DNA from: Hyphomicrobiales bacterium
GTDB lineage: Bacteria; Pseudomonadota; Alphaproteobacteria; Rhizobiales; Xanthobacteraceae
Reading direction: 5' to 3'
DNA: 64,000 bases
NCBI GenBank assembly: GCA_016185205.1
Contig: JACPOA010000031.1
Location: forward strand, 124,001-188,000
Shown: in pieces, positions 1 through 64,000 of the stretch
Layout of the letters: each line of letters opens with the position of its first letter
Numbering within the stretch: the first letter of the stretch is position 1
Made by a program: the position numbers and the translations under genes
The notes under the pieces: generated by a model
The model's database searches: none
Told to the model about the DNA's origin: nothing
The model's input: only the letters and a program-made list of their open reading frames with translations

Positions 1-2085
1 GAGGGCTTGAAGCGCGAGGCGGTGCACGAGACCGTGCTGAAGGCCGACGAAGGCCTGGTCGGCCTGGTGGCCAGCGAAGCCAATCCGGTCAACCTGTCGG
101 ACGCGCAGAACCACCCGGCCTTCTCGTTCCGCCCGGAAACCGGCGAAGAAATCTATCATTCGTTCCTCGGCGTGCCGGTGCTGCGCGCCGGCAATACGCT
201 CGGCGTGCTGGTGGTGCAGAACCGCGCCCGCCGCACCTATACCGAAGAGGAAGAAGAAGCGCTGCAGACCACGGCGATGGTGCTCGCCGAGATGATCGCG
301 TCCGGCGAGCTGTCCGCGCTCGCCCGTCCCGGCGCCGAGCCGGTCGCCCGCCATGCCATGCATATGGCCGGCGCCTCGCTGTCGGACGGCATCGCGCTCG
401 GCCACGTCGTGCTGCACGAACCGCGCGTCGTCATCACCAATGTAATCGCCGACGACGTGCCGCGCGAGCTCAAGCGTCTGGATGCCGCGATCACCACCTT
501 GCGCGTGGATCTCGACCGCATGGTGGAGCACCGCGACGTGGCCGACGGCGGCGAGCACCGCGACGTGCTCGAAGCCTATCGCATGTTCTCTTACGACCAG
601 GGCTGGCTGCACAAAATCAGCGAGGCGGTGTCCACGGGCCTGACCGCGGAAGCCGGCGTCGAGCGCGTGCAGTCCGATACCCGCGCGCGCATGTTGCGCG
701 CCTCCGATCCCTATCTGCGCGACCGCCTGCACGATCTCGACGACCTCGCCAACCGGCTGATGCGGGTGCTGATGGGGCAGGATCACGCCCCGACCAAGGA
801 ACAGCTGCCGGAAAACGCCATCGTGGTGGCGCGCTCCATGGGCCCGGCGGCGCTGCTCGACTACGACCGAAAGAGACTGCGCGGCCTGGTGCTGGAGGAA
901 GGCGGGCCAACCTCGCATGTCTCGATCGTGGCGCGCGCGCTCGGCATTCCGACGGTCGGCGAAATCGTCAATGCCACCGGCCTGGTCGAGCCCGGCGATG
1001 CCATCATCGTCGACGGCTCGACCGGCCATATTCACATGCGTCCGCCGCAGGATATCCAAGCGGCCTATGGCGAGCGGGTAAAGCTGCGCGCCCGCCGCCA
1101 GGCGCAATACCGCGCGCTGCGCGAGCGCCCTTGCGTGACCAAGGACGGCGAGAAGATTGCGCTGATGATCAATGCGGGCCTCACCATCGACCTGCCGCAT
1201 ATCGCGGAAACCGGCGCCGCCGGCATTGGCCTGTTCCGCACCGAATTGCAGTTCATGGTGGCGCCCACGCTGCCGCGCACCGGCGAACAATCGACGCTCT
1301 ATCGCACGGTGCTCGACGCCGCCGGCAAGAAACCGGTGACCTTCCGCACCCTCGATATCGGCGGCGACAAGGTGCTGCCCTATATGCGCAATTTCGAGGA
1401 GGAGAATCCGGCGCTGGGCTGGCGCGCGATCCGGCTCGGGCTCGACCGTCCCGGCCTGCTGCGCAGCCAGGTGCGCGCGCTGCTGCGAGCCGCCGGGGGG
1501 CGCGAATTGCGCGTGATGTTCCCGATGATCGCCACGGTGGAGGAATTCGACCGCGCCAAGGCGCTGGTCGAGGTCGAGCTCACCCATCTGCGCCGGCACG
1601 GCCATATGCTGCCCGAGCGGGTGCAGATCGGCACCATGCTGGAGGTGCCCTCGCTGCTGTTCCAGCTTGATGAGCTGCTGGATCGCGTGGATTTCCTCTC
1701 GGTCGGCTCCAACGATCTGATGCAATTCCTTTATGCCGCCGATCGCGGCAATGCCCGCGTGTCGGATCGCTTCGATCCGCTGTCGGCGCCAGTGCTGCGC
1801 GCGCTCAAGGACATCGCCGACAAGGCGCGCAAGCACGGCAAGCCGGTGGCGCTATGCGGCGAACTGGCCTCGCAGCCGATCGGCGCGCTGGCGCTTGCCA
1901 TTATTGGCTATCGCTCGCTGTCGCTGTCGCCGTCAGCGGTCGGTCCGGTCAAGGCGATGCTGCTCGAACTCGATTGCAAGAAGGGCGCGGCCGCCATCCT
2001 GCCCTGCCTGGAGCAGCCGGTCGGCAGCGTATCGATCCGCCATAGACTGGAAAGCTTCGCGGCGGCCGAAGGATTGCAGCTTTGA
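1..2085 (+). CDS. ptsP: Phosphoenolpyruvate-protein phosphotransferase PtsP (EI-Ntr), 5' end missing
   Basis: First enzyme of the nitrogen-related phosphotransferase system; it takes phosphate from PEP onto a histidine and passes it to NPr. The frame is open from base 1, so the gene starts upstream; 694 residues are visible of a family usually near 750. In order they show the end of an N-terminal GAF sensor domain (about residues 1-105), the PEP-utiliser N domain, the swivelling phospho-His domain with GGPTSHVSI (His about 306), and the TIM-barrel PEP-binding domain with [27 protein letters not shown] and the CGE cysteine motif. The stop overlaps the prfA start (TTGA), implying translational coupling. 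Cytosolic. Identification is firm; only the N-terminus is unseen. Confidence 0.97.
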
Positions 2086-3164
2086 TCGCGCTGCCGCAGC
2101 ACCGGCTCGATGCCCTGCTCAACCGCCATGCCATGGTGGAAAGCGAGCTGGGGAGCGGTCTGGCTCCCGACGCCTATGTCAAGCTGTCGCGCGAGTTCTC
2201 CGAACTTGGGCCCGTGATCGAGGCGATCAAGGCCTATCGCCTGGTCACCGCCGAGATGGACGATCTCGACGCCCTGATCGCCGACGCCTCGACCGATGCC
2301 GAGATGCGCAAGCTGGCGGAATCCGAAAAGCCGGCCTTGCAGACGCGCAAGGAGAAGCTCGAACAACAGATCCAGCTCGCCTTGATCCCCAAGGACGCGA
2401 TGGACGATCACGACGCCATCCTGGAAATCCGCGCCGGCACCGGCGGCGACGAGGCCGCGTTGTTCGCCGGCGACCTGTTCCGCATGTACGAGCGCTACGC
2501 CGCCAAGCAGGGCTGGAAGACCGAAGTGCTGTCGATCAGCGAAGGCACCAAAGGCGGCTTCAAGGAGATCGTCGCCGAGGTGCACGGCCGCGGCGTGTTC
2601 GCCAAGCTCAAATTCGAGTCCGGGGTGCATCGCGTGCAGCGCGTGCCCGACACCGAATCCTCCGGCCGCATCCACACCTCCGCCGCCACCGTCGCGGTGC
2701 TGCCCGAAGTCGAGGACGTCGACATCGACATCAACGAGGCCGATCTGAAGATCGACACCATGCGCGCACAGGGCGCCGGCGGCCAGCACGTCAACAAGAC
2801 CGAATCCGCCATCCGTATCACCCATTTGCCGAGCGGCATCGTGGTGTTCGTGCAGGAGGAACGCTCGCAGCATAAGAACAAGGCCAAGGCGCTGGCTTAC
2901 CTGCGCACCAAGCTTTACGACCAGCAGCGCAGCAAGCTCGACGCCGAGCGCGCGGCCGACCGGCGCGGACAGATCGGCTCGGGCGATCGGTCCGAGCGCA
3001 TCCGCACCTATAATTTTCCGCAAGGCCGTGTCACCGATCACCGCATCAATCTTACGCTCTACAAATTGCCGCAGGTGATGGAAGGCGAGGCGCTCAATGA
3101 ACTGATCGACGCGCTGGTGACCGAGCATCAGGCCGAGCTGCTGGCGGCCGAGGGCGCGACGTGA
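2082..3164 (+). CDS. prfA: Peptide chain release factor 1 (RF1)
   Basis: Recognises UAA/UAG stop codons and triggers peptide release at the ribosome. The 360-residue length is normal for RF1. The GGQ catalytic loop is at about residues 233-235 (GAGGQHVNK), followed by the conserved TESAIRITH stretch. The stop-codon-reading PxT position reads PDT inside [15 protein letters not shown]. The TTG start overlaps the ptsP stop by 4 bases, and the gene's own stop overlaps the prmC start in the same way. The prfA-prmC pairing is functionally expected because PrmC methylates the GGQ glutamine. No anomalies are seen. Confidence 0.98.
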
Positions 3165-4039
3165 CGTTGGCGGCCGCCACGCCGACGCTGGCATCGACGC
3201 GGCAAGCCTTGGCCGAGAGTTTTCGCAAGGCCGGGATCGACTCCGCCGAAGCCGATGCGCGGCTGTTGATCGCCCATGCGCTCGGCATCGATCGCAGCGA
3301 GCTTATCGCCAACGGCACTCGCATGCTGAACGCACGGGAAATGCAAGCGATCGATGCGCTCGCCGCCCGCAGGCTCAAACATGAGCCGGTGGCCCGTATC
3401 CTGGGCACCAAGGAATTCTGGAGCCTTATGCTCGACGTCACACCGGCGGTGCTGGTGCCACGGCCGGACACCGAAACCGTGGTCGAGGCCGCGCTCGACT
3501 TTGTGGTGCGCGACGGCCTGCGCATGCAGCGCTTGCGCATTCTCGATATCGGCACTGGATCGGGCGCGCTGCTGCTGGCACTGCTCAGCGAATTGCCCGA
3601 CGCGCTCGGCACCGGAACCGATATCAGCACCGCGGCCTTGGCCGTTGCGCGCGGCAATGCCGAACGCCACGGCCTTTCATCGCGCTGCTCTTTCGTCGCA
3701 TGCGATATCGCGGCCGGCTTGCCAGGCCCGTTCGATCTGATCGTATCGAACCCACCCTATGTGGCGCACGGCGATATTGCGACGCTGGCGCCGGAGGTGC
3801 GCGATTACGACCCGATAATCGCCCTCGACGGCGGCAGCGACGGTCTTGATGGTTACCGCGCCATTGCCGCCGACGCCCGCCGCCTGCTGGCGCCGGGCGG
3901 CCGGCTGATCGTCGAATTGGGGGCAGGCCAGGAAGACGCGGTTCGCGCGCTGCTTACCAAAGCCGGATTGACGGTTGACAAGGCGCGCGACGATTTGGGC
4001 GGAATTGCACGCGCGCTGAGTGTAACTGTCGCGCCATGA
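3161..4039 (+). CDS. prmC: Peptide chain release factor N5-glutamine methyltransferase PrmC
   Basis: SAM-dependent enzyme that methylates the glutamine of the GGQ motif in RF1 and RF2. The 292-residue protein has an N-terminal helical domain (about 1-95), then a Rossmann methyltransferase fold with motif [13 protein letters not shown] (about 128-140) and the N-methyltransferase signature NPPY at residues 197-200. The GTG start overlaps the prfA stop (GTGA), so the two are translationally coupled. The C-terminus is a normal GGIARAL strand. Family and operon context agree. Confidence 0.97.
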
Positions 4040-4525
4040 GCACTCCGCATTGCGACATGGCGAAAACGCAGAGCTGCGCCGAGGCCGAAAAAACCACTTG
4101 GAATATGGCGCGGAAACGACTAGCTTCCCCTCACGGAATCGACCCGTGACGGTTGCATGCCAGGAACCCCGGAGCTGAGACGCTCTGTGAGGCGGCACCG
4201 CGAAGCCGATGACGAAAGCCGACAAGCCGGCAGACGAAATCGCCAGAGACGGGTTTGGATGCTTCACCAGTTGGGTGCATCACAATTTTAAACTTTGCGA
4301 GATGCGCGTAACGAGAGGTTGGCAACGCCGCGGGCTGAGACCGCGGCCATGGGGTTGCTATAGCTATCGCGACAAAGACCGCAAATATTCGGCATCCGCG
4401 CGGACAATCGACGGCAAGTCCGGCCGCGCAATGTGAGAGCCATGGACTTGTGGGTTGAGTAGAGCAATCGGCGGGGAACGCCGCGGCAAAGCGAGCACAG
4501 CGAAAGGTCGGCGAACAGGCACATC
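4040..4525. other. 486-base non-coding stretch upstream of the DUF4167 gene
   Basis: No convincing gene lies here. A 75-codon plus-strand frame at 4209-4436 has no recognisable protein features and no good ribosome-binding site. The stretch contains short GC-rich dyads, for example around 4329-4352 (CCGCGG repeated about AGACCGCGG). It could be a long structured 5' untranslated leader or hide a small RNA; the sequence alone does not decide between these. Confidence 0.4.
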
Positions 4526-5338
4526 ATGAGAAACGGTCAGAAACGTATGCGGGGACGCAGCGGCGGCGGCGGCAACAACCCCCACCGCAAAAGCCAGAAT
4601 CCGCTGACGCGGGTCTACGAGTCGAACGGCCCCGACGTTAAGATTCGCGGCACCGCCTCGCATATCGCGGAAAAATACATCCAGCTCGCGCGCGACTCGC
4701 AGAGCTCGGGCGATCCGGTGGCCGCCGAGAATTATTACCAGCACGCCGAACATTATTTCCGGCTGATCGCCGCCGCGCAGGAACAGTTCCGCCAGCAGAA
4801 TCCCTATTACAACGCACAGCAGGGGCAGCAGGGCGGTCCGGTCGCGCCGCAAGGCGCGGCGGACGACAACTACGACGACGGCGACGACGACGGCCAGCCC
4901 TTCCTGGGCCAGAACGAACCAGGTTTCGCGCCGCAGCCGCCGCAGGTCCAGCCGCAGCCTTATATTCCGCGCGATGCGCAGCCGTTTCCGCCGCGCGACC
5001 AGCAGCAGCACAGCCGCCCGCCGCAGCAACCGCAGCAGTCCTATCCGCAGCCGTCGGTGCAAGGCGGCAATGACGCTGTTCCCGACCCGAACGCCTTGCC
5101 GGCCTTCATCACCGGCGGCCAGCCGCAGCCGAATGTGGCGCCGAATCCCAATCAAGGTTTCGGGCAGAACGGCCATGAGCAGGGCGACCGCGGCCAGGAT
5201 CGCTTTGGGCATCGCCGGCGCCGGCGCCATCGTGGCGGCGGCTTCCGCCCCGAGCGTCCGGATAATTTCGGCAACACCGCTCCGCAGGGCGCGGCCCCGC
5301 AAGGCGACGGCGGCGACGAGCCGCGTCAGCCGGAGTAA
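4526..5338 (+). CDS. DUF4167 domain-containing protein
   Basis: The 270-residue protein begins MRNGQKRMRGR followed by a Gly/Asn-rich basic patch. It has the conserved DUF4167 block (about residues 30-95: NPLTRVYESNGPDVKIRG, HIAEKYIQLARD, SGDPVAAENYYQHAEHYFR). A long low-complexity Gln/Pro-rich tail ends with Arg/Gly-rich RRRRRHRGGG. The basic and Gly-rich parts suggest nucleic-acid or ribosome association, but the function is unknown. Proteins of this type commonly sit behind prfA-prmC in Hyphomicrobiales. The start is supported by a weak AGG 8 bases upstream. It stands alone after a long leader. Confidence 0.9.
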   Translation: MRNGQKRMRGRSGGGGNNPHRKSQNPLTRVYESNGPDVKIRGTASHIAEKYIQLARDSQSSGDPVAAENYYQHAEHYFRLIAAAQEQFRQQNPYYNAQQGQQGGPVAPQGAADDNYDDGDDDGQPFLGQNEPGFAPQPPQVQPQPYIPRDAQPFPPRDQQQHSRPPQQPQQSYPQPSVQGGNDAVPDPNALPAFITGGQPQPNVAPNPNQGFGQNGHEQGDRGQDRFGHRRRRRHRGGGFRPERPDNFGNTAPQGAAPQGDGGDEPRQPE

Positions 5339-5437
5339 ACTGAAGCTAATCGCTCACAACGCGCGCCGCGCATTTTTTGCGCGCGCATAATCTATTCCAA
5401 CCTTCCTTCGCCCGCCGAAGCGGGCTTCGCGAAGGCG

Positions 5438-5470
5438 GGAAACCGGTTCCCACTTTTCGGGATCATGCGC
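5438..5470. repeat. REP-like element copy (GATCATGCGC family)
   Basis: GGAAACCGGTTCCC followed by ACTTTTCGGGATCATGCGC. Fuller copies lie at 40710-40758 and 44680-44751. The minus-strand methyltransferase stop codon (TGA) is inside this element. The adjacent 5411-5437 stretch is a second small hairpin (CCCGCC...GGCGGG). Such palindromic intergenic elements are common in Hyphomicrobiales; a role as a transcript-end structure is inferred. Confidence 0.7.
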
Positions 5471-6194
5471 CCGGCGACGGCGCCAGCGCCGGCTCGAGCG
5501 CGGGCACCAGCCGCCGCTTTTCGCGCCGAGCCGGAATCGCGCGATAGACCTGCTTCACCGCTTCCACCAGATGCACGCCGGCGAACGGCGCCGACAGCGT
5601 CGCGCCGGTGCGCTCCCAGGCCACCGCCGAGCGCAGGAACCAGCCGCGCGCGATCGGCGGCACGTAGAGCGCTTCGCTCCAGCCGGTCGGCGTGAACCAG
5701 GTCTCGCGCAACAGCTGATTGATCTGGCTGCGTGAATAGGGCCGGCCGTGGCCAAACGGCGTCGTGTCCATGCGCGCCCACAGGCCGCGCCGGTTCGGCA
5801 CCACCGCCAGCAGGCGGCCGCCGCCGGCGAGCACCCGCCACACTTCCCTCAATAATGTTGCCGGGTCGTTGGTCATTTCCAGACCATGCACCAGCAGCAC
5901 GCGATCGACCGCGTTATCCGGCAGCGGCAGTTCGTTCTCGTCGACCAAAGCCGAGAGCGCCGGCCGCGTGGTCGGCCATTTCACCACGCCCTGCCCGGCC
6001 GGCATGAAGGCGAGGCAGCGCTCGGCCTCCTCGCGGAACAAGCCGAGATAGGGCGTGGCATAGCCGATGCCGAGCATGCGCTGGCCGGCGGTATCCTTCC
6101 ACAGGCTGCGGATGCCGCGGCCGACGAAGCGGCGGGCCACCACGCCCAGCCGCTGACCATAGAAATTGCGCAGGTCCACGACGTCGATCGACAT
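5463..6194 (-). CDS. Class I SAM-dependent methyltransferase, substrate unknown
   Basis: A 243-residue cytosolic protein. It begins with a conserved FYGQRLGVVARRFVGRGIRSLW stretch (residues about 11-32), then a Rossmann-type core including GIGYATPYLGLFR as the SAM-binding loop, the LLVHGLEM segment and the LAGGGRLLAVVPNRRGLWAR post-motif. This matches the methyltransferase type 11 family found next to gloB in Hyphomicrobiales. The substrate cannot be inferred. It is divergent from gloB, with 121 bases between the starts. Its stop lies within a repeat element. Confidence 0.85.
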   Translation of the reverse strand: MSIDVVDLRNFYGQRLGVVARRFVGRGIRSLWKDTAGQRMLGIGYATPYLGLFREEAERCLAFMPAGQGVVKWPTTRPALSALVDENELPLPDNAVDRVLLVHGLEMTNDPATLLREVWRVLAGGGRLLAVVPNRRGLWARMDTTPFGHGRPYSRSQINQLLRETWFTPTGWSEALYVPPIARGWFLRSAVAWERTGATLSAPFAGVHLVEAVKQVYRAIPARREKRRLVPALEPALAPSPGA

Positions 6195-6315
6195 GGCCTA
6201 AAACTATCATGAAATGACGGGCGACGGCGCCTCGCGTGCAACGCCAGGCGTGCACCGCAATTCATCCGCGTGATACGGTTAACGCCGCTGCCAGCCGTCC
6301 AAGAGGATCACGTCG

Positions 6316-7083
6316 ATGCCCGCGGAAATCCGCCTGTTTCTCTGCCGATCCGACAATTACGGGGTGCTGCTGCATGACCCGGAAAGCGGCGCCACCGCCG
6401 CGATCGACGCGCCCGAGGCAGGCCCGATCGAGGCCGCGCTCAAGGCCGCCGGCTGGAACCTCACCGACATCCTGGTCACCCATCACCACGCCGACCACAC
6501 CGACGGCATCAAGGCGCTGAAGGAAAAATACAAATGCCGCGTGGTGGCGCCGACGGCGGAAGCCGACACGATTCCGGCGGTCGACGAGACGGTGCGCGAG
6601 GGCGACAAGGTCAAGATCGGCACGCTCTCGGCCAACGTGATCGAGACGCCGGGCCACACCTTGGGCCACATCGCCTACTGGTTCCATGCAGACAGCGTCG
6701 CCTTCGTCGGCGATACGCTGTTCTCCATCGGTTGCGGCCGCGTCATCGAGGGCACGCCCGGCATGATGTGGCGCTCGCTCTGCAAGTTGCGCGACCTGCC
6801 GGACAACACCGAGATCTATTGCGGGCACGAATACACCGCCGCCAATATCAAGTTCGCGCGCACCATCGAGCCGGACAATGCGGCGCTGGTCGCACGCGCG
6901 GCGCAGGTACAGCGACAGCTCGCGCAAGGCGAACCGACGATCCCGACCACCATCGGCGAGGAGAAGCGGGCCAATCCGTTCCTGCGCGCCGATGTGACGG
7001 AGGCGGCAGCCGGCATCGGCATGGCGGGCAAGCCGGCGGCGCAGGTGTTCGCCGAAATCCGCGCGCGCAAAAACAAATTCTGA
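6316..7083 (+). CDS. gloB: Hydroxyacylglutathione hydrolase (glyoxalase II)
   Basis: Hydrolyses S-D-lactoylglutathione to lactate and glutathione, the second step of methylglyoxal detoxification. The 255-residue length is typical. It has a metallo-beta-lactamase fold with the binuclear-metal motif THHHADH (residues 55-61), HTLGHI (third His), GDTLFSIGCGR (bridging Asp) and CGHEYT (last His). The C-terminal domain carries the KRANPFLR glutathione-contact motif. The start follows AGAGGATCA. The downstream cupin gene begins 9 bases after the stop, so the two are probably co-transcribed. Confidence 0.96.
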   Translation: MPAEIRLFLCRSDNYGVLLHDPESGATAAIDAPEAGPIEAALKAAGWNLTDILVTHHHADHTDGIKALKEKYKCRVVAPTAEADTIPAVDETVREGDKVKIGTLSANVIETPGHTLGHIAYWFHADSVAFVGDTLFSIGCGRVIEGTPGMMWRSLCKLRDLPDNTEIYCGHEYTAANIKFARTIEPDNAALVARAAQVQRQLAQGEPTIPTTIGEEKRANPFLRADVTEAAAGIGMAGKPAAQVFAEIRARKNKF

Positions 7084-7092
7084 GCGGCGCGC

Positions 7093-7515
7093 ATGCCCAC
7101 CGCCGCCGAGATGATCCGCGCGCTCGATCTCAAGCCGCACCCGGAAGGCGGCCATTACCGCGAGACCTTCCGCGATCCACGCCAGATCGATGGCCGCGCC
7201 GCCTCGACCGCGATCCTGTTCCTGCTGGCGCGCGGCGAGCGCTCGAACTGGCATCGCATCGACGCCGTCGAGATCTGGCACTATTACGCCGGCGCAGCCC
7301 TCAAGCTGTCGGTGGTCGACGGCGCCAAGGAGGAAATCATTCGGCTCGGCGCCGATATACATGCCGACGAAGTCCCGCAGGTGACGGTGCCGGCGCGCGC
7401 CTGGCAGGCGGCGGAATCCTTCGGCGACTGGACGCTGGTCGGCTGCACGGTGGCGCCCGGCTTTTCCTTCGAGTGCTTCGAGCTGGCGCCGGCGGGCTGG
7501 TCGCCGCGCCGGTAA
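7093..7515 (+). CDS. Cupin domain protein (DUF985 / cupin_5 family)
   Basis: A 140-residue single-domain cupin. It starts with the family signature LDLKPHPEGGHYRETFRD, then STAILFLLARGERSNWHRID with the metal-binding His, VEIWHYYAGAALKL and GCTVAPGFSFECFELA near the end. Members have a beta-barrel fold; enzymatic activity is not established for most. It directly follows gloB and is likely in the same operon. Confidence 0.92.
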   Translation: MPTAAEMIRALDLKPHPEGGHYRETFRDPRQIDGRAASTAILFLLARGERSNWHRIDAVEIWHYYAGAALKLSVVDGAKEEIIRLGADIHADEVPQVTVPARAWQAAESFGDWTLVGCTVAPGFSFECFELAPAGWSPRR

Positions 7516-7770
7516 ACGCGAGAGCAAGGCGCAGCTCAAGGAGCTGTTCGTTCGAAGGCATTCGACGAGGACACGGGCTTATCAACGCGTGTTTATCAGT
7601 CGCCATTAACGACTGATTCAGGATGACATTCAGTTTTGCCCGGAAACCCGCGTGCCGGCTGCAAAATCGGCCGGATTTCCGGGCGACCGGCCGCGGCCCG
7701 TTGGTAAACTCATAACGAGTATCCGCTAGATTGCGCCGTCCGCCTATAAGACGAGACGCCATCCATCGCC
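7516..7770. promoter_or_regulatory. Intergenic region with two inverted repeats, upstream of the flavin/ATP-grasp cassette
   Basis: No gene is seen. Two perfect dyads are present: TCAGTCG/CGACTGA (7596-7602 and 7610-7616), terminator-like and downstream of the gloB-cupin pair, and CCCGGAAA/TTTCCGGG (7639-7646 and 7676-7683). The promoter for the next gene presumably lies in 7685-7760, but no clear -35/-10 pair can be assigned. Confidence 0.4.
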
Positions 7771-9069
7771 ATGAATATCGCTGTCAGCTCCGTCCGTTCC
7801 GGCGACACCTGCGATGTCGCCATCATTGGCGCCGGGCCTTACGGCCTGGCCGTGGCCGCACATTTGCGCGCGGCCGATGTGCCGATCCGCGTGTTCGGCG
7901 AGCCGATGTCGTTCTGGCGCCGAAATATGCCGGCCGGCATGAAGCTGCGTTCGCCCTGGATCGCGACGCATATCGCCGATCCGCGCCACCGCCATCTGCT
8001 CGATGATTATTTCCGTGAGGCCGGCTTGCCGGTACCGGACCTGCTGCCGGTGGAAAATTTCATCGATTACGGCACCTGGTTTCAAGAGCGTGTGGCGCCC
8101 GATCTCGACACTCGGGCCGTGGTGCAGGTGACTGCATCCGACGGCGGGTTTCGTCTCGCCCTCGCCGACGGCGCAAGCTTCTTTGCCAACCGCGTGGTGA
8201 TGGCGACCGGCCTGCTCAATCACGAGCATCGGCCGGAGCAATTCGACGGCCTGCCGCGCGCCTTGGTCAGTCATTCGTGCGAACATACCGATTCCAGCCG
8301 CTTCCGCGGACAACATGTCGCGGTCATCGGCCGCGGCCAGAGCGCCTGCGAGTCGGCGGCCCTCCTGCATGAAGCGGGCGCGAACGTCGAGATCATCTGC
8401 CGCGGAAATCTGCTGTGGAACGCCGATCCCGGTCAGCGCAGCGTGCTGCGTAAGGCGGTCCGTTCCTTGCTGGGCGATGCGTTGATCCCGCCGTCGCAGG
8501 TTGGTCCGTTTCCATTCAATTGGCTGGTCGAAGCACCAGGCATCATCCACCACTTCACCGAACAATCCCGCGATCGTCTGAACGAACGTTGCCTGGCCGC
8601 CACCGCGGTGCTGTGGCTGCGTAAGCGCTTGCGCGACGTGCCGGTCAACCAAGGACGCCGCATCCGGGATGCGCGGCAAGACGGCGATCGCATCGCAATG
8701 ACGCTGGATGACGGCAGCACGCGGCGCGTCGACCATGTTCTGCTGGCGACCGGTTATCGCATCGATGTCGACAAGATGACCATCCTTGAGCCGCGCTTGC
8801 GTAACCGCATCGCACGGCACGGCGGCCTTCCGACGTTATCCGCCGGATTTGAATCGAGCGTGGGTGGTCTGCATTTTGTCGGCTCCTCCGCCGTCGCCAG
8901 CTTCGGGCCTTTGCTGCGGTTCATTGCAGGCGCGGGATTCGCGGCGCGGCGCATTACCCGAATGGCGATCGGCGACGGCCGAGCAGCCCGAATTTCCACC
9001 GATGGCGACCTCTCCTCATTCCGTCAAAAAACACCGCTGGCTCTCGCCGCCGATCGTGAGCGGCCATGA
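7771..9069 (+). CDS. FAD-dependent oxidoreductase, flavin monooxygenase-like
   Basis: A 432-residue protein with two dinucleotide-binding folds. The FAD GxGxxG is near the N-terminus (VAIIGAGPYGLAVAAH, about residues 15-30); a second NAD(P)H Rossmann motif is mid-protein (VAVIGRGQSACESAA, about 184-198). A preceding SHSCEHTD resembles the FMO/N-hydroxylase fingerprint. VLLATGYRID near the C-terminus is the conserved ATG motif. The fold is that of flavin-containing monooxygenases and lysine/ornithine N-hydroxylases; the substrate is unknown. Its stop overlaps the next gene's start (ATGA), so it is coupled with an ATP-grasp ligase, which suggests a small-molecule tailoring or biosynthetic step. 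Confidence 0.85.
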   Translation: MNIAVSSVRSGDTCDVAIIGAGPYGLAVAAHLRAADVPIRVFGEPMSFWRRNMPAGMKLRSPWIATHIADPRHRHLLDDYFREAGLPVPDLLPVENFIDYGTWFQERVAPDLDTRAVVQVTASDGGFRLALADGASFFANRVVMATGLLNHEHRPEQFDGLPRALVSHSCEHTDSSRFRGQHVAVIGRGQSACESAALLHEAGANVEIICRGNLLWNADPGQRSVLRKAVRSLLGDALIPPSQVGPFPFNWLVEAPGIIHHFTEQSRDRLNERCLAATAVLWLRKRLRDVPVNQGRRIRDARQDGDRIAMTLDDGSTRRVDHVLLATGYRIDVDKMTILEPRLRNRIARHGGLPTLSAGFESSVGGLHFVGSSAVASFGPLLRFIAGAGFAARRITRMAIGDGRAARISTDGDLSSFRQKTPLALAADRERP

Positions 9070-10349
9070 ACTTCAAGCGATCGCCGGAGGTGGCGATACC
9101 AGCGGCCTGCGGCGTCGATCCGCATGCGGCGCCCGGTGCGCTGATTGTCGGCGGAGCGCATGTCAGCATCGGTGTCGCCCGTAGTCTCGGACGCCATGGA
9201 ATTCCGGTGTGGCTGCTGGCCAATCATCCGATCGCGACCTTCTCGCGTTACGTGCAACGCAGCTTCGACTGGCCTGGCGCCGATCACGAGCACGGCGTTT
9301 CGTCGATCATCGACATTGCCACTCGACACGGCTTGAACGGATGGGTCCTGATTGCGACCGGCGACGAGGATATGCGCATGATCGCGCAGAACCATGCCTT
9401 GTTAGCATCGCACCTGCGTGTGGCGACCCCGAATTGGGACACCGTCCAATGGATGTACGACAAGCGCCTCACCTATCAGCGCGCGGCGTCGCTCGGCATC
9501 GATTGCCCTTGGAGCTTCCAGCCTCGCGACTTGGATGAAGTGCAGCGACTGAATTGTCGCTTCCCGGTCATCCTCAAGCCCGCGTATCGCAAAGGCGCCG
9601 ACGAATTCACCCAGGCCAAAGCCTGGAAAGCGGACACCCGCGACTCGTTGCTTTCGCTTTATCAACGGGCCGCCGCGCTGGTCGGCAACGATGCGGTGAT
9701 CGTGCAGGAGTGGATCCCCGGCAGCGGAGAAGCGCAATTTTCGTATGCCGGTCTGTGGGATCGTGGCGAACCGATCGCCTCGCTGGTCGCCCGGCGCACG
9801 CGCCAACACCCGATCGATTTCGGTCGATCGAGCACGTTCGTCGAAACCATCGAGCAGGATCAGATCGAACAGCTGGCTGGCCGCTTCCTGAAGTCGCTCG
9901 ACTACACTGGCGTTGTCGAGGTTGAATTCAAGCACGATCGGCGCGATGGGCAATACAAGCTTCTGGACGTCAACGGACGGTTCTGGACGTGGAACGGCCT
10001 CGGCGCGCTTGCCGGCGTCGACTTTCCTTATCTGGCATGGCGGCAAGCTATCGGCCAAACCGTCGCGCCTGCGCGCGCCAGGACCGGCGTGGCGTGGATG
10101 CACGCCAGCCGCGATATCGTCGCCGCATATCAAGAACTAGCGCGCGGCGCTATCACCGTGCGCGATTATCTCGCCGGTTTTCGCCAGCCATTGGCTTTTG
10201 CGAATTTTGCGCTCGATGACCCGCTACCGGCGATCGTTGAAATTCCGGTGGCGGCCTGGAATCGAATCACCCATGGCGGCAAGGAGCGCGCCGACACAAT
10301 GCGCGCGAAAGAATGCGCGGCTGGCTTGCCGGCCTCCGGGCCATCGTAG
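9066..10349 (+). CDS. ATP-grasp domain protein (carboxylate-amine ligase-like)
   Basis: A 427-residue cytosolic protein. The N-terminal region has a GALIVGGAHVSIGVARSLGR pre-ATP-grasp fold. The ATP-grasp core contains RFPVILKPAYRKG (lysine that contacts ATP), VIVQEWIPGSGEAQFS, GVVEVEFKHD and YKLLDVNGRFW, the last being the metal-binding E/N region near residue 300. Such enzymes join a carboxylate to an amine with ATP. It is translationally coupled to the upstream flavin oxidoreductase, and no other pathway gene adjoins. Product unknown. Confidence 0.85.
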   Translation: MNFKRSPEVAIPAACGVDPHAAPGALIVGGAHVSIGVARSLGRHGIPVWLLANHPIATFSRYVQRSFDWPGADHEHGVSSIIDIATRHGLNGWVLIATGDEDMRMIAQNHALLASHLRVATPNWDTVQWMYDKRLTYQRAASLGIDCPWSFQPRDLDEVQRLNCRFPVILKPAYRKGADEFTQAKAWKADTRDSLLSLYQRAAALVGNDAVIVQEWIPGSGEAQFSYAGLWDRGEPIASLVARRTRQHPIDFGRSSTFVETIEQDQIEQLAGRFLKSLDYTGVVEVEFKHDRRDGQYKLLDVNGRFWTWNGLGALAGVDFPYLAWRQAIGQTVAPARARTGVAWMHASRDIVAAYQELARGAITVRDYLAGFRQPLAFANFALDDPLPAIVEIPVAAWNRITHGGKERADTMRAKECAAGLPASGPS

Positions 10350-10352
10350 ACT

Positions 10353-10378
10353 TAGCGAACGATCCGGCGTGATCGCTA
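10353..10378. terminator. Short hairpin between convergent genes
   Basis: TAGCGA (10353-10358) pairs with TCGCTA (10373-10378), with GATCC inside, lying between the ATP-grasp stop and the phbB stop. It includes the phbB stop codon and has no T-run, so it is only a weak bidirectional terminator candidate. Confidence 0.35.
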
Positions 10379-11101
10379 GATACAATACTGCCCGCCATTG
10401 ATGGTGATGGTCGAGCCGGTCATCAGCCCGGCGTCGTCACTGGCCAGGAACACCACGCAGCGCGCGACTTCTTCCGGCTCGCCCAGCCGGCCGATCGGAA
10501 TCTGCGGCAGGATGTTCTTTTCCAGCACCTCTTTCGGCACCGCCTGCACCATTTCGGTGTTGGTGTAGCCCGGGCAGATCGCGTTCACCGTGATGCCGGA
10601 ACGCGCACTCTCCTGCGCCAGCGCCTTGGTGAAGCCGAGTTCGCCGGCCTTTGAGGCGGAATAATTGGTCTGTCCCATCTGGCCCTTCTGGCCGTTGACC
10701 GACGAGATGGTGATGATGCGGCCGAACTTGCGCGCGCGCATGCCTTCGATCAGCGGCCGGCACATGTTGAACAGCGAGCCGAGATTGGTATTGATCACCT
10801 GCGTCCATTGCTCGGGCTTCATGCGGTGGAACATGGAGTCGCGGGTGATGCCGGCATTGTTGACTAGCACCTCGATCGGGCCCACCTCGGCCTCGACTTT
10901 TTTGATGCCCTCGGCACAGGCCTCGTAGGACGAGACGTCCCACTTGAACACCGGAATGCCGGTTTCCGATTTGAATTTTTGCGCGGCCTCGTCGTTGCCG
11001 CCGTAATTGGCCGCGACCTTGTAGCCCGCAGCCTTCATTGCTTTCGAAATCGCGGCGCCAATGCCGCGAGTGCCACCGGTAACCAGCGCAACGCGTGACA
11101 T
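10376..11101 (-). CDS. phbB: Acetoacetyl-CoA reductase (PHB synthesis)
   Basis: NADPH-dependent reduction of acetoacetyl-CoA to (R)-3-hydroxybutyryl-CoA, the second step of polyhydroxybutyrate synthesis. A 241-residue SDR with the TGGTRGIG cofactor loop at the N-terminus, NNAGITRD, the active-site SSVNGQKGQMGQTNYSASK (Ser, Tyr-x-x-x-Lys) and NAICPGYTNTEMV. The ATG at 11101 was chosen over the longer frame because AGGGAGAG lies 8 bases upstream and the family starts with M-S-R-x-ALVTGG. Downstream of phbA on the same strand, 171 bases away; probably co-expressed. Confidence 0.96.
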   Translation of the reverse strand: MSRVALVTGGTRGIGAAISKAMKAAGYKVAANYGGNDEAAQKFKSETGIPVFKWDVSSYEACAEGIKKVEAEVGPIEVLVNNAGITRDSMFHRMKPEQWTQVINTNLGSLFNMCRPLIEGMRARKFGRIITISSVNGQKGQMGQTNYSASKAGELGFTKALAQESARSGITVNAICPGYTNTEMVQAVPKEVLEKNILPQIPIGRLGEPEEVARCVVFLASDDAGLMTGSTITINGGQYCI

Positions 11102-11210
11102 GTCCAACTCTCCCTGAATTGTTATTTTTATCAATCATGGCCGGATCGAGCCGGCCATGACGTAGATCACCAAGTGCGTTTCGCGCGGCTCAGCCGCGCT
11201 CCACGCACAT

Positions 11211-11290
11211 GCCTTGGTATGTCTTCGCCCTTTCAGCGCTCGACACACATGCCTTGGTGTGTCTTCGCCCTTTCAGCGCTCGACACACAT
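11211..11290. repeat. Two tandem 40-base copies spanning the phbA 3' end
   Basis: Unit 11211-11250 is repeated at 11251-11290 with a single mismatch (A at 11219, G at 11259). The right copy contains the last codons and stop of phbA; the left copy duplicates them outside the gene. A degraded third partial unit (CAGCCGCGCTCCACGCACAT) precedes at 11191-11210. It lies between phbA and phbB and probably arose by slippage. Confidence 0.85.
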
Positions 11291-12448
11291 AGCAATTCCC
11301 ATACCACCGCCGATGCAGAGCGTGGCCAAGCCCTTCTTGGCATTACGCTTCTGCATCTCGTACAGCAGCGTGGTCAAGATGCGCGCGCCGGAAGCGCCGA
11401 TCGGATGGCCGATGGCGATGGCGCCGCCATTGACGTTGACCTTGCCGGTGTCCCAGCCGAGGTCCTTGTTGACCGCGCAGGCTTGCGCGGCGAAGGCCTC
11501 GTTGGCTTCCACCAGGTCGAGATCCTCGTGCTTCCAGCCGGCTTTCTTGAGCGCCGCGCGCGAGGCCGGAATTGGGCCGGTGCCCATGATCGAGGGATCG
11601 ACGCCGGCTTGCGCCCACGACACGATGCGCGCCAGCGGCGTCTTGCCGAGCTTGGCGGCCTCGGAGGCCCTCATCAGCACCACGGCGGCGGCACCGTCAT
11701 TGATGCCGGAGGCGCTGCCCGCGGTCACCGTGCCTTCCTTGTCGAAGGCCGGGCGCAGCTTGGCAAGCCCGTCGAGCGTGACGCCAGCTTTCGGATATTC
11801 GTCGGTGTCCACCACGATGTCGCCCTTGCGCGACTTGATGGTCACGGTGGCGATCTCGTCCTTGAACTTGCCGGCCTTCATGGCGGCTTCCGCCTTGTTC
11901 TGCGAGCGAACCGCGAATTCGTCCTGCTGCGCGCGCGTGATCTGCCACTGCTTGGCGACGTTTTCCGCGGTGACGCCCATGTGATAGCCGTTGAAGGCGT
12001 CCCACAGCCCGTCCTTGATCATGGTATCGACCATTTCGAACGCGCCCATCTTCACGCCGTTGCGCAGATGCTGGCAGTGCGGCGCCATGCTCATCGATTC
12101 CTGGCCGCCGGCCACCACGATCTCGCTGTCGCCATTGAGGATCGCCTGATAGCCGAGCGCGACCGCACGCAAGCCGGAACCGCATAGCTGGTTCACGCCC
12201 CATGCAGGGCTCTCGACCGGAATCCCGGCCGCAATCGAGGCCTGCCGCGCCGGGTTCTGGCCCTGACCGGCGCTGAGGATCTGCCCCATGATCACCTCGC
12301 TGACGCGGCCACCCTCGACCCCCGCCCGCTTCAGCGCTTCCTGAATCGCGACTTTTCCCAGTTCATGAGCCGGCAAATTGGCAAATGCCCCGTTGAAGGC
12401 GCCAACAGGGGTGCGGGCGGCGCTTACGATGACGATGTCGTCTTTCAT
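11273..12448 (-). CDS. phbA: Acetyl-CoA C-acetyltransferase (beta-ketothiolase)
   Basis: Condenses two acetyl-CoA to acetoacetyl-CoA, the first PHB step. The 391-residue thiolase has the nucleophilic Cys89 in [27 protein letters not shown] with the catalytic His, and the second Cys in TLCIGGGMG near the C-terminus. The start [16 protein letters not shown] is canonical and preceded by CAGGAGTC. It pairs with phbB downstream and is divergent from phaR, the PHB regulator; the 259-base gap between them should hold both promoters. Confidence 0.96.
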
Positions 12449-12707
12449 TCAAGACTCCTGTTGCGATCGGTTGCGGGCAAGACTCGCACATGAGGGCCCG
12501 GCTATCTGGCACTGCCGCATCCTCGGCAGACCGGGCAACCCTGTCAATCATGGACGTCTTGAGAATAGCCGCAAGAATTGGCGCTTTTTTGATATTTCTC
12601 AAGTCTTGCCGCACTGCCCGCTTTGCCTCCCGCGCCGCCACAAAACGGTGGCCCCTGCAACCGGAAAACGGTTATGCTCAAGTCCTGGGCAGGGGAACGT
12701 GATCCAC

Positions 12708-13280
12708 ATGGCAGAAGAAAAAGAGCCGGTCACAATCAAGAAATACGCCAACCGGCGGCTCTACAATACCGGGACCAGCACCTACGTAACGCTCGAGGAC
12801 CTCGCCACCATGGTCAAGAATGGCGAGGACTTTGTCGTGTTCGACGCCAAGACCGGCGAGGACATCACGCGCTCGGTGCTGGCGCAGATCATCTTCGAGC
12901 AGGAGAACAAGGAAGGGCAGAGCCTGCTGCCGATTGCCTTCCTGCGGCAATTGATCCGCTTCTACGGCGACAGCATGCAGATGCTGGTGCCGCGCTTCCT
13001 CGAACAATCGATGCAATCGCTCACCAGCCAGCAGGGCAAGTTCCGCGAGCAGATCACGCAGGCCTTCGGCGTTGGCGGCTTCGGAACGCTTGAGGATCAG
13101 GTGCGGCGGAATATGGAAATGTTCGAAAAGACCTTCGCCATGTTCGCACCGCCCTTCGCGCGCGGCCAGGGCAAGCCGGCTGGCGACAAGCCGCCAGGCG
13201 GCGGCAGCGAGATGGACGAACTCAAGCGGCAGCTCGACGAGATGCAGAAGCGGCTCGATAAATTGGGCGTCAAGGAATAA
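12708..13280 (+). CDS. phaR: Polyhydroxyalkanoate synthesis repressor PhaR
   Basis: DNA- and PHB-binding repressor of phasin and PHB genes. A 190-residue protein with the PHB/PHA accumulation DNA-binding domain at residues about 6-67 (IKKYANRRLYNT, TYVTLEDLATMV, DFVVFDAKTGEDITRSVL), the PHB-binding repeat region LLPIAFLRQLIRFYGDSM, and a C-terminal coiled-coil (MDELKRQLDEMQKRLDKL). The ATG at 12708 is preferred; AGGGGA lies 11 bases upstream, while the GTG at 12699 would sit too close. Divergent from phbA. Confidence 0.96.
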   Translation: MAEEKEPVTIKKYANRRLYNTGTSTYVTLEDLATMVKNGEDFVVFDAKTGEDITRSVLAQIIFEQENKEGQSLLPIAFLRQLIRFYGDSMQMLVPRFLEQSMQSLTSQQGKFREQITQAFGVGGFGTLEDQVRRNMEMFEKTFAMFAPPFARGQGKPAGDKPPGGGSEMDELKRQLDEMQKRLDKLGVKE

Positions 13281-13286
13281 ATTTAG

Positions 13287-14987
13287 CTACCCCGTCGCGG
13301 CGCGATCCGTCCCGGCCGTCCACGACCGCTCGCGGGTGGCGAGCCCGATCAACGCGCCTTGCAGGAAATCGCAGCCCCAGCCCGCCAGCAACTGCGCGGC
13401 CTCCTCGTCCTGCACCCATTCGGCGACGGTCTTGAGACCGAGCCGGCGCGCCAGATCGATCAGCGTCTGCACGAAGGCGCGGTCGTCGCTCGACTTCACG
13501 ATGTTCTGCACGAAGGCGCCATCGATTTTCACGATATCGACGCCGAGCTTGCGCAGATTGCGGAACGAGGTGTGGCCGGCGCCGAAATCGTCGATGGCGA
13601 TGCGGCAGCCGAGATCCTTCACGCGGCTGACGAAGCCGCGCGTGTCGTCGACGTCCTGGATTGCCGCGGTTTCGGTGATCTCGATGATGAGCCGCTCGGC
13701 CACGCCGGCATCCGTACGCAGCAGCGCGCCGAGGCCCGTCCACCAGTCCGGATCGACGGTGGAGGCCGGCGAAACATTGACACTCGCCACCAGGCTGGGC
13801 GAAGCAACCAACTCGTTCACCACCAGCTCGAGCACGCGATAATCCAGCATGCGCACCAACCCGAGCCGCTCGGCCACCGGGACAATGTCGTTGGCCTGCG
13901 CTATGGAGCCGTCGCTGCGATCAACCCGTATCAGGCCTTCGTAGAACGCGACCTTGCGGCTTTGCGCCTCCACCACCGGCTCGAAGGCCAGCCCGATCCG
14001 CCGCTCGTTGAGGGCGGCCACGATCTCGTCGGTGGCGCGCACGCTTTCGCGGCGTAACGCGTCGCGCTCGACACTCGGCCGATAAGGCAGGAAGGAGCCG
14101 TGGCGCTTGGCGCGCGCGGCGTGCAGCGCGTCCTGCGCGCGGCTGAGGATTTCCGGCACGCTGCGGGCGTGGCGCGGCGCCGTCACCCCGCCGATCGTCA
14201 CCGTCACCGCCACCGGACCAGCGGCGGTGATCATAGGCTCGTCGCGTACGCCGGCGAGCAGCCGATCGGCGGCGACCGCCAGCTCGTCGGGCGTGCAACT
14301 GGTCAGCACCACGCCGAATTTGTTGCCGGAGACGCGGCCGAAATGATCCTTGCCGCGCATGCGCGCGCGAATGCGCTTGGCGACCTGCGCGATCACATCG
14401 TCGGTGGTCTGGAAGCCATAGGCTTCGTTGAGCCGGCCGAGATGGTCGACGGCGACCAGCAGGAAACCGCATGAACTGCGGAATTTCACGGCCTCGTCGA
14501 GCGTGGCGCCAAGCAACTCGGTCAAGCGCGCGCGGTTGAGTTCGCCGGTCAGCTCATCAAAATTTGCGAGCTGCAGCAGCTTGCGTTCGCGTTCGTGGCG
14601 CATGGTGATGACGCGCACGGTTCCGATCGCGCGCAGCGGCTTGCCGTCCGATCCGGCGAACCAGCGGCCAGTGTCTTCCAGCCAGACTTTCTCGTCGCCG
14701 CGCTTGAGCGCGTACTGCACCTGATAGGACACGCCGTCGCCGCTGTCGCGCTGGGTGGCCTGCTGCATCACGTCGACGCGGCTTTGACCGCCTTCGGCGT
14801 CGATGTGCCGCGCGTAAGTCTGGCCGGTGGCGATATCGCCGATGTCGGCCAGCCCAAGCACCGCCGCGGCATTGCCGCTCCAGCTCAGGGCGTCGCTGTC
14901 GAGGCGCCAGTCATAGGCGACGTCGCCGATCGACCGCAGAATCTCCGCGGCGTCCGGGACACCGGCCGGTTGATCGAAACGGGTCAC
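13287..14987 (-). CDS. GGDEF/EAL protein with PAS-like sensor; probable c-di-GMP phosphodiesterase
   Basis: About 566 residues: an N-terminal PAS-like region (about 10-130), a GGDEF domain (about 145-300) and an EAL domain (about 320-555). The GGDEF signature is degenerate (RVSGNKFGVV, i.e. SGNKF), so cyclase activity is unlikely. The EAL domain reads YEGLIRV but keeps IEITETA, IDDFGAGHTSF, VKIDGAFV and TVAEWVQ, so cyclic-di-GMP hydrolysis is plausible. No membrane segment is seen. GTG at 14987 follows AGGGGCGAGC; an upstream TTG at 15065 would add 26 residues. Convergent with phaR, only 6 bases apart. Confidence 0.9.
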   Translation of the reverse strand: MTRFDQPAGVPDAAEILRSIGDVAYDWRLDSDALSWSGNAAAVLGLADIGDIATGQTYARHIDAEGGQSRVDVMQQATQRDSGDGVSYQVQYALKRGDEKVWLEDTGRWFAGSDGKPLRAIGTVRVITMRHERERKLLQLANFDELTGELNRARLTELLGATLDEAVKFRSSCGFLLVAVDHLGRLNEAYGFQTTDDVIAQVAKRIRARMRGKDHFGRVSGNKFGVVLTSCTPDELAVAADRLLAGVRDEPMITAAGPVAVTVTIGGVTAPRHARSVPEILSRAQDALHAARAKRHGSFLPYRPSVERDALRRESVRATDEIVAALNERRIGLAFEPVVEAQSRKVAFYEGLIRVDRSDGSIAQANDIVPVAERLGLVRMLDYRVLELVVNELVASPSLVASVNVSPASTVDPDWWTGLGALLRTDAGVAERLIIEITETAAIQDVDDTRGFVSRVKDLGCRIAIDDFGAGHTSFRNLRKLGVDIVKIDGAFVQNIVKSSDDRAFVQTLIDLARRLGLKTVAEWVQDEEAAQLLAGWGCDFLQGALIGLATRERSWTAGTDRAATG

Positions 14988-15102
14988 GCTCGCCCCTTTT
15001 TGGAACGCCACGTCGCGCCGGGCGTTGCCTTTCGGAAATGGATGCAGCGCCCAAACTACTGACAATCCTTAAACAATTAGAAAAAACCGCGGATTGCCAG
15101 GC

Positions 15103-15118
15103 GTTAAGCGCGATTAAC
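15103..15118. promoter_or_regulatory. GTTAA-N6-TTAAC dyad, possible CtrA-like site
   Basis: GTTAAGCGCGATTAAC lies in the 204-base gap between the divergent GGDEF/EAL gene and a small hypothetical gene. It resembles the alphaproteobacterial CtrA site TTAA-N7-TTAA, but the spacer is one base short. Weak. Confidence 0.25.
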
Positions 15119-15191
15119 GGCCAACGGCACAGCTCTTGCCAATCATAGGGCGGACAAGGGCGCCTTGTCCCGAATCGAGACAGGCAACGTT

Positions 15192-15470
15192 ATGCGTATT
15201 GGTGCGATCACGACAGCGGGTTCACGGCAGGATGGCCGGCCGGAGCAGGGCGCCGAGGCAGCGCCGGCCGGCGAAAGCCGTGCGCTGGTCGCACTGACCC
15301 CCGCGGCCGCCACGGTCAAGCCGTCCGATAGCCATCGCCAGGCGGCGTTCCTCGCCCATCTCATTGCCACCAAAGGTCAGTTGCCGCAAACGCGCGAGCG
15401 CCGACGCGCCGAGCCGACCGAGGCCATCGCGGCCTATCGGGCCGGCGCGAAGCTGTCGAGACATATTTAA
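15192..15470 (+). CDS. Small conserved-looking hypothetical protein
   Basis: A 92-residue protein starting MRIGAITTAG at 15192 (an upstream GTG/TTG start would add 9 residues). It is Ala-rich and polar, with a C-terminal block DSHRQAAFLAHLIATKGQLP, QTRERRRAEPTEAIAAYRAG that looks conserved and helical. No signal peptide or membrane segment is seen. It is divergent from the c-di-GMP protein. It resembles small unannotated alphaproteobacterial proteins; function not recognised. Confidence 0.6.
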   Translation: MRIGAITTAGSRQDGRPEQGAEAAPAGESRALVALTPAAATVKPSDSHRQAAFLAHLIATKGQLPQTRERRRAEPTEAIAAYRAGAKLSRHI

Positions 15471-15753
15471 GCGCATCCTGATAAATCGAGGCCGATCGGC
15501 CGCGGCCAGTCGATGTCCGGTTGGGAACTCATTACGGACTCAATCCGACATTGCGCCGAGTCCGAAGAGCGCCAAGCACCAACCTTCGACGAAATCTATT
15601 TTTCAAAACAACATCTGTTGAATTGCATCGGGATTTCATATCTGCATTCTGTCGTTGATGGGGTGCTGCTGATGCAAATGCGGCACCTTTGTCATAGCGC
15701 TACGAATTTGCGCGCAGCACTACGCAAGTACCGCGCGGATCGTTATCTACAAT

Positions 15754-16611
15754 TTGCGGGGCTTACCTATTCGGATTCTTGAGGACCTTTTTGTCCTGAG
15801 TGCTGTACTGGCAGCACTGCTGCCGCTCCTTACGGCCGGGATTTTAACCGGCTGCATCGGCGGCACGATCGGCATTCGATCTGCCGGTAGCGCGATCGCG
15901 CTTGCCTTCGTCATTGCCCATCTGTCGATCCTCGGCTGGCCGCCGCTGCCGCCGGATTCTTCATTGCAAAAGATCGTCTATATCGCACTGATTGGCCTTT
16001 TCCTCGGCGTCGTGCTGGATCTTCTGATCGATCGCGCACCGATAAGGCCAGTGGCACTTATTTGGCCCGGCGTAATAATTGCCTGGCTCGGGTGGCGGCA
16101 GTTGCTTGGCCTTGAAGTGCCCGATCTCGCGCGGCTTGTCCTCGTCTGGTTCGTCGGCGCCTTTGTCTTCGATCGTCTGCTGGCGCTTCGTACGGCCGAG
16201 ATTGTCGCCCCAACGATGGTGCTCGTGGCTGGGATTGGGATGAGCGCTATCGCCATGATCGGCACCGCCGCCTCGCTGAGCCAGCTTGCCGCGGCGGTCG
16301 CGGCGGCAACGGGCGGCTTCCTGTTGTGGAACTGGCCGAGACAGCGTTACCCGTTTTCGATGGCCGCACTATTCGGTGCGGCCAGCGCCTTGTTCGGCGT
16401 CGGGGCGACGATCGTGCTGTTCACGCGTGCCAGTTCGCTCGCACTCGCGATCTTGCTCTTGATATTTGTCGCCGGTTCCATCCGGGACAGGCTGCCGCTT
16501 TGCAGTAAACCGGTCTGGGGTCCCATCGCATTCGGCGCAATCGCCGCAATAACCGCGCTATTGGCGATTGCCGTCGCCTTTTTTGTCGCACCGGGATCGA
16601 CGGACTACTGA
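15754..16611 (+). CDS. Polytopic membrane protein of unknown function
   Basis: A 285-residue, very hydrophobic protein with roughly eight to nine predicted transmembrane stretches (for example LSAVLAALLPLLTAGIL, IYIALIGLFLGVVLDLLI-like, VLVWFVGAFVFDRLL, ALAILLLIFVAGSI, ITALLAIAVAFFVA). No recognised motif. The start is a TTG with a poor ribosome-binding site, so the N-terminus is uncertain. The 280 bases upstream are noticeably AT-richer than the surroundings, which may mean acquired DNA or a promoter. It stands alone before the YceI gene. Confidence 0.65.
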   Translation: MRGLPIRILEDLFVLSAVLAALLPLLTAGILTGCIGGTIGIRSAGSAIALAFVIAHLSILGWPPLPPDSSLQKIVYIALIGLFLGVVLDLLIDRAPIRPVALIWPGVIIAWLGWRQLLGLEVPDLARLVLVWFVGAFVFDRLLALRTAEIVAPTMVLVAGIGMSAIAMIGTAASLSQLAAAVAAATGGFLLWNWPRQRYPFSMAALFGAASALFGVGATIVLFTRASSLALAILLLIFVAGSIRDRLPLCSKPVWGPIAFGAIAAITALLAIAVAFFVAPGSTDY

Positions 16612-16690
16612 TCCAGGTCCGGGGTTATTATTCCGATAATGGTGCTCTGGAAAACCAAGTTCAACATTCGTTCAAAAAAGGAAGGTCTCC

Positions 16691-17272
16691 ATGCGTTTGA
16701 GTAGTTTTGCTGGGATCACGGCAGTCGTTGTCGCATTGGCTGCCACACCCATGGCTGCCGTGGCGGATACATTCGCCGTCAACAAGCCGCACACCATCGT
16801 TGCCTTCACCGTCGACCGCCTGGGCCTGACCAAGATGCTGGGCTCGTTCAGCAAGGTCGACGGCGAGTTCACAATCGATCGCGACAATCCGGTTGCCTCG
16901 AGCGCCAGCCTGACGATCGATACGGCAAGCCTATACACCGGCTTCGAAGCCCGGGACAAACATCTGCGGTCGCCGGATTTCTTCAATGTTCAGGAATTTC
17001 CTGAGATGAAATTCGTGAGCACCAAGGTCGAACGGACCGGCGAAAAAACGGCGAAGGTGACCGGCAATTTGACTCTGCTCGGTGTGACCAAGCCGGTCAC
17101 CCTCGATGTGGTGCTCAATAACATCAAGACGGACGCCCGGACCAAGAAAGACCTTGCCGGATTCTCCGCGCAGGGGACGCTCAAGCGTTCCGATTTCGGA
17201 ATGAAATACCTGGTGGGCGCGATCAGCGACGACGTCACGCTGATGGTCGAGTTGCTGGGGGACGCCAAGTAG
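16691..17272 (+). CDS. YceI family periplasmic lipid-binding-like protein
   Basis: A 193-residue protein. The N-terminal signal peptide (hydrophobic VVVALAATPMAAVA, cleavage near residue 25) is followed by a single YceI beta-barrel: FAVNKPHTIVAFTVDRLGL, MLGSFSKVDGEF, SASLTIDTASLYTG, HLRSPDFFNVQEFPEMKF, GNLTLLGVTKPVTLDV and FSAQGTLKRSDFGMKYL. YceI proteins bind isoprenoid-like lipids in the periplasm. A strong GGAAGG lies 6 bases before the ATG. It appears monocistronic, ending at a hairpin shared with the convergent ggt gene. Confidence 0.94.
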   Translation: MRLSSFAGITAVVVALAATPMAAVADTFAVNKPHTIVAFTVDRLGLTKMLGSFSKVDGEFTIDRDNPVASSASLTIDTASLYTGFEARDKHLRSPDFFNVQEFPEMKFVSTKVERTGEKTAKVTGNLTLLGVTKPVTLDVVLNNIKTDARTKKDLAGFSAQGTLKRSDFGMKYLVGAISDDVTLMVELLGDAK

Positions 17273-17338
17273 CTTTCTGGATTGACAGGAACTGACCGAC
17301 GAGGTCGCAGTCCCCCGGATCAGCGACGCACCACTGCT

Positions 17339-17375
17339 CCCTAGCGCGTCGAAGACGGCGTAGACGCGCTTAGGG
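17339..17375. terminator. Hairpin between convergent yceI-like and ggt genes
   Basis: CCCTAGCGCGTC (17339-17350) pairs with GACGCGCTTAGGG (17363-17375) with one bulged T. It sits 66 bases after the YceI stop and 32 bases after the ggt stop in the other direction. There is no T-run; a bidirectional terminator or REP element is inferred. Confidence 0.5.
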
Positions 17376-17407
17376 CTGCGTGTTGCGCCGCGTCCGGGGA
17401 ACGCTGC

Positions 17408-18988
17408 TCAATACCCCAGCGCGCAGCCGTCCTTGCGCGGTTCCGAGCCGGCAATCAGCACGCCGCGATCCCAGTCAATCTTAATGGTCTGGCCGCCGCC
17501 CCAAGGCAGGTCCGCCATCGCCACCGTATGGCCGCGCGCCTTGAGGCCTGCGACGGTGGCGGCCGGCGTGCCGTGCTCGACCACGGTCTGCTCGCCTTCG
17601 AAGAAGAAGCGCGGCGCGTCGATCGCCTGCTGCACGTCCATGCCGTAGTCGAGCATGTTGAGCACGATCTGCACGTGGCCCATCGGCTGGTAATGCGCGC
17701 CCATGACGCCGAAGCTCATGTCGCAGCGGCCGTTGCGCATCGCCATCGCCGGAATGATGGTGTGCATCGGCCGCTTGTTGGGGCCGAAGGTATTGGGATG
17801 ATCGGGCTCGAGCGTGAAGCAGGCGCCGCGATTGGTCAGCATAATACCGGACTTTTCGGTGCAGATACCGGTGCCGAAGCTCGAATAGAGCGAATTGATG
17901 AACGACACCGCCATGCGGTCGCGATCGACTACGGTGAGATAGACCGTGTTGCTGCCGGGCGCCGGCGCCGGCGGCAGCTTGGCGCGCTTGCTCATATCGA
18001 TGAGGCCGGAGAGCTTCTTGGCGAAGCCTTTGTCGAGCAGGTCGCCGACCGGCGTGCGCATATGCGCTTCATCAGCGATGTGGGTGTCGCGCACCGCGAA
18101 GCCCAGGCGCGCCGCTTCCAGCACCAGATGGAAGCGCTCGGGACCTAGCGGATCGAGCGCCTTGAGGTCGAAATTCTCCAGGATGTTGAGCATCACCAGC
18201 GCGGTGAGGCCCTGCCCGTTCGGCGGGATCTCGACCAGATCGAGCCCGCGGTAATTGGTCGAGATCGGCGCCACCGCGTCGCCGCGATGGCGCGCGAAAT
18301 CCTCCGCGGTCAAGAACGAGCCGCGAGCCGCCACGGTCTGCGCCATGTCGTCGGCGAGCTCGCCTTCGTAGAAGGCGCGCGTGCCCTTGGCGACCAGCGT
18401 CTTCAGGGTCGCGGCCAGCGCCGGAAAGCGGATCACGTCGCCTTGGCGCGGTGCCGCCCCGTTGAACAGATAATGCTTGGCGGCTCCCGGATCGGACTTG
18501 AGCTTGTCGACATGCCGGCTCCAGTCCCAGGCCACGCGCGCGGCCACCGGAAAGCCGTTCTCGGCATAGTGAGTGGCGCGCGCCAGCGCGCGGTCGAGCC
18601 CGAAGCGGCCATGCGTCTTGAGGACCGCGCCCCAGGCATCGAGCGCGCCCGGCACGGTGACGGCGTGGATCGAATTGCCGATCTCGTTCAGCCCTTGTGC
18701 GCGCAGCGCCTGGTAGGACGCCTTCATGCCGGCGCGGCCGGAGCCGTTATAGCCCCACACCGGCTGGCCGGGCCGCGACACCAGGCAATAGCAATCGCCG
18801 CCGATGCCGGTCATGTGCGGCTCGACCACGCAGAGCGTGGCGGCGGCGGCGACGGCGGCGTCGGCGGCGCTACCGCCGGCACGCAAGGTATCGATCGCGG
18901 CCAGCGTCGCCAGCGGATGCGAGGTCGCCGCCATGCCATCGCAGGCAATCACCGGCGAGCGGCCGGGCATTTGGAAGTCGCGGGTCAT
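17408..18988 (-). CDS. ggt: Gamma-glutamyltransferase
   Basis: Transfers or hydrolyses gamma-glutamyl groups of glutathione and related compounds. A 526-residue Ntn-hydrolase that should self-cleave before Thr348 (NTVYLTVVD), giving a large subunit of 347 and a small one of 179 residues. Motifs seen: GGSAADAAVAAAATLCVVEPHMTGIGGD, EIPPNGQGLTALVMLN, FINSLYSSFGTGI, and GGGQTIKID at the end. No signal peptide is evident, so the protein may be cytosolic, as in other alphaproteobacterial members acting on catabolic substrates. Start ATG at 18988. Confidence 0.95.
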   Translation of the reverse strand: MTRDFQMPGRSPVIACDGMAATSHPLATLAAIDTLRAGGSAADAAVAAAATLCVVEPHMTGIGGDCYCLVSRPGQPVWGYNGSGRAGMKASYQALRAQGLNEIGNSIHAVTVPGALDAWGAVLKTHGRFGLDRALARATHYAENGFPVAARVAWDWSRHVDKLKSDPGAAKHYLFNGAAPRQGDVIRFPALAATLKTLVAKGTRAFYEGELADDMAQTVAARGSFLTAEDFARHRGDAVAPISTNYRGLDLVEIPPNGQGLTALVMLNILENFDLKALDPLGPERFHLVLEAARLGFAVRDTHIADEAHMRTPVGDLLDKGFAKKLSGLIDMSKRAKLPPAPAPGSNTVYLTVVDRDRMAVSFINSLYSSFGTGICTEKSGIMLTNRGACFTLEPDHPNTFGPNKRPMHTIIPAMAMRNGRCDMSFGVMGAHYQPMGHVQIVLNMLDYGMDVQQAIDAPRFFFEGEQTVVEHGTPAATVAGLKARGHTVAMADLPWGGGQTIKIDWDRGVLIAGSEPRKDGCALGY

Positions 18989-19013
18989 GGTAACCTGAAC
19001 GTGGGAGGGAGGA

Positions 19014-19430
19014 TCAGGACGAGATGTGCGGGAGCGTGCCTTCGACCGTGAGATCGCGCTGGGCCGAACGTAGCGTCACCGCGAAGCCGCCGAGCACGTC
19101 GACGAAACTGATCACCAGCATCAGGAAGAAGGTGCCGCTGGCGGCCTGCTTGACCAGCAGGAATTCGACCAGCATGGCGAGGAACACGATCAGCGACAGC
19201 GCATGATCGACCACGGTGCGGATACCGATGCGGGTCGATTTCAACACCTCGCCGGTCAGTAGCAGGATCGAGAGCGTCACCAGCAGGTCGCCCGTCGACA
19301 TGGTCCATTCGCCGCCGGACACCATGTGTACCGTGGTGAGCGTAGCGGTCCAGTTCACCGGCATCACGAAGGCGACGATGTTGTAGATTGCGAACGGGAT
19401 CAGCAGCAGGGGAAAGCCGATGAGGGACAT
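19014..19430 (-). CDS. Small membrane protein, function unknown
   Basis: 138 residues with four probable transmembrane helices: IGFPLLLIPFAIYNIVAFV, TGDLLVTLSILLLTGEVL, VDHALSLIVFLAMLVEFLLV and TFFLMLVISFVDVLGGFAV. This pattern, including MSTGDLLVTLSILLLTGE, recurs in uncharacterised Hyphomicrobiales proteins. It lies 25 bases upstream of ggt on the same strand, so co-transcription is possible. No functional motif is seen. Confidence 0.75.
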   Translation of the reverse strand: MSLIGFPLLLIPFAIYNIVAFVMPVNWTATLTTVHMVSGGEWTMSTGDLLVTLSILLLTGEVLKSTRIGIRTVVDHALSLIVFLAMLVEFLLVKQAASGTFFLMLVISFVDVLGGFAVTLRSAQRDLTVEGTLPHISS

Positions 19431-19454
19431 GAGGCTAGCTCTCCTCGCAGACGA

Positions 19455-19640
19455 TTACGCCTCGGTCTTCGCCTTCAAGACCTGTCGGCCTTTGTACATG
19501 CCGGTCTTCAGGTCGATGTGGTGCGGACGGCGCAATTCGCCGGAATCCTTGTCCTCGACATAGCTCGGCCGCTTGAGCGCGTCGGCCGAGCGGCGCATGC
19601 CGCGGCGCGACGGCGAGGTTTTTCTTTTCGGCACAGCCAT
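19455..19640 (-). CDS. rpmF: 50S ribosomal protein L32
   Basis: A 61-residue ribosomal protein of the large subunit. Begins [22 protein letters not shown] and is strongly basic, with [18 protein letters not shown] near the C-terminus. It lacks the Cys pair found in zinc-binding L32 forms, as is usual for alphaproteobacteria. The ATG at 19640 is chosen because GGAG sits 9 bases upstream and all L32 start MAVPK. Located beside mtgA, a recurrent pairing in this order. Confidence 0.98.
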
Positions 19641-19722
19641 GGGAAGCAACTCCTGAAAGATCGCAGATGTCGTTTGAAGCCGGGCTTATAGAGGATGGTG
19701 CTGCCCAAGGCTAGGGGCAGAT

Positions 19723-20406
19723 TTAGGGCCGGCGCAGACAATTGGCGGCCTCCGGCGAGCGCCCGGAACGGCCCACGTAGAGCCCCGCCAGCCGCCGCAA
19801 TCCCGGCCCCGGCGTCCGCGCATCGCGCTTGGCCGGGCTCGGCAGCACCGCCGCCAACATGGCCGCCCGATAGCGGTCGAGATCGTGGGCCGGTTTACCA
19901 AAGGCACGGCGGCTGCCGGCCTCGATGCCGAATTCGCCGTTGGGGCCCCATTCCGCGATATTGAGGTAAATTTCCAAGATGCGCGGCTTCGACAGCACCA
20001 GGTCGATCCACAGCGCCAGCGGGAATTCCAGCGCCTTGCGCACGTAGCTGCGGCCACCCCAGAGGAACAGGTTCTTGGCCACCTGCTGGGTAATACTGGA
20101 GCCGCCGCGGACGTCGTCGAGGTCGTCGGCGTCGGCCAAAGCTTCACGCAGCCCGCGGAAGTCGACCCCGTGATGGCTGCAAAAGCGGCCGTCCTCGGCG
20201 ATGATCACGGCGAGCGGCAGCGCCGGGGCCATGCGCGCGAGCGGCACATAACGGCGCTCGACCCGCTGGCCGGTCAGGCTGCGCCAGAGCATCACGGTGG
20301 AGACCGGATCGACCACCGCATAGAGCGGTGTCAGCGCATAGGGCAGCAATAGCAGCGCCAGCAGCACCAGGATCATCGCGCGCAGTGGGCGTGGCAGACG
20401 ATTCAT
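19723..20406 (-). CDS. mtgA: Monofunctional biosynthetic peptidoglycan transglycosylase
   Basis: Polymerises lipid II into glycan strands. About 227 residues: one N-terminal membrane anchor (AMILVLLALLLLPYAL), then a GT51 domain with AVIIAEDGRFCSHHGVDF (catalytic Glu), GGSSITQQVAKNLFLW, RKALEFPLALWIDLVLSKPRILEIYLNIAEWG and AAMLAAVLPSP. No transpeptidase domain follows. The start is taken at MNRLPRPLR (20406); an ATG at 20418 would add four residues. Divergent from the polyprenyl diphosphate synthase gene, whose product class feeds lipid carriers used here. Confidence 0.94.
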   Translation of the reverse strand: MNRLPRPLRAMILVLLALLLLPYALTPLYAVVDPVSTVMLWRSLTGQRVERRYVPLARMAPALPLAVIIAEDGRFCSHHGVDFRGLREALADADDLDDVRGGSSITQQVAKNLFLWGGRSYVRKALEFPLALWIDLVLSKPRILEIYLNIAEWGPNGEFGIEAGSRRAFGKPAHDLDRYRAAMLAAVLPSPAKRDARTPGPGLRRLAGLYVGRSGRSPEAANCLRRP

Positions 20407-20466
20407 AACCGCCGACATTAGCCCATCCCAACGGCGATTTGCGGTCGCTGCGGCGCTAAGGCAAAT

Positions 20467-21420
20467 ATGGCGGCCATGGATACGAGCGCCCAAAGCGACT
20501 TCGCCCGCCGGCTGGCCGTGGTCGCCAACGAGACCGAAGCCCTGCTCGGCCGCCTGCTGGGCGACGCGCCCGCCGCCGGCGAGATCGCCCGGCCCGACCG
20601 CCTGCTCGCCGCCATGCGCCACGCCGTGCTCGGCGGCGGCAAACGGCTGCGGCCGTTCCTGCTGGTGGAGAGCGCCGCGCTGTTCGGCGTTGAGCGCCAA
20701 GAAACTTACCAAGGCGCCCTGCTGGCGGGCGCCGCGCTCGAATGTCTCCACTGTTACTCGCTGGTGCATGACGACCTGCCCGCCATGGACGACGACGCGC
20801 TGCGCCGCGGAAGGCCAACCGTGCACAAGGCGTTCGATGAAGCGACCGCGATCCTGGCCGGCGACGCGCTGCTCACGCTCGCCTTCGACATCATGGCGCG
20901 CGGCGAGGTGCACCCCGATGCCGGTGTGCGCATCGCACTGGTGGCGAAACTGGCGGCTGCTGCCGGTGTCGGCGGCATGGCCGGCGGGCAGATGATCGAT
21001 CTCGCCGCCGAAGGCCGCTTCGACGACAAGCGGCGCTTGAGCGAAAGCGAGATCGCGACCATGCAGGCGATGAAGACCGGCGCGCTGATCCGCTTCGCCT
21101 GCCGCGCCGGCGCCATCCTCGGGCAGGCCGATGCCGGTGCCCGTACCAGCATCGACCGTTATGGCGCGGCGATCGGCCAGGCGTTCCAGATTGCCGACGA
21201 CCTGCTCGACGTCGAGGGCGATGCCAAGTCCATCGGCAAGGCCGCCCACAAGGACGAAGCCGCCGGCAAGGCCACGCTGGTGGCGGCCTTAGGTCCCGCC
21301 GGCGCCCATGCCCGCCTCGATGCTCTGGTGGCCGAGGCCGATGCCGCGCTGGCGCCGTTCGGAGCGAAGGCCGATACTCTGCGCGCCGCCGCTCGCTTTA
21401 TCGCCGAGCGGAGCGCATAA
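20467..21420 (+). CDS. ispA: Farnesyl/geranyl diphosphate synthase-type polyprenyl synthetase
   Basis: Head-to-tail condensation of isopentenyl diphosphate onto an allylic diphosphate. A 317-residue all-alpha protein with GGGKRLRPFLLVE (IPP-binding), the first Asp-rich motif HDDLPAMDDDALRRG (about residues 100-113), GGMAGGQMIDL, KTGALI and the second Asp-rich motif QIADDLLDVEGD. The spacing in the first motif (DDLPAMDD) is the bacterial FPP-synthase type. ATG at 20467 or 20476. Followed 22 bases later by a DUF1345 gene. Confidence 0.92.
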   Translation: MAAMDTSAQSDFARRLAVVANETEALLGRLLGDAPAAGEIARPDRLLAAMRHAVLGGGKRLRPFLLVESAALFGVERQETYQGALLAGAALECLHCYSLVHDDLPAMDDDALRRGRPTVHKAFDEATAILAGDALLTLAFDIMARGEVHPDAGVRIALVAKLAAAAGVGGMAGGQMIDLAAEGRFDDKRRLSESEIATMQAMKTGALIRFACRAGAILGQADAGARTSIDRYGAAIGQAFQIADDLLDVEGDAKSIGKAAHKDEAAGKATLVAALGPAGAHARLDALVAEADAALAPFGAKADTLRAAARFIAERSA

Positions 21421-21442
21421 CGCGCACGATCCGGATTGAGCC

Positions 21443-22138
21443 ATGGCCAAGAAAACGCTTCCGTCACAGCTTAAAGCTCTCGCGCCCTTGCCGGTCCGCG
21501 TTGCGCGCCTGCATGACAAGCTTTTCATCTCGGCGGCTTTCGGCGTCGTTGTGTTGCTCGCCTTGATCCCCGCCGATTGGTGGATGGCGACCAAGCTGCT
21601 GGTTGGATGGGACGCTGGCGTCGCGCTCTACCTTGCCCTGACGCATCCGGTGATCCTGCGCGCCGATATCGCGCGCATCCGCAGACGTGCCGCCGAGCAG
21701 GACGAGGGCGCCTATGCCATTCTCCTGCTGACGATTGCCGCCACCCTGGCGAGCCTGGTCGCCATCGTGTTTGAACTCGGCGGCTTCAAACAGGCGCCGG
21801 ATGGCCAGGCGATCGCCCGCGTGCTGCTGGCGATGGCGACCATCCTGCTGTCGTGGTCGTTCGTGCATACGATCTTTTCGTTTCATTATGCGCACGAATA
21901 TTATGGCGAACGCCGCGACGGCAAAATCGGCGGGCTCAAATTCCCCGGCGATGCCAAGCCCGATTATTGGGATTTTCTGTATTTCTCGCTGGTCATCGGC
22001 ATGACCTCGCAAGTCTCCGACGTTGCCGTCACCAGCAAGGTCATTCGCCGGATGGTGGCGATCCATGGCGTGCTGTCGTTCTTTTTCAACGTGACGGTGC
22101 TCGCGCTGACGGTGAACATCGTGTCGAACCTCATCTGA
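21443..22138 (+). CDS. DUF1345 family membrane protein
   Basis: 231 residues with about five transmembrane helices (FISAAFGVVVLLALIPADWW, YAILLLTIAATLASLVAIVF, VLLAMATILLSWSFVHTIFSFHYAHEYY, and a C-terminal FFFNVTVLALTVNIVSNL). Conserved DUF1345 elements: SFVHTIFSFHYAHEYYG, LKFPGD, PDYWDFLYFSLVIGMTSQVSDVAVTSKVIRR. Inner membrane; function unknown. Tightly spaced between a polyprenyl synthase and an antiporter gene, likely one transcript. Confidence 0.92.
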   Translation: MAKKTLPSQLKALAPLPVRVARLHDKLFISAAFGVVVLLALIPADWWMATKLLVGWDAGVALYLALTHPVILRADIARIRRRAAEQDEGAYAILLLTIAATLASLVAIVFELGGFKQAPDGQAIARVLLAMATILLSWSFVHTIFSFHYAHEYYGERRDGKIGGLKFPGDAKPDYWDFLYFSLVIGMTSQVSDVAVTSKVIRRMVAIHGVLSFFFNVTVLALTVNIVSNLI

Positions 22139-22160
22139 GATCAGCATAGCCAGTGTAGCG

Positions 22161-23768
22161 ATGACCGCGATTGCGCAGACCATCCTGTTCATGCTGGCGG
22201 TGCTGGCGGCGGTCGCGGTCGCCGCCAAGCGGCTGAACGTCGCGCCTTCCATTCTGCTGGTCGTTGCCGGCATCGGCATGGCGTTCATCCCCGGTCTGCC
22301 GAAAGTACAGATGGCCCCGGAACTGGTGCTGCTGGTGATCCTGCCGCCACTGATCTATTCGGCCGGCGTCGCCATGAGTTGGCGCGAATTCCGCTTCAAT
22401 CTGCGGCCGATCGCGCTGCTTGCCTTCGGCTGCGTGCTGTTCACCACCGGCGTGGTGGCGGCGGCCGCGCATTACCTGCTGAATTTCGATTGGGCGACCG
22501 GTTTCCTGCTCGGCGCCATCATTGCGCCGCCCGACGTGGTGGCGCCGCTGGCGATCGCGCGCCGGCTCGGACTGCCGCGCCGGCTGATGGTGGTGCTGGA
22601 GGGCGAAGGGCTCGCCAACGACGCCACCGCGCTCATCCTCTACCGCTTCGCCGTCGTGGCCGTAACCACGGGCAGCTTCTCGCTGGCGGAAGCCTCCGGC
22701 ACCTTCGCGCTGATCGTGGTGGGCGAAATCGTCTACGGCATCGGCGTCGGCTGGCTCAGCCTGCGGCTGCGGCAATGGTCGCGCGAGCCGCGCGTCGAGA
22801 TCACGCTGTCGCTGATGACGCCCTATCTCGCCTACTGGATACCGGCGCATCTCGGCGGCTCCGGCGTGCTGGCGACCGTCGCCTGCGGGCTTTACGTGAG
22901 CTGGAACGGCCCGCGCCTGATCCCGTCCGCCACGCGGCTGCAGGGAATCTTCTTCTGGGACCTGATCGTTTATCTGATCGAAGGCATGGTGTTCCTGCTC
23001 ACCGGCCTGCAAGCGCGCGCGCTGATCGACGAGCCGCATTTGTTTTCGATCCACGAGCTGCTGATCGCGATGGCCTGGATCACGCTGATCACGATCGCGG
23101 CGCGCTTCATCTGGGTGTTTCCGGCCACCTACATTCCACGCTGGGTCAGCCCGAGCCTGGCCAAGCGCGATCCGGCGCCGCCCTGGCAAAATCCGTTCCT
23201 GCTGTCGTTCACCGGCGTGCGCGGCGTGGTTTCGCTCGCCGCCGCCTTGGCGATTCCCTACACGCTCGCCAACGGCGCGCCGTTTCCACACCGCGAGCTG
23301 ATTCAATACGTGACCTTCGGCGTCATCGTCATCACGCTGGTCGGCCAAGGCCTGATGCTGCCGACCGTGGTGCGCTGGCTTGGCCTTCACCACGCCGGCA
23401 AGAAGGAACGCAAGGACGAGATCAAGCGCGAGCTGCGCGCGCGCCAGGCCGCGCTCAAGCAGGTCGAGAAACGGCTGGAGAAAGCCATCAAAAATTGCGG
23501 TCTGCCGGCCGAGGCGATCGCGCATTTGCGCACGCGCCATCGAAGCCGCGTGCAGATCCTCCCGGTGAACTTGACCGAAGGCCTCGATCACATGCGCCAG
23601 ACCGCAAGGATCAAGACCGCGCTCATCGAAGCGGAACGGGAGTTCATTTATCAGCTCTTGCGCGACGGCAAGATCACCGACGAAGCGCGCCGGCGCATCG
23701 AGTATGAGCTGGATCTGGAGGAAGCCGGCGTCGCCAACCGCGCGCAGGATCGCGGCGGGTGGATGTGA
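22161..23768 (+). CDS. Na+/H+ (cation/proton) antiporter, CPA1 family
   Basis: A 535-residue inner-membrane exchanger with about 12 hydrophobic helices across residues 1-415, including the ion-binding region LGAIIAPPDVVAPLAI and the EGLANDATALILYRFA helix typical of NhaP/NHE-type CPA1 proteins, then TGVRGVVSLAAALAIP. A cytosolic tail of about 120 charged residues (KKERKDEIKRELRARQAAL onward) follows. Probably contributes to pH or Na+ homeostasis; ion specificity is not determinable. Starts 22 bases after the DUF1345 gene; a repeat element follows the stop directly. Confidence 0.92.
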   Translation: MTAIAQTILFMLAVLAAVAVAAKRLNVAPSILLVVAGIGMAFIPGLPKVQMAPELVLLVILPPLIYSAGVAMSWREFRFNLRPIALLAFGCVLFTTGVVAAAAHYLLNFDWATGFLLGAIIAPPDVVAPLAIARRLGLPRRLMVVLEGEGLANDATALILYRFAVVAVTTGSFSLAEASGTFALIVVGEIVYGIGVGWLSLRLRQWSREPRVEITLSLMTPYLAYWIPAHLGGSGVLATVACGLYVSWNGPRLIPSATRLQGIFFWDLIVYLIEGMVFLLTGLQARALIDEPHLFSIHELLIAMAWITLITIAARFIWVFPATYIPRWVSPSLAKRDPAPPWQNPFLLSFTGVRGVVSLAAALAIPYTLANGAPFPHRELIQYVTFGVIVITLVGQGLMLPTVVRWLGLHHAGKKERKDEIKRELRARQAALKQVEKRLEKAIKNCGLPAEAIAHLRTRHRSRVQILPVNLTEGLDHMRQTARIKTALIEAEREFIYQLLRDGKITDEARRRIEYELDLEEAGVANRAQDRGGWM

Positions 23769-23769
23769 G

Positions 23770-23950
23770 CGCTTTCTTATCCCTCCCCGCTCCGCGGGGA
23801 GGGCGGCCGCGAGCACTTGCGAGCGGCGGGTGGGGGCTGGCTGCTGCGATACTGAGAGCGAACCCCACCCGGCTCGCGGAGCCTGTCATCGGGCCGCGCT
23901 TCGCGCGGACCCGTTGGCTCGCCACCCTCCCCTTTCAGGGGAGAGATAAA
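23770..23950. repeat. Composite intergenic palindromic element (CTTTCTTATCCCTCCCC family)
   Basis: It begins right after the antiporter stop with GCGCTTTCTTAT and a hairpin CCCTCCCC/GGGGAGGG (23781-23788 and 23796-23803). It continues through GGGTGGGGG...CCCCACCC and ends with CTCCCC/GGGGAG (23927-23943). Shorter relatives are at 36940-36973 and 62616-62649. It separates convergent genes and may end transcription. Confidence 0.7.
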
Positions 23951-23964
23951 AAAGCGCCGAGCTA

Positions 23965-24387
23965 CTACCGCGCCACAAACGTCACATGCACCGTCTTGGT
24001 GACGTCGATGGTTTTCAGCTTCGGCTTTTTCGCAGGATTATTCGCATAGGTGATTTGCAGCGCCGTACCGGAGAGCCATTCGATCTTCGGCGACGGCTCG
24101 CCATTGGCGAAGCTGCCGCACGGGCCGGAATAGATTTCATAGGGCTTGTCGCGTTCGGCGAAACTGTCGGGATAGGCGGCGAACACGACCGACACGCTGT
24201 CGAAGCAGAACGGCGAGGTTCCGCCACTTGCCATGGTGACTTTGACCGCCTTGTATTTCCCGTCCGGCGACACGACGACGGCGATCGACTTGGCGGCCTT
24301 GTCGACCGTCGCGCCGATATAGACCGACACGGCGGCCAGCACGGCGACGACGGCGAGGAAGCTGACGATGAACGGCTTGGCTTTCAC
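23965..24387 (-). CDS. Hypothetical exported or membrane-anchored protein
   Basis: 140 residues with one N-terminal hydrophobic segment ([21 protein letters not shown]) acting as a signal anchor, then a soluble beta-rich domain with [25 protein letters not shown] and [13 protein letters not shown]. Two cysteines could form a periplasmic disulfide. The GTG start overlaps the stop of ispG (GTGA), so it is translated as the second gene after ispG. Function not recognised. Confidence 0.7.
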
Positions 24388-25619
24388 TCCGCGGCCTTCA
24401 CCCCGTTGCCGAAGCGGCGCTCGATGTAGTCGACCACCATCTGCTTGAAATCCGCGGTCAGCGTCGGGCCGCGCAGCGTGGCCACCTTCTTGCCGTCGAC
24501 GAACACCGGCGCGGTCGGCTGCTCGCCGGTGCCGGGCAGCGAGATGCCGATGTCGGCGTGCTTGCTCTCGCCCGGCCCGTTGACGATGCAGCCCATCACC
24601 GCGACGGTGAGCGTCTCGACGCCCGGATAGCGCGCCTTCCAGCCCGGCATCGAGTCGCGGATGAAGCCCTGGATGTCGCTGGCTAGCTCCTGGAACGTGG
24701 TCGAGGTGGTGCGCCCGCAGCCCGGGCAGGCGGCGACCAGCGGCACGAAGGTACGCAGGCCCATGGTCTGCAGCAGTTCCTGCGCCACCTGCACTTCGAG
24801 CGTGCGGTCGCCGTTCGGCTGCGGGGTGAGCGAGACGCGCACGGTGTCGCCGATGCCCTGCTGCAGCAGCACGCCCATGGCGGCCGAGGAGGCGACGACG
24901 CCTTTCGAGCCCATGCCGGCTTCCGTCAGGCCGAGATGCAGCGCGTGGTCGGAGCGGCGCGCCAGCTCGCTATAGACTGCGATCAGATCCTGCACCGCCG
25001 ATACCTTGGCCGACAGGATGATGCGGTTTTTGGGCAGCCCGATCTCCTCGGCGCGTTCGGCCGACAGCAGCGCCGACTGCACCATAGCTTCGTGCATGAC
25101 CTCGCGCGCGTCGCGCGGCTCGGGCTGCTTCGAGTTCTCGTCCATCAGCCGCGTGAGCAGTTCCTGGTCGAGCGAGCCCCAATTGGCCCCGATGCGCACC
25201 GGCTTGTTGTGCTTGAGCGCCATCTCGACGATCTGCGCGAATTGCAGATCGCGCTTGTTGCGGAAGCCGACATTGCCCGGATTGATGCGATATTTGTCGA
25301 GCGCCTCGGCGCAGCCGGGATGCTCGGCCAGTAATTTGTGCCCGATATAGTGGAAGTCGCCGACCAGCGGCACCTGCACGCCGAGCTGGGCGAGCCGGTC
25401 GCGGATTTTCGGCACGGCGGCCGCCGCCTCGTCGCGATCGACCGTGATGCGCACCAGCTCGGAACCGGCGGCAGCCAACGCCGCCACTTGGCGCGCGGTT
25501 CCCTCCACGTCGGCGGTGTCGGTATTGGTCATCGACTGCACGACGATCGGATGACCGCCGCCGACCATGACGCCGCCGACGTCGACTGCGACCGTTTTGT
25601 GACGCTGCTGTATTTGCAT
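24384..25619 (-). CDS. ispG: 4-hydroxy-3-methylbut-2-en-1-yl diphosphate synthase (IspG/GcpE)
   Basis: Iron-sulfur enzyme of the MEP isoprenoid pathway, converting MEcPP to HMBPP. About 411 residues: TIM barrel with [52 protein letters not shown], and a C-terminal Fe-S domain with [13 protein letters not shown] (two Cys) and [17 protein letters not shown] (third Cys, Asn-Gly-Pro-Gly-Glu). The ATG at 25619 has AGGA 8 bases upstream; a TTG at 25667 overlapping the DMT-transporter stop would add 16 residues. Confidence 0.95.
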
Positions 25620-25663
25620 CGGGCTATCCTGTCGCACCGGAGTGCCAGACTTATAATATGCGG

Positions 25664-26566
25664 TCAACGCGCCCGGTTCACCAGCACCAGGCCGCCCGCC
25701 ACCAGCGCCACCGCCGCCGCGAAAGCCGGGGTCAGCGGCTCACCCAGCACCAGATGGCCGGCGGCGACGCCGAACAAGGGCGTCAAAAACGTGAAAGCCG
25801 ACAGCCGGCTGGCGGAATAGCGCACCACCAGCGCGAACCAGACCACGAAGGTGACGCTGACCACCCAGACGGTCTGATAGGCCAGCGCCCAAAGCGCGAG
25901 CGCCGAGGGCATCGCGGCCATGTGCTCGCCGGCGAGCCACGCGGCCAGCGCCAGCACCGGCGCCGACGCCACCAGCTGGTAGAGCATCACCTTCTCCGCC
26001 GCGATACGGCTGAGCGAGCTCGCCTTGATGATCAGCGTGGTCGCCGCCCAGAACACCGCGGCCGCCACCATCATCATGTCACCGAGCGCCTGGCGCGGAT
26101 CGAGCGCCGGCGTCGGCAGGCCAAACGCGACGATCATGCCGGCGAACGATAGCGCCAGGCCGAGCCATTGCGCCACGCCGAAGCGATCGGTGGGAAAGAA
26201 AATGCGTGCGCCGAGCACGACGAAGAACGGCGCCAGATAGATGAACAGCACCGCGCGCGTCGCAGTGGTGTAGACCAGGCCTTGATAGATGAGCATGAAC
26301 TCGACCGCGAACAGCGTGCCGGCGATGAGCCCGGCGATCAGTGTGCCGTCGCGGTTGAGCAGCGGGATGCCGCGCAGCCTACACCATGCGGCCACCAGCA
26401 GCGCGGCGGCAGCCGAGCGGAACGACGACTGCATCATCGGTGGGATGTCGTGGATCGCGATCTTAGTGGCGACCTGGTTGAAGCCCCACGACAGGCACAG
26501 CACGATCACGACGCAAATCGCGAACGCATCGAGCGGGCGGGTGTGGTGATGGGACGCGGGCGACAT
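25664..26566 (-). CDS. DMT (EamA) family transporter
   Basis: A 300-residue inner-membrane protein with about ten transmembrane helices arranged as two EamA halves (about 15-145 and 160-290). Signature pieces: [36 protein letters not shown]-like region, [23 protein letters not shown]. Exports or imports small metabolites; substrate unknown. Directly upstream of ispG with 44 bases between (or a TTGA overlap if the longer ispG start is used). Confidence 0.9.
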
Positions 26567-26600
26567 GCGGGGGAAATTTCCGGCGGCGGCGTTGTGCGGT

Positions 26601-27134
26601 TCACGCCGCCTTGCAATGGGCGCAGATGCCGGAAATCTCGATCACCGGCGTCTTCGGCGTGAAGCCGGCGGCGCGCGAGGCGGTCTTGATGGTGTCGGCG
26701 ACCGCGGCACTGGCGGCCTCGCCGACCGCGCCGCATTTTTCGCAGATCAGAAACACCACCGGATCATGGCTCTCATGATTGTGCACGCAGGCGATAAACG
26801 CATTGCGGCTTTCGATGCGGTGCACGAGGCCCTGCTCGCGCAGGAAATCGAGCGCGCGATAGATCGTGATCGGCGCCGGCCGCGCACCGCGCTGTGCCAG
26901 CCGGTCGATCAGCTCATAGGCGCCGAGCGGCACATGGCTGGCGAGCAGCGCCTCCAGCACGCGGTGGCGGATCGGCGTCAGCCGTTCCTTGCGCGCGGCG
27001 CAGATCGCCTCGGCATGCGCGATCGCGTCGCTGGCGCAGCGCCCATGGTCGTGATCGGGCTCAGGGAACGCCGCCTGCGCGTGGGTTTTTCTGGCCAAGG
27101 AAGGCTCCGCTTTAGTACTCAAGTCTAACGCCAT
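26601..27134 (-). CDS. Fur-family metal-responsive repressor (Zur-like)
   Basis: 177 residues. Winged-helix domain (about 45-105: RHRVLEALLASHVPLGAYELIDRL, PITIYRALDFLREQGLVHRIES) and metal/dimerisation domain with ACVHNHESHDPVVFLICEKCGAVGE and C-terminal ICAHC, giving two Cys-x-x-Cys pairs for structural zinc. The His/Asp-rich N-terminus (PDHDHGRC) is typical of alphaproteobacterial Zur rather than iron-sensing Fur, but metal specificity is inferred. The ATG at 27134 (MALDL) lies inside a longer open frame. Divergent from 3-hydroxybutyrate dehydrogenase. Confidence 0.88.
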   Translation of the reverse strand: MALDLSTKAEPSLARKTHAQAAFPEPDHDHGRCASDAIAHAEAICAARKERLTPIRHRVLEALLASHVPLGAYELIDRLAQRGARPAPITIYRALDFLREQGLVHRIESRNAFIACVHNHESHDPVVFLICEKCGAVGEAASAAVADTIKTASRAAGFTPKTPVIEISGICAHCKAA

Positions 27135-27135
27135 A

Positions 27136-27180
27136 TTGCTGCAATCGCGAAAACAACACCTATATATTGCACTGCAGCAA
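27136..27180. promoter_or_regulatory. Pair of TTGC...GCAA dyads upstream of the Fur-family gene
   Basis: TTGCTGCAA (27136-27144) and TTGCACTGCAGCAA (27167-27180) flank a TATATA stretch just upstream of the repressor start. The arrangement is suited to autoregulation, but the motif does not match a consensus I can name with certainty. Confidence 0.3.
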
Positions 27181-27265
27181 AAATAGGGGCAGGTTCCCGC
27201 CCGGGTTCCGACACCCTTATCACCATCACCGGCCCTTCGGCGGCCGCTAGTCAATGAGGACTGCC

Positions 27266-28048
27266 ATGCTCAAAGGCAAGACCGCGCTAGTCACCGGCTC
27301 CACCTCGGGCATCGGGCTCGCCACCGCCCGCGCACTCGCCGCCGACGGCGCCAATCTCATGCTCAACGGTTTCGGCGACAAAGCTGAGATCGAGAAGATT
27401 CGTGCCGGCATCGAAAAGGAGTTCGCCGTCAAGGCGCGCTATTCGCCGGCCGACATGAGCAAGCCGGCCGAGATCGCCGCGATGATCCACGCCACTGAAC
27501 AAGAGTTTGGCGCGCTCGACGTGCTGGTCAACAATGCCGGCATCCAGCACGTAGCCAACATCGAGGACTTCCCGGTCGAGAAATGGGACGCGGTCATCGC
27601 CATCAATCTGTCGTCGGCGTTCCACACTATTCATGTCGCCGTGGCCGGCATGAAGGCGCGCAAGTGGGGCCGCATCATCAACATCGCCTCGGCGCATGGG
27701 CTGGTCGCCAGCACGCAGAAGGTCGCCTACGTCTCGGCCAAGCACGGCCTGGTCGGTATGACCAAGGTGGTGGCGCTGGAAACCGCCAACAGCGGCATCA
27801 CCTGCAACGCCATCTGCCCGGGCTGGGTGCTCACGGCGCTGGTGCAGAAGCAGATCGACGACCGCGCCAAGGCTTCCGGCAAGACGGTGCGCGAGGAAGA
27901 GATCGCGCTGCTGTCGGAGAAGCAGCCGATGCACCAGTTCACCCGGCCGGAGAGCGTCGGCGCGCTGGCGGTGTTCCTGTGCGGCGACGCGGCCGCCAGC
28001 ATTACCGGCGCGGCCTATTCGATCGACGGCGGCTGGGTCGCGCAGTGA
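27266..28048 (+). CDS. bdhA: 3-hydroxybutyrate dehydrogenase
   Basis: NAD-dependent oxidation of (R)-3-hydroxybutyrate to acetoacetate during PHB or ketone-body use. A 260-residue SDR with TGSTSGIG, NNAGIQHVANIEDFP, INIASAHGLVASTQKVAYVSAKHG (Ser, Tyr-x-x-x-Lys) and the substrate-loop WVLTALVQKQID. The ATG at 27266 has GAGGA 5 bases upstream; the ATG at 27254 would add four residues. It is followed by a patatin gene after 22 bases and complements the PHB synthesis genes at 10-13 kb. Confidence 0.95.
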   Translation: MLKGKTALVTGSTSGIGLATARALAADGANLMLNGFGDKAEIEKIRAGIEKEFAVKARYSPADMSKPAEIAAMIHATEQEFGALDVLVNNAGIQHVANIEDFPVEKWDAVIAINLSSAFHTIHVAVAGMKARKWGRIINIASAHGLVASTQKVAYVSAKHGLVGMTKVVALETANSGITCNAICPGWVLTALVQKQIDDRAKASGKTVREEEIALLSEKQPMHQFTRPESVGALAVFLCGDAAASITGAAYSIDGGWVAQ

Positions 28049-28070
28049 GCGCGCGGAACGGTTGCGCCCA

Positions 28071-29153
28071 ATGATCAAATCCCTCGTGCGCGCCCTTCGC
28101 GGCGAACCGTCGCCGCCGAAGCCCAAGCGCATCAATCTGGCGCTGCAAGGCGGCGGCGCGCATGGCGCCTTCACCTGGGGCGTGCTCGATCATCTGCTGG
28201 AAGACGGCAGGCTCGAGATCGAGGGCATCACCGGCGCGTCGGCCGGCGCCATCAACGCCGTGCTGCTCGCCGACGGGCTGGTGCGCGGCGGACGCGAGGA
28301 GGCGCGCAAGCGACTGGCCGATTTCTGGCGCGCGGCCAGCCTCGGCGGCGGCCTGCCCGAGGTGCAGCGCAAGGCCATCGACCGGCTGTTCTCGTTCCTG
28401 CCGCTGGAAGATTCGCCGATGGGCATCTGGTTCAAGGCGGTGTCGCAATATCTGTCGCCCTACGATTTCAACCCGCTCAACATCAATCCGCTGAAGGATC
28501 TGATCGAGCGCTTCGTCGATTTCGACGCGATCCGCAAATGCCAGACCCCGCAGCTGTTCGTCACCGCCACCAATGTGCAGACCGGGCGCCTGCGCATTTT
28601 CCCGCACGACAAGATCACCGCCGACGCCATCCTCGCCTCCGCCTGCCTGCCGCTGCTGTTCCGCGCGGTCGAGATCGACGGCGTGCCCTACTGGGACGGC
28701 GGCTATCTCGGTAACCCGTCGATCTTCCCGCTGTTCTCAAAGACGCAGAGCGAGGACGTGCTGCTCATCCAGATCAATCCGCTGGTGCGCCACACCACGC
28801 CGACCTCCAGCCAGGACATCGTCAACCGGCTCAACGAGATCACGTTCAATTCCCCGCTGATGGGCGAGCTGCGCGCCATCCAATTCGTGACGCGTCTGAT
28901 CGACGAGGGCCGCCTGCCGCGCGGGACCGGGCACGGCAAGTACCGGCGCATCAACATGCACAGAATCGCACTCGATGGCTCCGCCAAGCAGCTCAACGCC
29001 GGCAGCAAGCTCAACACCGACTATGATTTCTTCGAGCTGCTGCGCACCAATGGCCGGCGCGCGGCGCGGCGCTTCCTCGACGCGCATTTCGACGATATCG
29101 GCGTGCGCGGCACCGTCGACTTGCAGGCGGAAGTCAGCGCCGAATGGGCGTGA
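28071..29153 (+). CDS. Patatin-like phospholipase family protein
   Basis: A 360-residue alpha/beta hydrolase of the patatin class with a Ser-Asp dyad: the oxyanion loop LALQGGGAHGAFTWGVLD (about 22-39), GASAGAINAVLLADGL (GxSxG nucleophile, about 57-62) and the DGGYLGNPS catalytic Asp region (about 208). No signal peptide. It follows bdhA closely, so it may act in lipid or PHB-granule metabolism; substrate unproven. Confidence 0.92.
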   Translation: MIKSLVRALRGEPSPPKPKRINLALQGGGAHGAFTWGVLDHLLEDGRLEIEGITGASAGAINAVLLADGLVRGGREEARKRLADFWRAASLGGGLPEVQRKAIDRLFSFLPLEDSPMGIWFKAVSQYLSPYDFNPLNINPLKDLIERFVDFDAIRKCQTPQLFVTATNVQTGRLRIFPHDKITADAILASACLPLLFRAVEIDGVPYWDGGYLGNPSIFPLFSKTQSEDVLLIQINPLVRHTTPTSSQDIVNRLNEITFNSPLMGELRAIQFVTRLIDEGRLPRGTGHGKYRRINMHRIALDGSAKQLNAGSKLNTDYDFFELLRTNGRRAARRFLDAHFDDIGVRGTVDLQAEVSAEWA

Positions 29154-29166
29154 TATAATACGCCGC

Positions 29167-29724
29167 ATGACCACAGGCCCGCTGCTCACCGCCGAGATCG
29201 GCCAGACGCTGCTCGACATCCGCGTCGCCGACATCACGACCCTGGAGGTGGGAGCAATCGTCAATGCCGCCAACCGCTCGCTGCTGGGTGGCGGCGGGGT
29301 CGACGGCGCCATCCATCGCGCGGCCGGGCCTGATCTATACGAGGAGTGCAAGACGCTTGGCGGCTGCGCCACCGGCAGCGCCAAGATCACGCGCGGTTAC
29401 CGGATCAAGTCGCGCCACGTCATCCATGCGGTCGGGCCGGTGTGGCATGGCGGCGGCTCGGACGAGGAAGCGCTGCTGGCGAGCTGCTATCGGAGCGCGC
29501 TCGATCTCGCCGCCGCCCATGCGTTGACCTCGATCGCCTATCCGGCGATCTCCACCGGCATCTATGGCTTTCCCGCCGATCTGGCCGCCCGCGTCGCGGT
29601 CGGCACGGTGGCGTCGGAACTGGCAGCCAGCCCCCGCGGCATTACCCGCGTCATCTTCTGCTGCTTCTCGCCGGACAGCGCCGAGCACCACATGAATGCG
29701 CTCGCGGAATTGGGGCTGGTGTAG
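29167..29724 (+). CDS. Macrodomain protein (O-acetyl-ADP-ribose deacetylase-like)
   Basis: A 185-residue single macrodomain that binds ADP-ribose and removes acyl or ADP-ribosyl groups. Motifs: ADITTLEVGAIVNAANRSLLGGGGVDGAIH (adenine-binding Asp and the catalytic NAAN...GGG loop), TRGYRIKSRHVIHAVGPVW and IAYPAISTGIYGFP. Closely resembles the YmdB/MacroD class. It begins 13 bases after the patatin stop; the start at 29167 is the first ATG after that gene. Confidence 0.93.
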   Translation: MTTGPLLTAEIGQTLLDIRVADITTLEVGAIVNAANRSLLGGGGVDGAIHRAAGPDLYEECKTLGGCATGSAKITRGYRIKSRHVIHAVGPVWHGGGSDEEALLASCYRSALDLAAAHALTSIAYPAISTGIYGFPADLAARVAVGTVASELAASPRGITRVIFCCFSPDSAEHHMNALAELGLV

Positions 29725-29786
29725 ATGGCCTCGTGTCCCGGACGCAATGCAGCACGAAGTGATGCACCGCTTGTCCGGGACACGAG

Positions 29787-30584
29787 TCAGAGTTTCGGCG
29801 CCACGTCCAGCCGCACAATCCAGTTCTCCATGCCGGGCTGGGCCGCCGGGTAGAGCTTCAGCACCTCCGGATCGTGCCCCGGCACGATGTGCTGGCGCGA
29901 GCTCGCCAGCTTCTGGATCGTCTTATAGCCCTCGAGCGTGTCGCCGACGGAATAGGTGATCGGGAACACGCGGCCTTCGTCGATATGCGAGTACAGATGG
30001 ATGCAGTCGGATGACAGCACCACGACGCCGCGCTGGGTCTTGACCCGCACGCATTGCAGGCCCTTGGAGTGGCCGCCGATCTTGTGCACGCTGACGCCGG
30101 GCGCCAGTTCCTCGGCACCGTCGTGGAATTCGCAACGATAGGCAAACACCTTGCTCACCATGGCGTGCACGTCGCGCTCGCTGAACGGAATGCGCAGCGT
30201 TGGGTGGCACATGCAGCGGCCGGTGGCGTAAGCCATCTCGGTGTCCTGCAGATGATAACGCGCCTTGGGGAACAGTTCGTAATTGCCGGCGTGATCCCAA
30301 TGCATGTGGGTGGCGATCACGTTCTCGACCGTGTCGGGCTCGATCCCGAGCGCCTTCATCCCCTCGTCGACTGGATGCAACAGCTTGCGCCCGCGCTCCT
30401 TGGCGGCGACCTCGTCGAAGCCGGTATCGACGACGAAAACGCCGTGCGGGCCCTTAATCACCCAGACGTAATAGGAAATCGAGGTCAGCTCGTCGTGCGG
30501 ATCGCCGAAGATATAATTCTCCGAGCGCATCCGCGAATGGCTGGCGTAGCAGACGGCATAGACCTCGTGGATGTCGTCGCTCAT
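29787..30584 (-). CDS. Metallo-beta-lactamase-fold hydrolase, N-acyl-homoserine lactonase family
   Basis: A 265-residue cytosolic protein with the two-metal site THMHWDHAGN (His-x-His-x-Asp-His), GGHSKGLQ, SSDCIHLY and a final PGHDPEV. The fold and motif spacing match the AHL-lactonase/pyridoxolactonase group rather than glyoxalase II. Its start overlaps the upstream dehydrogenase stop (ATGA), making it the last gene of the long minus-strand catabolic block, so a lactone intermediate of that pathway is a more likely substrate than a quorum signal (inference). Confidence 0.88.
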   Translation of the reverse strand: MSDDIHEVYAVCYASHSRMRSENYIFGDPHDELTSISYYVWVIKGPHGVFVVDTGFDEVAAKERGRKLLHPVDEGMKALGIEPDTVENVIATHMHWDHAGNYELFPKARYHLQDTEMAYATGRCMCHPTLRIPFSERDVHAMVSKVFAYRCEFHDGAEELAPGVSVHKIGGHSKGLQCVRVKTQRGVVVLSSDCIHLYSHIDEGRVFPITYSVGDTLEGYKTIQKLASSRQHIVPGHDPEVLKLYPAAQPGMENWIVRLDVAPKL

Positions 30585-31471
30585 GGCTTCTTCCCCACGA
30601 TGACGCCGGCGCGGCGCTCGATCATCTTGACGATGACGGTGAAATCCGAGTCGCCGCCGAATTCCGTATTGGTCAGCTCCCATTGATCGAGCACGGCGCT
30701 CATCACATGATTGGGAACATCCAGCGCCCTGGCTTCCTCGGCGCACAGCCGCACGTCCTTAAGCATCAGCGCGGTGGCAAAGCCGTAGTTGAACGTGCGT
30801 GGCAGCACCGCCTGCGGAAATTTTCCGTCGGAGGCGGTGGTGCGGCCGGAGCCGGCATTGATCACGTCGATCATCGCAGCCGGATCGAGCCCGGCCTTGA
30901 CGCCCATCGCGACCGCTTCCGAGGTCGCCGCCATGGCGGTGGCGGAGAGGAAATTATTGGCGAGCTTCATGGTCTGCGCCATGCCGGGCTTGTCGCCGAT
31001 GATGAAGACCTTGCCGAACACGGCGAGCGCATCCTTCACCACGTCGATATCGGCCTTTGGCCCTGAGACCATCACTGCCAGCGTGCCCTTCTTGGCGCCG
31101 CCGACGCCGCCGCTCACCGGCGAATCGATCTGCACGATGTTCTTCTTGGCCAGCGCCGCGCAGATTTCCGCCGCCACGCGCGCGCCGGTGGTGGACAGAT
31201 CGACGAAGCGTTTCACGCGCTTGCCGTGGATGACGCCGCCTTCGCCGGTAGCGACCTTCATGGAGATCTGCAGCGACGGCAGACTCGCCATCACGGTCTC
31301 GACCCGGTCGGCGACATCCTGCGGCGACGAGGCCAGCTTGGCTCCGAGCGCCACCAGCGGCGCCACCGCGTCGTTGCGCGTGTCGTAGACGACGAGCTTG
31401 TGGCCGGCCTCGATCAGCCGGCGCGCCATCGGCTGCCCCATATTGCCCAGTCCGATAAAGCCGATGTCCAT
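30581..31471 (-). CDS. NAD(P)-dependent beta-hydroxyacid dehydrogenase (3-hydroxyisobutyrate dehydrogenase-like)
   Basis: A 296-residue protein. Rossmann domain starts IGFIGLGNMGQPMARRLIEAG; catalytic-region motifs DSPVSGGVGGAKKGTLAVMVSG and the conserved lysine in KLANNFLSATAMAATSEA. The C-terminal helical domain is normal. Members oxidise 3-hydroxyisobutyrate, tartronate semialdehyde or related beta-hydroxyacids. Start ATG at 31471 (MDIGFIG). It follows the CaiB gene by 28 bases and overlaps the lactonase gene. Confidence 0.9.
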   Translation of the reverse strand: MDIGFIGLGNMGQPMARRLIEAGHKLVVYDTRNDAVAPLVALGAKLASSPQDVADRVETVMASLPSLQISMKVATGEGGVIHGKRVKRFVDLSTTGARVAAEICAALAKKNIVQIDSPVSGGVGGAKKGTLAVMVSGPKADIDVVKDALAVFGKVFIIGDKPGMAQTMKLANNFLSATAMAATSEAVAMGVKAGLDPAAMIDVINAGSGRTTASDGKFPQAVLPRTFNYGFATALMLKDVRLCAEEARALDVPNHVMSAVLDQWELTNTEFGGDSDFTVIVKMIERRAGVIVGKKP

Positions 31472-31499
31472 ATGTTTTCTCCCGGAAACGACTGTAACC

Positions 31500-32630
31500 T
31501 TATGCCGGCTTGCCGCCGAATTCCTTGCGCACCATGTCGCTATGCTGGCCGAGCGCCGGCACCGCGCCAAACTTGCGCGGCACGCCGTCATGGATCGCCG
31601 ACGGCGCCGGCATGCTGGCCGGGCCGGTTGGGGTATCGACGCTGATGCGCCGCAAATGTGGATGCCGGGCCAGCAAATTCAGATCGTTGATGACGCCGAA
31701 GGCGATATCGTAGCGTGCGAGCTTGTCCACCAGCGGCTCGACATCCATGGACGCAAACGCCGCGGCGACGCGGCCATCGGTCTCGGCCCGGCGCTTCACC
31801 CGCTCGACATTGGTAGCGAAGTTCGGATCTTCGGCGAGCGCCTTGTCGCCCATCACATGCTCGGCCAGGATGCGCCATTCGCGGTCGTTCTGGATCGAGA
31901 TCAGCACGTCGCCGCCGTCGCGCGTCTTGAAGGCGCCGTAGGGCGAGATCGAGGTGTGCGCCAGCCCGATGCGCTTCGGCGTATCGCCGCCCTCATGCTG
32001 CAGCAGCGGCACGGCCATCCAATCGACCATGGCATCGAACATCGAGATGGCGATGGCGGCGCCCTCGCCGCTACGGCCGCGCGCGATCAGCGCTTCCAGG
32101 ATGGCCTCATAGGCGTTCATGCCGGCGGCGATGTCGACCACCGAGACGCCGGCGCGCGCCGGCGCTTCCGGCCCGCCGGTGATCGAGGAGAGCCCCGATT
32201 CGGCCTGGATCAGCATGTCGTAGGCCTTGCGCTGGGCGTAAGGCCCGCTCTCGCCGTAACCGGAGATCGAGCAGCAGATCAGCCGCGGATAGGCTTGGCG
32301 CAGACGCGTGAATGCAAAGCCGAGCTTGGCCAGCGCGCCGGGCTTGAGGTTCTGCACGAACACGTCGGCCTTGCCGAGCATGGCCTCGAGCAGCGCCTTG
32401 TCGTCCGGTTTGGCCAGATCGAGCACCACCGACTGCTTGCCGCGGTTGAGCCAGACGAAATAGGCGCTCTCGCCATGCGCCAGCGCGTCGTAGCGGCGGG
32501 CGAAGTCGCCCTCCGGCCGCTCGACCTTGATCACGCGCGCGCCGGCATCGGCCAGCTTGCAGGTGCAATGCGGCGCCGCCACGGCTTGTTCGACGGAGAC
32601 GACGAGGAGGCCTTCGAGTGGCAACGGCAT
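31500..32630 (-). CDS. CaiB/BaiF family (class III) CoA-transferase
   Basis: A 376-residue protein. Characteristic N-terminus LPLEGLLVVSVEQAVAAPHCTCKLADAGARVIKVERPEGDFAR, LNRGKQSVVLDL, VQNLKPGALAKLG and the Asp nucleophile region of SISGYGESGPYAQRKAYDMLIQAESG. It activates a carboxylic acid by moving CoA from another thioester. It begins 1 base after the acyl-CoA dehydrogenase stop, so translation is coupled. The partner acid is unknown. Confidence 0.93.
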   Translation of the reverse strand: MPLPLEGLLVVSVEQAVAAPHCTCKLADAGARVIKVERPEGDFARRYDALAHGESAYFVWLNRGKQSVVLDLAKPDDKALLEAMLGKADVFVQNLKPGALAKLGFAFTRLRQAYPRLICCSISGYGESGPYAQRKAYDMLIQAESGLSSITGGPEAPARAGVSVVDIAAGMNAYEAILEALIARGRSGEGAAIAISMFDAMVDWMAVPLLQHEGGDTPKRIGLAHTSISPYGAFKTRDGGDVLISIQNDREWRILAEHVMGDKALAEDPNFATNVERVKRRAETDGRVAAAFASMDVEPLVDKLARYDIAFGVINDLNLLARHPHLRRISVDTPTGPASMPAPSAIHDGVPRKFGAVPALGQHSDMVRKEFGGKPA

Positions 32631-32631
32631 T

Positions 32632-33804
32632 TCAATACGACCGCGGCAGGCCGAGCACGTGCTCAGCCAGATACGACAGGATCATGTTGGTGGAGATCGG
32701 TGCCACCTGGTAGAGCCGAGTTTCGCGGAACTTGCGCTCGACGTCGTATTCCTCGGCGAAGCCGAAGCCGCCATGGGTCTGCACGCACATGTCGGCGGCA
32801 AACCACGAGGCGTCGGCGGCGAGCAGCTTGGCCATGTTCGCCTCTGGCCCGACGTCGCGGCCTTCTTCATATTTGCGCGCGGCCTCGCGCACCATCAGCT
32901 CGGCGGCGCGCATCTGCGCATAGGCGCGCGCGATCGGAAACTGCACGCCCTGGTTCTTGCCGATCGGCCGGCCGAACAGTTCGCGCTCCTTGGCATAGGC
33001 GCTGGCCTTTTCGATGAACCATTTGGTGTCGCCGATGCACTCGGCCGCGATCAGGATGCGCTCGGCGTTCATGCCGGCCAGGATGTAGCGGAAGCCCTGG
33101 CCCTCCTCGCCGATCAGGTTCTCGGCCGGCACGCGCAGGTCGTCGAAGAACACCTGCGTGGTGGCATGGTTCATCATGGTGCGGATCGGGCTAATGGTCA
33201 TGCTGGTGCCCTGCGCCAGCCGCATGTCGACCAGGAACACCGACAGCCCGTCGGTGCGTTTCTTGGTCTTCTCTTTGGGCTCGGTGCGCGCCAGCAGCAG
33301 CATCAGGTCGGAATGCTGGGCGCGCGAGGTCCAAAGTTTCTGACCGTTGATGACGTAGTGATCGTTGCCCTCGCGCCGCGCCGTGGTGCGCAAGGACAGC
33401 GTGTCGGTGCCTGACGTCGGTTCGGTTACGCCGAAGACCTGCAGCCGCAATTCGCCGCTGGCGATCTTGGGCAAATATTGCTGCTTCTGCTCGGCATTGC
33501 CGTGCCGAAGAATCGTTCCCATCGTGTACATCTGCGCGTGGCAGGCCGCACCATTGCAGCCGGCGGCGTGGATTTCCTCCAGGATGGCGGCGGCGGCGCT
33601 GATGCTCAGCCCGCTGCCGCCAAACTCTTCCGGGATCAGCGCGGCGAGATAGCCGGCTTGCGTGAGCGCGGTGACAAATTCGGTCGGATAGGCGCGCTCG
33701 CGGTCGAGCGCGCGCCAGTAGTCGCCGGGAAACTTGGCGCAGAGCGCGCGCACGCTCGCGCGGATGTCGGAATATTCGTCGGGTTCGGTGCTGCGTTTGG
33801 TCAT
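32632..33804 (-). CDS. Acyl-CoA dehydrogenase
   Basis: A 390-residue FAD flavoenzyme introducing an alpha-beta double bond into an acyl-CoA. Motifs: YLAALIPEEFGGSGLSIS, VFGVTEPTSGTDTLSLRTTA (FAD/substrate region), GQKLWTSRAQHSDLMLLL, RYILAGMNAERILIAAECIGD and QTHGGFGFAEEYDVERKFR at the C-terminus with the flavin-contact Gly-Gly. The start overlaps the MaoC stop (ATGA). Chain-length preference cannot be inferred. Confidence 0.94.
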   Translation of the reverse strand: MTKRSTEPDEYSDIRASVRALCAKFPGDYWRALDRERAYPTEFVTALTQAGYLAALIPEEFGGSGLSISAAAAILEEIHAAGCNGAACHAQMYTMGTILRHGNAEQKQQYLPKIASGELRLQVFGVTEPTSGTDTLSLRTTARREGNDHYVINGQKLWTSRAQHSDLMLLLARTEPKEKTKKRTDGLSVFLVDMRLAQGTSMTISPIRTMMNHATTQVFFDDLRVPAENLIGEEGQGFRYILAGMNAERILIAAECIGDTKWFIEKASAYAKERELFGRPIGKNQGVQFPIARAYAQMRAAELMVREAARKYEEGRDVGPEANMAKLLAADASWFAADMCVQTHGGFGFAEEYDVERKFRETRLYQVAPISTNMILSYLAEHVLGLPRSY

Positions 33805-34685
33805 GACGGTTTCACTTCGGCGCGGCCATTGTTGATGGCGATGACATCGCGCTCAATAGCACAGGCCCGAAAGCTTACCACTCCACCATCGCGCCAGATT
33901 TCGGTCCTTATGGTCTCGCCCGGGAATACCGGCGCCGAGAACCGCCCGGCCATCGTGGTCAGGCGCGCCGGGTCGTAACCGCAGACCGCCTTGAGCAGCG
34001 CATGGCCGGCAATGCCAAAGGTCGCAAGGCCGTGCAGGATTGGGCGCGGGAACCCGGCGGCTAAAGCAAATTCCGGGTCGGCATGCAGCGGATTGACGTC
34101 GCCGGACAGCCGGTAAATCAGCGCCATTTCCGGCCGGGTCGGCATGTCGCAGACAAGATCGGGCGCGCGTTGCGGCAGCGCGTGCGGCGGCATGTCGCGC
34201 CTGGTCGCGTCCTTTGTCCCTTCCTTGGGCCCACCAAAGCCGCCGTCGCCGCGGCAAAATGTCGTTTGCGTCAAGGTCGCCAATAGATCGCCGGTTGCTT
34301 TGTCGCTGATCTCGCGCACGGAATAGATCAGCGCACCCTTGTCCTCGCCCTTGTCCACCACATCCACGATCCGGATACGTCCGACCACCACGCCTTGCGG
34401 CGCGATCGGGCGGTGCAGCACGACGCCGGCTTCGCCGTGGACGACCTTGCTCCAGGTAATGCCGAGACTGGGCTCGCGCAGCCAATAGGCCGAGTAGGCC
34501 AGCATGAACGCGTAGGTCGGCAGCACCTTCAGGTTCTTCTCATAGACGAAGGCGAGTTCATCGGCGTTGAGCGGGTCCTGGCCAAGCCCGAGGCCGAGCG
34601 CATAAAGCATGCAATCCTTCGGGCCGTAGCTTTGCTCGACGGCAGGGATTTCTAGCGCCAGCAATTTTTTGTAGTCGAGCGGCAT
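33801..34685 (-). CDS. MaoC family (R)-specific enoyl-CoA hydratase, type 2 (double hot-dog)
   Basis: A 294-residue protein with two hot-dog folds. The C-terminal half carries the hydratase-2 signature IYRLSGDVNPLHADPEFALAAG (catalytic Asp and His) followed by PILHGLATFGIAGHALL. The N-terminal half (YALGLGLGQDPL, FMLAYSAYWL, HRPIAPQGVVVGRIRIVDVVDKG) is the substrate-binding hot-dog. It should hydrate the enoyl-CoA made by the coupled acyl-CoA dehydrogenase. Start MPLDYKKLL at 34685, 19 bases after the adjacent MetE-like gene. Confidence 0.93.
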   Translation of the reverse strand: MPLDYKKLLALEIPAVEQSYGPKDCMLYALGLGLGQDPLNADELAFVYEKNLKVLPTYAFMLAYSAYWLREPSLGITWSKVVHGEAGVVLHRPIAPQGVVVGRIRIVDVVDKGEDKGALIYSVREISDKATGDLLATLTQTTFCRGDGGFGGPKEGTKDATRRDMPPHALPQRAPDLVCDMPTRPEMALIYRLSGDVNPLHADPEFALAAGFPRPILHGLATFGIAGHALLKAVCGYDPARLTTMAGRFSAPVFPGETIRTEIWRDGGVVSFRACAIERDVIAINNGRAEVKPS

Positions 34686-34704
34686 TACGCAACTCTCGCC
34701 TTGA

Positions 34705-35808
34705 TCAGCCCCAAACTTCGTTCGCGATTTCAACGATCATGCGCAACTTCGCCCATTGCTCGTCCTCGGCCAGCACGTTGCCTTCCTCGGTGGAGGCGAA
34801 GCCGCATTGCGGCGACAGACAAAGCTGGTCCAGCGGCACGAACTTGGCGGCCTGCTCGATGCGGCGCTTGATCTCGTCCTTCGATTCCAGCCGTCCGCTT
34901 TTCGAGGTGACCAGGCCGAGCACCACCGTCTTGTCCTTCGGCAGCAGCCGCAGCGGCTCGAAGCCGCCGGCGCGGTCGCTGTCGTATTCCATGAAGAAGC
35001 CGTGCACCTTGATCTTGTCGAACAGGATTTCCTGCACCGCCTCGTAGCCGCCGGCACCCATGTAAGTCGATTTGTAGTTGCCGCGGCACATATGCATGGT
35101 GATGGTCATGTCGGATGGAATATCCGACATCGCGGTGTTGATCAGATCGGCATAGAGCGCGCCGAGCCGTTCCGGATCGTCGCCGCGGTCTTTCATCTGC
35201 TGGCGATATTTCGGATCGCACAGCATGGCGATGAACACCTCGTCGAGCTGCAGATAGCGGCAGCCGGCATCGGCGAAACCGCGCACCGCTTTTTTATAGG
35301 CCTGGCCGAGATCGACGAAGAAGGCGTCCATGCGCGGATAGATTTTCTGATCGATCGGCGTGCGCATCGGCCGCCCGTAAATCGCCGAGGGCGCCGGAAT
35401 GGTGATCTTGGGCGTGCGCTTGGTGTGCGCGGCGACGAATTTGAAATGCTCGATCATCGGATGCTTGGCGGAGCCGAGCTTGCCGGTGACCTTGACGCCC
35501 TCATTGCGCGTGGTCACCGCGGCGAAGGCGACGCCGGTGTCCATCACGTGCTTCTCGACGCCGTCGAGACCCCAAAGGAAATCGAGATGCCACCAGGAAC
35601 GGCGGAATTCGCCGTCGGTGATCGATTGCAGGCCGGCCTCCTCCTGCTTCTTGATAACGCGCTCGATCTCGCGGTCTTCCACCGCCTTGAGCGCGGCGGC
35701 GTCGATCTCAGCCCTAGCGCGCCGCTCGCGCGCCTGCTTCAGGGCGGCAGGACGCAACAGGCTGCCGACATGATCGGCGCGAAACGGCGGCTTGGTTCGC
35801 ATACTCAT
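34705..35808 (-). CDS. MetE-C-terminal-like zinc methyl/alkyltransferase, paralogue 1
   Basis: 367 residues of the cobalamin-independent methionine synthase C-terminal family (Meth_synt_2), lacking the N-terminal MetE half. Begins MRTKPPFRADHVGSLLRP. Zinc-site residues are kept: His239-x-Cys241 in MHMCRGN, Glu274 in MEYDSDRAGG and Cys335 in SPQCGFASTEEGN; YLQLDEV supplies the substrate-side acid. The family includes methionine synthases and epoxyalkane:CoM transferase; the real substrates here are unknown. The start overlaps the stop of paralogue 2 (ATGA). One of four tandem paralogues; grouped with paralogue 2 by the Asp-Glu motif. Confidence 0.9.
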   Translation of the reverse strand: MSMRTKPPFRADHVGSLLRPAALKQARERRARAEIDAAALKAVEDREIERVIKKQEEAGLQSITDGEFRRSWWHLDFLWGLDGVEKHVMDTGVAFAAVTTRNEGVKVTGKLGSAKHPMIEHFKFVAAHTKRTPKITIPAPSAIYGRPMRTPIDQKIYPRMDAFFVDLGQAYKKAVRGFADAGCRYLQLDEVFIAMLCDPKYRQQMKDRGDDPERLGALYADLINTAMSDIPSDMTITMHMCRGNYKSTYMGAGGYEAVQEILFDKIKVHGFFMEYDSDRAGGFEPLRLLPKDKTVVLGLVTSKSGRLESKDEIKRRIEQAAKFVPLDQLCLSPQCGFASTEEGNVLAEDEQWAKLRMIVEIANEVWG

Positions 35809-36917
35809 GACGCTACCCCCCACACTTCCTCGGCCACTTCCACGATCGTCCTGAGCTTCGCCCATTGCTCGTCCTCGGCCAGGATATTGCCTTCCTCGGT
35901 GGAGGCGAAGCCGCATTGCGGCGACAGACACAGGTGCTCCAGCGGCACGAACTTGGCCGCCTGTTCGATGCGGCGCTTGAGCTCGTCCCTGGATTCCAGC
36001 CGTCCCGACTTCGAGGTCACCAGACCCAGTACCACGGTCTTGCCCTTGGGAACGAACCGCAGCGGCTCGAAGCCGCCGGCGCGGTCGCTGTCGTATTCCA
36101 TGAAGTAGCCATGGACATTGATGGTGTTGAACAGGATTTCCGCCACCGGCTCGTAGCCACCCGAGGCCACGAAGGTGGACTGGAAATTGCCGCGGCACAG
36201 ATGCATGGCGGTGGTCATGTCGGGCGGAATATCCGAGATCGCCGCGTTGATCATGCCGGCATAGATCGCGGGCAGTTGTTCGGGATCGTCGCCGCGGTTG
36301 GCGACCTGCGCGCGCAGCTTGGAATCGCACAGATAGGTGAAATTAACCTCGTCGAGTTGCAGATAGCGGCAGCCTTGATCGGCGAAACCGCGCACGGCTT
36401 TGCGGTAGGTCTGCCCGAGATCGCGGTAGAAATCGGCCATGTCCGGATAGATCGTCTCCGGCACGGCGTCGCGCCCGTAGCGGAAATGCAAGCTTGACGG
36501 CGACGGGATCGTCATCTTCGGCATAACGCGCGTGTGCGCTTTGACGAATTTGAAATGCTCGAGCATCGGGTGGCCGGAAAACGTGCCGAGCGGGCCTACG
36601 ACGCGCAGCATCATCGGCTTCGGGTTCGGTCCCTGGAACTTGATCTTGCGCTCGCCGAGATAGGCTTCCACGCCGTCTAGGCTCCCAAGGAAATCGTAGT
36701 TCCAGAAAGCGCGACGGAATTCGCCGTCGGTGACCGCGCGCAAGCCGATGTCTTCCTGTCGCTTGATGATCTTGACGATCTCGTCGTCTTCGATCGCCTT
36801 CAGCTCTTCCGCGCCAATGTCACCCCGTTCGCGCCGAGCGCGCGCCTGTTTCAGCGGGCCTGAGCGCAACAGGCTGCCGACATGATCGGCGCGGAACGGC
36901 GGCTTGGTGCGTTTCAT
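35805..36917 (-). CDS. MetE-C-terminal-like zinc methyl/alkyltransferase, paralogue 2
   Basis: 370 residues of the same family as its three neighbours. Begins MKRTKPPFRADHVGSLLRSG. Zinc ligands His239-x-Cys241 (MHLCRGN), the Glu of MEYDSDRAGG and the Cys of SPQCGFAS are present, and YLQLDEVNF carries the Asp-Glu pair. It differs from the others in the substrate region (RYGRDAVPETIYPDM). ATG at 36917 aligns with the sister proteins; a GTG at 36932 would add five residues. A terminator-like hairpin and palindromic repeat lie just upstream, so it may have its own promoter. Confidence 0.9.
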   Translation of the reverse strand: MKRTKPPFRADHVGSLLRSGPLKQARARRERGDIGAEELKAIEDDEIVKIIKRQEDIGLRAVTDGEFRRAFWNYDFLGSLDGVEAYLGERKIKFQGPNPKPMMLRVVGPLGTFSGHPMLEHFKFVKAHTRVMPKMTIPSPSSLHFRYGRDAVPETIYPDMADFYRDLGQTYRKAVRGFADQGCRYLQLDEVNFTYLCDSKLRAQVANRGDDPEQLPAIYAGMINAAISDIPPDMTTAMHLCRGNFQSTFVASGGYEPVAEILFNTINVHGYFMEYDSDRAGGFEPLRFVPKGKTVVLGLVTSKSGRLESRDELKRRIEQAAKFVPLEHLCLSPQCGFASTEEGNILAEDEQWAKLRTIVEVAEEVWGVAS

Positions 36918-36939
36918 GGTGTGAATCGGCACTTGCTTT

Positions 36940-36973
36940 CTTATCCCTCCCCCGCAAGCGGGGGAGGGATAAG
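36940..36973. repeat. Perfect 16-base-arm palindrome (CTTATCCCTCCCC family)
   Basis: CTTATCCCTCCCCCGC (36940-36955), loop AA, and its exact complement at 36958-36973. It lies between the substrate-binding protein gene and MetE-like paralogue 2. Related to the elements at 23770 and 62616. Confidence 0.8.
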
Positions 36974-36977
36974 GAAA

Positions 36978-37004
36978 CGGCCGGCGCCTGTGGGACGCCG
37001 GCCG
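36978..37004 (-). terminator. Probable terminator after the substrate-binding protein gene
   Basis: CGGCCGGCG (36978-36986) pairs with CGCCGGCCG (36996-37004), 35 bases after the minus-strand stop at 37039. A strong GC stem without a clear T-run. It could lower read-through into paralogue 2. Confidence 0.5.
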
Positions 37005-37038
37005 CTGATATTGCCGCGAAATGGGCGAACGCCAAGTT

Positions 37039-38322
37039 TTATTTCACGAGCGCCTTTTCGTACGGGTAGATCACATCGCCGGTCTTGAACTGCGGCGGAT
37101 AGACGATCACCTCGGTCTTCAGATCGCGGAAGTCTTCGACGGTATTGCCCTTGATGTTCTGGAACTGGGCCGCCATCGTACGCTCCACCGCCCACTCGCC
37201 CTGCTTGCCGAATTTCACGTCGCCGACCACGGTCTTGAACGTGGTCTTGCGGATGTAGTCGGCGAGAACGTCGTCATTCAGGCTCTTGGTGGCGGCGATG
37301 GCGTCGCCGAGCACCTGCACATAGGCATAGGCCCAGACCGGCATATAATAGCCGAGCGGATCGACGCCCTCGGCGCCCGCGCGCGCCTGGTACTTCTTCA
37401 AGAGCTCGAGCGAACCCGGAAATGCCATCGACTTGACCGGTATCCAGGTTTCGAAATTGACCAGACCGTTGAGCATTGGTCCGAGCTGGGTCTTGAACAC
37501 GGTCGCCTGCAGGCCGACCATGGCGCCACCCCACATCTTCGGCTTGAAGCCGACTTCGTGCATGGCCTTGACCATGCCGACGGAGTCGAGCGGATAGGAG
37601 CAGATCACCAGCAGATCCGGATTCAAGGCCTGGATCGCGCGCACGATCGGGGAGAAGTCGGTGGTCGATGGCGGATAGGTCTTATTGTAGACGATCTTGA
37701 AGCCGGAATCCTTGGCATTCTCCGCCGCGCCCTCGCAGGCGTTGCGGCCGAATTCGGCGTCCGCCATCGCGATCGCGATGGTCTGCGGCTTGGGCTTCTG
37801 CACCTCGGCCACCTTGAAGAAGCCGCGCGTGAAGGCCGGCTTCGGTGTCGGGCCGTTCGGGATCATCGAGAAATATCTTGAATAGTTGAAGGTCTCGTTG
37901 ATGCCGGTGCCGAACAGGCTGACGAACAGCTTCTTCCTCTGGATCGCGATCGGCATCGCCGGCCCGATCTGGCCGGAGGCATAGCCGCTGACGATCAGAT
38001 CGACTTTGTCGATATCGAGCAGCTTGGTGTAGATGCCGGGCACCTGCGACGGGTTGCTCTGGTCGTCGAAGTAGACCAGCTTGACCGGACGGCCGAGCAG
38101 CCCGCCTTTGGCATTGACGTCGTCTTCCCAGATCTTCATCGCTAGCAACGACGACTTGCCGTTGGCCGACAGCGGGCCGGTCAGCGACATGCCAAAGCCG
38201 ATCTTGATGGGCTCTTTGGCCGGTGCTTGGGCTTTGGCCGGCACCGTAGTGAACAGCAGCGCGGCGGCGGCGACCGACAGCGCCAGACGGCTTATACTAA
38301 GCCATTGCGATCTCGTAGACAT
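37039..38322 (-). CDS. ABC transporter substrate-binding protein (branched-chain amino acid/aromatic type), orphan
   Basis: A 427-residue periplasmic protein. The signal peptide ends near residue 32 (LFTTVPAKAQA). Type I periplasmic-binding fold (Peripla_BP_6) with IKIGFGMSLTGPLSANGK, GGLLGRPVKLVYFDDQSNPSQ, VDLIVSGYASGQIGPAM and LVICSYPLDSVGMVKAM. No permease or ATPase gene adjoins, so it must use a shared transporter or act as a sensor. Strong GGGAGGGAAGGAA ribosome-binding site. It lies between two pairs of MetE-like genes, suggesting that it captures their substrate. Confidence 0.92.
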   Translation of the reverse strand: MSTRSQWLSISRLALSVAAAALLFTTVPAKAQAPAKEPIKIGFGMSLTGPLSANGKSSLLAMKIWEDDVNAKGGLLGRPVKLVYFDDQSNPSQVPGIYTKLLDIDKVDLIVSGYASGQIGPAMPIAIQRKKLFVSLFGTGINETFNYSRYFSMIPNGPTPKPAFTRGFFKVAEVQKPKPQTIAIAMADAEFGRNACEGAAENAKDSGFKIVYNKTYPPSTTDFSPIVRAIQALNPDLLVICSYPLDSVGMVKAMHEVGFKPKMWGGAMVGLQATVFKTQLGPMLNGLVNFETWIPVKSMAFPGSLELLKKYQARAGAEGVDPLGYYMPVWAYAYVQVLGDAIAATKSLNDDVLADYIRKTTFKTVVGDVKFGKQGEWAVERTMAAQFQNIKGNTVEDFRDLKTEVIVYPPQFKTGDVIYPYEKALVK

Positions 38323-38434
38323 TTCCTTCCCTCCCGGTTGAACCCAGAATACCGCGTCAGTGACTTGAGCCTGATCGACGGTATCCCTCGTGGACGATGC
38401 TAGACGGCCGGCGGCCGCCCCAACTTGCGAAAAA

Positions 38435-39547
38435 TCAATTCCGGCCCCAGACTTCGTCGGCCAACTCGACGATCATTTTCAGCTTAGCCCATTGCTCCTC
38501 CTCGGCCAGCACATTGCCTTCCTCGGTGGAGGCGAAGCCGCATTGCGGCGACAGGCACAGCTGGTCGAGCGCGACATATTTGGTGGCCTCGTCGATGCGG
38601 CGCTTGATGTCGTCGCGCGGCTCCAGCCGCCCGCTCTTACTGGTGACGAGGCCGAGCACCAGCTGCTTCTTGCCCTTGGGGAAGAAGCGCAGCGGCTCGA
38701 AACCGCCGGCACGCTTGCTGTCGTATTCCAGGAAATAGCCGTTGAGATTGGTGTCGTTGAACATCACCTCGGCCACCGGCTCGTAACCGCCCTCGGCGAT
38801 CCAGGTGGAGCGGAAATTGCCGCGGCAGGAATGCATGGTAACGACCATATCGGCCGGCTTGCCTTCCAGCGCCATGTTGATCATGCGCGCGTAAATTTTC
38901 GGCAATTTGTCTGGATCGTCGCCGCGCGCGCGCGATTGCGCCCGCTCGTTGGCGTCGCACATCATCGCCCAGGTCGTGTCGTCGAGTTGCAGATAACGGC
39001 AGCCGGCGGCGGCGAAGGCCTGCACCGCATCGCGGTAGGCACGTCCGAGGTCGTCGAAGAAGGCATCGAGGTCGGGATAAACCTGTTTGCTGACCGAGAC
39101 GCGGCCTTGCCGGAAATGCAGCACGCCGGGCGCCGGGATCGTCATCTTCGGCACGACGCGGCAATGCTGTTGCAAGAATTTAAAATGTTCGATGTGCGGG
39201 TGCCCGGCTAAGCCGATTTTGCCCACGGTGCGCACGCTTTCGGCCTTGGTATCGACGCCGTGAAACTTGATGCCTTTGTCGGTGAAATAGAATTCGATCC
39301 CTTTCAGCGAGCGGAAGAAATCGAAATGCCACCAGGAGCGGCGGAATTCGCCGTCGGTGGCGAGCTTGAGGCCGACCTCCTCCTGCTTCTTGATGATCTT
39401 TTCGATCTCGCGGTCTTCCACCGCCTTCAGCGCGTCGGCGGAAATTTCTTCCTTGGCGAATTGCGCGCGCGCCTGTTTCAGCGGTGCCGTGCGCAGCAGG
39501 CTGCCGACCATATCGGCGCGGAAGGGCGGCAGGTTGCGTTGCGTCAC
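38435..39547 (-). CDS. MetE-C-terminal-like zinc methyl/alkyltransferase, paralogue 3
   Basis: 370 residues. Begins MTQRNLPPFRADMVGSLLRT. Zinc set kept: His239-x-Cys241 (MHSCRGN), the Glu of LEYDSKRAGG and the Cys of SPQCGFAS. The acid motif is YLQLDDTTW (Asp-Asp), shared with paralogue 4 and different from 1 and 2. The GTG start overlaps the stop of paralogue 4 (GTGA), so translation is coupled. A longer open frame extends upstream, but this start aligns with all sister proteins. Confidence 0.9.
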   Translation of the reverse strand: MTQRNLPPFRADMVGSLLRTAPLKQARAQFAKEEISADALKAVEDREIEKIIKKQEEVGLKLATDGEFRRSWWHFDFFRSLKGIEFYFTDKGIKFHGVDTKAESVRTVGKIGLAGHPHIEHFKFLQQHCRVVPKMTIPAPGVLHFRQGRVSVSKQVYPDLDAFFDDLGRAYRDAVQAFAAAGCRYLQLDDTTWAMMCDANERAQSRARGDDPDKLPKIYARMINMALEGKPADMVVTMHSCRGNFRSTWIAEGGYEPVAEVMFNDTNLNGYFLEYDSKRAGGFEPLRFFPKGKKQLVLGLVTSKSGRLEPRDDIKRRIDEATKYVALDQLCLSPQCGFASTEEGNVLAEEEQWAKLKMIVELADEVWGRN

Positions 39548-40653
39548 TTGCCCCACACCTCTTCCGCTACCTCGACGATCATGCGCAGCTTGGCCCATTG
39601 CTCGTCCTCGGCCAGCACATTGCCTTCCTCGGTGGAGGCGAAGCCGCATTGCGGCGACAGACAGAGCTGGTCGAGCGCGACATATTTGGTCGCCTCCTCG
39701 ATGCGCTTCTTGATGTCGGCGCGCGGCTCCAGCCTGCCTGATTTGGACGTCACCACGCCGAGCACGACGATCTTGTTGCCCTTCGGCAGAAAGCGCAGCG
39801 GCTCGAAACCGCCGGCGCGCTCTGAGTCGTATTCCAGGAAGTAGCCGTCGTAGTTGCACTTGGCCAGCAGGTTCTCGGCCACCGGCTCGTAGCCGCCGGA
39901 GGCAATCCAGGTCGAACGGAAATTGCCGCGACAGACATGGGTGGTGATGGTCATGTCGGCGGGCTTGGCCACCAACGCCTTGTTGATGCAGGCGGTGTAG
40001 GTGTCTTGCAGATGGTCGACGTCGAGGCCGCGGTCGCGCGCCTTCTTCAACTCCTCCTTGGAGCAGAGATAGGCCCAGGCGGTGTCGTCCCATTGCAGAT
40101 AGCGGCAGCCAGCGTCGTAGAAGGCGCGGATCGCTTTTTGGTAAGCCGCGGCGAGATCGTCGAAGATATCGTCGCGGCTCTTGTAGACCTGCGCATTGAC
40201 CGCGCCGGGCTCGAGCCGGAAATGCATCACGCTCGGCGCCGGGATCGTCATCTTCGGCACCGTCTTGGTGTGGCTTTTAAGGAATTTGAAATGCTCCAGC
40301 ATCGGGTGATTGGAGAAGCCGATCTTGCCGGTGACCTTGATGCTCTGCATCTTGGTCTGCACGCCCTGGAACTGGATGCCGTGGTCGAGCTCGTAGAGCT
40401 CGACGCCGTCCAGCATGCTGAAGAAATCGAAATGCCACCAGGCGCGGCGGAATTCGCCGTCGGTGGCGAGCCTGAGGCCGACCTCCTCCTGCTTCCTGAT
40501 GATCTTCTCGATCTCGCGGTCCTCGACCTCTTTGAGCTGAGTCGCGCTGATGGCGCCCTTCTCGCGTTGCGCGCGCGCCTGCTTGACCGACGCGGTGCGC
40601 AGAATGCTGCCGACATGATCGGCGCGGAATGGCGGCTTGGTTCGTTGCGTCAT
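39544..40653 (-). CDS. MetE-C-terminal-like zinc methyl/alkyltransferase, paralogue 4
   Basis: 369 residues. Begins MTQRTKPPFRADHVGSILRT. Zinc ligands His239-x-Cys241 (THVCRGN), Glu274 (LEYDSERAGG) and Cys336 (SPQCGFAS). The substrate-side motif is YLQWDDTAW, with Trp replacing the usual Leu. Paralogue 3 shares its Asp-Asp motif and WWHFDFF segment, so the two form one sub-pair. First of the four in transcription order; it starts 97 bases after the MetF-like gene, with a REP-like palindrome in between. Confidence 0.9.
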   Translation of the reverse strand: MTQRTKPPFRADHVGSILRTASVKQARAQREKGAISATQLKEVEDREIEKIIRKQEEVGLRLATDGEFRRAWWHFDFFSMLDGVELYELDHGIQFQGVQTKMQSIKVTGKIGFSNHPMLEHFKFLKSHTKTVPKMTIPAPSVMHFRLEPGAVNAQVYKSRDDIFDDLAAAYQKAIRAFYDAGCRYLQWDDTAWAYLCSKEELKKARDRGLDVDHLQDTYTACINKALVAKPADMTITTHVCRGNFRSTWIASGGYEPVAENLLAKCNYDGYFLEYDSERAGGFEPLRFLPKGNKIVVLGVVTSKSGRLEPRADIKKRIEEATKYVALDQLCLSPQCGFASTEEGNVLAEDEQWAKLRMIVEVAEEVWGK

Positions 40654-40709
40654 GGTGTCCTCCGATAGCGCCTGCCAGCCTTAAGGCCGCGGGTCATTTT
40701 CATTTTGTT

Positions 40710-40758
40710 GCGCATGATCTCGTCCGAAATCCGGTATCCACTTTTCGGGATCATGCGC
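40710..40758. repeat. REP-like palindrome (GCGCATGATC...GATCATGCGC)
   Basis: Terminal arms GCGCATGATC (40710-40719) and GATCATGCGC (40749-40758), with inner TCCGAAATCCGG and CCACTTTTCGGG. The MetF-like gene's stop codon (TGA) is inside the right arm. Same family as 5438-5470 and 44680-44751. Confidence 0.8.
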
Positions 40759-41599
40759 TATTGGATTGAGCCATAGCATGGCTGACGGCAATGCGTCCTG
40801 CCGCCGCATCGCATGCGTAGCGGGCGGTCTGCAAGACCCCGCCGAAGGAAAAATAATGCGGGCTGGCCTCGCCAATTCCTGGGGCAACGTCCAGCGCGGC
40901 CAGAATAGCATCCGGCCCGACATTGCCGAGCAACCCGGCACCGGCGCCCGAGGCGAGGCCGCGCAACGAGGCATTCACGCCGCAGCGCTTGGCGTAACGC
41001 AACAGCGCGGTCAGGCTGGTCGGTCCAACCATGCCGACCTTCACCGGCACCGCGATGCCGCAGGCGCGCAGGCGCTTGAGCCAGGCGACCACCGCGTCGG
41101 GTGAAAATGAGAACTGGCTGACGATATGCACGCGCAAGCCGGCCGCGCGCGCCGTGGCGATCTTCTGGTCGAGCGCAGCTTCCATCCGGTCCGGCGGTAT
41201 GCGGGCATGGCCTTCCGGGTAGCCGGCGATGCCGATCTCCTCGATGCCGGCCTCGCGCAGCCGGCCTTTCTGGATGACCGCCAGCGCATCAGGGAAAGCG
41301 CCGGCCGTGTCGACGTCGCCGCCGATCACCAGCAGCCGTCTGACATCAGCCTCTGCGTGCAGCCTGGTCAGCAAGTCCTGCAAATCGGCAGCCGCAGGAA
41401 TGCGCCGCGCCGCGATATGCACGACCGGCTCCAGGCCGCCTTTGCGCAATAAGGCCGACCCGGCCACCAGCTCCTGCGCTGTGAGCGTCGGCACCGCGGA
41501 GAAATAGACAGGCGTGCCGCGCGGCAGTATGTCGGCCAGCGCGGCGATCTCGGCCGCGCTCGGCCGCGTGGCTTCCAGCGAAAAATCTGCCGACAACAT
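40751..41599 (-). CDS. Methylenetetrahydrofolate reductase-like protein
   Basis: A 282-residue TIM-barrel protein resembling MetF. It keeps candidates for the three catalytic positions: Glu9 in DFSLEATRP, the Asp in VIGGDVDTAG and the Gln in VSQFSFSPDA. The rest diverges from housekeeping MetF (PVYFSAVPTL, HIAARRIPAAADLQ). MetF reduces methylene-THF to methyl-THF; run in reverse, such an enzyme could oxidise methyl-THF in catabolism. The ATG at 41599 is 2 bases after the upstream methyltransferase stop. Context with four MetE-like enzymes suggests a one-carbon role. Confidence 0.8.
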   Translation of the reverse strand: MLSADFSLEATRPSAAEIAALADILPRGTPVYFSAVPTLTAQELVAGSALLRKGGLEPVVHIAARRIPAAADLQDLLTRLHAEADVRRLLVIGGDVDTAGAFPDALAVIQKGRLREAGIEEIGIAGYPEGHARIPPDRMEAALDQKIATARAAGLRVHIVSQFSFSPDAVVAWLKRLRACGIAVPVKVGMVGPTSLTALLRYAKRCGVNASLRGLASGAGAGLLGNVGPDAILAALDVAPGIGEASPHYFSFGGVLQTARYACDAAAGRIAVSHAMAQSNSA

Positions 41600-41601
41600 G
41601 C

Positions 41602-43011
41602 TCACTCCCGCCGATGGGAGATCACGAAGGACTCGTCGTAGAACCACAGGCCGCCGTGCTGCTGCAGCACCGCGCGCGTCGCCTCGATATAGCGGCGGTC
41701 GCTATGCACGTCCGACAGCCGGTCGTCCTCGATCTGCGCAACATAGACCGCCGCATTCCAGGCGGCCAGCAGCGTGGAGGTGCCGATCGAGGCGGAAACT
41801 TCCGACGGCAGCGTGTGCATGTCGTAGCGGAACAGCGAACGCTGATCGGAATAGGTGTTGAAGTTGAGATCGCGGCCGGCCGGCCCCAGCTCCTGCTTCA
41901 CCGCCTTGAGCAGGTCGTGGCGGCTGTGCACGAACGGATGATCGTTCGGCCAGACTTTGTGGATGATCTCCATGCCGGGATCGTGGCCGTAGGAATGCAT
42001 CGCGATCATGCGGCCGCCGGAACCGAGCGCGCGGGCGAGCGGCGCCAGCACGCGCTTGGCCTTGAACTCGAGCGAGGCGCGGGCGCGATAGGGCTGCGAG
42101 GCGATGACCAGATCGTAGTCGGCGACGGTGCCGCCCGGCTTGGGCACGATCTGGTCGAGCAGGAAGCGGTGGTCGGCGCGGTAGATCACCAGGATGACCG
42201 GGCGCTCATAGACCGGGTTGCCGCTCTTGGGCGAGACGCGCGCCTTCCAGTTCTCGGCCAGGAACGGCTCCAGCGCGGTGATCTGCTGCTCGAAGCTGTG
42301 GCCGGTGTTGCCCTCCATCGGCAGCTCTTTCCACACCAGGCTGGCAGCGGCGCTGAGCGACTTCACCGCCAGCCAGGGCGCCTCGGCATAAGCGAGATTG
42401 GTGAGCACCAGCACCGTGGAGGGATGCTCGATGAAGCGGTCCGCCATCTTGTGCAGCGTGAGACGGATATCCTCGACGCTGATCTCCTTGCCGACGATAT
42501 AGAACGGCATGGTTGGGAAACGGTCGTGCATCGTGCGCATCACGCGCGCCAGCACGGTGCCGTCGCCGACGCCGGCATCGAACACGCGCACCGCCGGCGG
42601 ACGCGGATGGATATTGGCGAGCTCGAGCCCGACGCGTTGCGCGGTTTCCCACTTCTCGCTGCAGGTATTCACGAACAGCAGATATTTCTGCCGGTTGTCG
42701 AAGAAGCGGAAATTGCGCTGCGGATCGTCGCTGGCCTGGCCGGAGGCGACCGGCGGCGCCGGCGGCGTCAACACCGGCAACGCCGGCGGCGGCGGCGCGT
42801 CGAACAGCACGCGGCGTCGCCCCGGCGCGGCATCGGCGTTGCGCGCCATGAAGGCGCGGATGCGTTCCAGCGTGTCGGTGGTGATACGGCCGCCATTGCG
42901 CAGGCGGCTGGCCAGCTTGCCGTCGTTGACGGCGCGGCGGCCGAAGGTGGATTCGGCCAAGCCGCGCTGACGGCAGAATTCGCCGATTTCCTGAAGGATA
43001 ATCTCGTTCAT
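41602..43011 (-). CDS. HTH-SAM methyltransferase fusion protein
   Basis: 469 residues. Residues about 1-50 form a lambda-repressor-like helix-turn-helix seen in alphaproteobacteria (EFCRQRGLAESTFGRRAV, NDGKLASRLRNGGRITTDTLERI). A Pro/Ala-rich linker (about 65-95) leads to a class I methyltransferase fold with VRVFDAGVGDGTVLARV as SAM motif I, VLVLTNLAYAEAPW and DYDLVIASQPYRARASLEFKAKRVLAPLARALGSGGRMIAMHSYG. It could be a regulator with a methyltransferase sensor or enzyme domain. It opens the minus-strand block. Substrate unknown. Confidence 0.8.
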   Translation of the reverse strand: MNEIILQEIGEFCRQRGLAESTFGRRAVNDGKLASRLRNGGRITTDTLERIRAFMARNADAAPGRRRVLFDAPPPPALPVLTPPAPPVASGQASDDPQRNFRFFDNRQKYLLFVNTCSEKWETAQRVGLELANIHPRPPAVRVFDAGVGDGTVLARVMRTMHDRFPTMPFYIVGKEISVEDIRLTLHKMADRFIEHPSTVLVLTNLAYAEAPWLAVKSLSAAASLVWKELPMEGNTGHSFEQQITALEPFLAENWKARVSPKSGNPVYERPVILVIYRADHRFLLDQIVPKPGGTVADYDLVIASQPYRARASLEFKAKRVLAPLARALGSGGRMIAMHSYGHDPGMEIIHKVWPNDHPFVHSRHDLLKAVKQELGPAGRDLNFNTYSDQRSLFRYDMHTLPSEVSASIGTSTLLAAWNAAVYVAQIEDDRLSDVHSDRRYIEATRAVLQQHGGLWFYDESFVISHRRE

Positions 43012-43305
43012 GCTGGCGTTTCCTGTCCGGCTCTGATGGCCGTTGCAGGTCGAAAGACAACCAACTCCGCGCTGGTTCGTCAACCACAAAAGCAGTAGTT
43101 AGAAAGTTGGGCGAAATGGGTGGGCAATAACCAACTAGCCAAAAGCCCATTTAATCGGACATCACAATTTGCTGGAAAACTACCGTTCGGCTTCTTGCCC
43201 AAGAATACGGGCAATTTCCCACGTTTCAGGCAAAGGCGTGGGCACGAGTGGGTAGGCCGCCGCCCTCAATCGCGCGCAAATGGCGGGGAAAGCCGCCGCA
43301 CCGGT
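43012..43305. other. Intergenic region between pcaG and the HTH-methyltransferase gene
   Basis: 294 bases with no gene seen, AT-richer than the flanks. It holds several CCAAC/GTTGG words (43061, 43106, 43131 regions) and presumably the promoter of the minus-strand block downstream of it. Confidence 0.5.
43059..43077. promoter_or_regulatory. Candidate operator dyad AACCA-N9-TGGTT
   Basis: AACCA (43059-43063) and TGGTT (43073-43077) form an inverted repeat 48 bases upstream of the HTH-methyltransferase start; further AACCAACT words follow at about 43129. Autoregulation by the encoded HTH is a reasonable guess. Confidence 0.35.
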
Positions 43306-43923
43306 CTAGATGTCGAAGAAAACCGTCTCGTTTTCGCCCTGGACGCGGATATCGAAGCGGTAGACCGCGATCTCCCCGCGCATCTCCTTGTGGGCAATGA
43401 GCGTGCCGCGGCGGTCGGCCGGCACCAGCGTCAGGATGGGATCCGCGCTGTTGGCCGCCTCGTCGGCGAAATAGATGCGGGTGTAGATCTGCCGCAGCAT
43501 GCCGCGCGAGAAGATGCAGACCACGATATGCGGCGACTGCGGCTTGCCGTCGGGGCCGGGCACCACGCCCGGTTTGACGGTGTCGAAGCTGTAGACCCCC
43601 GCCTTATCGGTGGCGGTGCGGCCGAAGCCCTTGAACTTGGCGTTCGGCCGCGCACCGCGGTTGTCGCGCGGATGCGCGTAGCGCCCTTGTCCGTCGGCTT
43701 GCCAGATCTCGATCATGGCGTCGTTGATCGGCAGCCCGTCGCCGTCGAGGATGCTACCCTCGATGCGGATGCGGGTGCCGGTGGCGTCCGGCGTCACCAG
43801 ATCGGCGCCGACGGTTTCCTTCCAGTCGTAGCCCGAGTTCGGCTTCCAGTCGCAGCGGCTGTGCGGCGCCAGGCCATAAGCGAAGAACGGGCCGACGGTT
43901 TGTGAGGGCGTGATGTCAGACAT
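43306..43923 (-). CDS. pcaG: Protocatechuate 3,4-dioxygenase alpha subunit
   Basis: Structural partner of PcaH in the intradiol cleavage of protocatechuate to 3-carboxy-cis,cis-muconate. 205 residues: TPSQTVGPFFAYGL at the N-terminus, the IEGSILDGDGLPINDAMIEIWQADGQGRY beta-sandwich segment, FGRTATDKAGVYSFDTVKPG and PHIVVCIFSRGMLRQIYTRIYF. As usual for the alpha chain, the iron ligands of PcaH are not conserved. Its ATG overlaps the pcaH stop by one base (TAATG). Genes for the next steps (pcaB, pcaC, pcaD) are not in the window. Confidence 0.96.
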   Translation of the reverse strand: MSDITPSQTVGPFFAYGLAPHSRCDWKPNSGYDWKETVGADLVTPDATGTRIRIEGSILDGDGLPINDAMIEIWQADGQGRYAHPRDNRGARPNAKFKGFGRTATDKAGVYSFDTVKPGVVPGPDGKPQSPHIVVCIFSRGMLRQIYTRIYFADEAANSADPILTLVPADRRGTLIAHKEMRGEIAVYRFDIRVQGENETVFFDI

Positions 43924-44630
43924 TAATGTTGTTCCGTATGTACCGGGGTCTGTTCGCGACCGCGCAGCACGATATCGAAGCGGAAGCAGAGCGCCCAATC
44001 GGGAACCGTGTTCTCCAGATCGAAGCTGGAGACCATGCGCAGGCGGGCCTTCTCGTCGGCGACCGAATTGAAGATCGGGTCGAACGGGAACAGCGGGTCG
44101 CCGGGAAAATACATCTGCGTCACCAGCCGAGACACGAACGACTGGCCGAACACTGAGAAGTGGATGTGATTGGGGCGCCAGGCATTGCGGTGATTGCCCC
44201 AGGGATAGGCGCCGGGCTTCACCGTGATGAAGCGGTAATAACCCTTCTTGTCGGTGACGGTGCGCCCCGCGCCGGTGAAGTTCGGATCGAGCGGGGCCGG
44301 ATGCTGGTCGACATTGTGCACGTAGCGGCCGCAGGCATTGGCCTGCCAGATTTCCACCAGCGAATCGACGACCGGGCGCTTGTCCTCGTCATAGACGTGG
44401 CCGTGCACGATGATGCGCTCGCCGAGCGGCTCGCCCTTGTGCTGCTTGGTGAGATCGGCATCGCCCTCCTGCACCGCGTCGTGGCCGTAGACCGGGCCGG
44501 TGAGCTCCGACAGCGTGTGCGGCACAATGATCAGCGGCTTTCCCGGCGAGCGCTTGACCGTGCTTTTGTATTCCGGCGACAGATGCTTGGGATAAACGCT
44601 GAGGCTTTCCCTGGGATAAATGAACGTCAT
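43923..44630 (-). CDS. pcaH: Protocatechuate 3,4-dioxygenase beta subunit
   Basis: Iron-containing catalytic subunit of the ring-cleaving dioxygenase. 235 residues. The Fe(III) ligands are at the classical spacing: Tyr103 (CGRYVH), Tyr142 (GAYPW), His155 and His157 (RPNHIHFSVFG). The intradiol-dioxygenase core includes ERIIVHGHVYDEDKRPV and LVEIWQANACGRY. ATG at 44630 (MTFIYPRES) chosen; it is preceded by AGGG. Transcribed ahead of pcaG and after the thiolase, with a REP-like palindrome in between. Confidence 0.97.
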   Translation of the reverse strand: MTFIYPRESLSVYPKHLSPEYKSTVKRSPGKPLIIVPHTLSELTGPVYGHDAVQEGDADLTKQHKGEPLGERIIVHGHVYDEDKRPVVDSLVEIWQANACGRYVHNVDQHPAPLDPNFTGAGRTVTDKKGYYRFITVKPGAYPWGNHRNAWRPNHIHFSVFGQSFVSRLVTQMYFPGDPLFPFDPIFNSVADEKARLRMVSSFDLENTVPDWALCFRFDIVLRGREQTPVHTEQH

Positions 44631-44679
44631 TCTGGTTGTCCCTGACTTTTCCTTATTGTCATTGGCTCTTAGCTTGTTT

Positions 44680-44750
44680 GCGCATGATCTTATCCGAAAA
44701 CCGGTTCCCATCCCCGATCAGGTCGAGGACATGCTTTTCGGGATCATGCG

Positions 44751-44751
<1 letters not shown>
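44680..44751. repeat. REP-like palindrome at the pcaF stop
   Basis: Arms GCGCATGATC (44680-44689) and GATCATGCGC (44742-44751), with inner TCCGAAAACCGG and a GATCAGGTCGAGG insert. The last base coincides with the pcaF stop codon TAG. The longest copy of the family in the window. Confidence 0.8.
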
Positions 44752-45961
<1,210 letters not shown>

Positions 45962-45962
<1 letters not shown>

Positions 45963-46744
45963 CACGCCGCCTCCGAATGTGCACGGTTGGTGCGCGCATG
46001 CAGCTCGCGCAGTACTTCGAGTTCGCGGGCCGTCGGCGGCGGCGTCTCCGCCACCTGGGCTGCAAATTTGACCGGCCAGCCGGTGTTGTCTTGCACCTGC
46101 TCGCGCGTCACGCCGGGATGCAGGGAGACGACCGTCATCTCCTTACTCTGCGCATCGGGCTCGAACAGCGCCAGATCGGTGATCAGCTTGGTCGGGCCCT
46201 TGGTCTTGACGCCGAGCCTGGCTCTACTGTCGCCGCCCGAGACATGGCCGATCGAGGTGACGAAATCGAGCCTGTCGACGAAGCTGCGCTTGCCCTGCGC
46301 CATGATGATGAAAATCTCGCCGCAGGAGGTGGCGATCTCGGGCGCGCCACCGCCGCCGGGCAGCCGCACCTTCGGCTTGTCGTAGGGGCCGACCACCGTC
46401 GTGTTGAGATTGGCGTATTTGTCGATCTGCGCGCCGCCCAGGAAGCCGACTTTGATGCGGCCGCCCTGCAGCCAGTAGCGGAACATCTCCGGCACCGGCA
46501 CGGTGGTGAGCGCGGTCTCGCACAGTTCGCCGTCGCCGATCGAGAGCGGCAGCACATTCGGTTTGGTGGCGAGCGTGCCGGATTCGTAGATCAGCACGAT
46601 GTCCGGCGCATGCGTGAGGCGGGCGAGGTTGGCCGCCGCCGAGGGCATGCCGATGCCGACGAAACAGACGTCGTCGTTCTTGAGTGCGCGCGCCGCCGCG
46701 ATCGTCATCATCTCGTTCGGCTTGTAGTCGACCATGATATTCAC
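45962..46744 (-). CDS. CoA-transferase beta subunit (CatJ-type 3-oxoadipate CoA-transferase)
   Basis: 260 residues of the glutaconate/CatJ-like class I CoA-transferases, longer than the about 215-residue SCOT-type PcaJ. Motifs: DDVCFVGIGMPSAAANLARL, IYESGTLATKP with the likely thioester-forming Glu, GFLGGAQIDKYANLNTTVVG and LPGGGGAPEIATSC. It should move CoA from succinyl-CoA to 3-oxoadipate with the alpha subunit. The GTG start at 46744 overlaps the alpha stop (GTGA); an ATG at 46735 is an alternative. Confidence 0.9.
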
Positions 46745-47601
46745 TCCGCCGCCGCGCGCTGCTTGCGGGTATATTGGGCGAAGGCCTCGGGGCCTTTCTC
46801 CAACACGTTCGTCTTCATCCAGGCCAGGAACGTGTCGCGCTCGCGTGCGATATCATCCCATTTCTTGTAGAAGCTGTTGTTACGCGCGTAATAGCCCTGC
46901 GCATAGGACGGAAAGGCGCCGCCCGGCACCGCCACCACATGCTGAATCGTCCAGTGCGGCAGAATGACCGCGTTCAGACTGCGCGGCCCGAAATCCTCGA
47001 CGATCTGCTCCACCGTCACCACCGAACGCTTGGATGCGAGCACGGCTTCCTTCTGCACGCCGAGCACGCCCTCGATCATCACATTGCCGGCTTTGTCGGC
47101 GCGCTGGGCATGGATCACCGCCACGTCGGGCCGGTGCGCCGGGATGGCGGCCAGCTCCTCGCCGGTGAACGGACAGATCACACGCTTGATCTTAGGATTC
47201 ACCTTCGGCATGTCGCCGCCGATATAGCCGCGGAAGATGGCGCAGGGCAGACCGGCGGCACCGGCCTCATAGGCATTGGCCATGGCGGCGTGCGAATGCT
47301 CTTCCAGTTCGAGCTTTTGCGGCCAGCCGTTCTCGACCGCGTCCCTGAGGCGATGCAGCGAGCCGACGCCAGGATTGCCGCCCCAGGAAAATATCAGCCG
47401 ATCCACGCAGCCCATGCCGATGAGCTGGTCATAGATCAGGTCCGGCGTCATGCGGATCAGCGTGAGCCGTTTGCGGCCCTGACGAATGATCTCGTGGGCG
47501 GCGGCGTGCGGTATCAGATGGGTGAAGCCCTCCAGCGCCACCGTGTCGCCGTCGCGCACGGCATCCTTGATGGCTTCGGACAGGGACGAAATACGCGCCA
47601 T
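46741..47601 (-). CDS. CoA-transferase alpha subunit (CatI-type 3-oxoadipate CoA-transferase)
   Basis: 286 residues. Motifs DGDTVALEGFTHLIPHAAAHEIIRQG, LTLIRMTPDLIYDQLIGMG, FSWGGNPGVGSLHRLRDA and VAVIHAQRADKAGNVMIEGVLG place it in the CatI/GctA class rather than the shorter PcaI class. Acts with the beta subunit on 3-oxoadipate. Start MARISSLSEA at 47601; the frame extends further upstream without support. First gene of the minus-strand pca run; divergent from the broken DUF3237 gene. Confidence 0.9.
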   Translation of the reverse strand: MARISSLSEAIKDAVRDGDTVALEGFTHLIPHAAAHEIIRQGRKRLTLIRMTPDLIYDQLIGMGCVDRLIFSWGGNPGVGSLHRLRDAVENGWPQKLELEEHSHAAMANAYEAGAAGLPCAIFRGYIGGDMPKVNPKIKRVICPFTGEELAAIPAHRPDVAVIHAQRADKAGNVMIEGVLGVQKEAVLASKRSVVTVEQIVEDFGPRSLNAVILPHWTIQHVVAVPGGAFPSYAQGYYARNNSFYKKWDDIARERDTFLAWMKTNVLEKGPEAFAQYTRKQRAAAE

Positions 47602-47930
47602 GCGAGACTGCTTCCGGGTTGCCGGTCCGTATTTACGGCTGCGCCCCGGCAGGGTCAAATGGGCCCACTCCGTGCTTCATGCAGGGCCTCGCCATGATTT
47701 CCGCCGCGCCGATTTTCACCATCCACGCCGAACTCGCACCCATGCTGCATTTCGGCCGCACGCCCTATGGCGAGCGCCGCGTGATCGGCATTCTCGGCGG
47801 TAGCGTGCGTGGGCCGAAACTCAATGGCCGCGTCCTGCCCGGCGGCGCCGATTGGCAGATCGTGCGCGGCGACGGCGCCGCCGACATCCAGGCGCGCTAT
47901 ACCATCGAGTCTGAGGTCGGCGCGCGCATA

Positions 47931-48007
47931 CTAGTGCCCCGCTTCCGAAGTTCGTGATACATCGCTGCGCCCTCCGACACGAACTTCGGAAGCAATAGGG
48001 GCACTAG
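47931..48007. repeat. 77-base palindromic element A inside the DUF3237 gene
   Basis: CTAGTGCCCC (47931-47940) with GCTTCCGAAGTTCGTG (47941-47956) pairs with CACGAACTTCGGAAGC (47978-47993), a 4-base bulge AATA, and GGGGCACTAG (47998-48007). The 26-base arms are otherwise perfect. MITE- or REP-like and non-coding; no transposase is nearby. Confidence 0.85.
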
Positions 48008-48020
48008 CAAATCTATGATT

Positions 48021-48097
48021 CAAGTGCCGCTTTCGATTTGAAGGTCCTGAATGAGATTGCAGCAAGCGGTGCAGGACCTTCAAATCGGCGGCACTTG
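48021..48097. repeat. 77-base palindromic element B inside the DUF3237 gene
   Basis: CAAGTGCCG (48021-48029), bulge CTTTC, then GATTTGAAGGTCCTG (48035-48049) pairs with CAGGACCTTCAAATC (48072-48086), GG, and CGGCACTTG (48089-48097). Same total length as element A and a related tip (C-A/T-AGTGCC); separated from it by 13 bases. Confidence 0.85.
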
Positions 48098-48319
48098 TGT
48101 CGAGCGACGGGCTGCGGCACGGTCCGCCCGCGGTCATGGAGCGGCTGGCGCGCGGCGATAATGTCGATCCTTCGCTCTATTATTTCCGCACCGTGATGCG
48201 GTTCGAGACCGCCGACCACGCGGTCGACTGGCTCAACCGAATTCTTGGCCTGGCGCGCGGGCAGCGCGAGGCGAACGCCGTGCGGCTCGATGTTTATGAA
48301 GTGACTTGATCGTAAGCGG

Positions 48320-48826
48320 TCAGCCAAAATCGCGCAGCAATTCCATCAGCTGCGTGCGCCGCTTGGCTCCGACATGGTCGGCAAGGCGAGCTTCATGCTG
48401 CGCGGCCAGACTTTTGATCCGGACAAGCGCTTTTTCGCCATCCGCCGTCAGATGCAGGCAATGCGAGCGCGCGTCGCTGCCGGAGGCGCGCCGGCTGATC
48501 CATTTGCGCCGTTCCAGCTCGTGCAGCAGGCGGGCGAGACGCGCCCGCTCGATGCCGAGGGTCTGCCCGATCGCCGCCTGCGAGCGGCCCGGATTAGCTT
48601 CGATAACGAGCAGGACGGAATATTGCGCCGGACGCACCTTCATCGTGGCCAGCGTCTGGATGAAGTCCTGGAACACCCATATCTGCAGGCGGCGCAGGAC
48701 ATAGCCGAGATGATAGTCGAGCTGGCCCAAGGTCAGCTTGTTCAGCTTTTCCGCCCGCGCCGGCGATGCCGCCCTGCGGCGAAGCCCTGTCTTTGCCGTG
48801 CTCGCAACTGGTCGCCGACGCGTCAT
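48320..48826 (-). CDS. MarR family transcriptional regulator (hydroxycinnamate cluster)
   Basis: A 168-residue winged-helix regulator. Core: LDYHLGYVLRRLQIWVFQDFIQTLATMKVRPAQYSVLLVIEANPG, RSQAAIGQTLGIERARLARLLHELE (recognition helix), WISRRASGSDARSHCLHLTADGE (wing). Divergent from a substrate-binding protein and feruloyl-CoA synthase operon, the arrangement known for CoA-thioester-responsive MarR repressors of hydroxycinnamate genes (CouR/FerR type). A 15-base dyad lies in the shared promoter. ATG at 48826 selected; a longer frame exists upstream. Confidence 0.9.
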   Translation of the reverse strand: MTRRRPVASTAKTGLRRRAASPARAEKLNKLTLGQLDYHLGYVLRRLQIWVFQDFIQTLATMKVRPAQYSVLLVIEANPGRSQAAIGQTLGIERARLARLLHELERRKWISRRASGSDARSHCLHLTADGEKALVRIKSLAAQHEARLADHVGAKRRTQLMELLRDFG

Positions 48827-48886
48827 GAAGGTTCGCCTGGTTCGTTTCCGCTGCATTTCCTTAGCACAGCCAGCTTGACGTAGATT

Positions 48887-48901
48887 GTTGTCAATGACAA
48901 C
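48887..48901. promoter_or_regulatory. Putative MarR operator GTTGTCA-A-TGACAAC
   Basis: A perfect 7-base-arm dyad centred at 48894, in the 123-base gap between the divergent MarR gene and the substrate-binding protein gene. Size and placement suit repression of both directions by a MarR dimer. Confidence 0.6.
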
Positions 48902-48949
48902 ATTCTCCCGCCAATCCATAAAACGTCCTGCTGCCTAGGGAGGACCTCC

Positions 48950-50155
48950 ATGCTGCAATCAACGAAATTGGCCGCGCTTCTTATTGCTCTGTCGCTAACG
49001 CCGGCGCTGGCCGAGATGAACGGCGCGCTCCGCATCGGCGTGCTCAACGACATGTCGAGCGTCTATGCCGACTTCCAGGGCCCGGGCTCGGTCGTTGCCG
49101 CCCAGCTCGCGGTCGAGGACTTCGCCAAGCAATCCAAACGCAGGATCGAGGTGATCTCGGCCGATCACCAGAACAAGCCCGATGTCGGCGCCGGCGTCGC
49201 GCGGCGCTGGCTCGACGTCGAAGGTGTCGACATGATCGTCGACATGCCGAACTCGGCGGTGGCGCTGGCGGTGGGCGATATCGTGAGGGACAAGAACAAG
49301 GTGGCGATCGGCTCCGGCGCCGGCACCGCGCTGCTCACCGGAGCGAAATGCTCGCCGAACTTCGTGCATTGGACCTACGACACCTGGGCCAACGGTCATG
49401 CGCTCGCGCGCGGCGTCCTTGCCGGCGGCGGCAAGACCTGGTTCTTCATCACCGCCGACTACGCCTTCGGACACGATCTCGAGAAGCAGGCGAGCGACGA
49501 GGTTACAGCCAGCGGCGGAAAAATCATCGGCACCGTCCGCCATCCGCTGGGCGCCTCGGATTTTTCCTCCTTCCTGCTGCAAGCGCAGGCGTCCGGCGCG
49601 CAGATCGTGGCGCTGGCGAATGCCGGCGGCGATACCACCAACACCGTCAAGCAGGCGGCGGAATTCAAGATCGGCGCCAAGCAGAAAATCGTGTCGCTGA
49701 TCTTCGACCTGCAGAGCGTGCCCGCGCTCGGCCTCAACACCGCGCAGGGACTGACCGCCATCAACGCGTTCTACTGGGACAGCAACGACCAGACCCGCGC
49801 CTGGTCGCAGCGCTTCCAGAATCGGCATCCCAAGAAGATGATGCCCAATCACATGCATGCCGGCGTCTATGCCAGCGTTCTGCATTATCTCAAGGCGGTC
49901 GATAAAGTCGGTTCGCCGGCCGACGGGCGCGCGGTGGTCGCCGCCATGAAGGCGATGCCCACCGACGACCCGCTGTTCGGCAAAGGAACGATCCGCGCCG
50001 ACGGCCGCAAGATCCACCCGATGTATCTGTTGCAGGTCAAGTCGCCGGCCGAATCGAAAAGCGAATGGGATGTTTTCAAGGTCGTCGGCACGATTCCGGC
50101 CGACAAGGCGTTCCGGCCGCTGAACGAAGGCGGTTGTCCGCTGGTGAAGAACTGA
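48950..50155 (+). CDS. ABC transporter substrate-binding protein, probably for aromatic acids
   Basis: 401 residues with a signal peptide (LAALLIALSLTPALA, cleavage about residue 22) and a Peripla_BP_6 fold: LRIGVLNDMSSVYADFQGPG, DMIVDMPNSAVALAVGDI, TWFFITADYAFGHDLEKQA and HAGVYASVLHYLKAVDKVG. No permease or ATPase genes follow; it is the first gene of the hydroxycinnamate operon, so the ligand is probably a phenylpropenoid, as known for CouP-type proteins. Strong AGGGAGGA site upstream. Confidence 0.92.
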   Translation: MLQSTKLAALLIALSLTPALAEMNGALRIGVLNDMSSVYADFQGPGSVVAAQLAVEDFAKQSKRRIEVISADHQNKPDVGAGVARRWLDVEGVDMIVDMPNSAVALAVGDIVRDKNKVAIGSGAGTALLTGAKCSPNFVHWTYDTWANGHALARGVLAGGGKTWFFITADYAFGHDLEKQASDEVTASGGKIIGTVRHPLGASDFSSFLLQAQASGAQIVALANAGGDTTNTVKQAAEFKIGAKQKIVSLIFDLQSVPALGLNTAQGLTAINAFYWDSNDQTRAWSQRFQNRHPKKMMPNHMHAGVYASVLHYLKAVDKVGSPADGRAVVAAMKAMPTDDPLFGKGTIRADGRKIHPMYLLQVKSPAESKSEWDVFKVVGTIPADKAFRPLNEGGCPLVKN

Positions 50156-50193
50156 GGCATGATTGTCGCAACGATTGAGGCGGGAGCGCTATT

Positions 50194-50994
50194 TTGAGTT
50201 CGCGGAAGCCGTTTGTTGAGTTGCCGGCCTCGCTCGGGGCCTCGCGGCAGGGCGCTATCGCCGTGCTGCGGCTGGCGCGTCCGCACAAGCGCAATGCGCT
50301 CGACGACGAGACCATTAGCGGCATCGAGACATTCTTCAGTTCGCTGCCGGACGGCATCGGCGCCGTGCTGCTGCATGGCGAGGGCGAACACTTCTCCGCC
50401 GGCCTCGATCTCAGCGAACTCGAGGAGCAAGACATCACGCAGGGCATCGCCCATTCCGGACTGTGGCACCGCGCCTTCGAGAAAATTCAATTCGGTAAGG
50501 TGCCGGTGGTCGCCGTGCTGCACGGCGCGGTGGTCGGCGGCGGGCTGGAGCTGGCGGCGGCCGCGCATGTGCGCGTGGCCGAGCGCTCGGCCTATTACGC
50601 GCTGCCGGAGGGCAGCCGCGGCATCTATGTCGGCGGCGGCGGTTCGGTGCGGCTGCCGCGGCTGATTGGCGTTGCTCGCATGATGGACATGATGCTCACG
50701 GGCCGCACCTATTCGGCCGAGGAAGGCCAGGCCATGGGGCTGACCACTTACCTGGTGGAGCCGGGTCAGGGCTTCGCCAAGGGTCTCGAACTGGCGCAGC
50801 GCATCGCCGGCAATACGACGCTGACCAATTTCGCGGTCACCCATGCGCTGCCGCGCATCGCCGAGAGCGATCCCGCCAGCGGCTATGCCATGGAGGCACT
50901 GATGTCGTCGATCGCGCAGGCCGATGGCGAGGCCAAAGCCCGCCTCAAGGCGTTTCTGCAAAAGCGCGCGTCCAAGGTGACGCGACCCCGATGA
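50194..50994 (+). CDS. Crotonase-fold enoyl-CoA hydratase (hydroxycinnamoyl-CoA hydratase candidate)
   Basis: A 266-residue crotonase. Oxyanion-hole segments HFSAGLDLSELEEQD and HGAVVGGGLELAAAAHVRVAE; the acidic residue lies in YALPEGSRGIYVGGGGSVRL. Hydrates an enoyl-CoA made by the coupled CoA ligase. With a thiolase and SDR downstream, a beta-oxidative route is suggested rather than a hydratase-lyase giving vanillin, but the latter is not excluded. TTG start at 50194; the stop overlaps the ligase start (ATGA). Confidence 0.9.
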   Translation: MSSRKPFVELPASLGASRQGAIAVLRLARPHKRNALDDETISGIETFFSSLPDGIGAVLLHGEGEHFSAGLDLSELEEQDITQGIAHSGLWHRAFEKIQFGKVPVVAVLHGAVVGGGLELAAAAHVRVAERSAYYALPEGSRGIYVGGGGSVRLPRLIGVARMMDMMLTGRTYSAEEGQAMGLTTYLVEPGQGFAKGLELAQRIAGNTTLTNFAVTHALPRIAESDPASGYAMEALMSSIAQADGEAKARLKAFLQKRASKVTRPR

Positions 50995-52877
50995 CGAGCC
51001 AGCAACGAGAAGTTCCGAAACCCGCCGCCGCGCGCTTGCGCCCGGTGCGGCTGGGCGTCTTCGATGCCGTGCTCGAACGGGGCGCCGGCGGCGTCATCCA
51101 TCTGCGCACCAAGCAGGTGCTGGCGCCCTACCATAACAATCTGAGCGAGCCGCTCGATCATTGGGCCAAGGCCGCGCCCGAGCGCTTGTTCCTGGGCCAG
51201 CGCGACGCCGAGGGGCGCTGGCGCACGCTCAGCTATGCGCAGGTGCTTGACCACGTAAAACGCATCGGCGCGGCGCTCTTGCGCCGCGGTCTATCGGCCG
51301 ACAAGCCGATCGCAATTATTTCCGGCAACGACATCGAGCACGCGCTGCTGGGCCTGGCGGCGATCTATGTCGGCATTCCTTACGCGCCGATCTCGCCGGC
51401 CTATTCGCTGATGTCGACCGATTTCGGCAAATTGCGCGCAATCGTCGGCCTGCTCACGCCCGGCCTGGTGTTCGCCAATGACGGCTCGGTCTTCGCGCGC
51501 GCCGTTGCGACGGCGCTGCCGGGCGACGTCGAACTGGTGGTGACGCGCAACCCCATCGCGGACCGCAAGTGCACGCTGTTCGCCGACCTCATCGGCGCCG
51601 AGGATGCGACCGGCGTCGCCGCCGCGCACGCGCGTGTCACTCGCGACACCATCGCCAAATTCCTGTTCACCTCCGGCTCCACCGGCGAGCCGAAGGCGGT
51701 GATCAACACCCATCGCATGTTGTGCTCGAACCAGTCGATGATCGCCGCCGGCTTCTGCTTCGTCGCCGACGAACCGCCGGTGGTGGTGGACTGGCTGCCC
51801 TGGAGCCACACCTTCGGCGGCAACCACAACTTCAACATGGTGCTCACCAACGGCGGCTCGCTCTATATCGACGACGGCAACCCGACGCCGCTGGGCGCGC
51901 CGAAGACCGCGCGAAACCTGCGCGAGATCGCGCCCACGATCTATTTCAACGTGCCGAAAGGCTACGAGGCGCTGGTCCCGCATTTCCATGCCGACGAGGC
52001 GCTGCGCAAGAACTTCTTCAGCCGGCTGAAAGTGCTGTTCTATGCCGGTGCCGGGCTCAACCAGGTTACCTGGGACGAACTGACCAAGCTCGCGGTCGAG
52101 ACCACCGGCGAGCGCATCATTTTTCTGACTTCGCTCGGCTCGACCGAGACCTCGCCGCTGGCGCTGGCCTGTTCCTGGGATTTCGACCGGCCGGGCAATA
52201 TCGGGCTGCCGTCGCCGGGCGTCGAACTCAAGCTGGTGCCGAACGAAGGCAAACTGGAAGCGCGCCTGCGCGGGCCGCACATCACGCCCGGCTATTGGCG
52301 GCAGGAGCATCTGACGCGCGCCGCCTTCGACGAGCAGGGCTATTACAGACTCGGCGATGCGTTGAAATTCGTCGACCCCGACAATCCAAGCAGGGGCCTG
52401 CTGTTCGACGGCCGCATCGCCGAGGACTACAAGCTGTCGACCGGCACCTGGGTGAGCGTCGGCCCGTTGCGCGCGCGCTTCATCGATCATTTCGCGCCCA
52501 CTGTGCGCGACGTGGTGTTCGCCGGGCCCGACCGCGACGACATCGTGGCGCTGGTGTTCCCCGACATCGAGGCCTGCCGCAAGCTGGCCGGTCTCGGCCC
52601 CGACGCCACGCCGGCCGCCGTCATCGATGCGCCGAGCGTGCGCGCGAGTTTCGCCGAGCGGCTCGGCACACTGGCGGCCTCAAGCCCCGGCAGCTCGACC
52701 CGCATCATGCGCGCCATCCTGATGGCGGAGCCGCCGTCCATGGACAAAGGCGAGATGACCGACAAGGGCTCGATCAACCAGCGCTCGGTGCTGGCGAACC
52801 GCTCCGCTTTGGTCGAGGAGCTTTACGCCACGCCGCGCTCGGCGCGCATCATCGCCATCACGGAGCCTTCGCGATGA
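50991..52877 (+). CDS. Feruloyl-CoA synthase-like AMP-forming ligase
   Basis: A 628-residue ANL-superfamily enzyme that adenylates a hydroxycinnamic acid and makes its CoA thioester. P-loop KFLFTSGSTGEPKAVINTH (about 222-240), VDWLPWSHTFGGNHNFNMVL, a YFNVPKGYEALVPH segment characteristic of FerA/Fcs proteins, TSLGSTETSPLALA, and the hinge DGRIAEDYKLSTGTWVSVGPLR. The N-terminal extension and overall length match Fcs rather than 4-coumarate ligases of plants. Coupled on both sides by ATGA overlaps. Confidence 0.93.
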   Translation: MTSQQREVPKPAAARLRPVRLGVFDAVLERGAGGVIHLRTKQVLAPYHNNLSEPLDHWAKAAPERLFLGQRDAEGRWRTLSYAQVLDHVKRIGAALLRRGLSADKPIAIISGNDIEHALLGLAAIYVGIPYAPISPAYSLMSTDFGKLRAIVGLLTPGLVFANDGSVFARAVATALPGDVELVVTRNPIADRKCTLFADLIGAEDATGVAAAHARVTRDTIAKFLFTSGSTGEPKAVINTHRMLCSNQSMIAAGFCFVADEPPVVVDWLPWSHTFGGNHNFNMVLTNGGSLYIDDGNPTPLGAPKTARNLREIAPTIYFNVPKGYEALVPHFHADEALRKNFFSRLKVLFYAGAGLNQVTWDELTKLAVETTGERIIFLTSLGSTETSPLALACSWDFDRPGNIGLPSPGVELKLVPNEGKLEARLRGPHITPGYWRQEHLTRAAFDEQGYYRLGDALKFVDPDNPSRGLLFDGRIAEDYKLSTGTWVSVGPLRARFIDHFAPTVRDVVFAGPDRDDIVALVFPDIEACRKLAGLGPDATPAAVIDAPSVRASFAERLGTLAASSPGSSTRIMRAILMAEPPSMDKGEMTDKGSINQRSVLANRSALVEELYATPRSARIIAITEPSR

Positions 52878-54115
52878 CGCACGCGCTCGCCGCTACCTAC
52901 GAGGACGCCTGGCTGCTCGACGGCATGCGCACGCCGTTCGCCGACTATAACGGCGCGCTGGCCGCGGTGTCGCCGATCGATCTCGGCATCAAGGCCGCGC
53001 GCGCGGCGTTCAAGAAGAGCGGCGCCTCGCCGCAGGATGTCGGCACGGTGATCGCCGGTTCGATGGCGCAGGCGAGCTTCGACGCCTACATGCTGCCGCG
53101 CCACATCGGGCTTTATTCCGGCGTGCCGGTGCCGGTGCCGGCGCATCTGGTGCAGCGCGTCTGCGGCACCGGCATCGAGGTGCTGGCGCAGGCCGCCGAT
53201 ACGGTGTCGCTGCAACGCGCCGAATTGGCGCTCTGCGTCGGCACCGAATCGATGAGCCGCAATCCGGTGGCGGCCTATAGCCATCGCGGCGGCTTCCGCA
53301 TGGGCCAGATCGAGTTCAAGGATTTCCTGTGGGAGGCGCTGCGCGATTCCGGCCCCGACCTCACCATGGGCGACACCGCCGAGAACCTGGCGCGGCAATA
53401 TCAGATCACGCGGCCACAGGTGGACGCCTATGCCGCGCGCTCCTTCGCCCGCGCGGTCGCCGCGCAGGGCAACGGCTTCCTCGCCGGTGAGATCGCGCCG
53501 GTGATGAGCGAAAGCTTCGAAGCCGAGGGCCTGAAGAATCGCGGCATCAGGATCAAGGATGAGCTCGCCGTCGACAGCCACATCCGGCCGTCGCCGCTCG
53601 ATCAGCTCGCCAAGCTCAAGCCGGCCTTCGGCGGCGTGCAGACCGGTGGCAATTCCTCCGGCATCGTCGACGGCGCCGCCGCCGCCCTGGTCGGCTCGGC
53701 GTCTTACGCGCGCAAGCTCGGCCGACCATCGCTGGCGCGCATCCTGGCCAGCGCCGCGGTCGGCGTGCCGCCCGAGGTGATGGGAATCGGCCCGGTACCG
53801 GCGATCCAGGCGGTGCTCGCGCGCGCCGGCCTCAAGCTCGACGCTATCGACCGCTTCGAGATCAACGAAGCCTTCGGCGCCCAGGTGATGGCCTGCGCGC
53901 GCGAACTCGGCCTCGACGAGGGCAAGCTCAACGTCAATGGCGGCGCCATCGCTCTCGGCCATCCGCTCGGCGCCACCGGCATCCGGCTGGCGCTGACGCT
54001 GGCGCGCGAGCTCAAGCGCAGCGCCTTGCGTTATGGTATCGCCTCCGCCTGCATCGGCGGCGGCCAGGGCATCGCCCTGCTGATCGAGAACCCAGATTTC
54101 GAAGGAAAGAGTTAA
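52874..54115 (+). CDS. Thiolase family protein (acetyl-CoA acyltransferase)
   Basis: 413 residues. Nucleophile Cys97 in [49 protein letters not shown] (His) and the C-terminal ASACIGGGQGIAL (Cys). N-terminal segment WLLDGMRTPFADYNGAL. Probably cleaves the beta-ketoacyl-CoA from the side chain of the activated phenylpropanoid, releasing acetyl-CoA. Its start overlaps the ligase stop (ATGA), and the SDR gene begins immediately after its own stop. Confidence 0.93.
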   Translation: MTHALAATYEDAWLLDGMRTPFADYNGALAAVSPIDLGIKAARAAFKKSGASPQDVGTVIAGSMAQASFDAYMLPRHIGLYSGVPVPVPAHLVQRVCGTGIEVLAQAADTVSLQRAELALCVGTESMSRNPVAAYSHRGGFRMGQIEFKDFLWEALRDSGPDLTMGDTAENLARQYQITRPQVDAYAARSFARAVAAQGNGFLAGEIAPVMSESFEAEGLKNRGIRIKDELAVDSHIRPSPLDQLAKLKPAFGGVQTGGNSSGIVDGAAAALVGSASYARKLGRPSLARILASAAVGVPPEVMGIGPVPAIQAVLARAGLKLDAIDRFEINEAFGAQVMACARELGLDEGKLNVNGGAIALGHPLGATGIRLALTLARELKRSALRYGIASACIGGGQGIALLIENPDFEGKS

Positions 54116-54877
54116 ATGGAGATCAAGGGTCACGCGGCCATCGTCACCGGCGGCGCATCGGGCCTGGGCGCAGCCTGCGCGCGCGCACTGGCGGCGGCCG
54201 GCGCCAAGGTCGCGCTGTTCGACATCAACGAAAAGGCGGCGAACGAGATCGCGGCCGAGATCAACGCCATCGCACTCGCCTGCGACGTGTCCGATGCGGC
54301 CTCCGCCGAGGCCGCGGTCAAGAAAGCCGCCGCCGCGCATGGGTCCGCGCGCATCCTGGTCAATTGCGCCGGCATCGGGCCGGCCAAGCGCATCGTCGGC
54401 CGCGACGGGCCGATGCCGCTTGCCGATTTCGAGCGCGTCATCCGCGTCAATCTGATCGGCAGCTTCAACATGATGCGGCTGGCGGCCGCCGGCATGCAGC
54501 CGCTCGAGGCAACCGCCGACGGCGAACGCGGCGTGATCGTCTCGACGGCGTCGGTTGCCGCCTTCGAGGGCCAGATCGGGCAGGCCGCCTATGCGTCGTC
54601 CAAGGGCGGCGTCGCCGCGCTCACCCTGCCGGCGGCGCGCGAATTCGCGCAGTTCGGGGTGCGCGTGCTGGCCATCGCGCCCGGCATTTTCGGCACGCCG
54701 ATGCTGCGCGCGCTGCCGCAGGAGACGCAGGATTCGCTCGGCGCCTCGGTGCCGTTCCCCAAACGCCTGGGGAACCCAAGCGAATTCGCCGCCTTGGTGA
54801 TGCACTGCGTCCGCAATGGCTATCTCAACGGCGAAGTGATCCGCCTCGACGGCGCGCTGCGCATGGCGCCGCGTTAG
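54116..54877 (+). CDS. SDR family 3-hydroxyacyl-CoA dehydrogenase
   Basis: A 253-residue short-chain dehydrogenase: AAIVTGGASGLGAACARAL cofactor loop, NCAGIGPAKRIVGRDGPMPL, active-site VSTASVAAFEGQIGQAAYASSKGGV (Ser, Tyr-x-x-x-Lys) and IAPGIFGTPMLRALPQ. The DGPMPL and PFPKRLG segments are as in type II 3-hydroxyacyl-CoA dehydrogenases. It fits the oxidation step between the hydratase and thiolase of this operon. It follows the thiolase with no spacer. Confidence 0.93.
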   Translation: MEIKGHAAIVTGGASGLGAACARALAAAGAKVALFDINEKAANEIAAEINAIALACDVSDAASAEAAVKKAAAAHGSARILVNCAGIGPAKRIVGRDGPMPLADFERVIRVNLIGSFNMMRLAAAGMQPLEATADGERGVIVSTASVAAFEGQIGQAAYASSKGGVAALTLPAAREFAQFGVRVLAIAPGIFGTPMLRALPQETQDSLGASVPFPKRLGNPSEFAALVMHCVRNGYLNGEVIRLDGALRMAPR

Positions 54878-54913
54878 CGCATGATCCCTGTAGACTGGAA
54901 ATCGCTTTTCGAA
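54878..54913. repeat. Degenerate REP-like remnant at the SDR/thioesterase junction
   Basis: GCGCATGATCC at 54878-54888, directly after the SDR stop, followed by degraded GACTGGAAATCGCTTTTCG. The order matches the GCGCATGATCCCGAAAAG ends of the other copies. The ATG within it is the thioesterase start codon. Confidence 0.4.
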
Positions 54914-55372
54914 CCCGCGCATGCAAGGCCGGGCATTCCCGGGTCGGGTCGCGCCACCACGTTAAGCAACACCCGCGTGGTGCGTATCGATTGGGGCGAT
55001 TGCGACCCCGCCGGCATTATTTTCTATCCGCGCTATTTCGAGATTTTCGACGCCTCGACCTCGGCGCTGTTCGAGCGCGCGCTCGGCATGACCAAGCTCG
55101 AAACGCTCAAGACCTATGACTTCGCCGGCTTTCCGCTGGTGCGCACGCAAGCGCGCTTTTTGCGGCCGACGCGCTTCGGCGACGACGTGGCGGTCGACAC
55201 GAAAGTCACCTTCGGTCACGCGAGCTTCGAGATCGAGCACCGCTTGAGCCTCAAGGGCGAGACCTGCGTGGAATGCGCGGAGAAACGGGTCTGGGTGGTG
55301 CGCGATGCCGCCGGCCGCCTGAAGTCGCACCTGGTGCCGGAAGAGGTGTTGAAGAAATTCCGCGTCATCTGA
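54881..55372 (+). CDS. Acyl-CoA thioesterase, 4-hydroxybenzoyl-CoA thioesterase family
   Basis: A 163-residue single hot-dog protein with the family signature RIDWGDCDPAGIIFYPRYFEIFDA (about 33-56), whose Asp is the catalytic residue in 4-hydroxybenzoyl-CoA thioesterase, then TSALFERALGM and FPLVRTQARFLRPTRFGD. It would release the free aromatic acid (for example vanillate or 4-hydroxybenzoate) after chain shortening. The N-terminal about 30 residues look non-homologous; the only other in-frame start is a GTG near 54977, too close to the motif. Confidence 0.92.
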   Translation: MIPVDWKSLFEPAHARPGIPGSGRATTLSNTRVVRIDWGDCDPAGIIFYPRYFEIFDASTSALFERALGMTKLETLKTYDFAGFPLVRTQARFLRPTRFGDDVAVDTKVTFGHASFEIEHRLSLKGETCVECAEKRVWVVRDAAGRLKSHLVPEEVLKKFRVI

Positions 55373-55376
55373 CGCG

Positions 55377-55871
55377 TCACTCGATCTCGGCCGCGATCCG
55401 CTTCAAGATCTGGATGAACCGCTTGCGGTCGCGCCGGCCGATGATGGCGTCGAGATTGCGCTCGTGCCGACGCGCGCAGCGCGTGAGCTGGGTCAGGGTT
55501 TTCTTGCCGGCGGCGGTCAAATTCAAGCGATAGGTGCGGCGGTCGTCGCGCATGCGCTTGCGCGCCACCAGGCCGCGCCGCACCAGGTCCTCGACCACCG
55601 GGGTCAGGCTGGACTTGTCGCGGCCGGCGGCCAGGCTGAGCGCGGTCTGGCTGATGCCTGGATTGCGACCGATGAGCGTCAAGGTGGCGAAGCGGCCAGG
55701 ACCTTCGCCGATCTCCTGCGAACGGCGCGAGAACGCCTGGAAGGCGGACTCCTGCGCCATGCGCAAATTGAACCCGATCCAATGCGCGAGCGGTCCGAAA
55801 TTGATCGATTCGGCAACGGTTTCGCCGTTCCTGCCGCGGCGGGCGCCGCGTGTCCCGTTGCTGCCGCGCAC
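55377..55871 (-). CDS. MarR family transcriptional regulator (TRAP-transporter side)
   Basis: A 164-residue winged-helix protein: GPLAHWIGFNLRMAQESAFQAFSRR, GEGPGRFATLTLIGRNPGISQTALSLAAGRDKSSLTPVVEDLVRRG (recognition helix with DKSSLTP), RKRMRDDRRTYRLNLTAAGKKTL (wing). Basic Arg-rich N-terminus. Divergent from the TRAP transporter; an 18-base perfect palindrome in the intervening region is a likely target. Convergent with the thioesterase gene, 4 bases apart. Confidence 0.9.
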   Translation of the reverse strand: MRGSNGTRGARRGRNGETVAESINFGPLAHWIGFNLRMAQESAFQAFSRRSQEIGEGPGRFATLTLIGRNPGISQTALSLAAGRDKSSLTPVVEDLVRRGLVARKRMRDDRRTYRLNLTAAGKKTLTQLTRCARRHERNLDAIIGRRDRKRFIQILKRIAAEIE

Positions 55872-55918
55872 TGGTTCCCCTCCCGCACCCGCGGCCTTAC
55901 CGGCCGTGCTCCGCGAAC

Positions 55919-55936
55919 TAGTTTGATATCAAACTA
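55919..55936. promoter_or_regulatory. Perfect 18-base palindrome, probable MarR operator
   Basis: TAGTTTGATATCAAACTA, symmetric at every position, 48 bases upstream of the divergent MarR start and 88 before the TRAP binding-protein start. AT-rich in a GC-rich region. Ideal for a MarR dimer controlling both genes. Confidence 0.75.
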
Positions 55937-56023
55937 TAACCTTTACAATGGCGGCGACATGCGGCTGAATATTGCAAAAGTTGGCATTGTAACCAACACC
56001 CAGCCCTCGGGGGAGGAGATCCC

Positions 56024-57055
56024 ATGCAAGCCCGTTACGCCGGATATATCTACGCCGCCACCATCGCCGCGCTCATCGGCGGGACGAGCGCAACATTCGC
56101 GCAGGACAAGACTTTCGAACTCAAGCTGTCGCACTGGGTGCCGCCATCCCACCCGCTACAGAAGGCGCTGGAGGAATGGGGCGCCTCGGTCGAGAAGGAT
56201 TCCGGCGGCACCATCAAATCCAAGGTGTTTCCAGCGCAGCAGCTCGGCAAGGCGTTCGACCATTACGACATGGCGCGCGACGGCATCGCCGACCTGACTT
56301 ATATCAATCCCGGCTATCAGCCCGGCCGTGTCCCGATCATCGGCGCCGGCGAATTACCGTTCCTGATGTCGACCGCCAAGGGCGGCTCGCAGGCGATCGA
56401 CGCCTGGTATCGCAAATACGCCGCGGCCGAGATGAAGGACGTCAAGTTCTGTCTCGCCTTCGTGCACGATCCGGGAACGTTTCATTCCAAGTTGAAGAAG
56501 ATCATGGTGCCGGCCGACATCAAGGGCATGAAGATCAGGCCCGCGCACGCCACCATGGCGACCTTGGTGACCCAGCTTGGCGGCACCAACGTGCAGTCGA
56601 GTGCGCCCGAAGTACGCGATATCCTGGATAAGGGCGTCGCCGATTCCGTGACCTTCCCGTGGGGATCGATCCCGCTGTTCGGCATCGACAAGGTGACCAA
56701 GTATCACATGGACGTGCCGCTCTATGTCACCACCTTCGCCTTCGTGTTCAACAAGGACAAATACAATCAGATGTCCGCGGCGCAAAAGAAGGTGATCGAC
56801 AATCACTGCACCAATGAATGGGCCCTGAAAGTCGCTTCGCCCTGGGCCGATTTCGAACACAACGGCATCGCCAAGCTGAAGGACGCCGGTCACGACGTCT
56901 ATGAAATTTCTCCGGCGCAGCTTGCCGAGTGGAAAAAGGCAGCCGAGCCGCTACAGAAAAGCTGGGCCGACAACGTCAAGAAGGCCGGGGGCAATCCGGA
57001 CATCGTCATGAAAGAACTCAAGGCGGAGCTGGCTAAGTACAAAGCGGCCTATTGA
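56024..57055 (+). CDS. dctP: TRAP transporter substrate-binding protein (DctP type)
   Basis: 343 residues: signal peptide ending near residue 27 (IGGTSATFAQ), then a DctP/TAXI-like fold with LKLSHWVPPSHPLQKALEEWG, KVFPAQQLGKAFDHYDMARDGIADLTYINPGYQPGR and the conserved ligand-binding arginine region MKIRPAHATMATLVTQLGG. Captures an organic acid in the periplasm and delivers it to the DctQM permease. GGAGGAG lies upstream of the ATG. Neighbouring genes suggest an aromatic acid ligand. Confidence 0.94.
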   Translation: MQARYAGYIYAATIAALIGGTSATFAQDKTFELKLSHWVPPSHPLQKALEEWGASVEKDSGGTIKSKVFPAQQLGKAFDHYDMARDGIADLTYINPGYQPGRVPIIGAGELPFLMSTAKGGSQAIDAWYRKYAAAEMKDVKFCLAFVHDPGTFHSKLKKIMVPADIKGMKIRPAHATMATLVTQLGGTNVQSSAPEVRDILDKGVADSVTFPWGSIPLFGIDKVTKYHMDVPLYVTTFAFVFNKDKYNQMSAAQKKVIDNHCTNEWALKVASPWADFEHNGIAKLKDAGHDVYEISPAQLAEWKKAAEPLQKSWADNVKKAGGNPDIVMKELKAELAKYKAAY

Positions 57056-57582
57056 TGGATGACGTAGCGAGGGGACGCGGCCCCGTCGATCGATTCATCG
57101 ATACGATCGAGGTGACGGCGGCGGGATTTCTCGCCGTCGTCACCTTGCTCACGTTCGTGTCGGTGATCCTGCGCTACTTCTTCACTTGGGCGATCCCCGA
57201 CAGCTACGACTTCACCCGCCAACTGCTCGGCATCCTGATCTTCTGGGGCATCGCGGTGGCGAGCTATCGCGGCGACCACATCTGCGTCGATCTGTTGTGG
57301 ACCGCCGCGCCGGCCTGGGCGCGGCGCGCGATGGACGTATTCGCCGCGCTGGTGACGCTGGTCGCCATGGCCACTTTCACTTGGATGTTCACTATCAAGG
57401 TGATCGGCACTCGCGCCGATAATGTCGGCACCTTCGATCTGCGCCAGCCAGTGTGGATCTATTATTTGATCGCCTGGATCGGGCTCGCCTCCGCGGTGCT
57501 GCTGCTGGTGGTGCGAACCGGGCGGCTGGTGCTTTCCCCCGAGAAGATCGCGCCCGCGCGCGACCCGCAAATGATCGAATGA
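57055..57582 (+). CDS. dctQ: TRAP transporter small permease (DctQ)
   Basis: A 175-residue inner-membrane protein with four helices (AAGFLAVVTLLTFVSVILRYFF, FTRQLLGILIFWGIAVASY, FAALVTLVAMATFTWMFTI, WIYYLIAWIGLASAVLLLVV). RYFFTWAIPDSYDFTRQLLG and YRGDHICVDLLW are DctQ signatures. ATG at 57055 shares its A with the dctP stop (TGATG). Acts with DctM, 7 bases downstream. Confidence 0.93.
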   Translation: MDDVARGRGPVDRFIDTIEVTAAGFLAVVTLLTFVSVILRYFFTWAIPDSYDFTRQLLGILIFWGIAVASYRGDHICVDLLWTAAPAWARRAMDVFAALVTLVAMATFTWMFTIKVIGTRADNVGTFDLRQPVWIYYLIAWIGLASAVLLLVVRTGRLVLSPEKIAPARDPQMIE

Positions 57583-57589
57583 GGCGGCC

Positions 57590-58891
57590 ATGAGCCCGGA
57601 TGCCGTCACAGCCATCGGATTCGTCGCGCTGTTCGTGCTGATGCTGCTGCGCGTGCCGGTCGGCATCGCCATGGGCCTGGTCGGCGTGCTCGGCTTCGGC
57701 TATCTGATCGGCGATATCGGCCCGGCATTGAAGATTCTGGCGCAGTCGCCGATCCGCACCGCCACCGACGCCGAATTCGCCGTCATCCCGCTGTTCCTGC
57801 TGATGGGTGCGTTCGCGTCGGCCTCGGGCATGAGCCGCGAACTGTTCCGCGCCTCCAATACCTTTCTCGGCCATTTCAAAGGCGGGCTCGGCATCGCCAC
57901 CATCGCCGCCTGCGGCGGCTTCGCCGCCATCTGCGGCTCCTCGGTCGCCACCGCCGCCACCTTCTCCAAAGTCGCCTATCCGGAGATGCGAAAATACGGC
58001 TATCCGCAGAGCTTCGCCACCGGCGTGATCGCGGCCGGCGGCTCGCTCGGCATCATGATCCCGCCCTCCACGGTTTTCGCGGTCTATGGCCTCATCACCG
58101 AGCAGGACATCGGCAAGCTGTTCATCGCCGGCGTCGTTCCCGGCATCCTGGCGGTCGGCATGTATATCGCGACCATCAATATCATCGCGCTTGTGCGCCC
58201 GGGCTTCCTGCCCGCCGGCCCGCGCCATTCCAGGGGCGAACGGCTGGAGGCGGTGCGCGACATCTGGGCGGTGGTGCTGCTGTTCGTCTTCATCATCGGC
58301 GGGCTTTATGGCGGCCTGTTCACCGCCACCGAGGCCGCCGGCATGGGCGCCGCCGGCGCCTTCATTATTTCGGTGCTGCGGCAGAAGCTCTCGCGCGCGG
58401 ACTTCTGGCGCTGCCTGATCGAATCGCTGCGCACCACCGCTGCCGTATTCACCATCCTGATCGGCGCGCTGATCTTCGGCTATTTCCTCACCATCACCCA
58501 GACGCCGCAGAAACTGACCGAGTTCCTCACCGGCCTGGGCTTGGGCCCCTACGGCGTGCTGGTGGTGATCATGGTGATGTATCTGGTGCTCGGCTGCATC
58601 ATGGACGCCATGGCCATGATTATCCTGACGATTCCGATTGTGTTCCCGGTGATCAAGGCGCTCGGCTTCGATCCGATCTGGTTCGGCGTCATCATCGTGA
58701 TGACGGTGGAACTCGGCCTGATCCATCCGCCGGTCGGCATGAACGTGTTCGTGATCAAGAGCGTGATTAGGGACGTCAAGCTGTCCACGATATTCTATGG
58801 TGTAATGCCGTTCGTGCTCACCGATATATTGCGGCTGGCTATTCTTATTGCCTTCCCGATCATTGCGCTGTGGCTGCCCTCGCATATGTAG
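57590..58891 (+). CDS. dctM: TRAP transporter large permease (DctM)
   Basis: A 433-residue protein with about 12 helices. DctM signatures: LLMGAFASASGMSRELFRAS, AACGGFAAICGSSVATAATFSKVAYPEMRKYGY, AAGGSLGIMIPPSTVFAVYG, ATEAAGMGAAGAF and GLIHPPVGMNVFVIKSV. Catalytic membrane component of the sodium-driven TRAP importer encoded with dctP and dctQ. Confidence 0.95.
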   Translation: MSPDAVTAIGFVALFVLMLLRVPVGIAMGLVGVLGFGYLIGDIGPALKILAQSPIRTATDAEFAVIPLFLLMGAFASASGMSRELFRASNTFLGHFKGGLGIATIAACGGFAAICGSSVATAATFSKVAYPEMRKYGYPQSFATGVIAAGGSLGIMIPPSTVFAVYGLITEQDIGKLFIAGVVPGILAVGMYIATINIIALVRPGFLPAGPRHSRGERLEAVRDIWAVVLLFVFIIGGLYGGLFTATEAAGMGAAGAFIISVLRQKLSRADFWRCLIESLRTTAAVFTILIGALIFGYFLTITQTPQKLTEFLTGLGLGPYGVLVVIMVMYLVLGCIMDAMAMIILTIPIVFPVIKALGFDPIWFGVIIVMTVELGLIHPPVGMNVFVIKSVIRDVKLSTIFYGVMPFVLTDILRLAILIAFPIIALWLPSHM

Positions 58892-58943
58892 GCGGCGTTT
58901 GGTAAGATAGTTTGGACCCCAACCATCGGCCGGGAGGCCAGTG

Positions 58944-61085
58944 ATGGAACGTTCGTTTAAAAAAGAAGTGCAGGCGCTGCGGCTGGGCGACGGGGATACC
59001 TTCCACGGCGAAGGCATCCTGGCGGTCACCAAGGCGCTGCTGCAGTCCGGCGTGTCTTACGTCGGCGGCTATCAGGGCGCGCCGGTCTCGCATCTGCTCG
59101 ACGTGCTGGTCGATGCGCGCGACATCATGGCCGAGCTCGGCGTGCATCTGGAGACCTGCGCCAACGAAGCCTCTGCCGCCGCCATGCTGGGCGCCTCGAT
59201 CAATTATCCGCTGCGCGGCGCGGTCACCTGGAAATCCATCGTCGGCACCAATGTCGCCGCCGACGCGCTCTCCAACCTGTCGTCGCCCGGCGTGATCGGC
59301 GGCGTCATGATCATCCTCGGCGAGGACTATGGCGAAGGCGCCAGCGTGATCCAGGAACGTTCCTATGCCTACGCGCTGAAATCCTCGATGTGGCTGCTCG
59401 ATCCGCGCCCCGATCTGCCGTCGATCGTGCGCACGGTGGAGAAGGGCTTCGAACTGTCGGAGGCGAGCCACGCGCCGGTGATGCTGGAGCTGCGCATCCG
59501 CGCCTGCCACGCCACCGGCTCCTTCGCCGCCAAGGACAATCGCAAGGCGGAGTTCTCCGGCCTCAACCGTATTGCCGGTCCGCCGCGTTTCAATTATGCG
59601 CGGCTGTCGCATCCGCCGGTGATCTTCACGCAGGAGAAATTGAAGGTCGAGCAGCGGCTGCCCGCCGCCTGCGCCTTCATCCGCGAGCACAAGCTCAACG
59701 AAACGATCGCCGGCGAACTTGACGATGTCGGCATCATCGTGATGGGCGGCCTCACCAATTCCGTGTTGCGCGCGCTCGAACGCATGGGGCTGGCCGATGT
59801 GTTCGGCGCCTCGCGTATTCCGCTCAAGGTGCTCAACGTGGTCTATCCGCTGGTGCCGGAGGAGATCCGCGGCTTCTGCGCCGGCAAACGCGCCGTGCTG
59901 GTGGTCGAGGAAGGCCATCCCGACTACATCGAGCAGGCGGTCAATGTCGAATTGCGGCGCGCCGACATTCAGACCAAAGTGTTCGGCAAGGGTCCGCTGC
60001 CGCAGGCCGGCGAATACACCTCCGATGTGCTGCTGGAAGGCCTCGCCGCCTTCCTGCAAGCCGCAAGGCCTGCCGGCCTCGATGCCGACAGCGTGGCGGG
60101 CAAGGCGCGCGGCCTGATCGCGCACAAGCCGAAAGCCGCCGCCGCGCTCGGCCCGTTGCCGCCGCGGCCGCCCGCCTTCTGCACCGGCTGCCCGGAGCGC
60201 CCCGTATTCGCGGCCATCAAGCTGATGCAGCGCGAACTGGGGCCGACCCATATCAGCACCGATATCGGCTGCCATTCGTTCGCGACTTTCGCGCCGTTCA
60301 GCCTGGGCAATTCGATCCTCGGCTACGGCATGTCGCTCGCCAGCGCCGCCGCGGTCGGACCCAATATGGACCGGCGCCCGATCGCGATCATGGGCGACGG
60401 CGGCTTCTGGCATAACGGGCTGATCACCGGCGTCGCCTCCACCATGTTCAACAAGGGCGACGGCGTCCTCATTGTCATGCAAAATGGATATGCCTCCGCC
60501 ACCGGCCAGCAAGCCATCCCTTCTACCGTGCACGGCCGCACCGGCGCCGTGCCGGGCGTCGATATCGAGCAGACGCTGCGCAGCATGGGTGTGAAGTGGC
60601 TGCGCACGGTGCACAGCTATTCCGTCGCGGTAATGACGAAGACGCTGAAGGAGGCCATGCGCAGCGCCGAGCGCGGGCTGAAGGTCATCATCGCCGACGG
60701 CGAATGCCAGCTCGCGCGCCAGCGCCGCGTGCGCGCCGAGGACGCCGACAAGCTCACGCGCGGCGAGCGCGTCACCCGCATGCGCTACGGCGTCGACGAC
60801 GAAATCTGCACCGGCGATCATTCCTGCATCCGGCTTTCCGGATGCCCTTCTTTGACGGTGAAGCCGTCGCCCGACCCGCTGCGCAGCGATCCCGTGGCGA
60901 CCGTGATCGATAGCTGCGTCGGCTGCGGGCTGTGCGGCGAGGTCGCGCACGCCGCCGTGCTGTGCCCGTCGTTCTACCGCGCCGAGATCGTGCGCAATGC
61001 GAGCTGGCGCGAGCGCGCGCTGTTTCGCCTGCGCCAGAAGGTCATCGGCTGGCTCGGCGGTTATGGCGGAGAGATGGCGGCATGA
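58944..61085 (+). CDS. Indolepyruvate ferredoxin oxidoreductase alpha-like subunit (2-oxoacid oxidoreductase)
   Basis: 713 residues. N-terminal pyrimidine-binding region (VSYVGGYQGAPVSHLLDVL, CANEASAAAMLGASINYPLRGAVTWKSIVGTNVAADALSNLSSPGV), then FCTGCPERPVFAAIKLMQ, and a ThDP-binding segment ISTDIGCHSFATFAPF, IAIMGDGGFWHNGL. A C-terminal ferredoxin-like tail has one full CVGCGLCGEVAHAAVLCP cluster (Cys-x2-Cys-x2-Cys-x9-Cys), while the other site (SCIRLSGCPS) has lost cysteines. Oxidatively decarboxylates an aryl-pyruvate-type acid. ATG at 58944 has GGGAGG upstream. Confidence 0.88.
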   Translation: MERSFKKEVQALRLGDGDTFHGEGILAVTKALLQSGVSYVGGYQGAPVSHLLDVLVDARDIMAELGVHLETCANEASAAAMLGASINYPLRGAVTWKSIVGTNVAADALSNLSSPGVIGGVMIILGEDYGEGASVIQERSYAYALKSSMWLLDPRPDLPSIVRTVEKGFELSEASHAPVMLELRIRACHATGSFAAKDNRKAEFSGLNRIAGPPRFNYARLSHPPVIFTQEKLKVEQRLPAACAFIREHKLNETIAGELDDVGIIVMGGLTNSVLRALERMGLADVFGASRIPLKVLNVVYPLVPEEIRGFCAGKRAVLVVEEGHPDYIEQAVNVELRRADIQTKVFGKGPLPQAGEYTSDVLLEGLAAFLQAARPAGLDADSVAGKARGLIAHKPKAAAALGPLPPRPPAFCTGCPERPVFAAIKLMQRELGPTHISTDIGCHSFATFAPFSLGNSILGYGMSLASAAAVGPNMDRRPIAIMGDGGFWHNGLITGVASTMFNKGDGVLIVMQNGYASATGQQAIPSTVHGRTGAVPGVDIEQTLRSMGVKWLRTVHSYSVAVMTKTLKEAMRSAERGLKVIIADGECQLARQRRVRAEDADKLTRGERVTRMRYGVDDEICTGDHSCIRLSGCPSLTVKPSPDPLRSDPVATVIDSCVGCGLCGEVAHAAVLCPSFYRAEIVRNASWRERALFRLRQKVIGWLGGYGGEMAA

Positions 61086-62614
61086 CGTCCACCCGCCCCA
61101 TCACATTGCTGATCGCCGCGCTCGGCGGCGAAGGCGGCGGCGTGCTCACCGGCTGGATCGTTGCCGCCGCCGAGCAGGCCGGCTTCCCGGTGCAGAGCAC
61201 CTCTATCCCCGGCGTCGCCCAACGCACCGGCGCCACCACCTATTACATCGAGATTTTTCCGGTGAAGACTGCGGAGCTGGGCAGCAAGCGGCCGGTGCTG
61301 GCGCTCACGCCCGGCGTCGGCGACATCGACATCGCGGTGGCGAGCGAACTGCTGGAGGCCGGCCGCACGGTGGCGAACGGCTTCGTCACGCCCGACCGCA
61401 CGCATGCGATCGCGTCGCTCAGCCGCTTCTATGCCGTGGACGAGAAGATCGCCATGGGCGACGGCCGTTTCGATCAGGACAGGCTGATCAAGGTCATCAA
61501 GGAACACGCGCGCGACTGCCTGCTGATCGACATGGCGCGGCTCGCCGAACAAAGCGGCTCGATCATCAATGCGGTGATGCTCGGCGCCATCGCCGGCAGC
61601 GGCCGGCTGCCGCTGACCCTCGAGCAGTTGGAAGCCGCGGTCCGCGCCGACGGCAAATCGGTCGACAGCAATCTGGCCGGCTTGCGCGCCGGCTTCGCGG
61701 CGGCGGGCGCGAAAACGCAGCCGGCAATCACCGTGGAGAATAAGCGCAACGCCCCCGTCACCCCCGCATTGCTCGAGCACGAGGTCAGCTACTCGATGCC
61801 CGCGCTGGCGCAGCCGACGGCCATCGAAGGCGTGCGCCGGCTGATCGCCTATCAGGGTCTCGCCTACGCGAAACTCTATCTCGATCGCCTGCGCCCCATC
61901 ACCGACGCCGACGAGGCCGCTTCCGCGCACGGGAGACTGTTGAAGGAGGTCGCGCGCCATCTCGCCGTGCGCATGTCCTATGAAGACGTGGTGCGGGTGG
62001 CGCAGGCCAAGATTTCGCCGGCGCGCATGCGGCGCATCGCGCGCGAGGAACTGCGCGTCACGAACGAGCCGTTCTCCGTGCACGATTTCCTCAAGCCCGG
62101 CATCGAGGAATTCTGCCAACTGCTGCCCTCGTTCCTGGCGCGGCCGATCCTGCGCGTGTCCGAGCGCAAAGGCTGGCTCGGCCGCTTCCATATCGGCATG
62201 GAGATCAACTCCACCTCGATCAGCGGCTATTTGCGCTTTTTGATGCTGGCCAAGCTGCGGCGCTTGCGCCCGTTCGGCCACCGCTACAAGCAGGAGCAGA
62301 TGCAGATCGAAAGCTGGCTCGGCCTGATCGCCAAGGCGGCGGGTCAATCGCTCGATCTCGGCCTCGAGATCGCCGAATGCTCCCGCCTGATCAAGGGCTA
62401 TGGCGACACGCATGTGCGCGGGCTGGCCAATTTCGCCATCATCGCGGACCGGCTGATCGGCCCGGCGCTGGCCGGACAAATCCCCAGCCCACGCGCCGCC
62501 GATGCCATCGCCAGCGCGCGCACCGCCGCCCTGCTCGATCCGGAGGGGGAAGGCCTCGCCAAATGCCTGGCCGAGATCGAGGGCCAGAGCGCGTTGCGGA
62601 TAGCGGCGGAATAG
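61082..62614 (+). CDS. Indolepyruvate oxidoreductase beta-like subunit with long C-terminal extension
   Basis: 510 residues. Residues 1-200 match the beta/gamma domain: LLIAALGGEGGGVLTGWIVAAA, TSIPGVAQRTGATTYYIEIFP and AVMLGAIAGSGRLPL. The following about 300 residues are an extension found in the larger members of this family (RMSYEDVVRVAQAKISPARM, RRLRPFGHRYKQEQMQIESWLGLI, VRGLANFAIIADRLI). Classical IorB is near 200 residues. The start overlaps the alpha stop (ATGA). CoA acylation or an aromatic aldehyde product cannot be decided from sequence. Confidence 0.88.
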   Translation: MTSTRPITLLIAALGGEGGGVLTGWIVAAAEQAGFPVQSTSIPGVAQRTGATTYYIEIFPVKTAELGSKRPVLALTPGVGDIDIAVASELLEAGRTVANGFVTPDRTHAIASLSRFYAVDEKIAMGDGRFDQDRLIKVIKEHARDCLLIDMARLAEQSGSIINAVMLGAIAGSGRLPLTLEQLEAAVRADGKSVDSNLAGLRAGFAAAGAKTQPAITVENKRNAPVTPALLEHEVSYSMPALAQPTAIEGVRRLIAYQGLAYAKLYLDRLRPITDADEAASAHGRLLKEVARHLAVRMSYEDVVRVAQAKISPARMRRIAREELRVTNEPFSVHDFLKPGIEEFCQLLPSFLARPILRVSERKGWLGRFHIGMEINSTSISGYLRFLMLAKLRRLRPFGHRYKQEQMQIESWLGLIAKAAGQSLDLGLEIAECSRLIKGYGDTHVRGLANFAIIADRLIGPALAGQIPSPRAADAIASARTAALLDPEGEGLAKCLAEIEGQSALRIAAE

Positions 62615-62615
62615 C

Positions 62616-62649
62616 GCTTTCTTGTACCTCCCCCTTGCAGGGGGAGGTA
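62616..62649. repeat. Palindrome after the oxidoreductase beta gene (CTTTCTTATCCCTCCCC family)
   Basis: CGCTTTCTTG then TACCTCCCCC (62625-62634), loop TTGCA, GGGGGAGGTA (62640-62649). It starts immediately after the stop codon, as at 23770. Possible terminator. Confidence 0.65.
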
Positions 62650-62761
62650 TGAAGGAGTGTGCGTTGTCAGCCTTGCACCCGTCGCGTAAAACAGCCGCCG
62701 CAACAACCAACACAAGCGTCCGGCCAACTCATCAGGCAGGCGCACGCCGGGGGCGAAACGA

Positions 62762-64000
62762 ATGGCGGTCACACCGACTGGGCAACGGCCCGCGATTGCC
62801 GCCGAAGCCTTCCTGCGCGCGCTCGCCGATCACGGCGCCGATTATCTGTTCGTCAATCCCGGCACTGATTTTCCGCCGATCGTGGAAGCTTTCGGCCGCG
62901 CCAAGAAGACCAATGCCAAGGTTCCTAAACCTGTTTTAGTGCCGCACGAGAACCTGGCGGTCGCCATGGCGCACGGCGCCTATCTGATGAGCGGCCGCCC
63001 TCAGGCGATGATGGTTCACACCAGCGTCGGCACCGCCAACACCATCAACAATCTCGTCAACCTGTCGCGTGATCGCGTGCCGCTGATCCTGGCCGCCGGC
63101 CGCACGCCGCTCACCGAGAAGGGCGCGTTCGGCACGCGCTCGCGCCCGATCCAATGGGGCCAGGAAATGTTCGACCAGGCCGGCATGGTGCGCGAGCTGG
63201 TGAAATGGGATTACGAATTGCGCGTGCCGTCCCAGGTCGGCGACATGGTCGCGCGCGGCGTGGAAGTGGCGATGGCGCATCCGCGCGGGCCGGTCTACCT
63301 GATGCTGCCGCGCGAGCCGCTGTCGGCGCCGCTCTCCGAGCCGATCGCGCCGATCAAGCCGCGCGCGGCGGCGGCGCCCGTGCATCCCGATCCGAAGTCG
63401 ATCGCCACGCTGGCGGAATGGATCGCAGGTGCCGAGCGGCCGCTGATCATCACCACCGTGCTTGCTCCCGAGGCGGTGCGAGCGCTGAGCGCGCTGGCCG
63501 AGCGCTGCGCCATCCCCGTGATCGCGCATAGTCCGCGCAGCGTCTGCCTGCCGTCCAGCCATCCCATGCATTTCGGCTTCGAGCCGGGCACCCTGGTCAG
63601 CGATGCCGATCTGGTGATCGTGCTGGAATGCGACGTGCCGTGGATTCCACATCTACAACATCCGACGGCGGGCTGCCGCGTCGCGCATGTCGCGGAAGAC
63701 CCGTTCTTCGTGCGCTATCCGATGCGCAGCTTCCCAAGCGACCTCAGCGTTCAGGCCGGCGCGAGCAATGCGCTGGAAGCGCTGATCGTGGCGGTCGAGC
63801 CGCGCCTGCAGATGGCGGACGCGCGCATCGCCGCGCGCCGCGCCCGCCTGACCGAGCGCATGCGCACAAGGCGCGCGCAGCTGACCAAGGATTCCGCCGT
63901 CGGCGAGCGCATCTCGCCGGAATATCTGTCGCGCGCCATCGGCGAGGCGTTGGGCGAGGACGCCATAATCTTCAACGAATATCCGCTGCGGCCGGACCAT
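62762..64000 (+). CDS. Thiamine diphosphate-dependent enzyme (acetolactate synthase-like), 3' end missing
   Basis: Open from ATG 62762 to the window end: 413 codons visible. Begins MAVTPTGQRPAIAAEAFLRA; N-terminal PYR domain with DYLFVNPGTDFPPIVEAFGR, PHENLAVAMAHGAYLMSGRP (catalytic Glu in HEN) and VGTANTINNLVNLSRDRVPLILAAGRTP; middle domain around residues 195-340. The C-terminal ThDP-binding GDG motif lies beyond the window. Resembles benzoylformate/indolepyruvate decarboxylase-type or acetolactate synthase-like proteins; substrate unknown. It follows the 2-oxoacid oxidoreductase genes, so it may act on the same aryl 2-oxoacid. Confidence 0.85.
   Translation, partial: MAVTPTGQRPAIAAEAFLRALADHGADYLFVNPGTDFPPIVEAFGRAKKTNAKVPKPVLVPHENLAVAMAHGAYLMSGRPQAMMVHTSVGTANTINNLVNLSRDRVPLILAAGRTPLTEKGAFGTRSRPIQWGQEMFDQAGMVRELVKWDYELRVPSQVGDMVARGVEVAMAHPRGPVYLMLPREPLSAPLSEPIAPIKPRAAAAPVHPDPKSIATLAEWIAGAERPLIITTVLAPEAVRALSALAERCAIPVIAHSPRSVCLPSSHPMHFGFEPGTLVSDADLVIVLECDVPWIPHLQHPTAGCRVAHVAEDPFFVRYPMRSFPSDLSVQAGASNALEALIVAVEPRLQMADARIAARRARLTERMRTRRAQLTKDSAVGERISPEYLSRAIGEALGEDAIIFNEYPLRPDH

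Follow-up and report, generated by a model that had tools for sequence, protein, structure and literature searches.

Core-MetE-like proteins of an aromatic-degradation island as candidate thiol methyltransferases

Four core-MetE-like proteins of the PRK06520 family, labeled p1 to p4, are encoded inside a protocatechuate and CoA-pathway island of a Hyphomicrobiales bacterium, as read from the predicted genes of a window of 64,000 nucleotides; on sequence evidence, they are four old ortholog groups, each conserved separately. The reading that we favor, which in our judgement is evenly poised between right and wrong, is that the quartet would be catabolic thiol methyltransferases that use a non-folate donor and act on methoxylated aromatics. 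The quartet may represent an undescribed handling of the methyl groups of lignin-type aromatics.

Aryl O-demethylation is described in PMC6021390 as an essential step in the use of lignin by bacteria, and often as a key bottleneck; for this step the literature sampled names LigM/DesA, VanAB, DmtS and P450s. A full-text literature search, covering titles, beginnings of abstracts and passages, mostly outside subscription journals, returned no link between PRK06520 and O-demethylation. Widespread (107 of 149 sampled genomes of the host's bacterial family), multiplied in aromatic islands, and found beside LigM and a methylenetetrahydrofolate reductase (MTHFR), PRK06520 is a concrete and assayable candidate for this step.

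The four proteins and their active site

All genes discussed here lie on the reverse strand of the window. The original prediction of four paralogues of about 370 residues holds: p4 (39544..40653, 369 aa), p3 (38435..39547, 370 aa), p2 (35805..36917, 370 aa from an ATG, with an alternative GTG start upstream, at 36932) and p1 (34705..35808, 367 aa). The predicted overlaps, GTGA between p4 and p3 and ATGA between p2 and p1, can be read in the sequence, as can the binding-protein gene between the two pairs. All four proteins match PF01717, and their scores against the PRK06520 model NF005085, between 519 and 610 bits (519, 526, 595 and 610 in rising order), are above its curated cut-off of 313 bits; p1 is 65% identical to p2, 61% to p3 and 60% to p4.

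The zinc site is intact. The ligands proposed earlier (His239, Cys241, a Glu near 274 and a Cys near 335) are present in all four proteins as H239, C241, E274 and C335/336; among 257 distinct PRK06520 proteins, on which all residue counts below are based (an earlier alignment had 269 rows), the first three are invariant and the last Cys is found in 256. The homocysteine site is kept as well: S16, E67 and D189, the equivalents of the MetE contacts S433, E484 and D599 in E. coli numbering (given in a passage of PMC7857596) and S411, E462 and D577 in T. maritima numbering (in a passage of PMC539065), are conserved in 256 to 257 of the 257 proteins. The pterin ligand of T. maritima MetE is Glu583, six residues after D577. 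This position is Glu in the aligned canonical MetE chains, whereas in PRK06520 it is Tyr or Met in 248 proteins and Glu in a single one, and in none of p1 to p4.

The acid motif divides the quartet as predicted, LQLDE in p1 and p2 against LQLDD/LQWDD in p3 and p4, and the split runs through the family groups: the last residue is D in 162 of 163 p3/p4-type proteins and E in 90 of 94 p1/p2-type proteins, the type of a relative being that of its best match. Paralogue-specific positions, those at which p1 to p4 differ, show no enrichment around the active site (hypergeometric p between 0.27 and 0.70). The four ortholog groups are kept across genera with their active sites intact.

Among known proteins, the closest likeness is with the PRK06520 core-MetE family itself (NF005085; PDB 1ypx, from Listeria), which all four match over their full length, with the zinc and homocysteine residues kept. 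YxjH and YxjG are presumably members of this family too. It is a named family for which we found no characterised activity; in the material examined, then, the four do not belong to a well-studied clade of established function. The plasmid-borne members that were examined stand singly, in contrast to the four ortholog groups of the window. Canonical MetE shares the catalytic barrel, the HxC...E...C zinc site and the Ser/Glu/Asp homocysteine site with the quartet, but is a two-domain protein of about 750 residues, while p1 to p4 are without its N-terminal half and score only 34 to 46 bits against TIGR01371, whose cut-off is 930. The PF01717 superfamily includes methionine synthase and epoxyalkane:CoM transferase, and in the latter the zinc-activated thiol is CoM, not homocysteine. 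MesA to MesD are core-sized like the quartet, have no folate domain and keep the zinc and homocysteine residues, in the passages available from PMC7857596; however, the quartet reaches 508 bits to 1ypx and 41 bits to MesD (3rpd), the one Mes family compared. No corrinoid or DUF1852 protein was found among the 20 window proteins scanned.

The island and its one-carbon neighbor

Next to p4 lies the gene of a divergent MTHFR (40751..41647, start uncertain). It is closest to the MTHFR of Sphingobium SYK-6, not to canonical MetF: the SYK-6 structure (7xg9) is matched with 305 bits against 53 bits for the next MTHFR, and SYK-6 MTHFR occupies the first three ranks of a Foldseek search. Members of this subfamily prefer the oxidation of CH3-THF and have co-evolved with the O-demethylase LigM, according to a passage of PMC13001107. 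Elsewhere, the genome encodes MetH (1763 bits) and a canonical MetF (313 bits); because of these, housekeeping methionine synthesis is rejected as the main role of the quartet, which agrees with the catabolic methyl transfer proposed originally.

On the far side of the MTHFR, orf470 (41602..43011) is a conserved gene whose product shows, by eye, an HTH-like N-terminus and a methyltransferase-like motif. It had no match in Pfam, NCBIfam or the PDB, and its weak predicted model (mean pLDDT 62) retrieved nothing from Foldseek at E 0.001 or better, so that we do not treat it as an identifiable enzyme. A relative of orf470 stands beside metK-ahcY in other genera. The protocatechuate genes follow: a pcaG-like second subunit of protocatechuate 3,4-dioxygenase (43306..43926; PF00775), the beta subunit pcaH (43923..44627; PF00775 and PF12391), a thiolase, probably the beta-ketoadipyl-CoA thiolase judging by its place (44751..45965), and a two-subunit CoA-transferase (45962..47658) made of a pcaJ-like gene (45962..46744; PF01144) and a pcaI-like gene (46741..47658), the latter named by its sequence and place rather than by family search. 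Beyond p1, family searches identify a MaoC-type hydratase (33801..34685), an acyl-CoA dehydrogenase (32632..33804), a family III CoA-transferase (31500..32630), a 3-hydroxyisobutyrate-dehydrogenase-like reductase (30581..31474) and a metallo-beta-lactamase-fold hydrolase (29787..30593), the last two with inferred starts. In relatives, ring-cleavage and CoA genes are found repeatedly next to the PRK06520 block.

The gene between the two pairs encodes a HAAT-type periplasmic binding protein of 427 aa (37039..38322; PF13458), and no transporter partner for it was found among the neighboring genes scanned. The original idea that a substrate is imported is supported by the HAAT transporter genes that adjoin PRK06520 in relatives; this binding protein itself is near the block in only 9 of 79 related loci. 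Control of the block by a riboswitch is ruled out at the level of Rfam gathering thresholds, which nothing reached in the window or in the loci of eight relatives; with permissive settings, four weak matches appeared between 28000 and 52000, each below the gathering score of its family.

Related loci and the link with LigM

The 79 related loci with PRK06520 genes hold between one and five intact copies each. The four-base overlap was found in none of 30 neighboring p4>p3 pairs and in 4 of 26 neighboring p2>p1 pairs, with gene starts chosen automatically; one more pair with such an overlap, at locus L013, was dropped from the count, its second gene, with p2 as best match, being cut by the contig end. 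Since neither copy number nor overlaps are conserved, the original view of two coupled pairs as fixed functional units must be abandoned.

The proposed link to methoxylated aromatics, on the other hand, gains from the LigM, pca and LigAB neighbors. LigM-type genes (NF047885) occur at 10 of the 79 related loci, as checked by model. In Pseudolabrys sp. Root1462, for example, LigM is close to the one PRK06520 gene of the locus. Among the 149 sampled genomes, 13 have a LigM over cut-off, and in 11 of these a PRK06520 gene lies 84 to 1294 bases from it, in divergent orientation in 10 of the 11 cases, over six genera; p4-type genes are among those adjoining LigM. The LigM link and the SYK-6-type MTHFR are, in our view, the strongest clues to function, and neither was part of the original prediction. 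Outside the host's bacterial family, PRK06520 was within 1.5 kb at none of 12 LigM-type places. In Novosphingobium, a second, distant PF01717 subfamily is found at a locus with a LigM-type gene, MTHFR, purU and ligAB.

The THF-dependent O-demethylases LigM/DesA share much of their neighborhood with the quartet (SYK-6-type MTHFR, protocatechuate cleavage and, in some cases, purU), and the job proposed here is similar, but they are of the aminomethyltransferase type, another protein family: p1 to p4 have no NF047885 match in the NCBIfam scan, and neither has the rest of the genome. Of the 36 block-bearing genomes that were searched, 31 lack a LigM over cut-off. Still, PRK06520 is no plain stand-in for LigM: the two occur together in some genomes, and many genomes may have a different demethylase. 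Of 32 distinct genomes without LigM, 15 have a full VanA_C match (at least 140 bits), and 22 have a VanA_C match, strong or weak, at E 0.001; the genome studied here has only a partial VanA_C match of 25 bits. Some genomes of the host's bacterial family carry at least 12 PRK06520 copies. The gene is also found as a single copy in other settings: next to Fur and a metal ABC transporter in Rhodovulum, next to urt-like genes in Klebsiella, and on plasmids of Bacillota. Where single-copy PRK06520 genes were found in other genera, metK and ahcY were near in 6 of 8 cases and purU in 7 of 8. In Lactobacillus paracasei, a passage of PMC6004538 reports that yxjH is co-transcribed with luxS.

A proposed reaction and its alternatives

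In the mechanism that we favor, old and separate PRK06520 members would have been recruited into a catabolic island for methoxyaromatics, the monomers of lignin. The zinc of each paralogue would activate a homocysteine-like thiol, homocysteine itself being the presumed acceptor, and the thiol would take a methyl, or possibly another alkyl, group from a donor other than methyl-folate. The donors would most likely be methoxylated aromatic or phenylpropanoid acids imported by HAAT transporters, different paralogues serving different donors, and the methyl group would then reach the neighboring MTHFR through the folate pool. A sharper and more tentative version, to which we would not commit ourselves, makes the block a new class of aryl-ether O-demethylases with no need of oxygen, cobalamin or a folate acceptor, in which a zinc-bound homocysteine thiolate and a methoxylated lignin aromatic would yield a phenol and methionine, p1 to p4 acting on different methoxyaromatics; the reaction would possibly be ArOCH3 + homocysteine -> ArOH + methionine. 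Several observations weigh against the favored mechanism: a homocysteine acceptor alone leaves the adjacent methyl-THF-oxidising MTHFR unexplained, and the functional links of PRK06520 are all by neighborhood. The VanA_C matches in LigM-free genomes, the genomes that have both LigM and PRK06520, the 12 LigM-type places outside the family with no PRK06520 near them, the single copies in other settings and the lack of enrichment of paralogue-specific positions around the active site count against it as well.

The intact homocysteine site, the presence of metK-ahcY and luxS near relatives and the very name of NF005085, methionine synthase, would also suit an assimilatory sink, in which auxiliary methionine synthases turn the methyl group released by O-demethylation, carried by CH3-THF or another carrier, into methionine. 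We consider this unlikely: the pterin Glu is absent in 256 of 257 proteins, there is no N-terminal folate domain, MetH and MetF are already in the genome, and genomes with a dozen copies or more, or block-bearing genomes where LigM is missing, fit it poorly. Moreover, the core-MetE of Dehalococcoides makes no methionine from methyl-THF-Glu3, as stated in a passage of PMC7005905.

Zinc-thiolate alkylation is the chemistry of PF01717, CoA-dependent genes of phenylpropanoid type adjoin the quartet, and several paralogue groups are kept apart: all three would suit a thiol that attacks a larger alkyl or aryl ether, a thioether or an epoxide arising as an intermediate when lignin is degraded, by analogy with epoxyalkane:CoM transferase. 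But the neighboring SYK-6-type MTHFR points to one-carbon units and the homocysteine contacts are kept, which makes this role rather improbable. We give little credence to a direct transfer of the aryl methyl onto THF, as in LigM, that would feed the MTHFR: this enzyme does adjoin the block also at loci where LigM was not found, and purU is near relatives, but the pterin ligand is lost and the conserved zinc-thiol site would be left without a role. Finally, variable copy number and unrelated neighbors at some loci could describe passengers spread by duplication in islands, with no connected function, but this is very improbable for four ortholog groups kept over genera with intact active sites, and for a gene whose adjacency to LigM recurs in six genera.

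The paralogues and their copy number

The closest named loci to this 4.38 Mb draft genome come from Pseudolabrys and from further assemblies of Xanthobacteraceae or Hyphomicrobiales. Its genes p4, p3, a binding protein, p2 and p1 lie in that order on the minus strand at 34705-40653. The four proteins p1-p4, of 367-370 residues, all pass the cut-off of NF005085 (PRK06520) and are closest, among solved structures, to 1ypx. With 12 PF01717 places in the genome, two of them sharing one reading frame, and six PRK06520 matches, the quartet belongs to a wider set. By eye, a PF01717 protein on contig C25 (L103) is like MesD of 3rpd, and a protein on contig C6 (L102) is similar to a further PF01717 subfamily, 25-27% identical to p1-p4 and found near or among PRK06520 genes in loci L027, L076, L079 and L086.

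The original prediction read the quartet as two coupled pairs, and the GTGA and ATGA overlaps that it described are indeed in the sequence. We located the block at 79 named loci, truncated contigs included: intact PRK06520 copies number one in 32 loci, two in 8, three in 17, four in 15 and five in 7. With an automatic choice of gene starts, and after exclusion of 15 genes that were broken or cut, p4 and the p3 that follows it have a 4-base overlap in none of 30 pairs, 27 of which are separated by more than 20 bases, and p2 and p1 have one in 4 of 26. In L013, one of the excluded genes comes after p4 with the same 4-base overlap, yet its best match is p2. The binding protein is seen again in 9 of the 79 loci.

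A tree of 162 family proteins and three distant ones, built by a quick method with SH-aLRT support only, places p1, p2, p3 and p4 in separate groups (support 100, 94, 98 and 99, the value for p2 being just below the threshold of 95) and unites p1 with p2 at a support of 80. The p3/p4 side also holds single-copy transporter-linked genes of other genera, proteins from Klebsiella, Pantoea, Moraxella and Bacillota, and additional lineages that belong to neither the p3 nor the p4 group. By copy number, overlaps and tree, then, these are four old enzymes, each kept separately, and not two fixed pairs. Two other genomes (L164, L157) carry at least 12 PRK06520 genes each, some beside LigB, LigC and LigI.

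The active site

Of the zinc ligands, H239, C241 and E274 are present in every one of 257 distinct proteins (269 aligned rows, 12 of them repeats), and C336 in all but one; of the homocysteine contacts, E67 and D189 are present in all 257 and S16 in 256. Their equivalents are given as zinc and homocysteine residues for MetE of E. coli (PMC7857596) and of Thermotoga (PMC539065). In the latter enzyme, as PMC539065 describes it, the pterin ring is held by Glu583, six residues past the homocysteine-binding Asp577, and the MetE chains aligned have Glu there; the PRK06520 proteins have Tyr in 171 cases, Met in 77, another residue in 8 and Glu in one. The N-terminal half of MetE is missing from proteins of the p1-p4 type, and the folate site of two-domain MetE is described as the cleft between the halves (PMC7005905). 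With both sites intact, and neither the pterin Glu nor the N-terminal half, PRK06520 proteins look suited to activating homocysteine and not to taking a methyl group from folate. The 14 positions that separate p1-p4 show no enrichment near the active site.

Linkage to O-demethylation genes

Upstream of the block lie pcaI-like, pcaJ-like, thiolase, pcaH and pcaG genes, orf470 (41602-43011, minus strand) and an MTHFR gene (40751-41647); downstream, genes for MaoC, an acyl-CoA dehydrogenase, a CoA-transferase III, a hydroxyacid dehydrogenase and a metallo-beta-lactamase-fold protein. Over 94 clustered loci including this one, with counts depressed by cut contigs, acyl-CoA dehydrogenase recurs in 40, protocatechuate dioxygenase in 35, CoA-transferase III in 34, orf470 in 32 and MTHFR in 29.

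This MTHFR is not canonical: it scores 34 bits with PF02219, its profile gives 305 bits for 7xg9 and 53 for the next MTHFR, and Foldseek ranks 1-3 are the Sphingobium SYK-6 MTHFR (7xg9) and its CH3-THF complex. The SYK-6-type subfamily is reported (PMC13001107) to prefer CH3-THF oxidation and to have co-evolved with LigM, a tetrahydrofolate-dependent O-demethylase. The genome's canonical MetF is encoded on a different contig, near MetH.

At 10 of the 79 loci the block has a gene of one aminomethyltransferase cluster, whose directly tested member qualifies as LigM under the NCBIfam equivalog (738 bits against a cut-off of 580), and five further genomes exceed that cut-off in a whole-genome search. 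In a family sample of 149 genomes, LigM exceeds the cut-off in 13 and PRK06520 occurs in 107; in 11 of the 13, LigM and a PRK06520 gene are 84-1294 bases apart, ten times in divergent and once in convergent orientation, which accounts for at least 11 of the 17 LigM places. In G004, the contig ends at LigM; in G109, LigM's contig has no PRK06520 place among the matches listed. The sample and the 79 loci overlap partly (L038 with G127, whose contigs are equal in length; G091 with L052, whose genomes give identical matches) and are not independent sets.

The whole-genome search covered 36 block-bearing assemblies of unstated completeness, mostly from loci with two or more copies: LigM is over cut-off in five, adjoining the block in all five, and the other 31 have none over cut-off, one of them (G556) holding a weaker relative at 245 bits. 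As LigM-carrying L026, L029, L030, L032 and L038 were left out, the LigM-free share is overstated, and becomes 31 of 41 with them. In the genus of our genome, five LigM-bearing genomes have one or two PRK06520 genes and two LigM-free ones have six. Class-wide, LigM-type genes matched at E 1e-150 in 7 of 385 genomes, at 12 places, and PRK06520 lies within 1.5 kb of none of these.

The 33 LigM-free handles amount to 32 distinct genomes, of which 15 have a VanA_C match of at least 140 bits and 17, our own among them, have none at that level; about half may thus possess an alternative demethylase, VanA_C spanning other Rieske oxygenases too.

A parallel case is plasmid pLA3 of Novosphingobium pentaromativorans (L185, 8515-12421): a distant PF01717 gene, 22-26% identical to p1-p4, faces, two genes away, a LigM-type gene (55% to LigM), beyond which lie MTHFR, purU, ligA and ligB. 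Genes of the same type occur at the LigM locus of two genomes of one other family, separated from LigM by one regulator gene (L186) or by about 4.5 kb (L187). O-demethylation loci thus carry two distant PF01717 subfamilies.

At 48320-54115 lie a MarR-type regulator, a second HAAT binding protein, an enoyl-CoA hydratase and an AMP-forming ligase, followed by a frame that is thiolase-like by eye; the set looks like one for hydroxycinnamate beta-oxidation, adjoining the island.

Proposed methyl flow and links to the methionine cycle

All functions of p1-p4 and their relatives are ones that we infer. In the simplest account, p1-p4 would be catabolic core-MetE enzymes: a homocysteine-type thiol would accept methyl groups from a non-folate donor supplied by methoxyaromatic catabolism, and separate paralogues would serve different donors. 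In its boldest form, the conjecture makes them a zinc-homocysteine O-demethylase. Its weak point is how methyl groups get to MTHFR: direct transfer to THF is at odds with the loss of the pterin ligand, and passing them through methionine and SAM would make bulk catabolism expensive. Alternatively, p1-p4 could be assimilatory methionine synthases that use another donor, or catalyze a different thiol-alkylation step.

In eight stretches, one per genus, taken from the best family matches, a single PRK06520 gene adjoins HAAT transporter genes in seven, and has metK and ahcY nearby in six and purU in seven (gene names verified by model in L147). A HAAT-type ATPase gene adjoins PRK06520 in 26 of the 30 best-scoring family loci, although the two ATPase queries are homologous and a single gene may have answered both. 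The PRK06520 gene is followed by urt-like transporter genes in Klebsiella and by a gene with an aromatic-acid symporter annotation in Priestia filamentosa; in Pantoea it comes after a group of 4-oxalomesaconate genes that includes galB. Homocysteine is reached from the products of both ahcY and luxS, and yxjH is presumably a member of the PRK06520 family. In Lactobacillus paracasei, yxjH and luxS are described as co-transcribed, under methionine T-box control (PMC6004538).

The protein encoded by orf470, with no match in Pfam, NCBIfam or the PDB, shares 81-91% identity with its equivalents in other pca islands and 62-65% with a copy that other genera carry near metK-ahcY; by eye it has an HTH-like N-terminus and a methyltransferase-like motif, and it could act as a regulator that senses SAM or SAH. 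On Rhodovulum plasmids (L094, L095), a PRK06520 gene has a Fur-family regulator and a metal ABC transporter as neighbours, which suggests control by metal supply.
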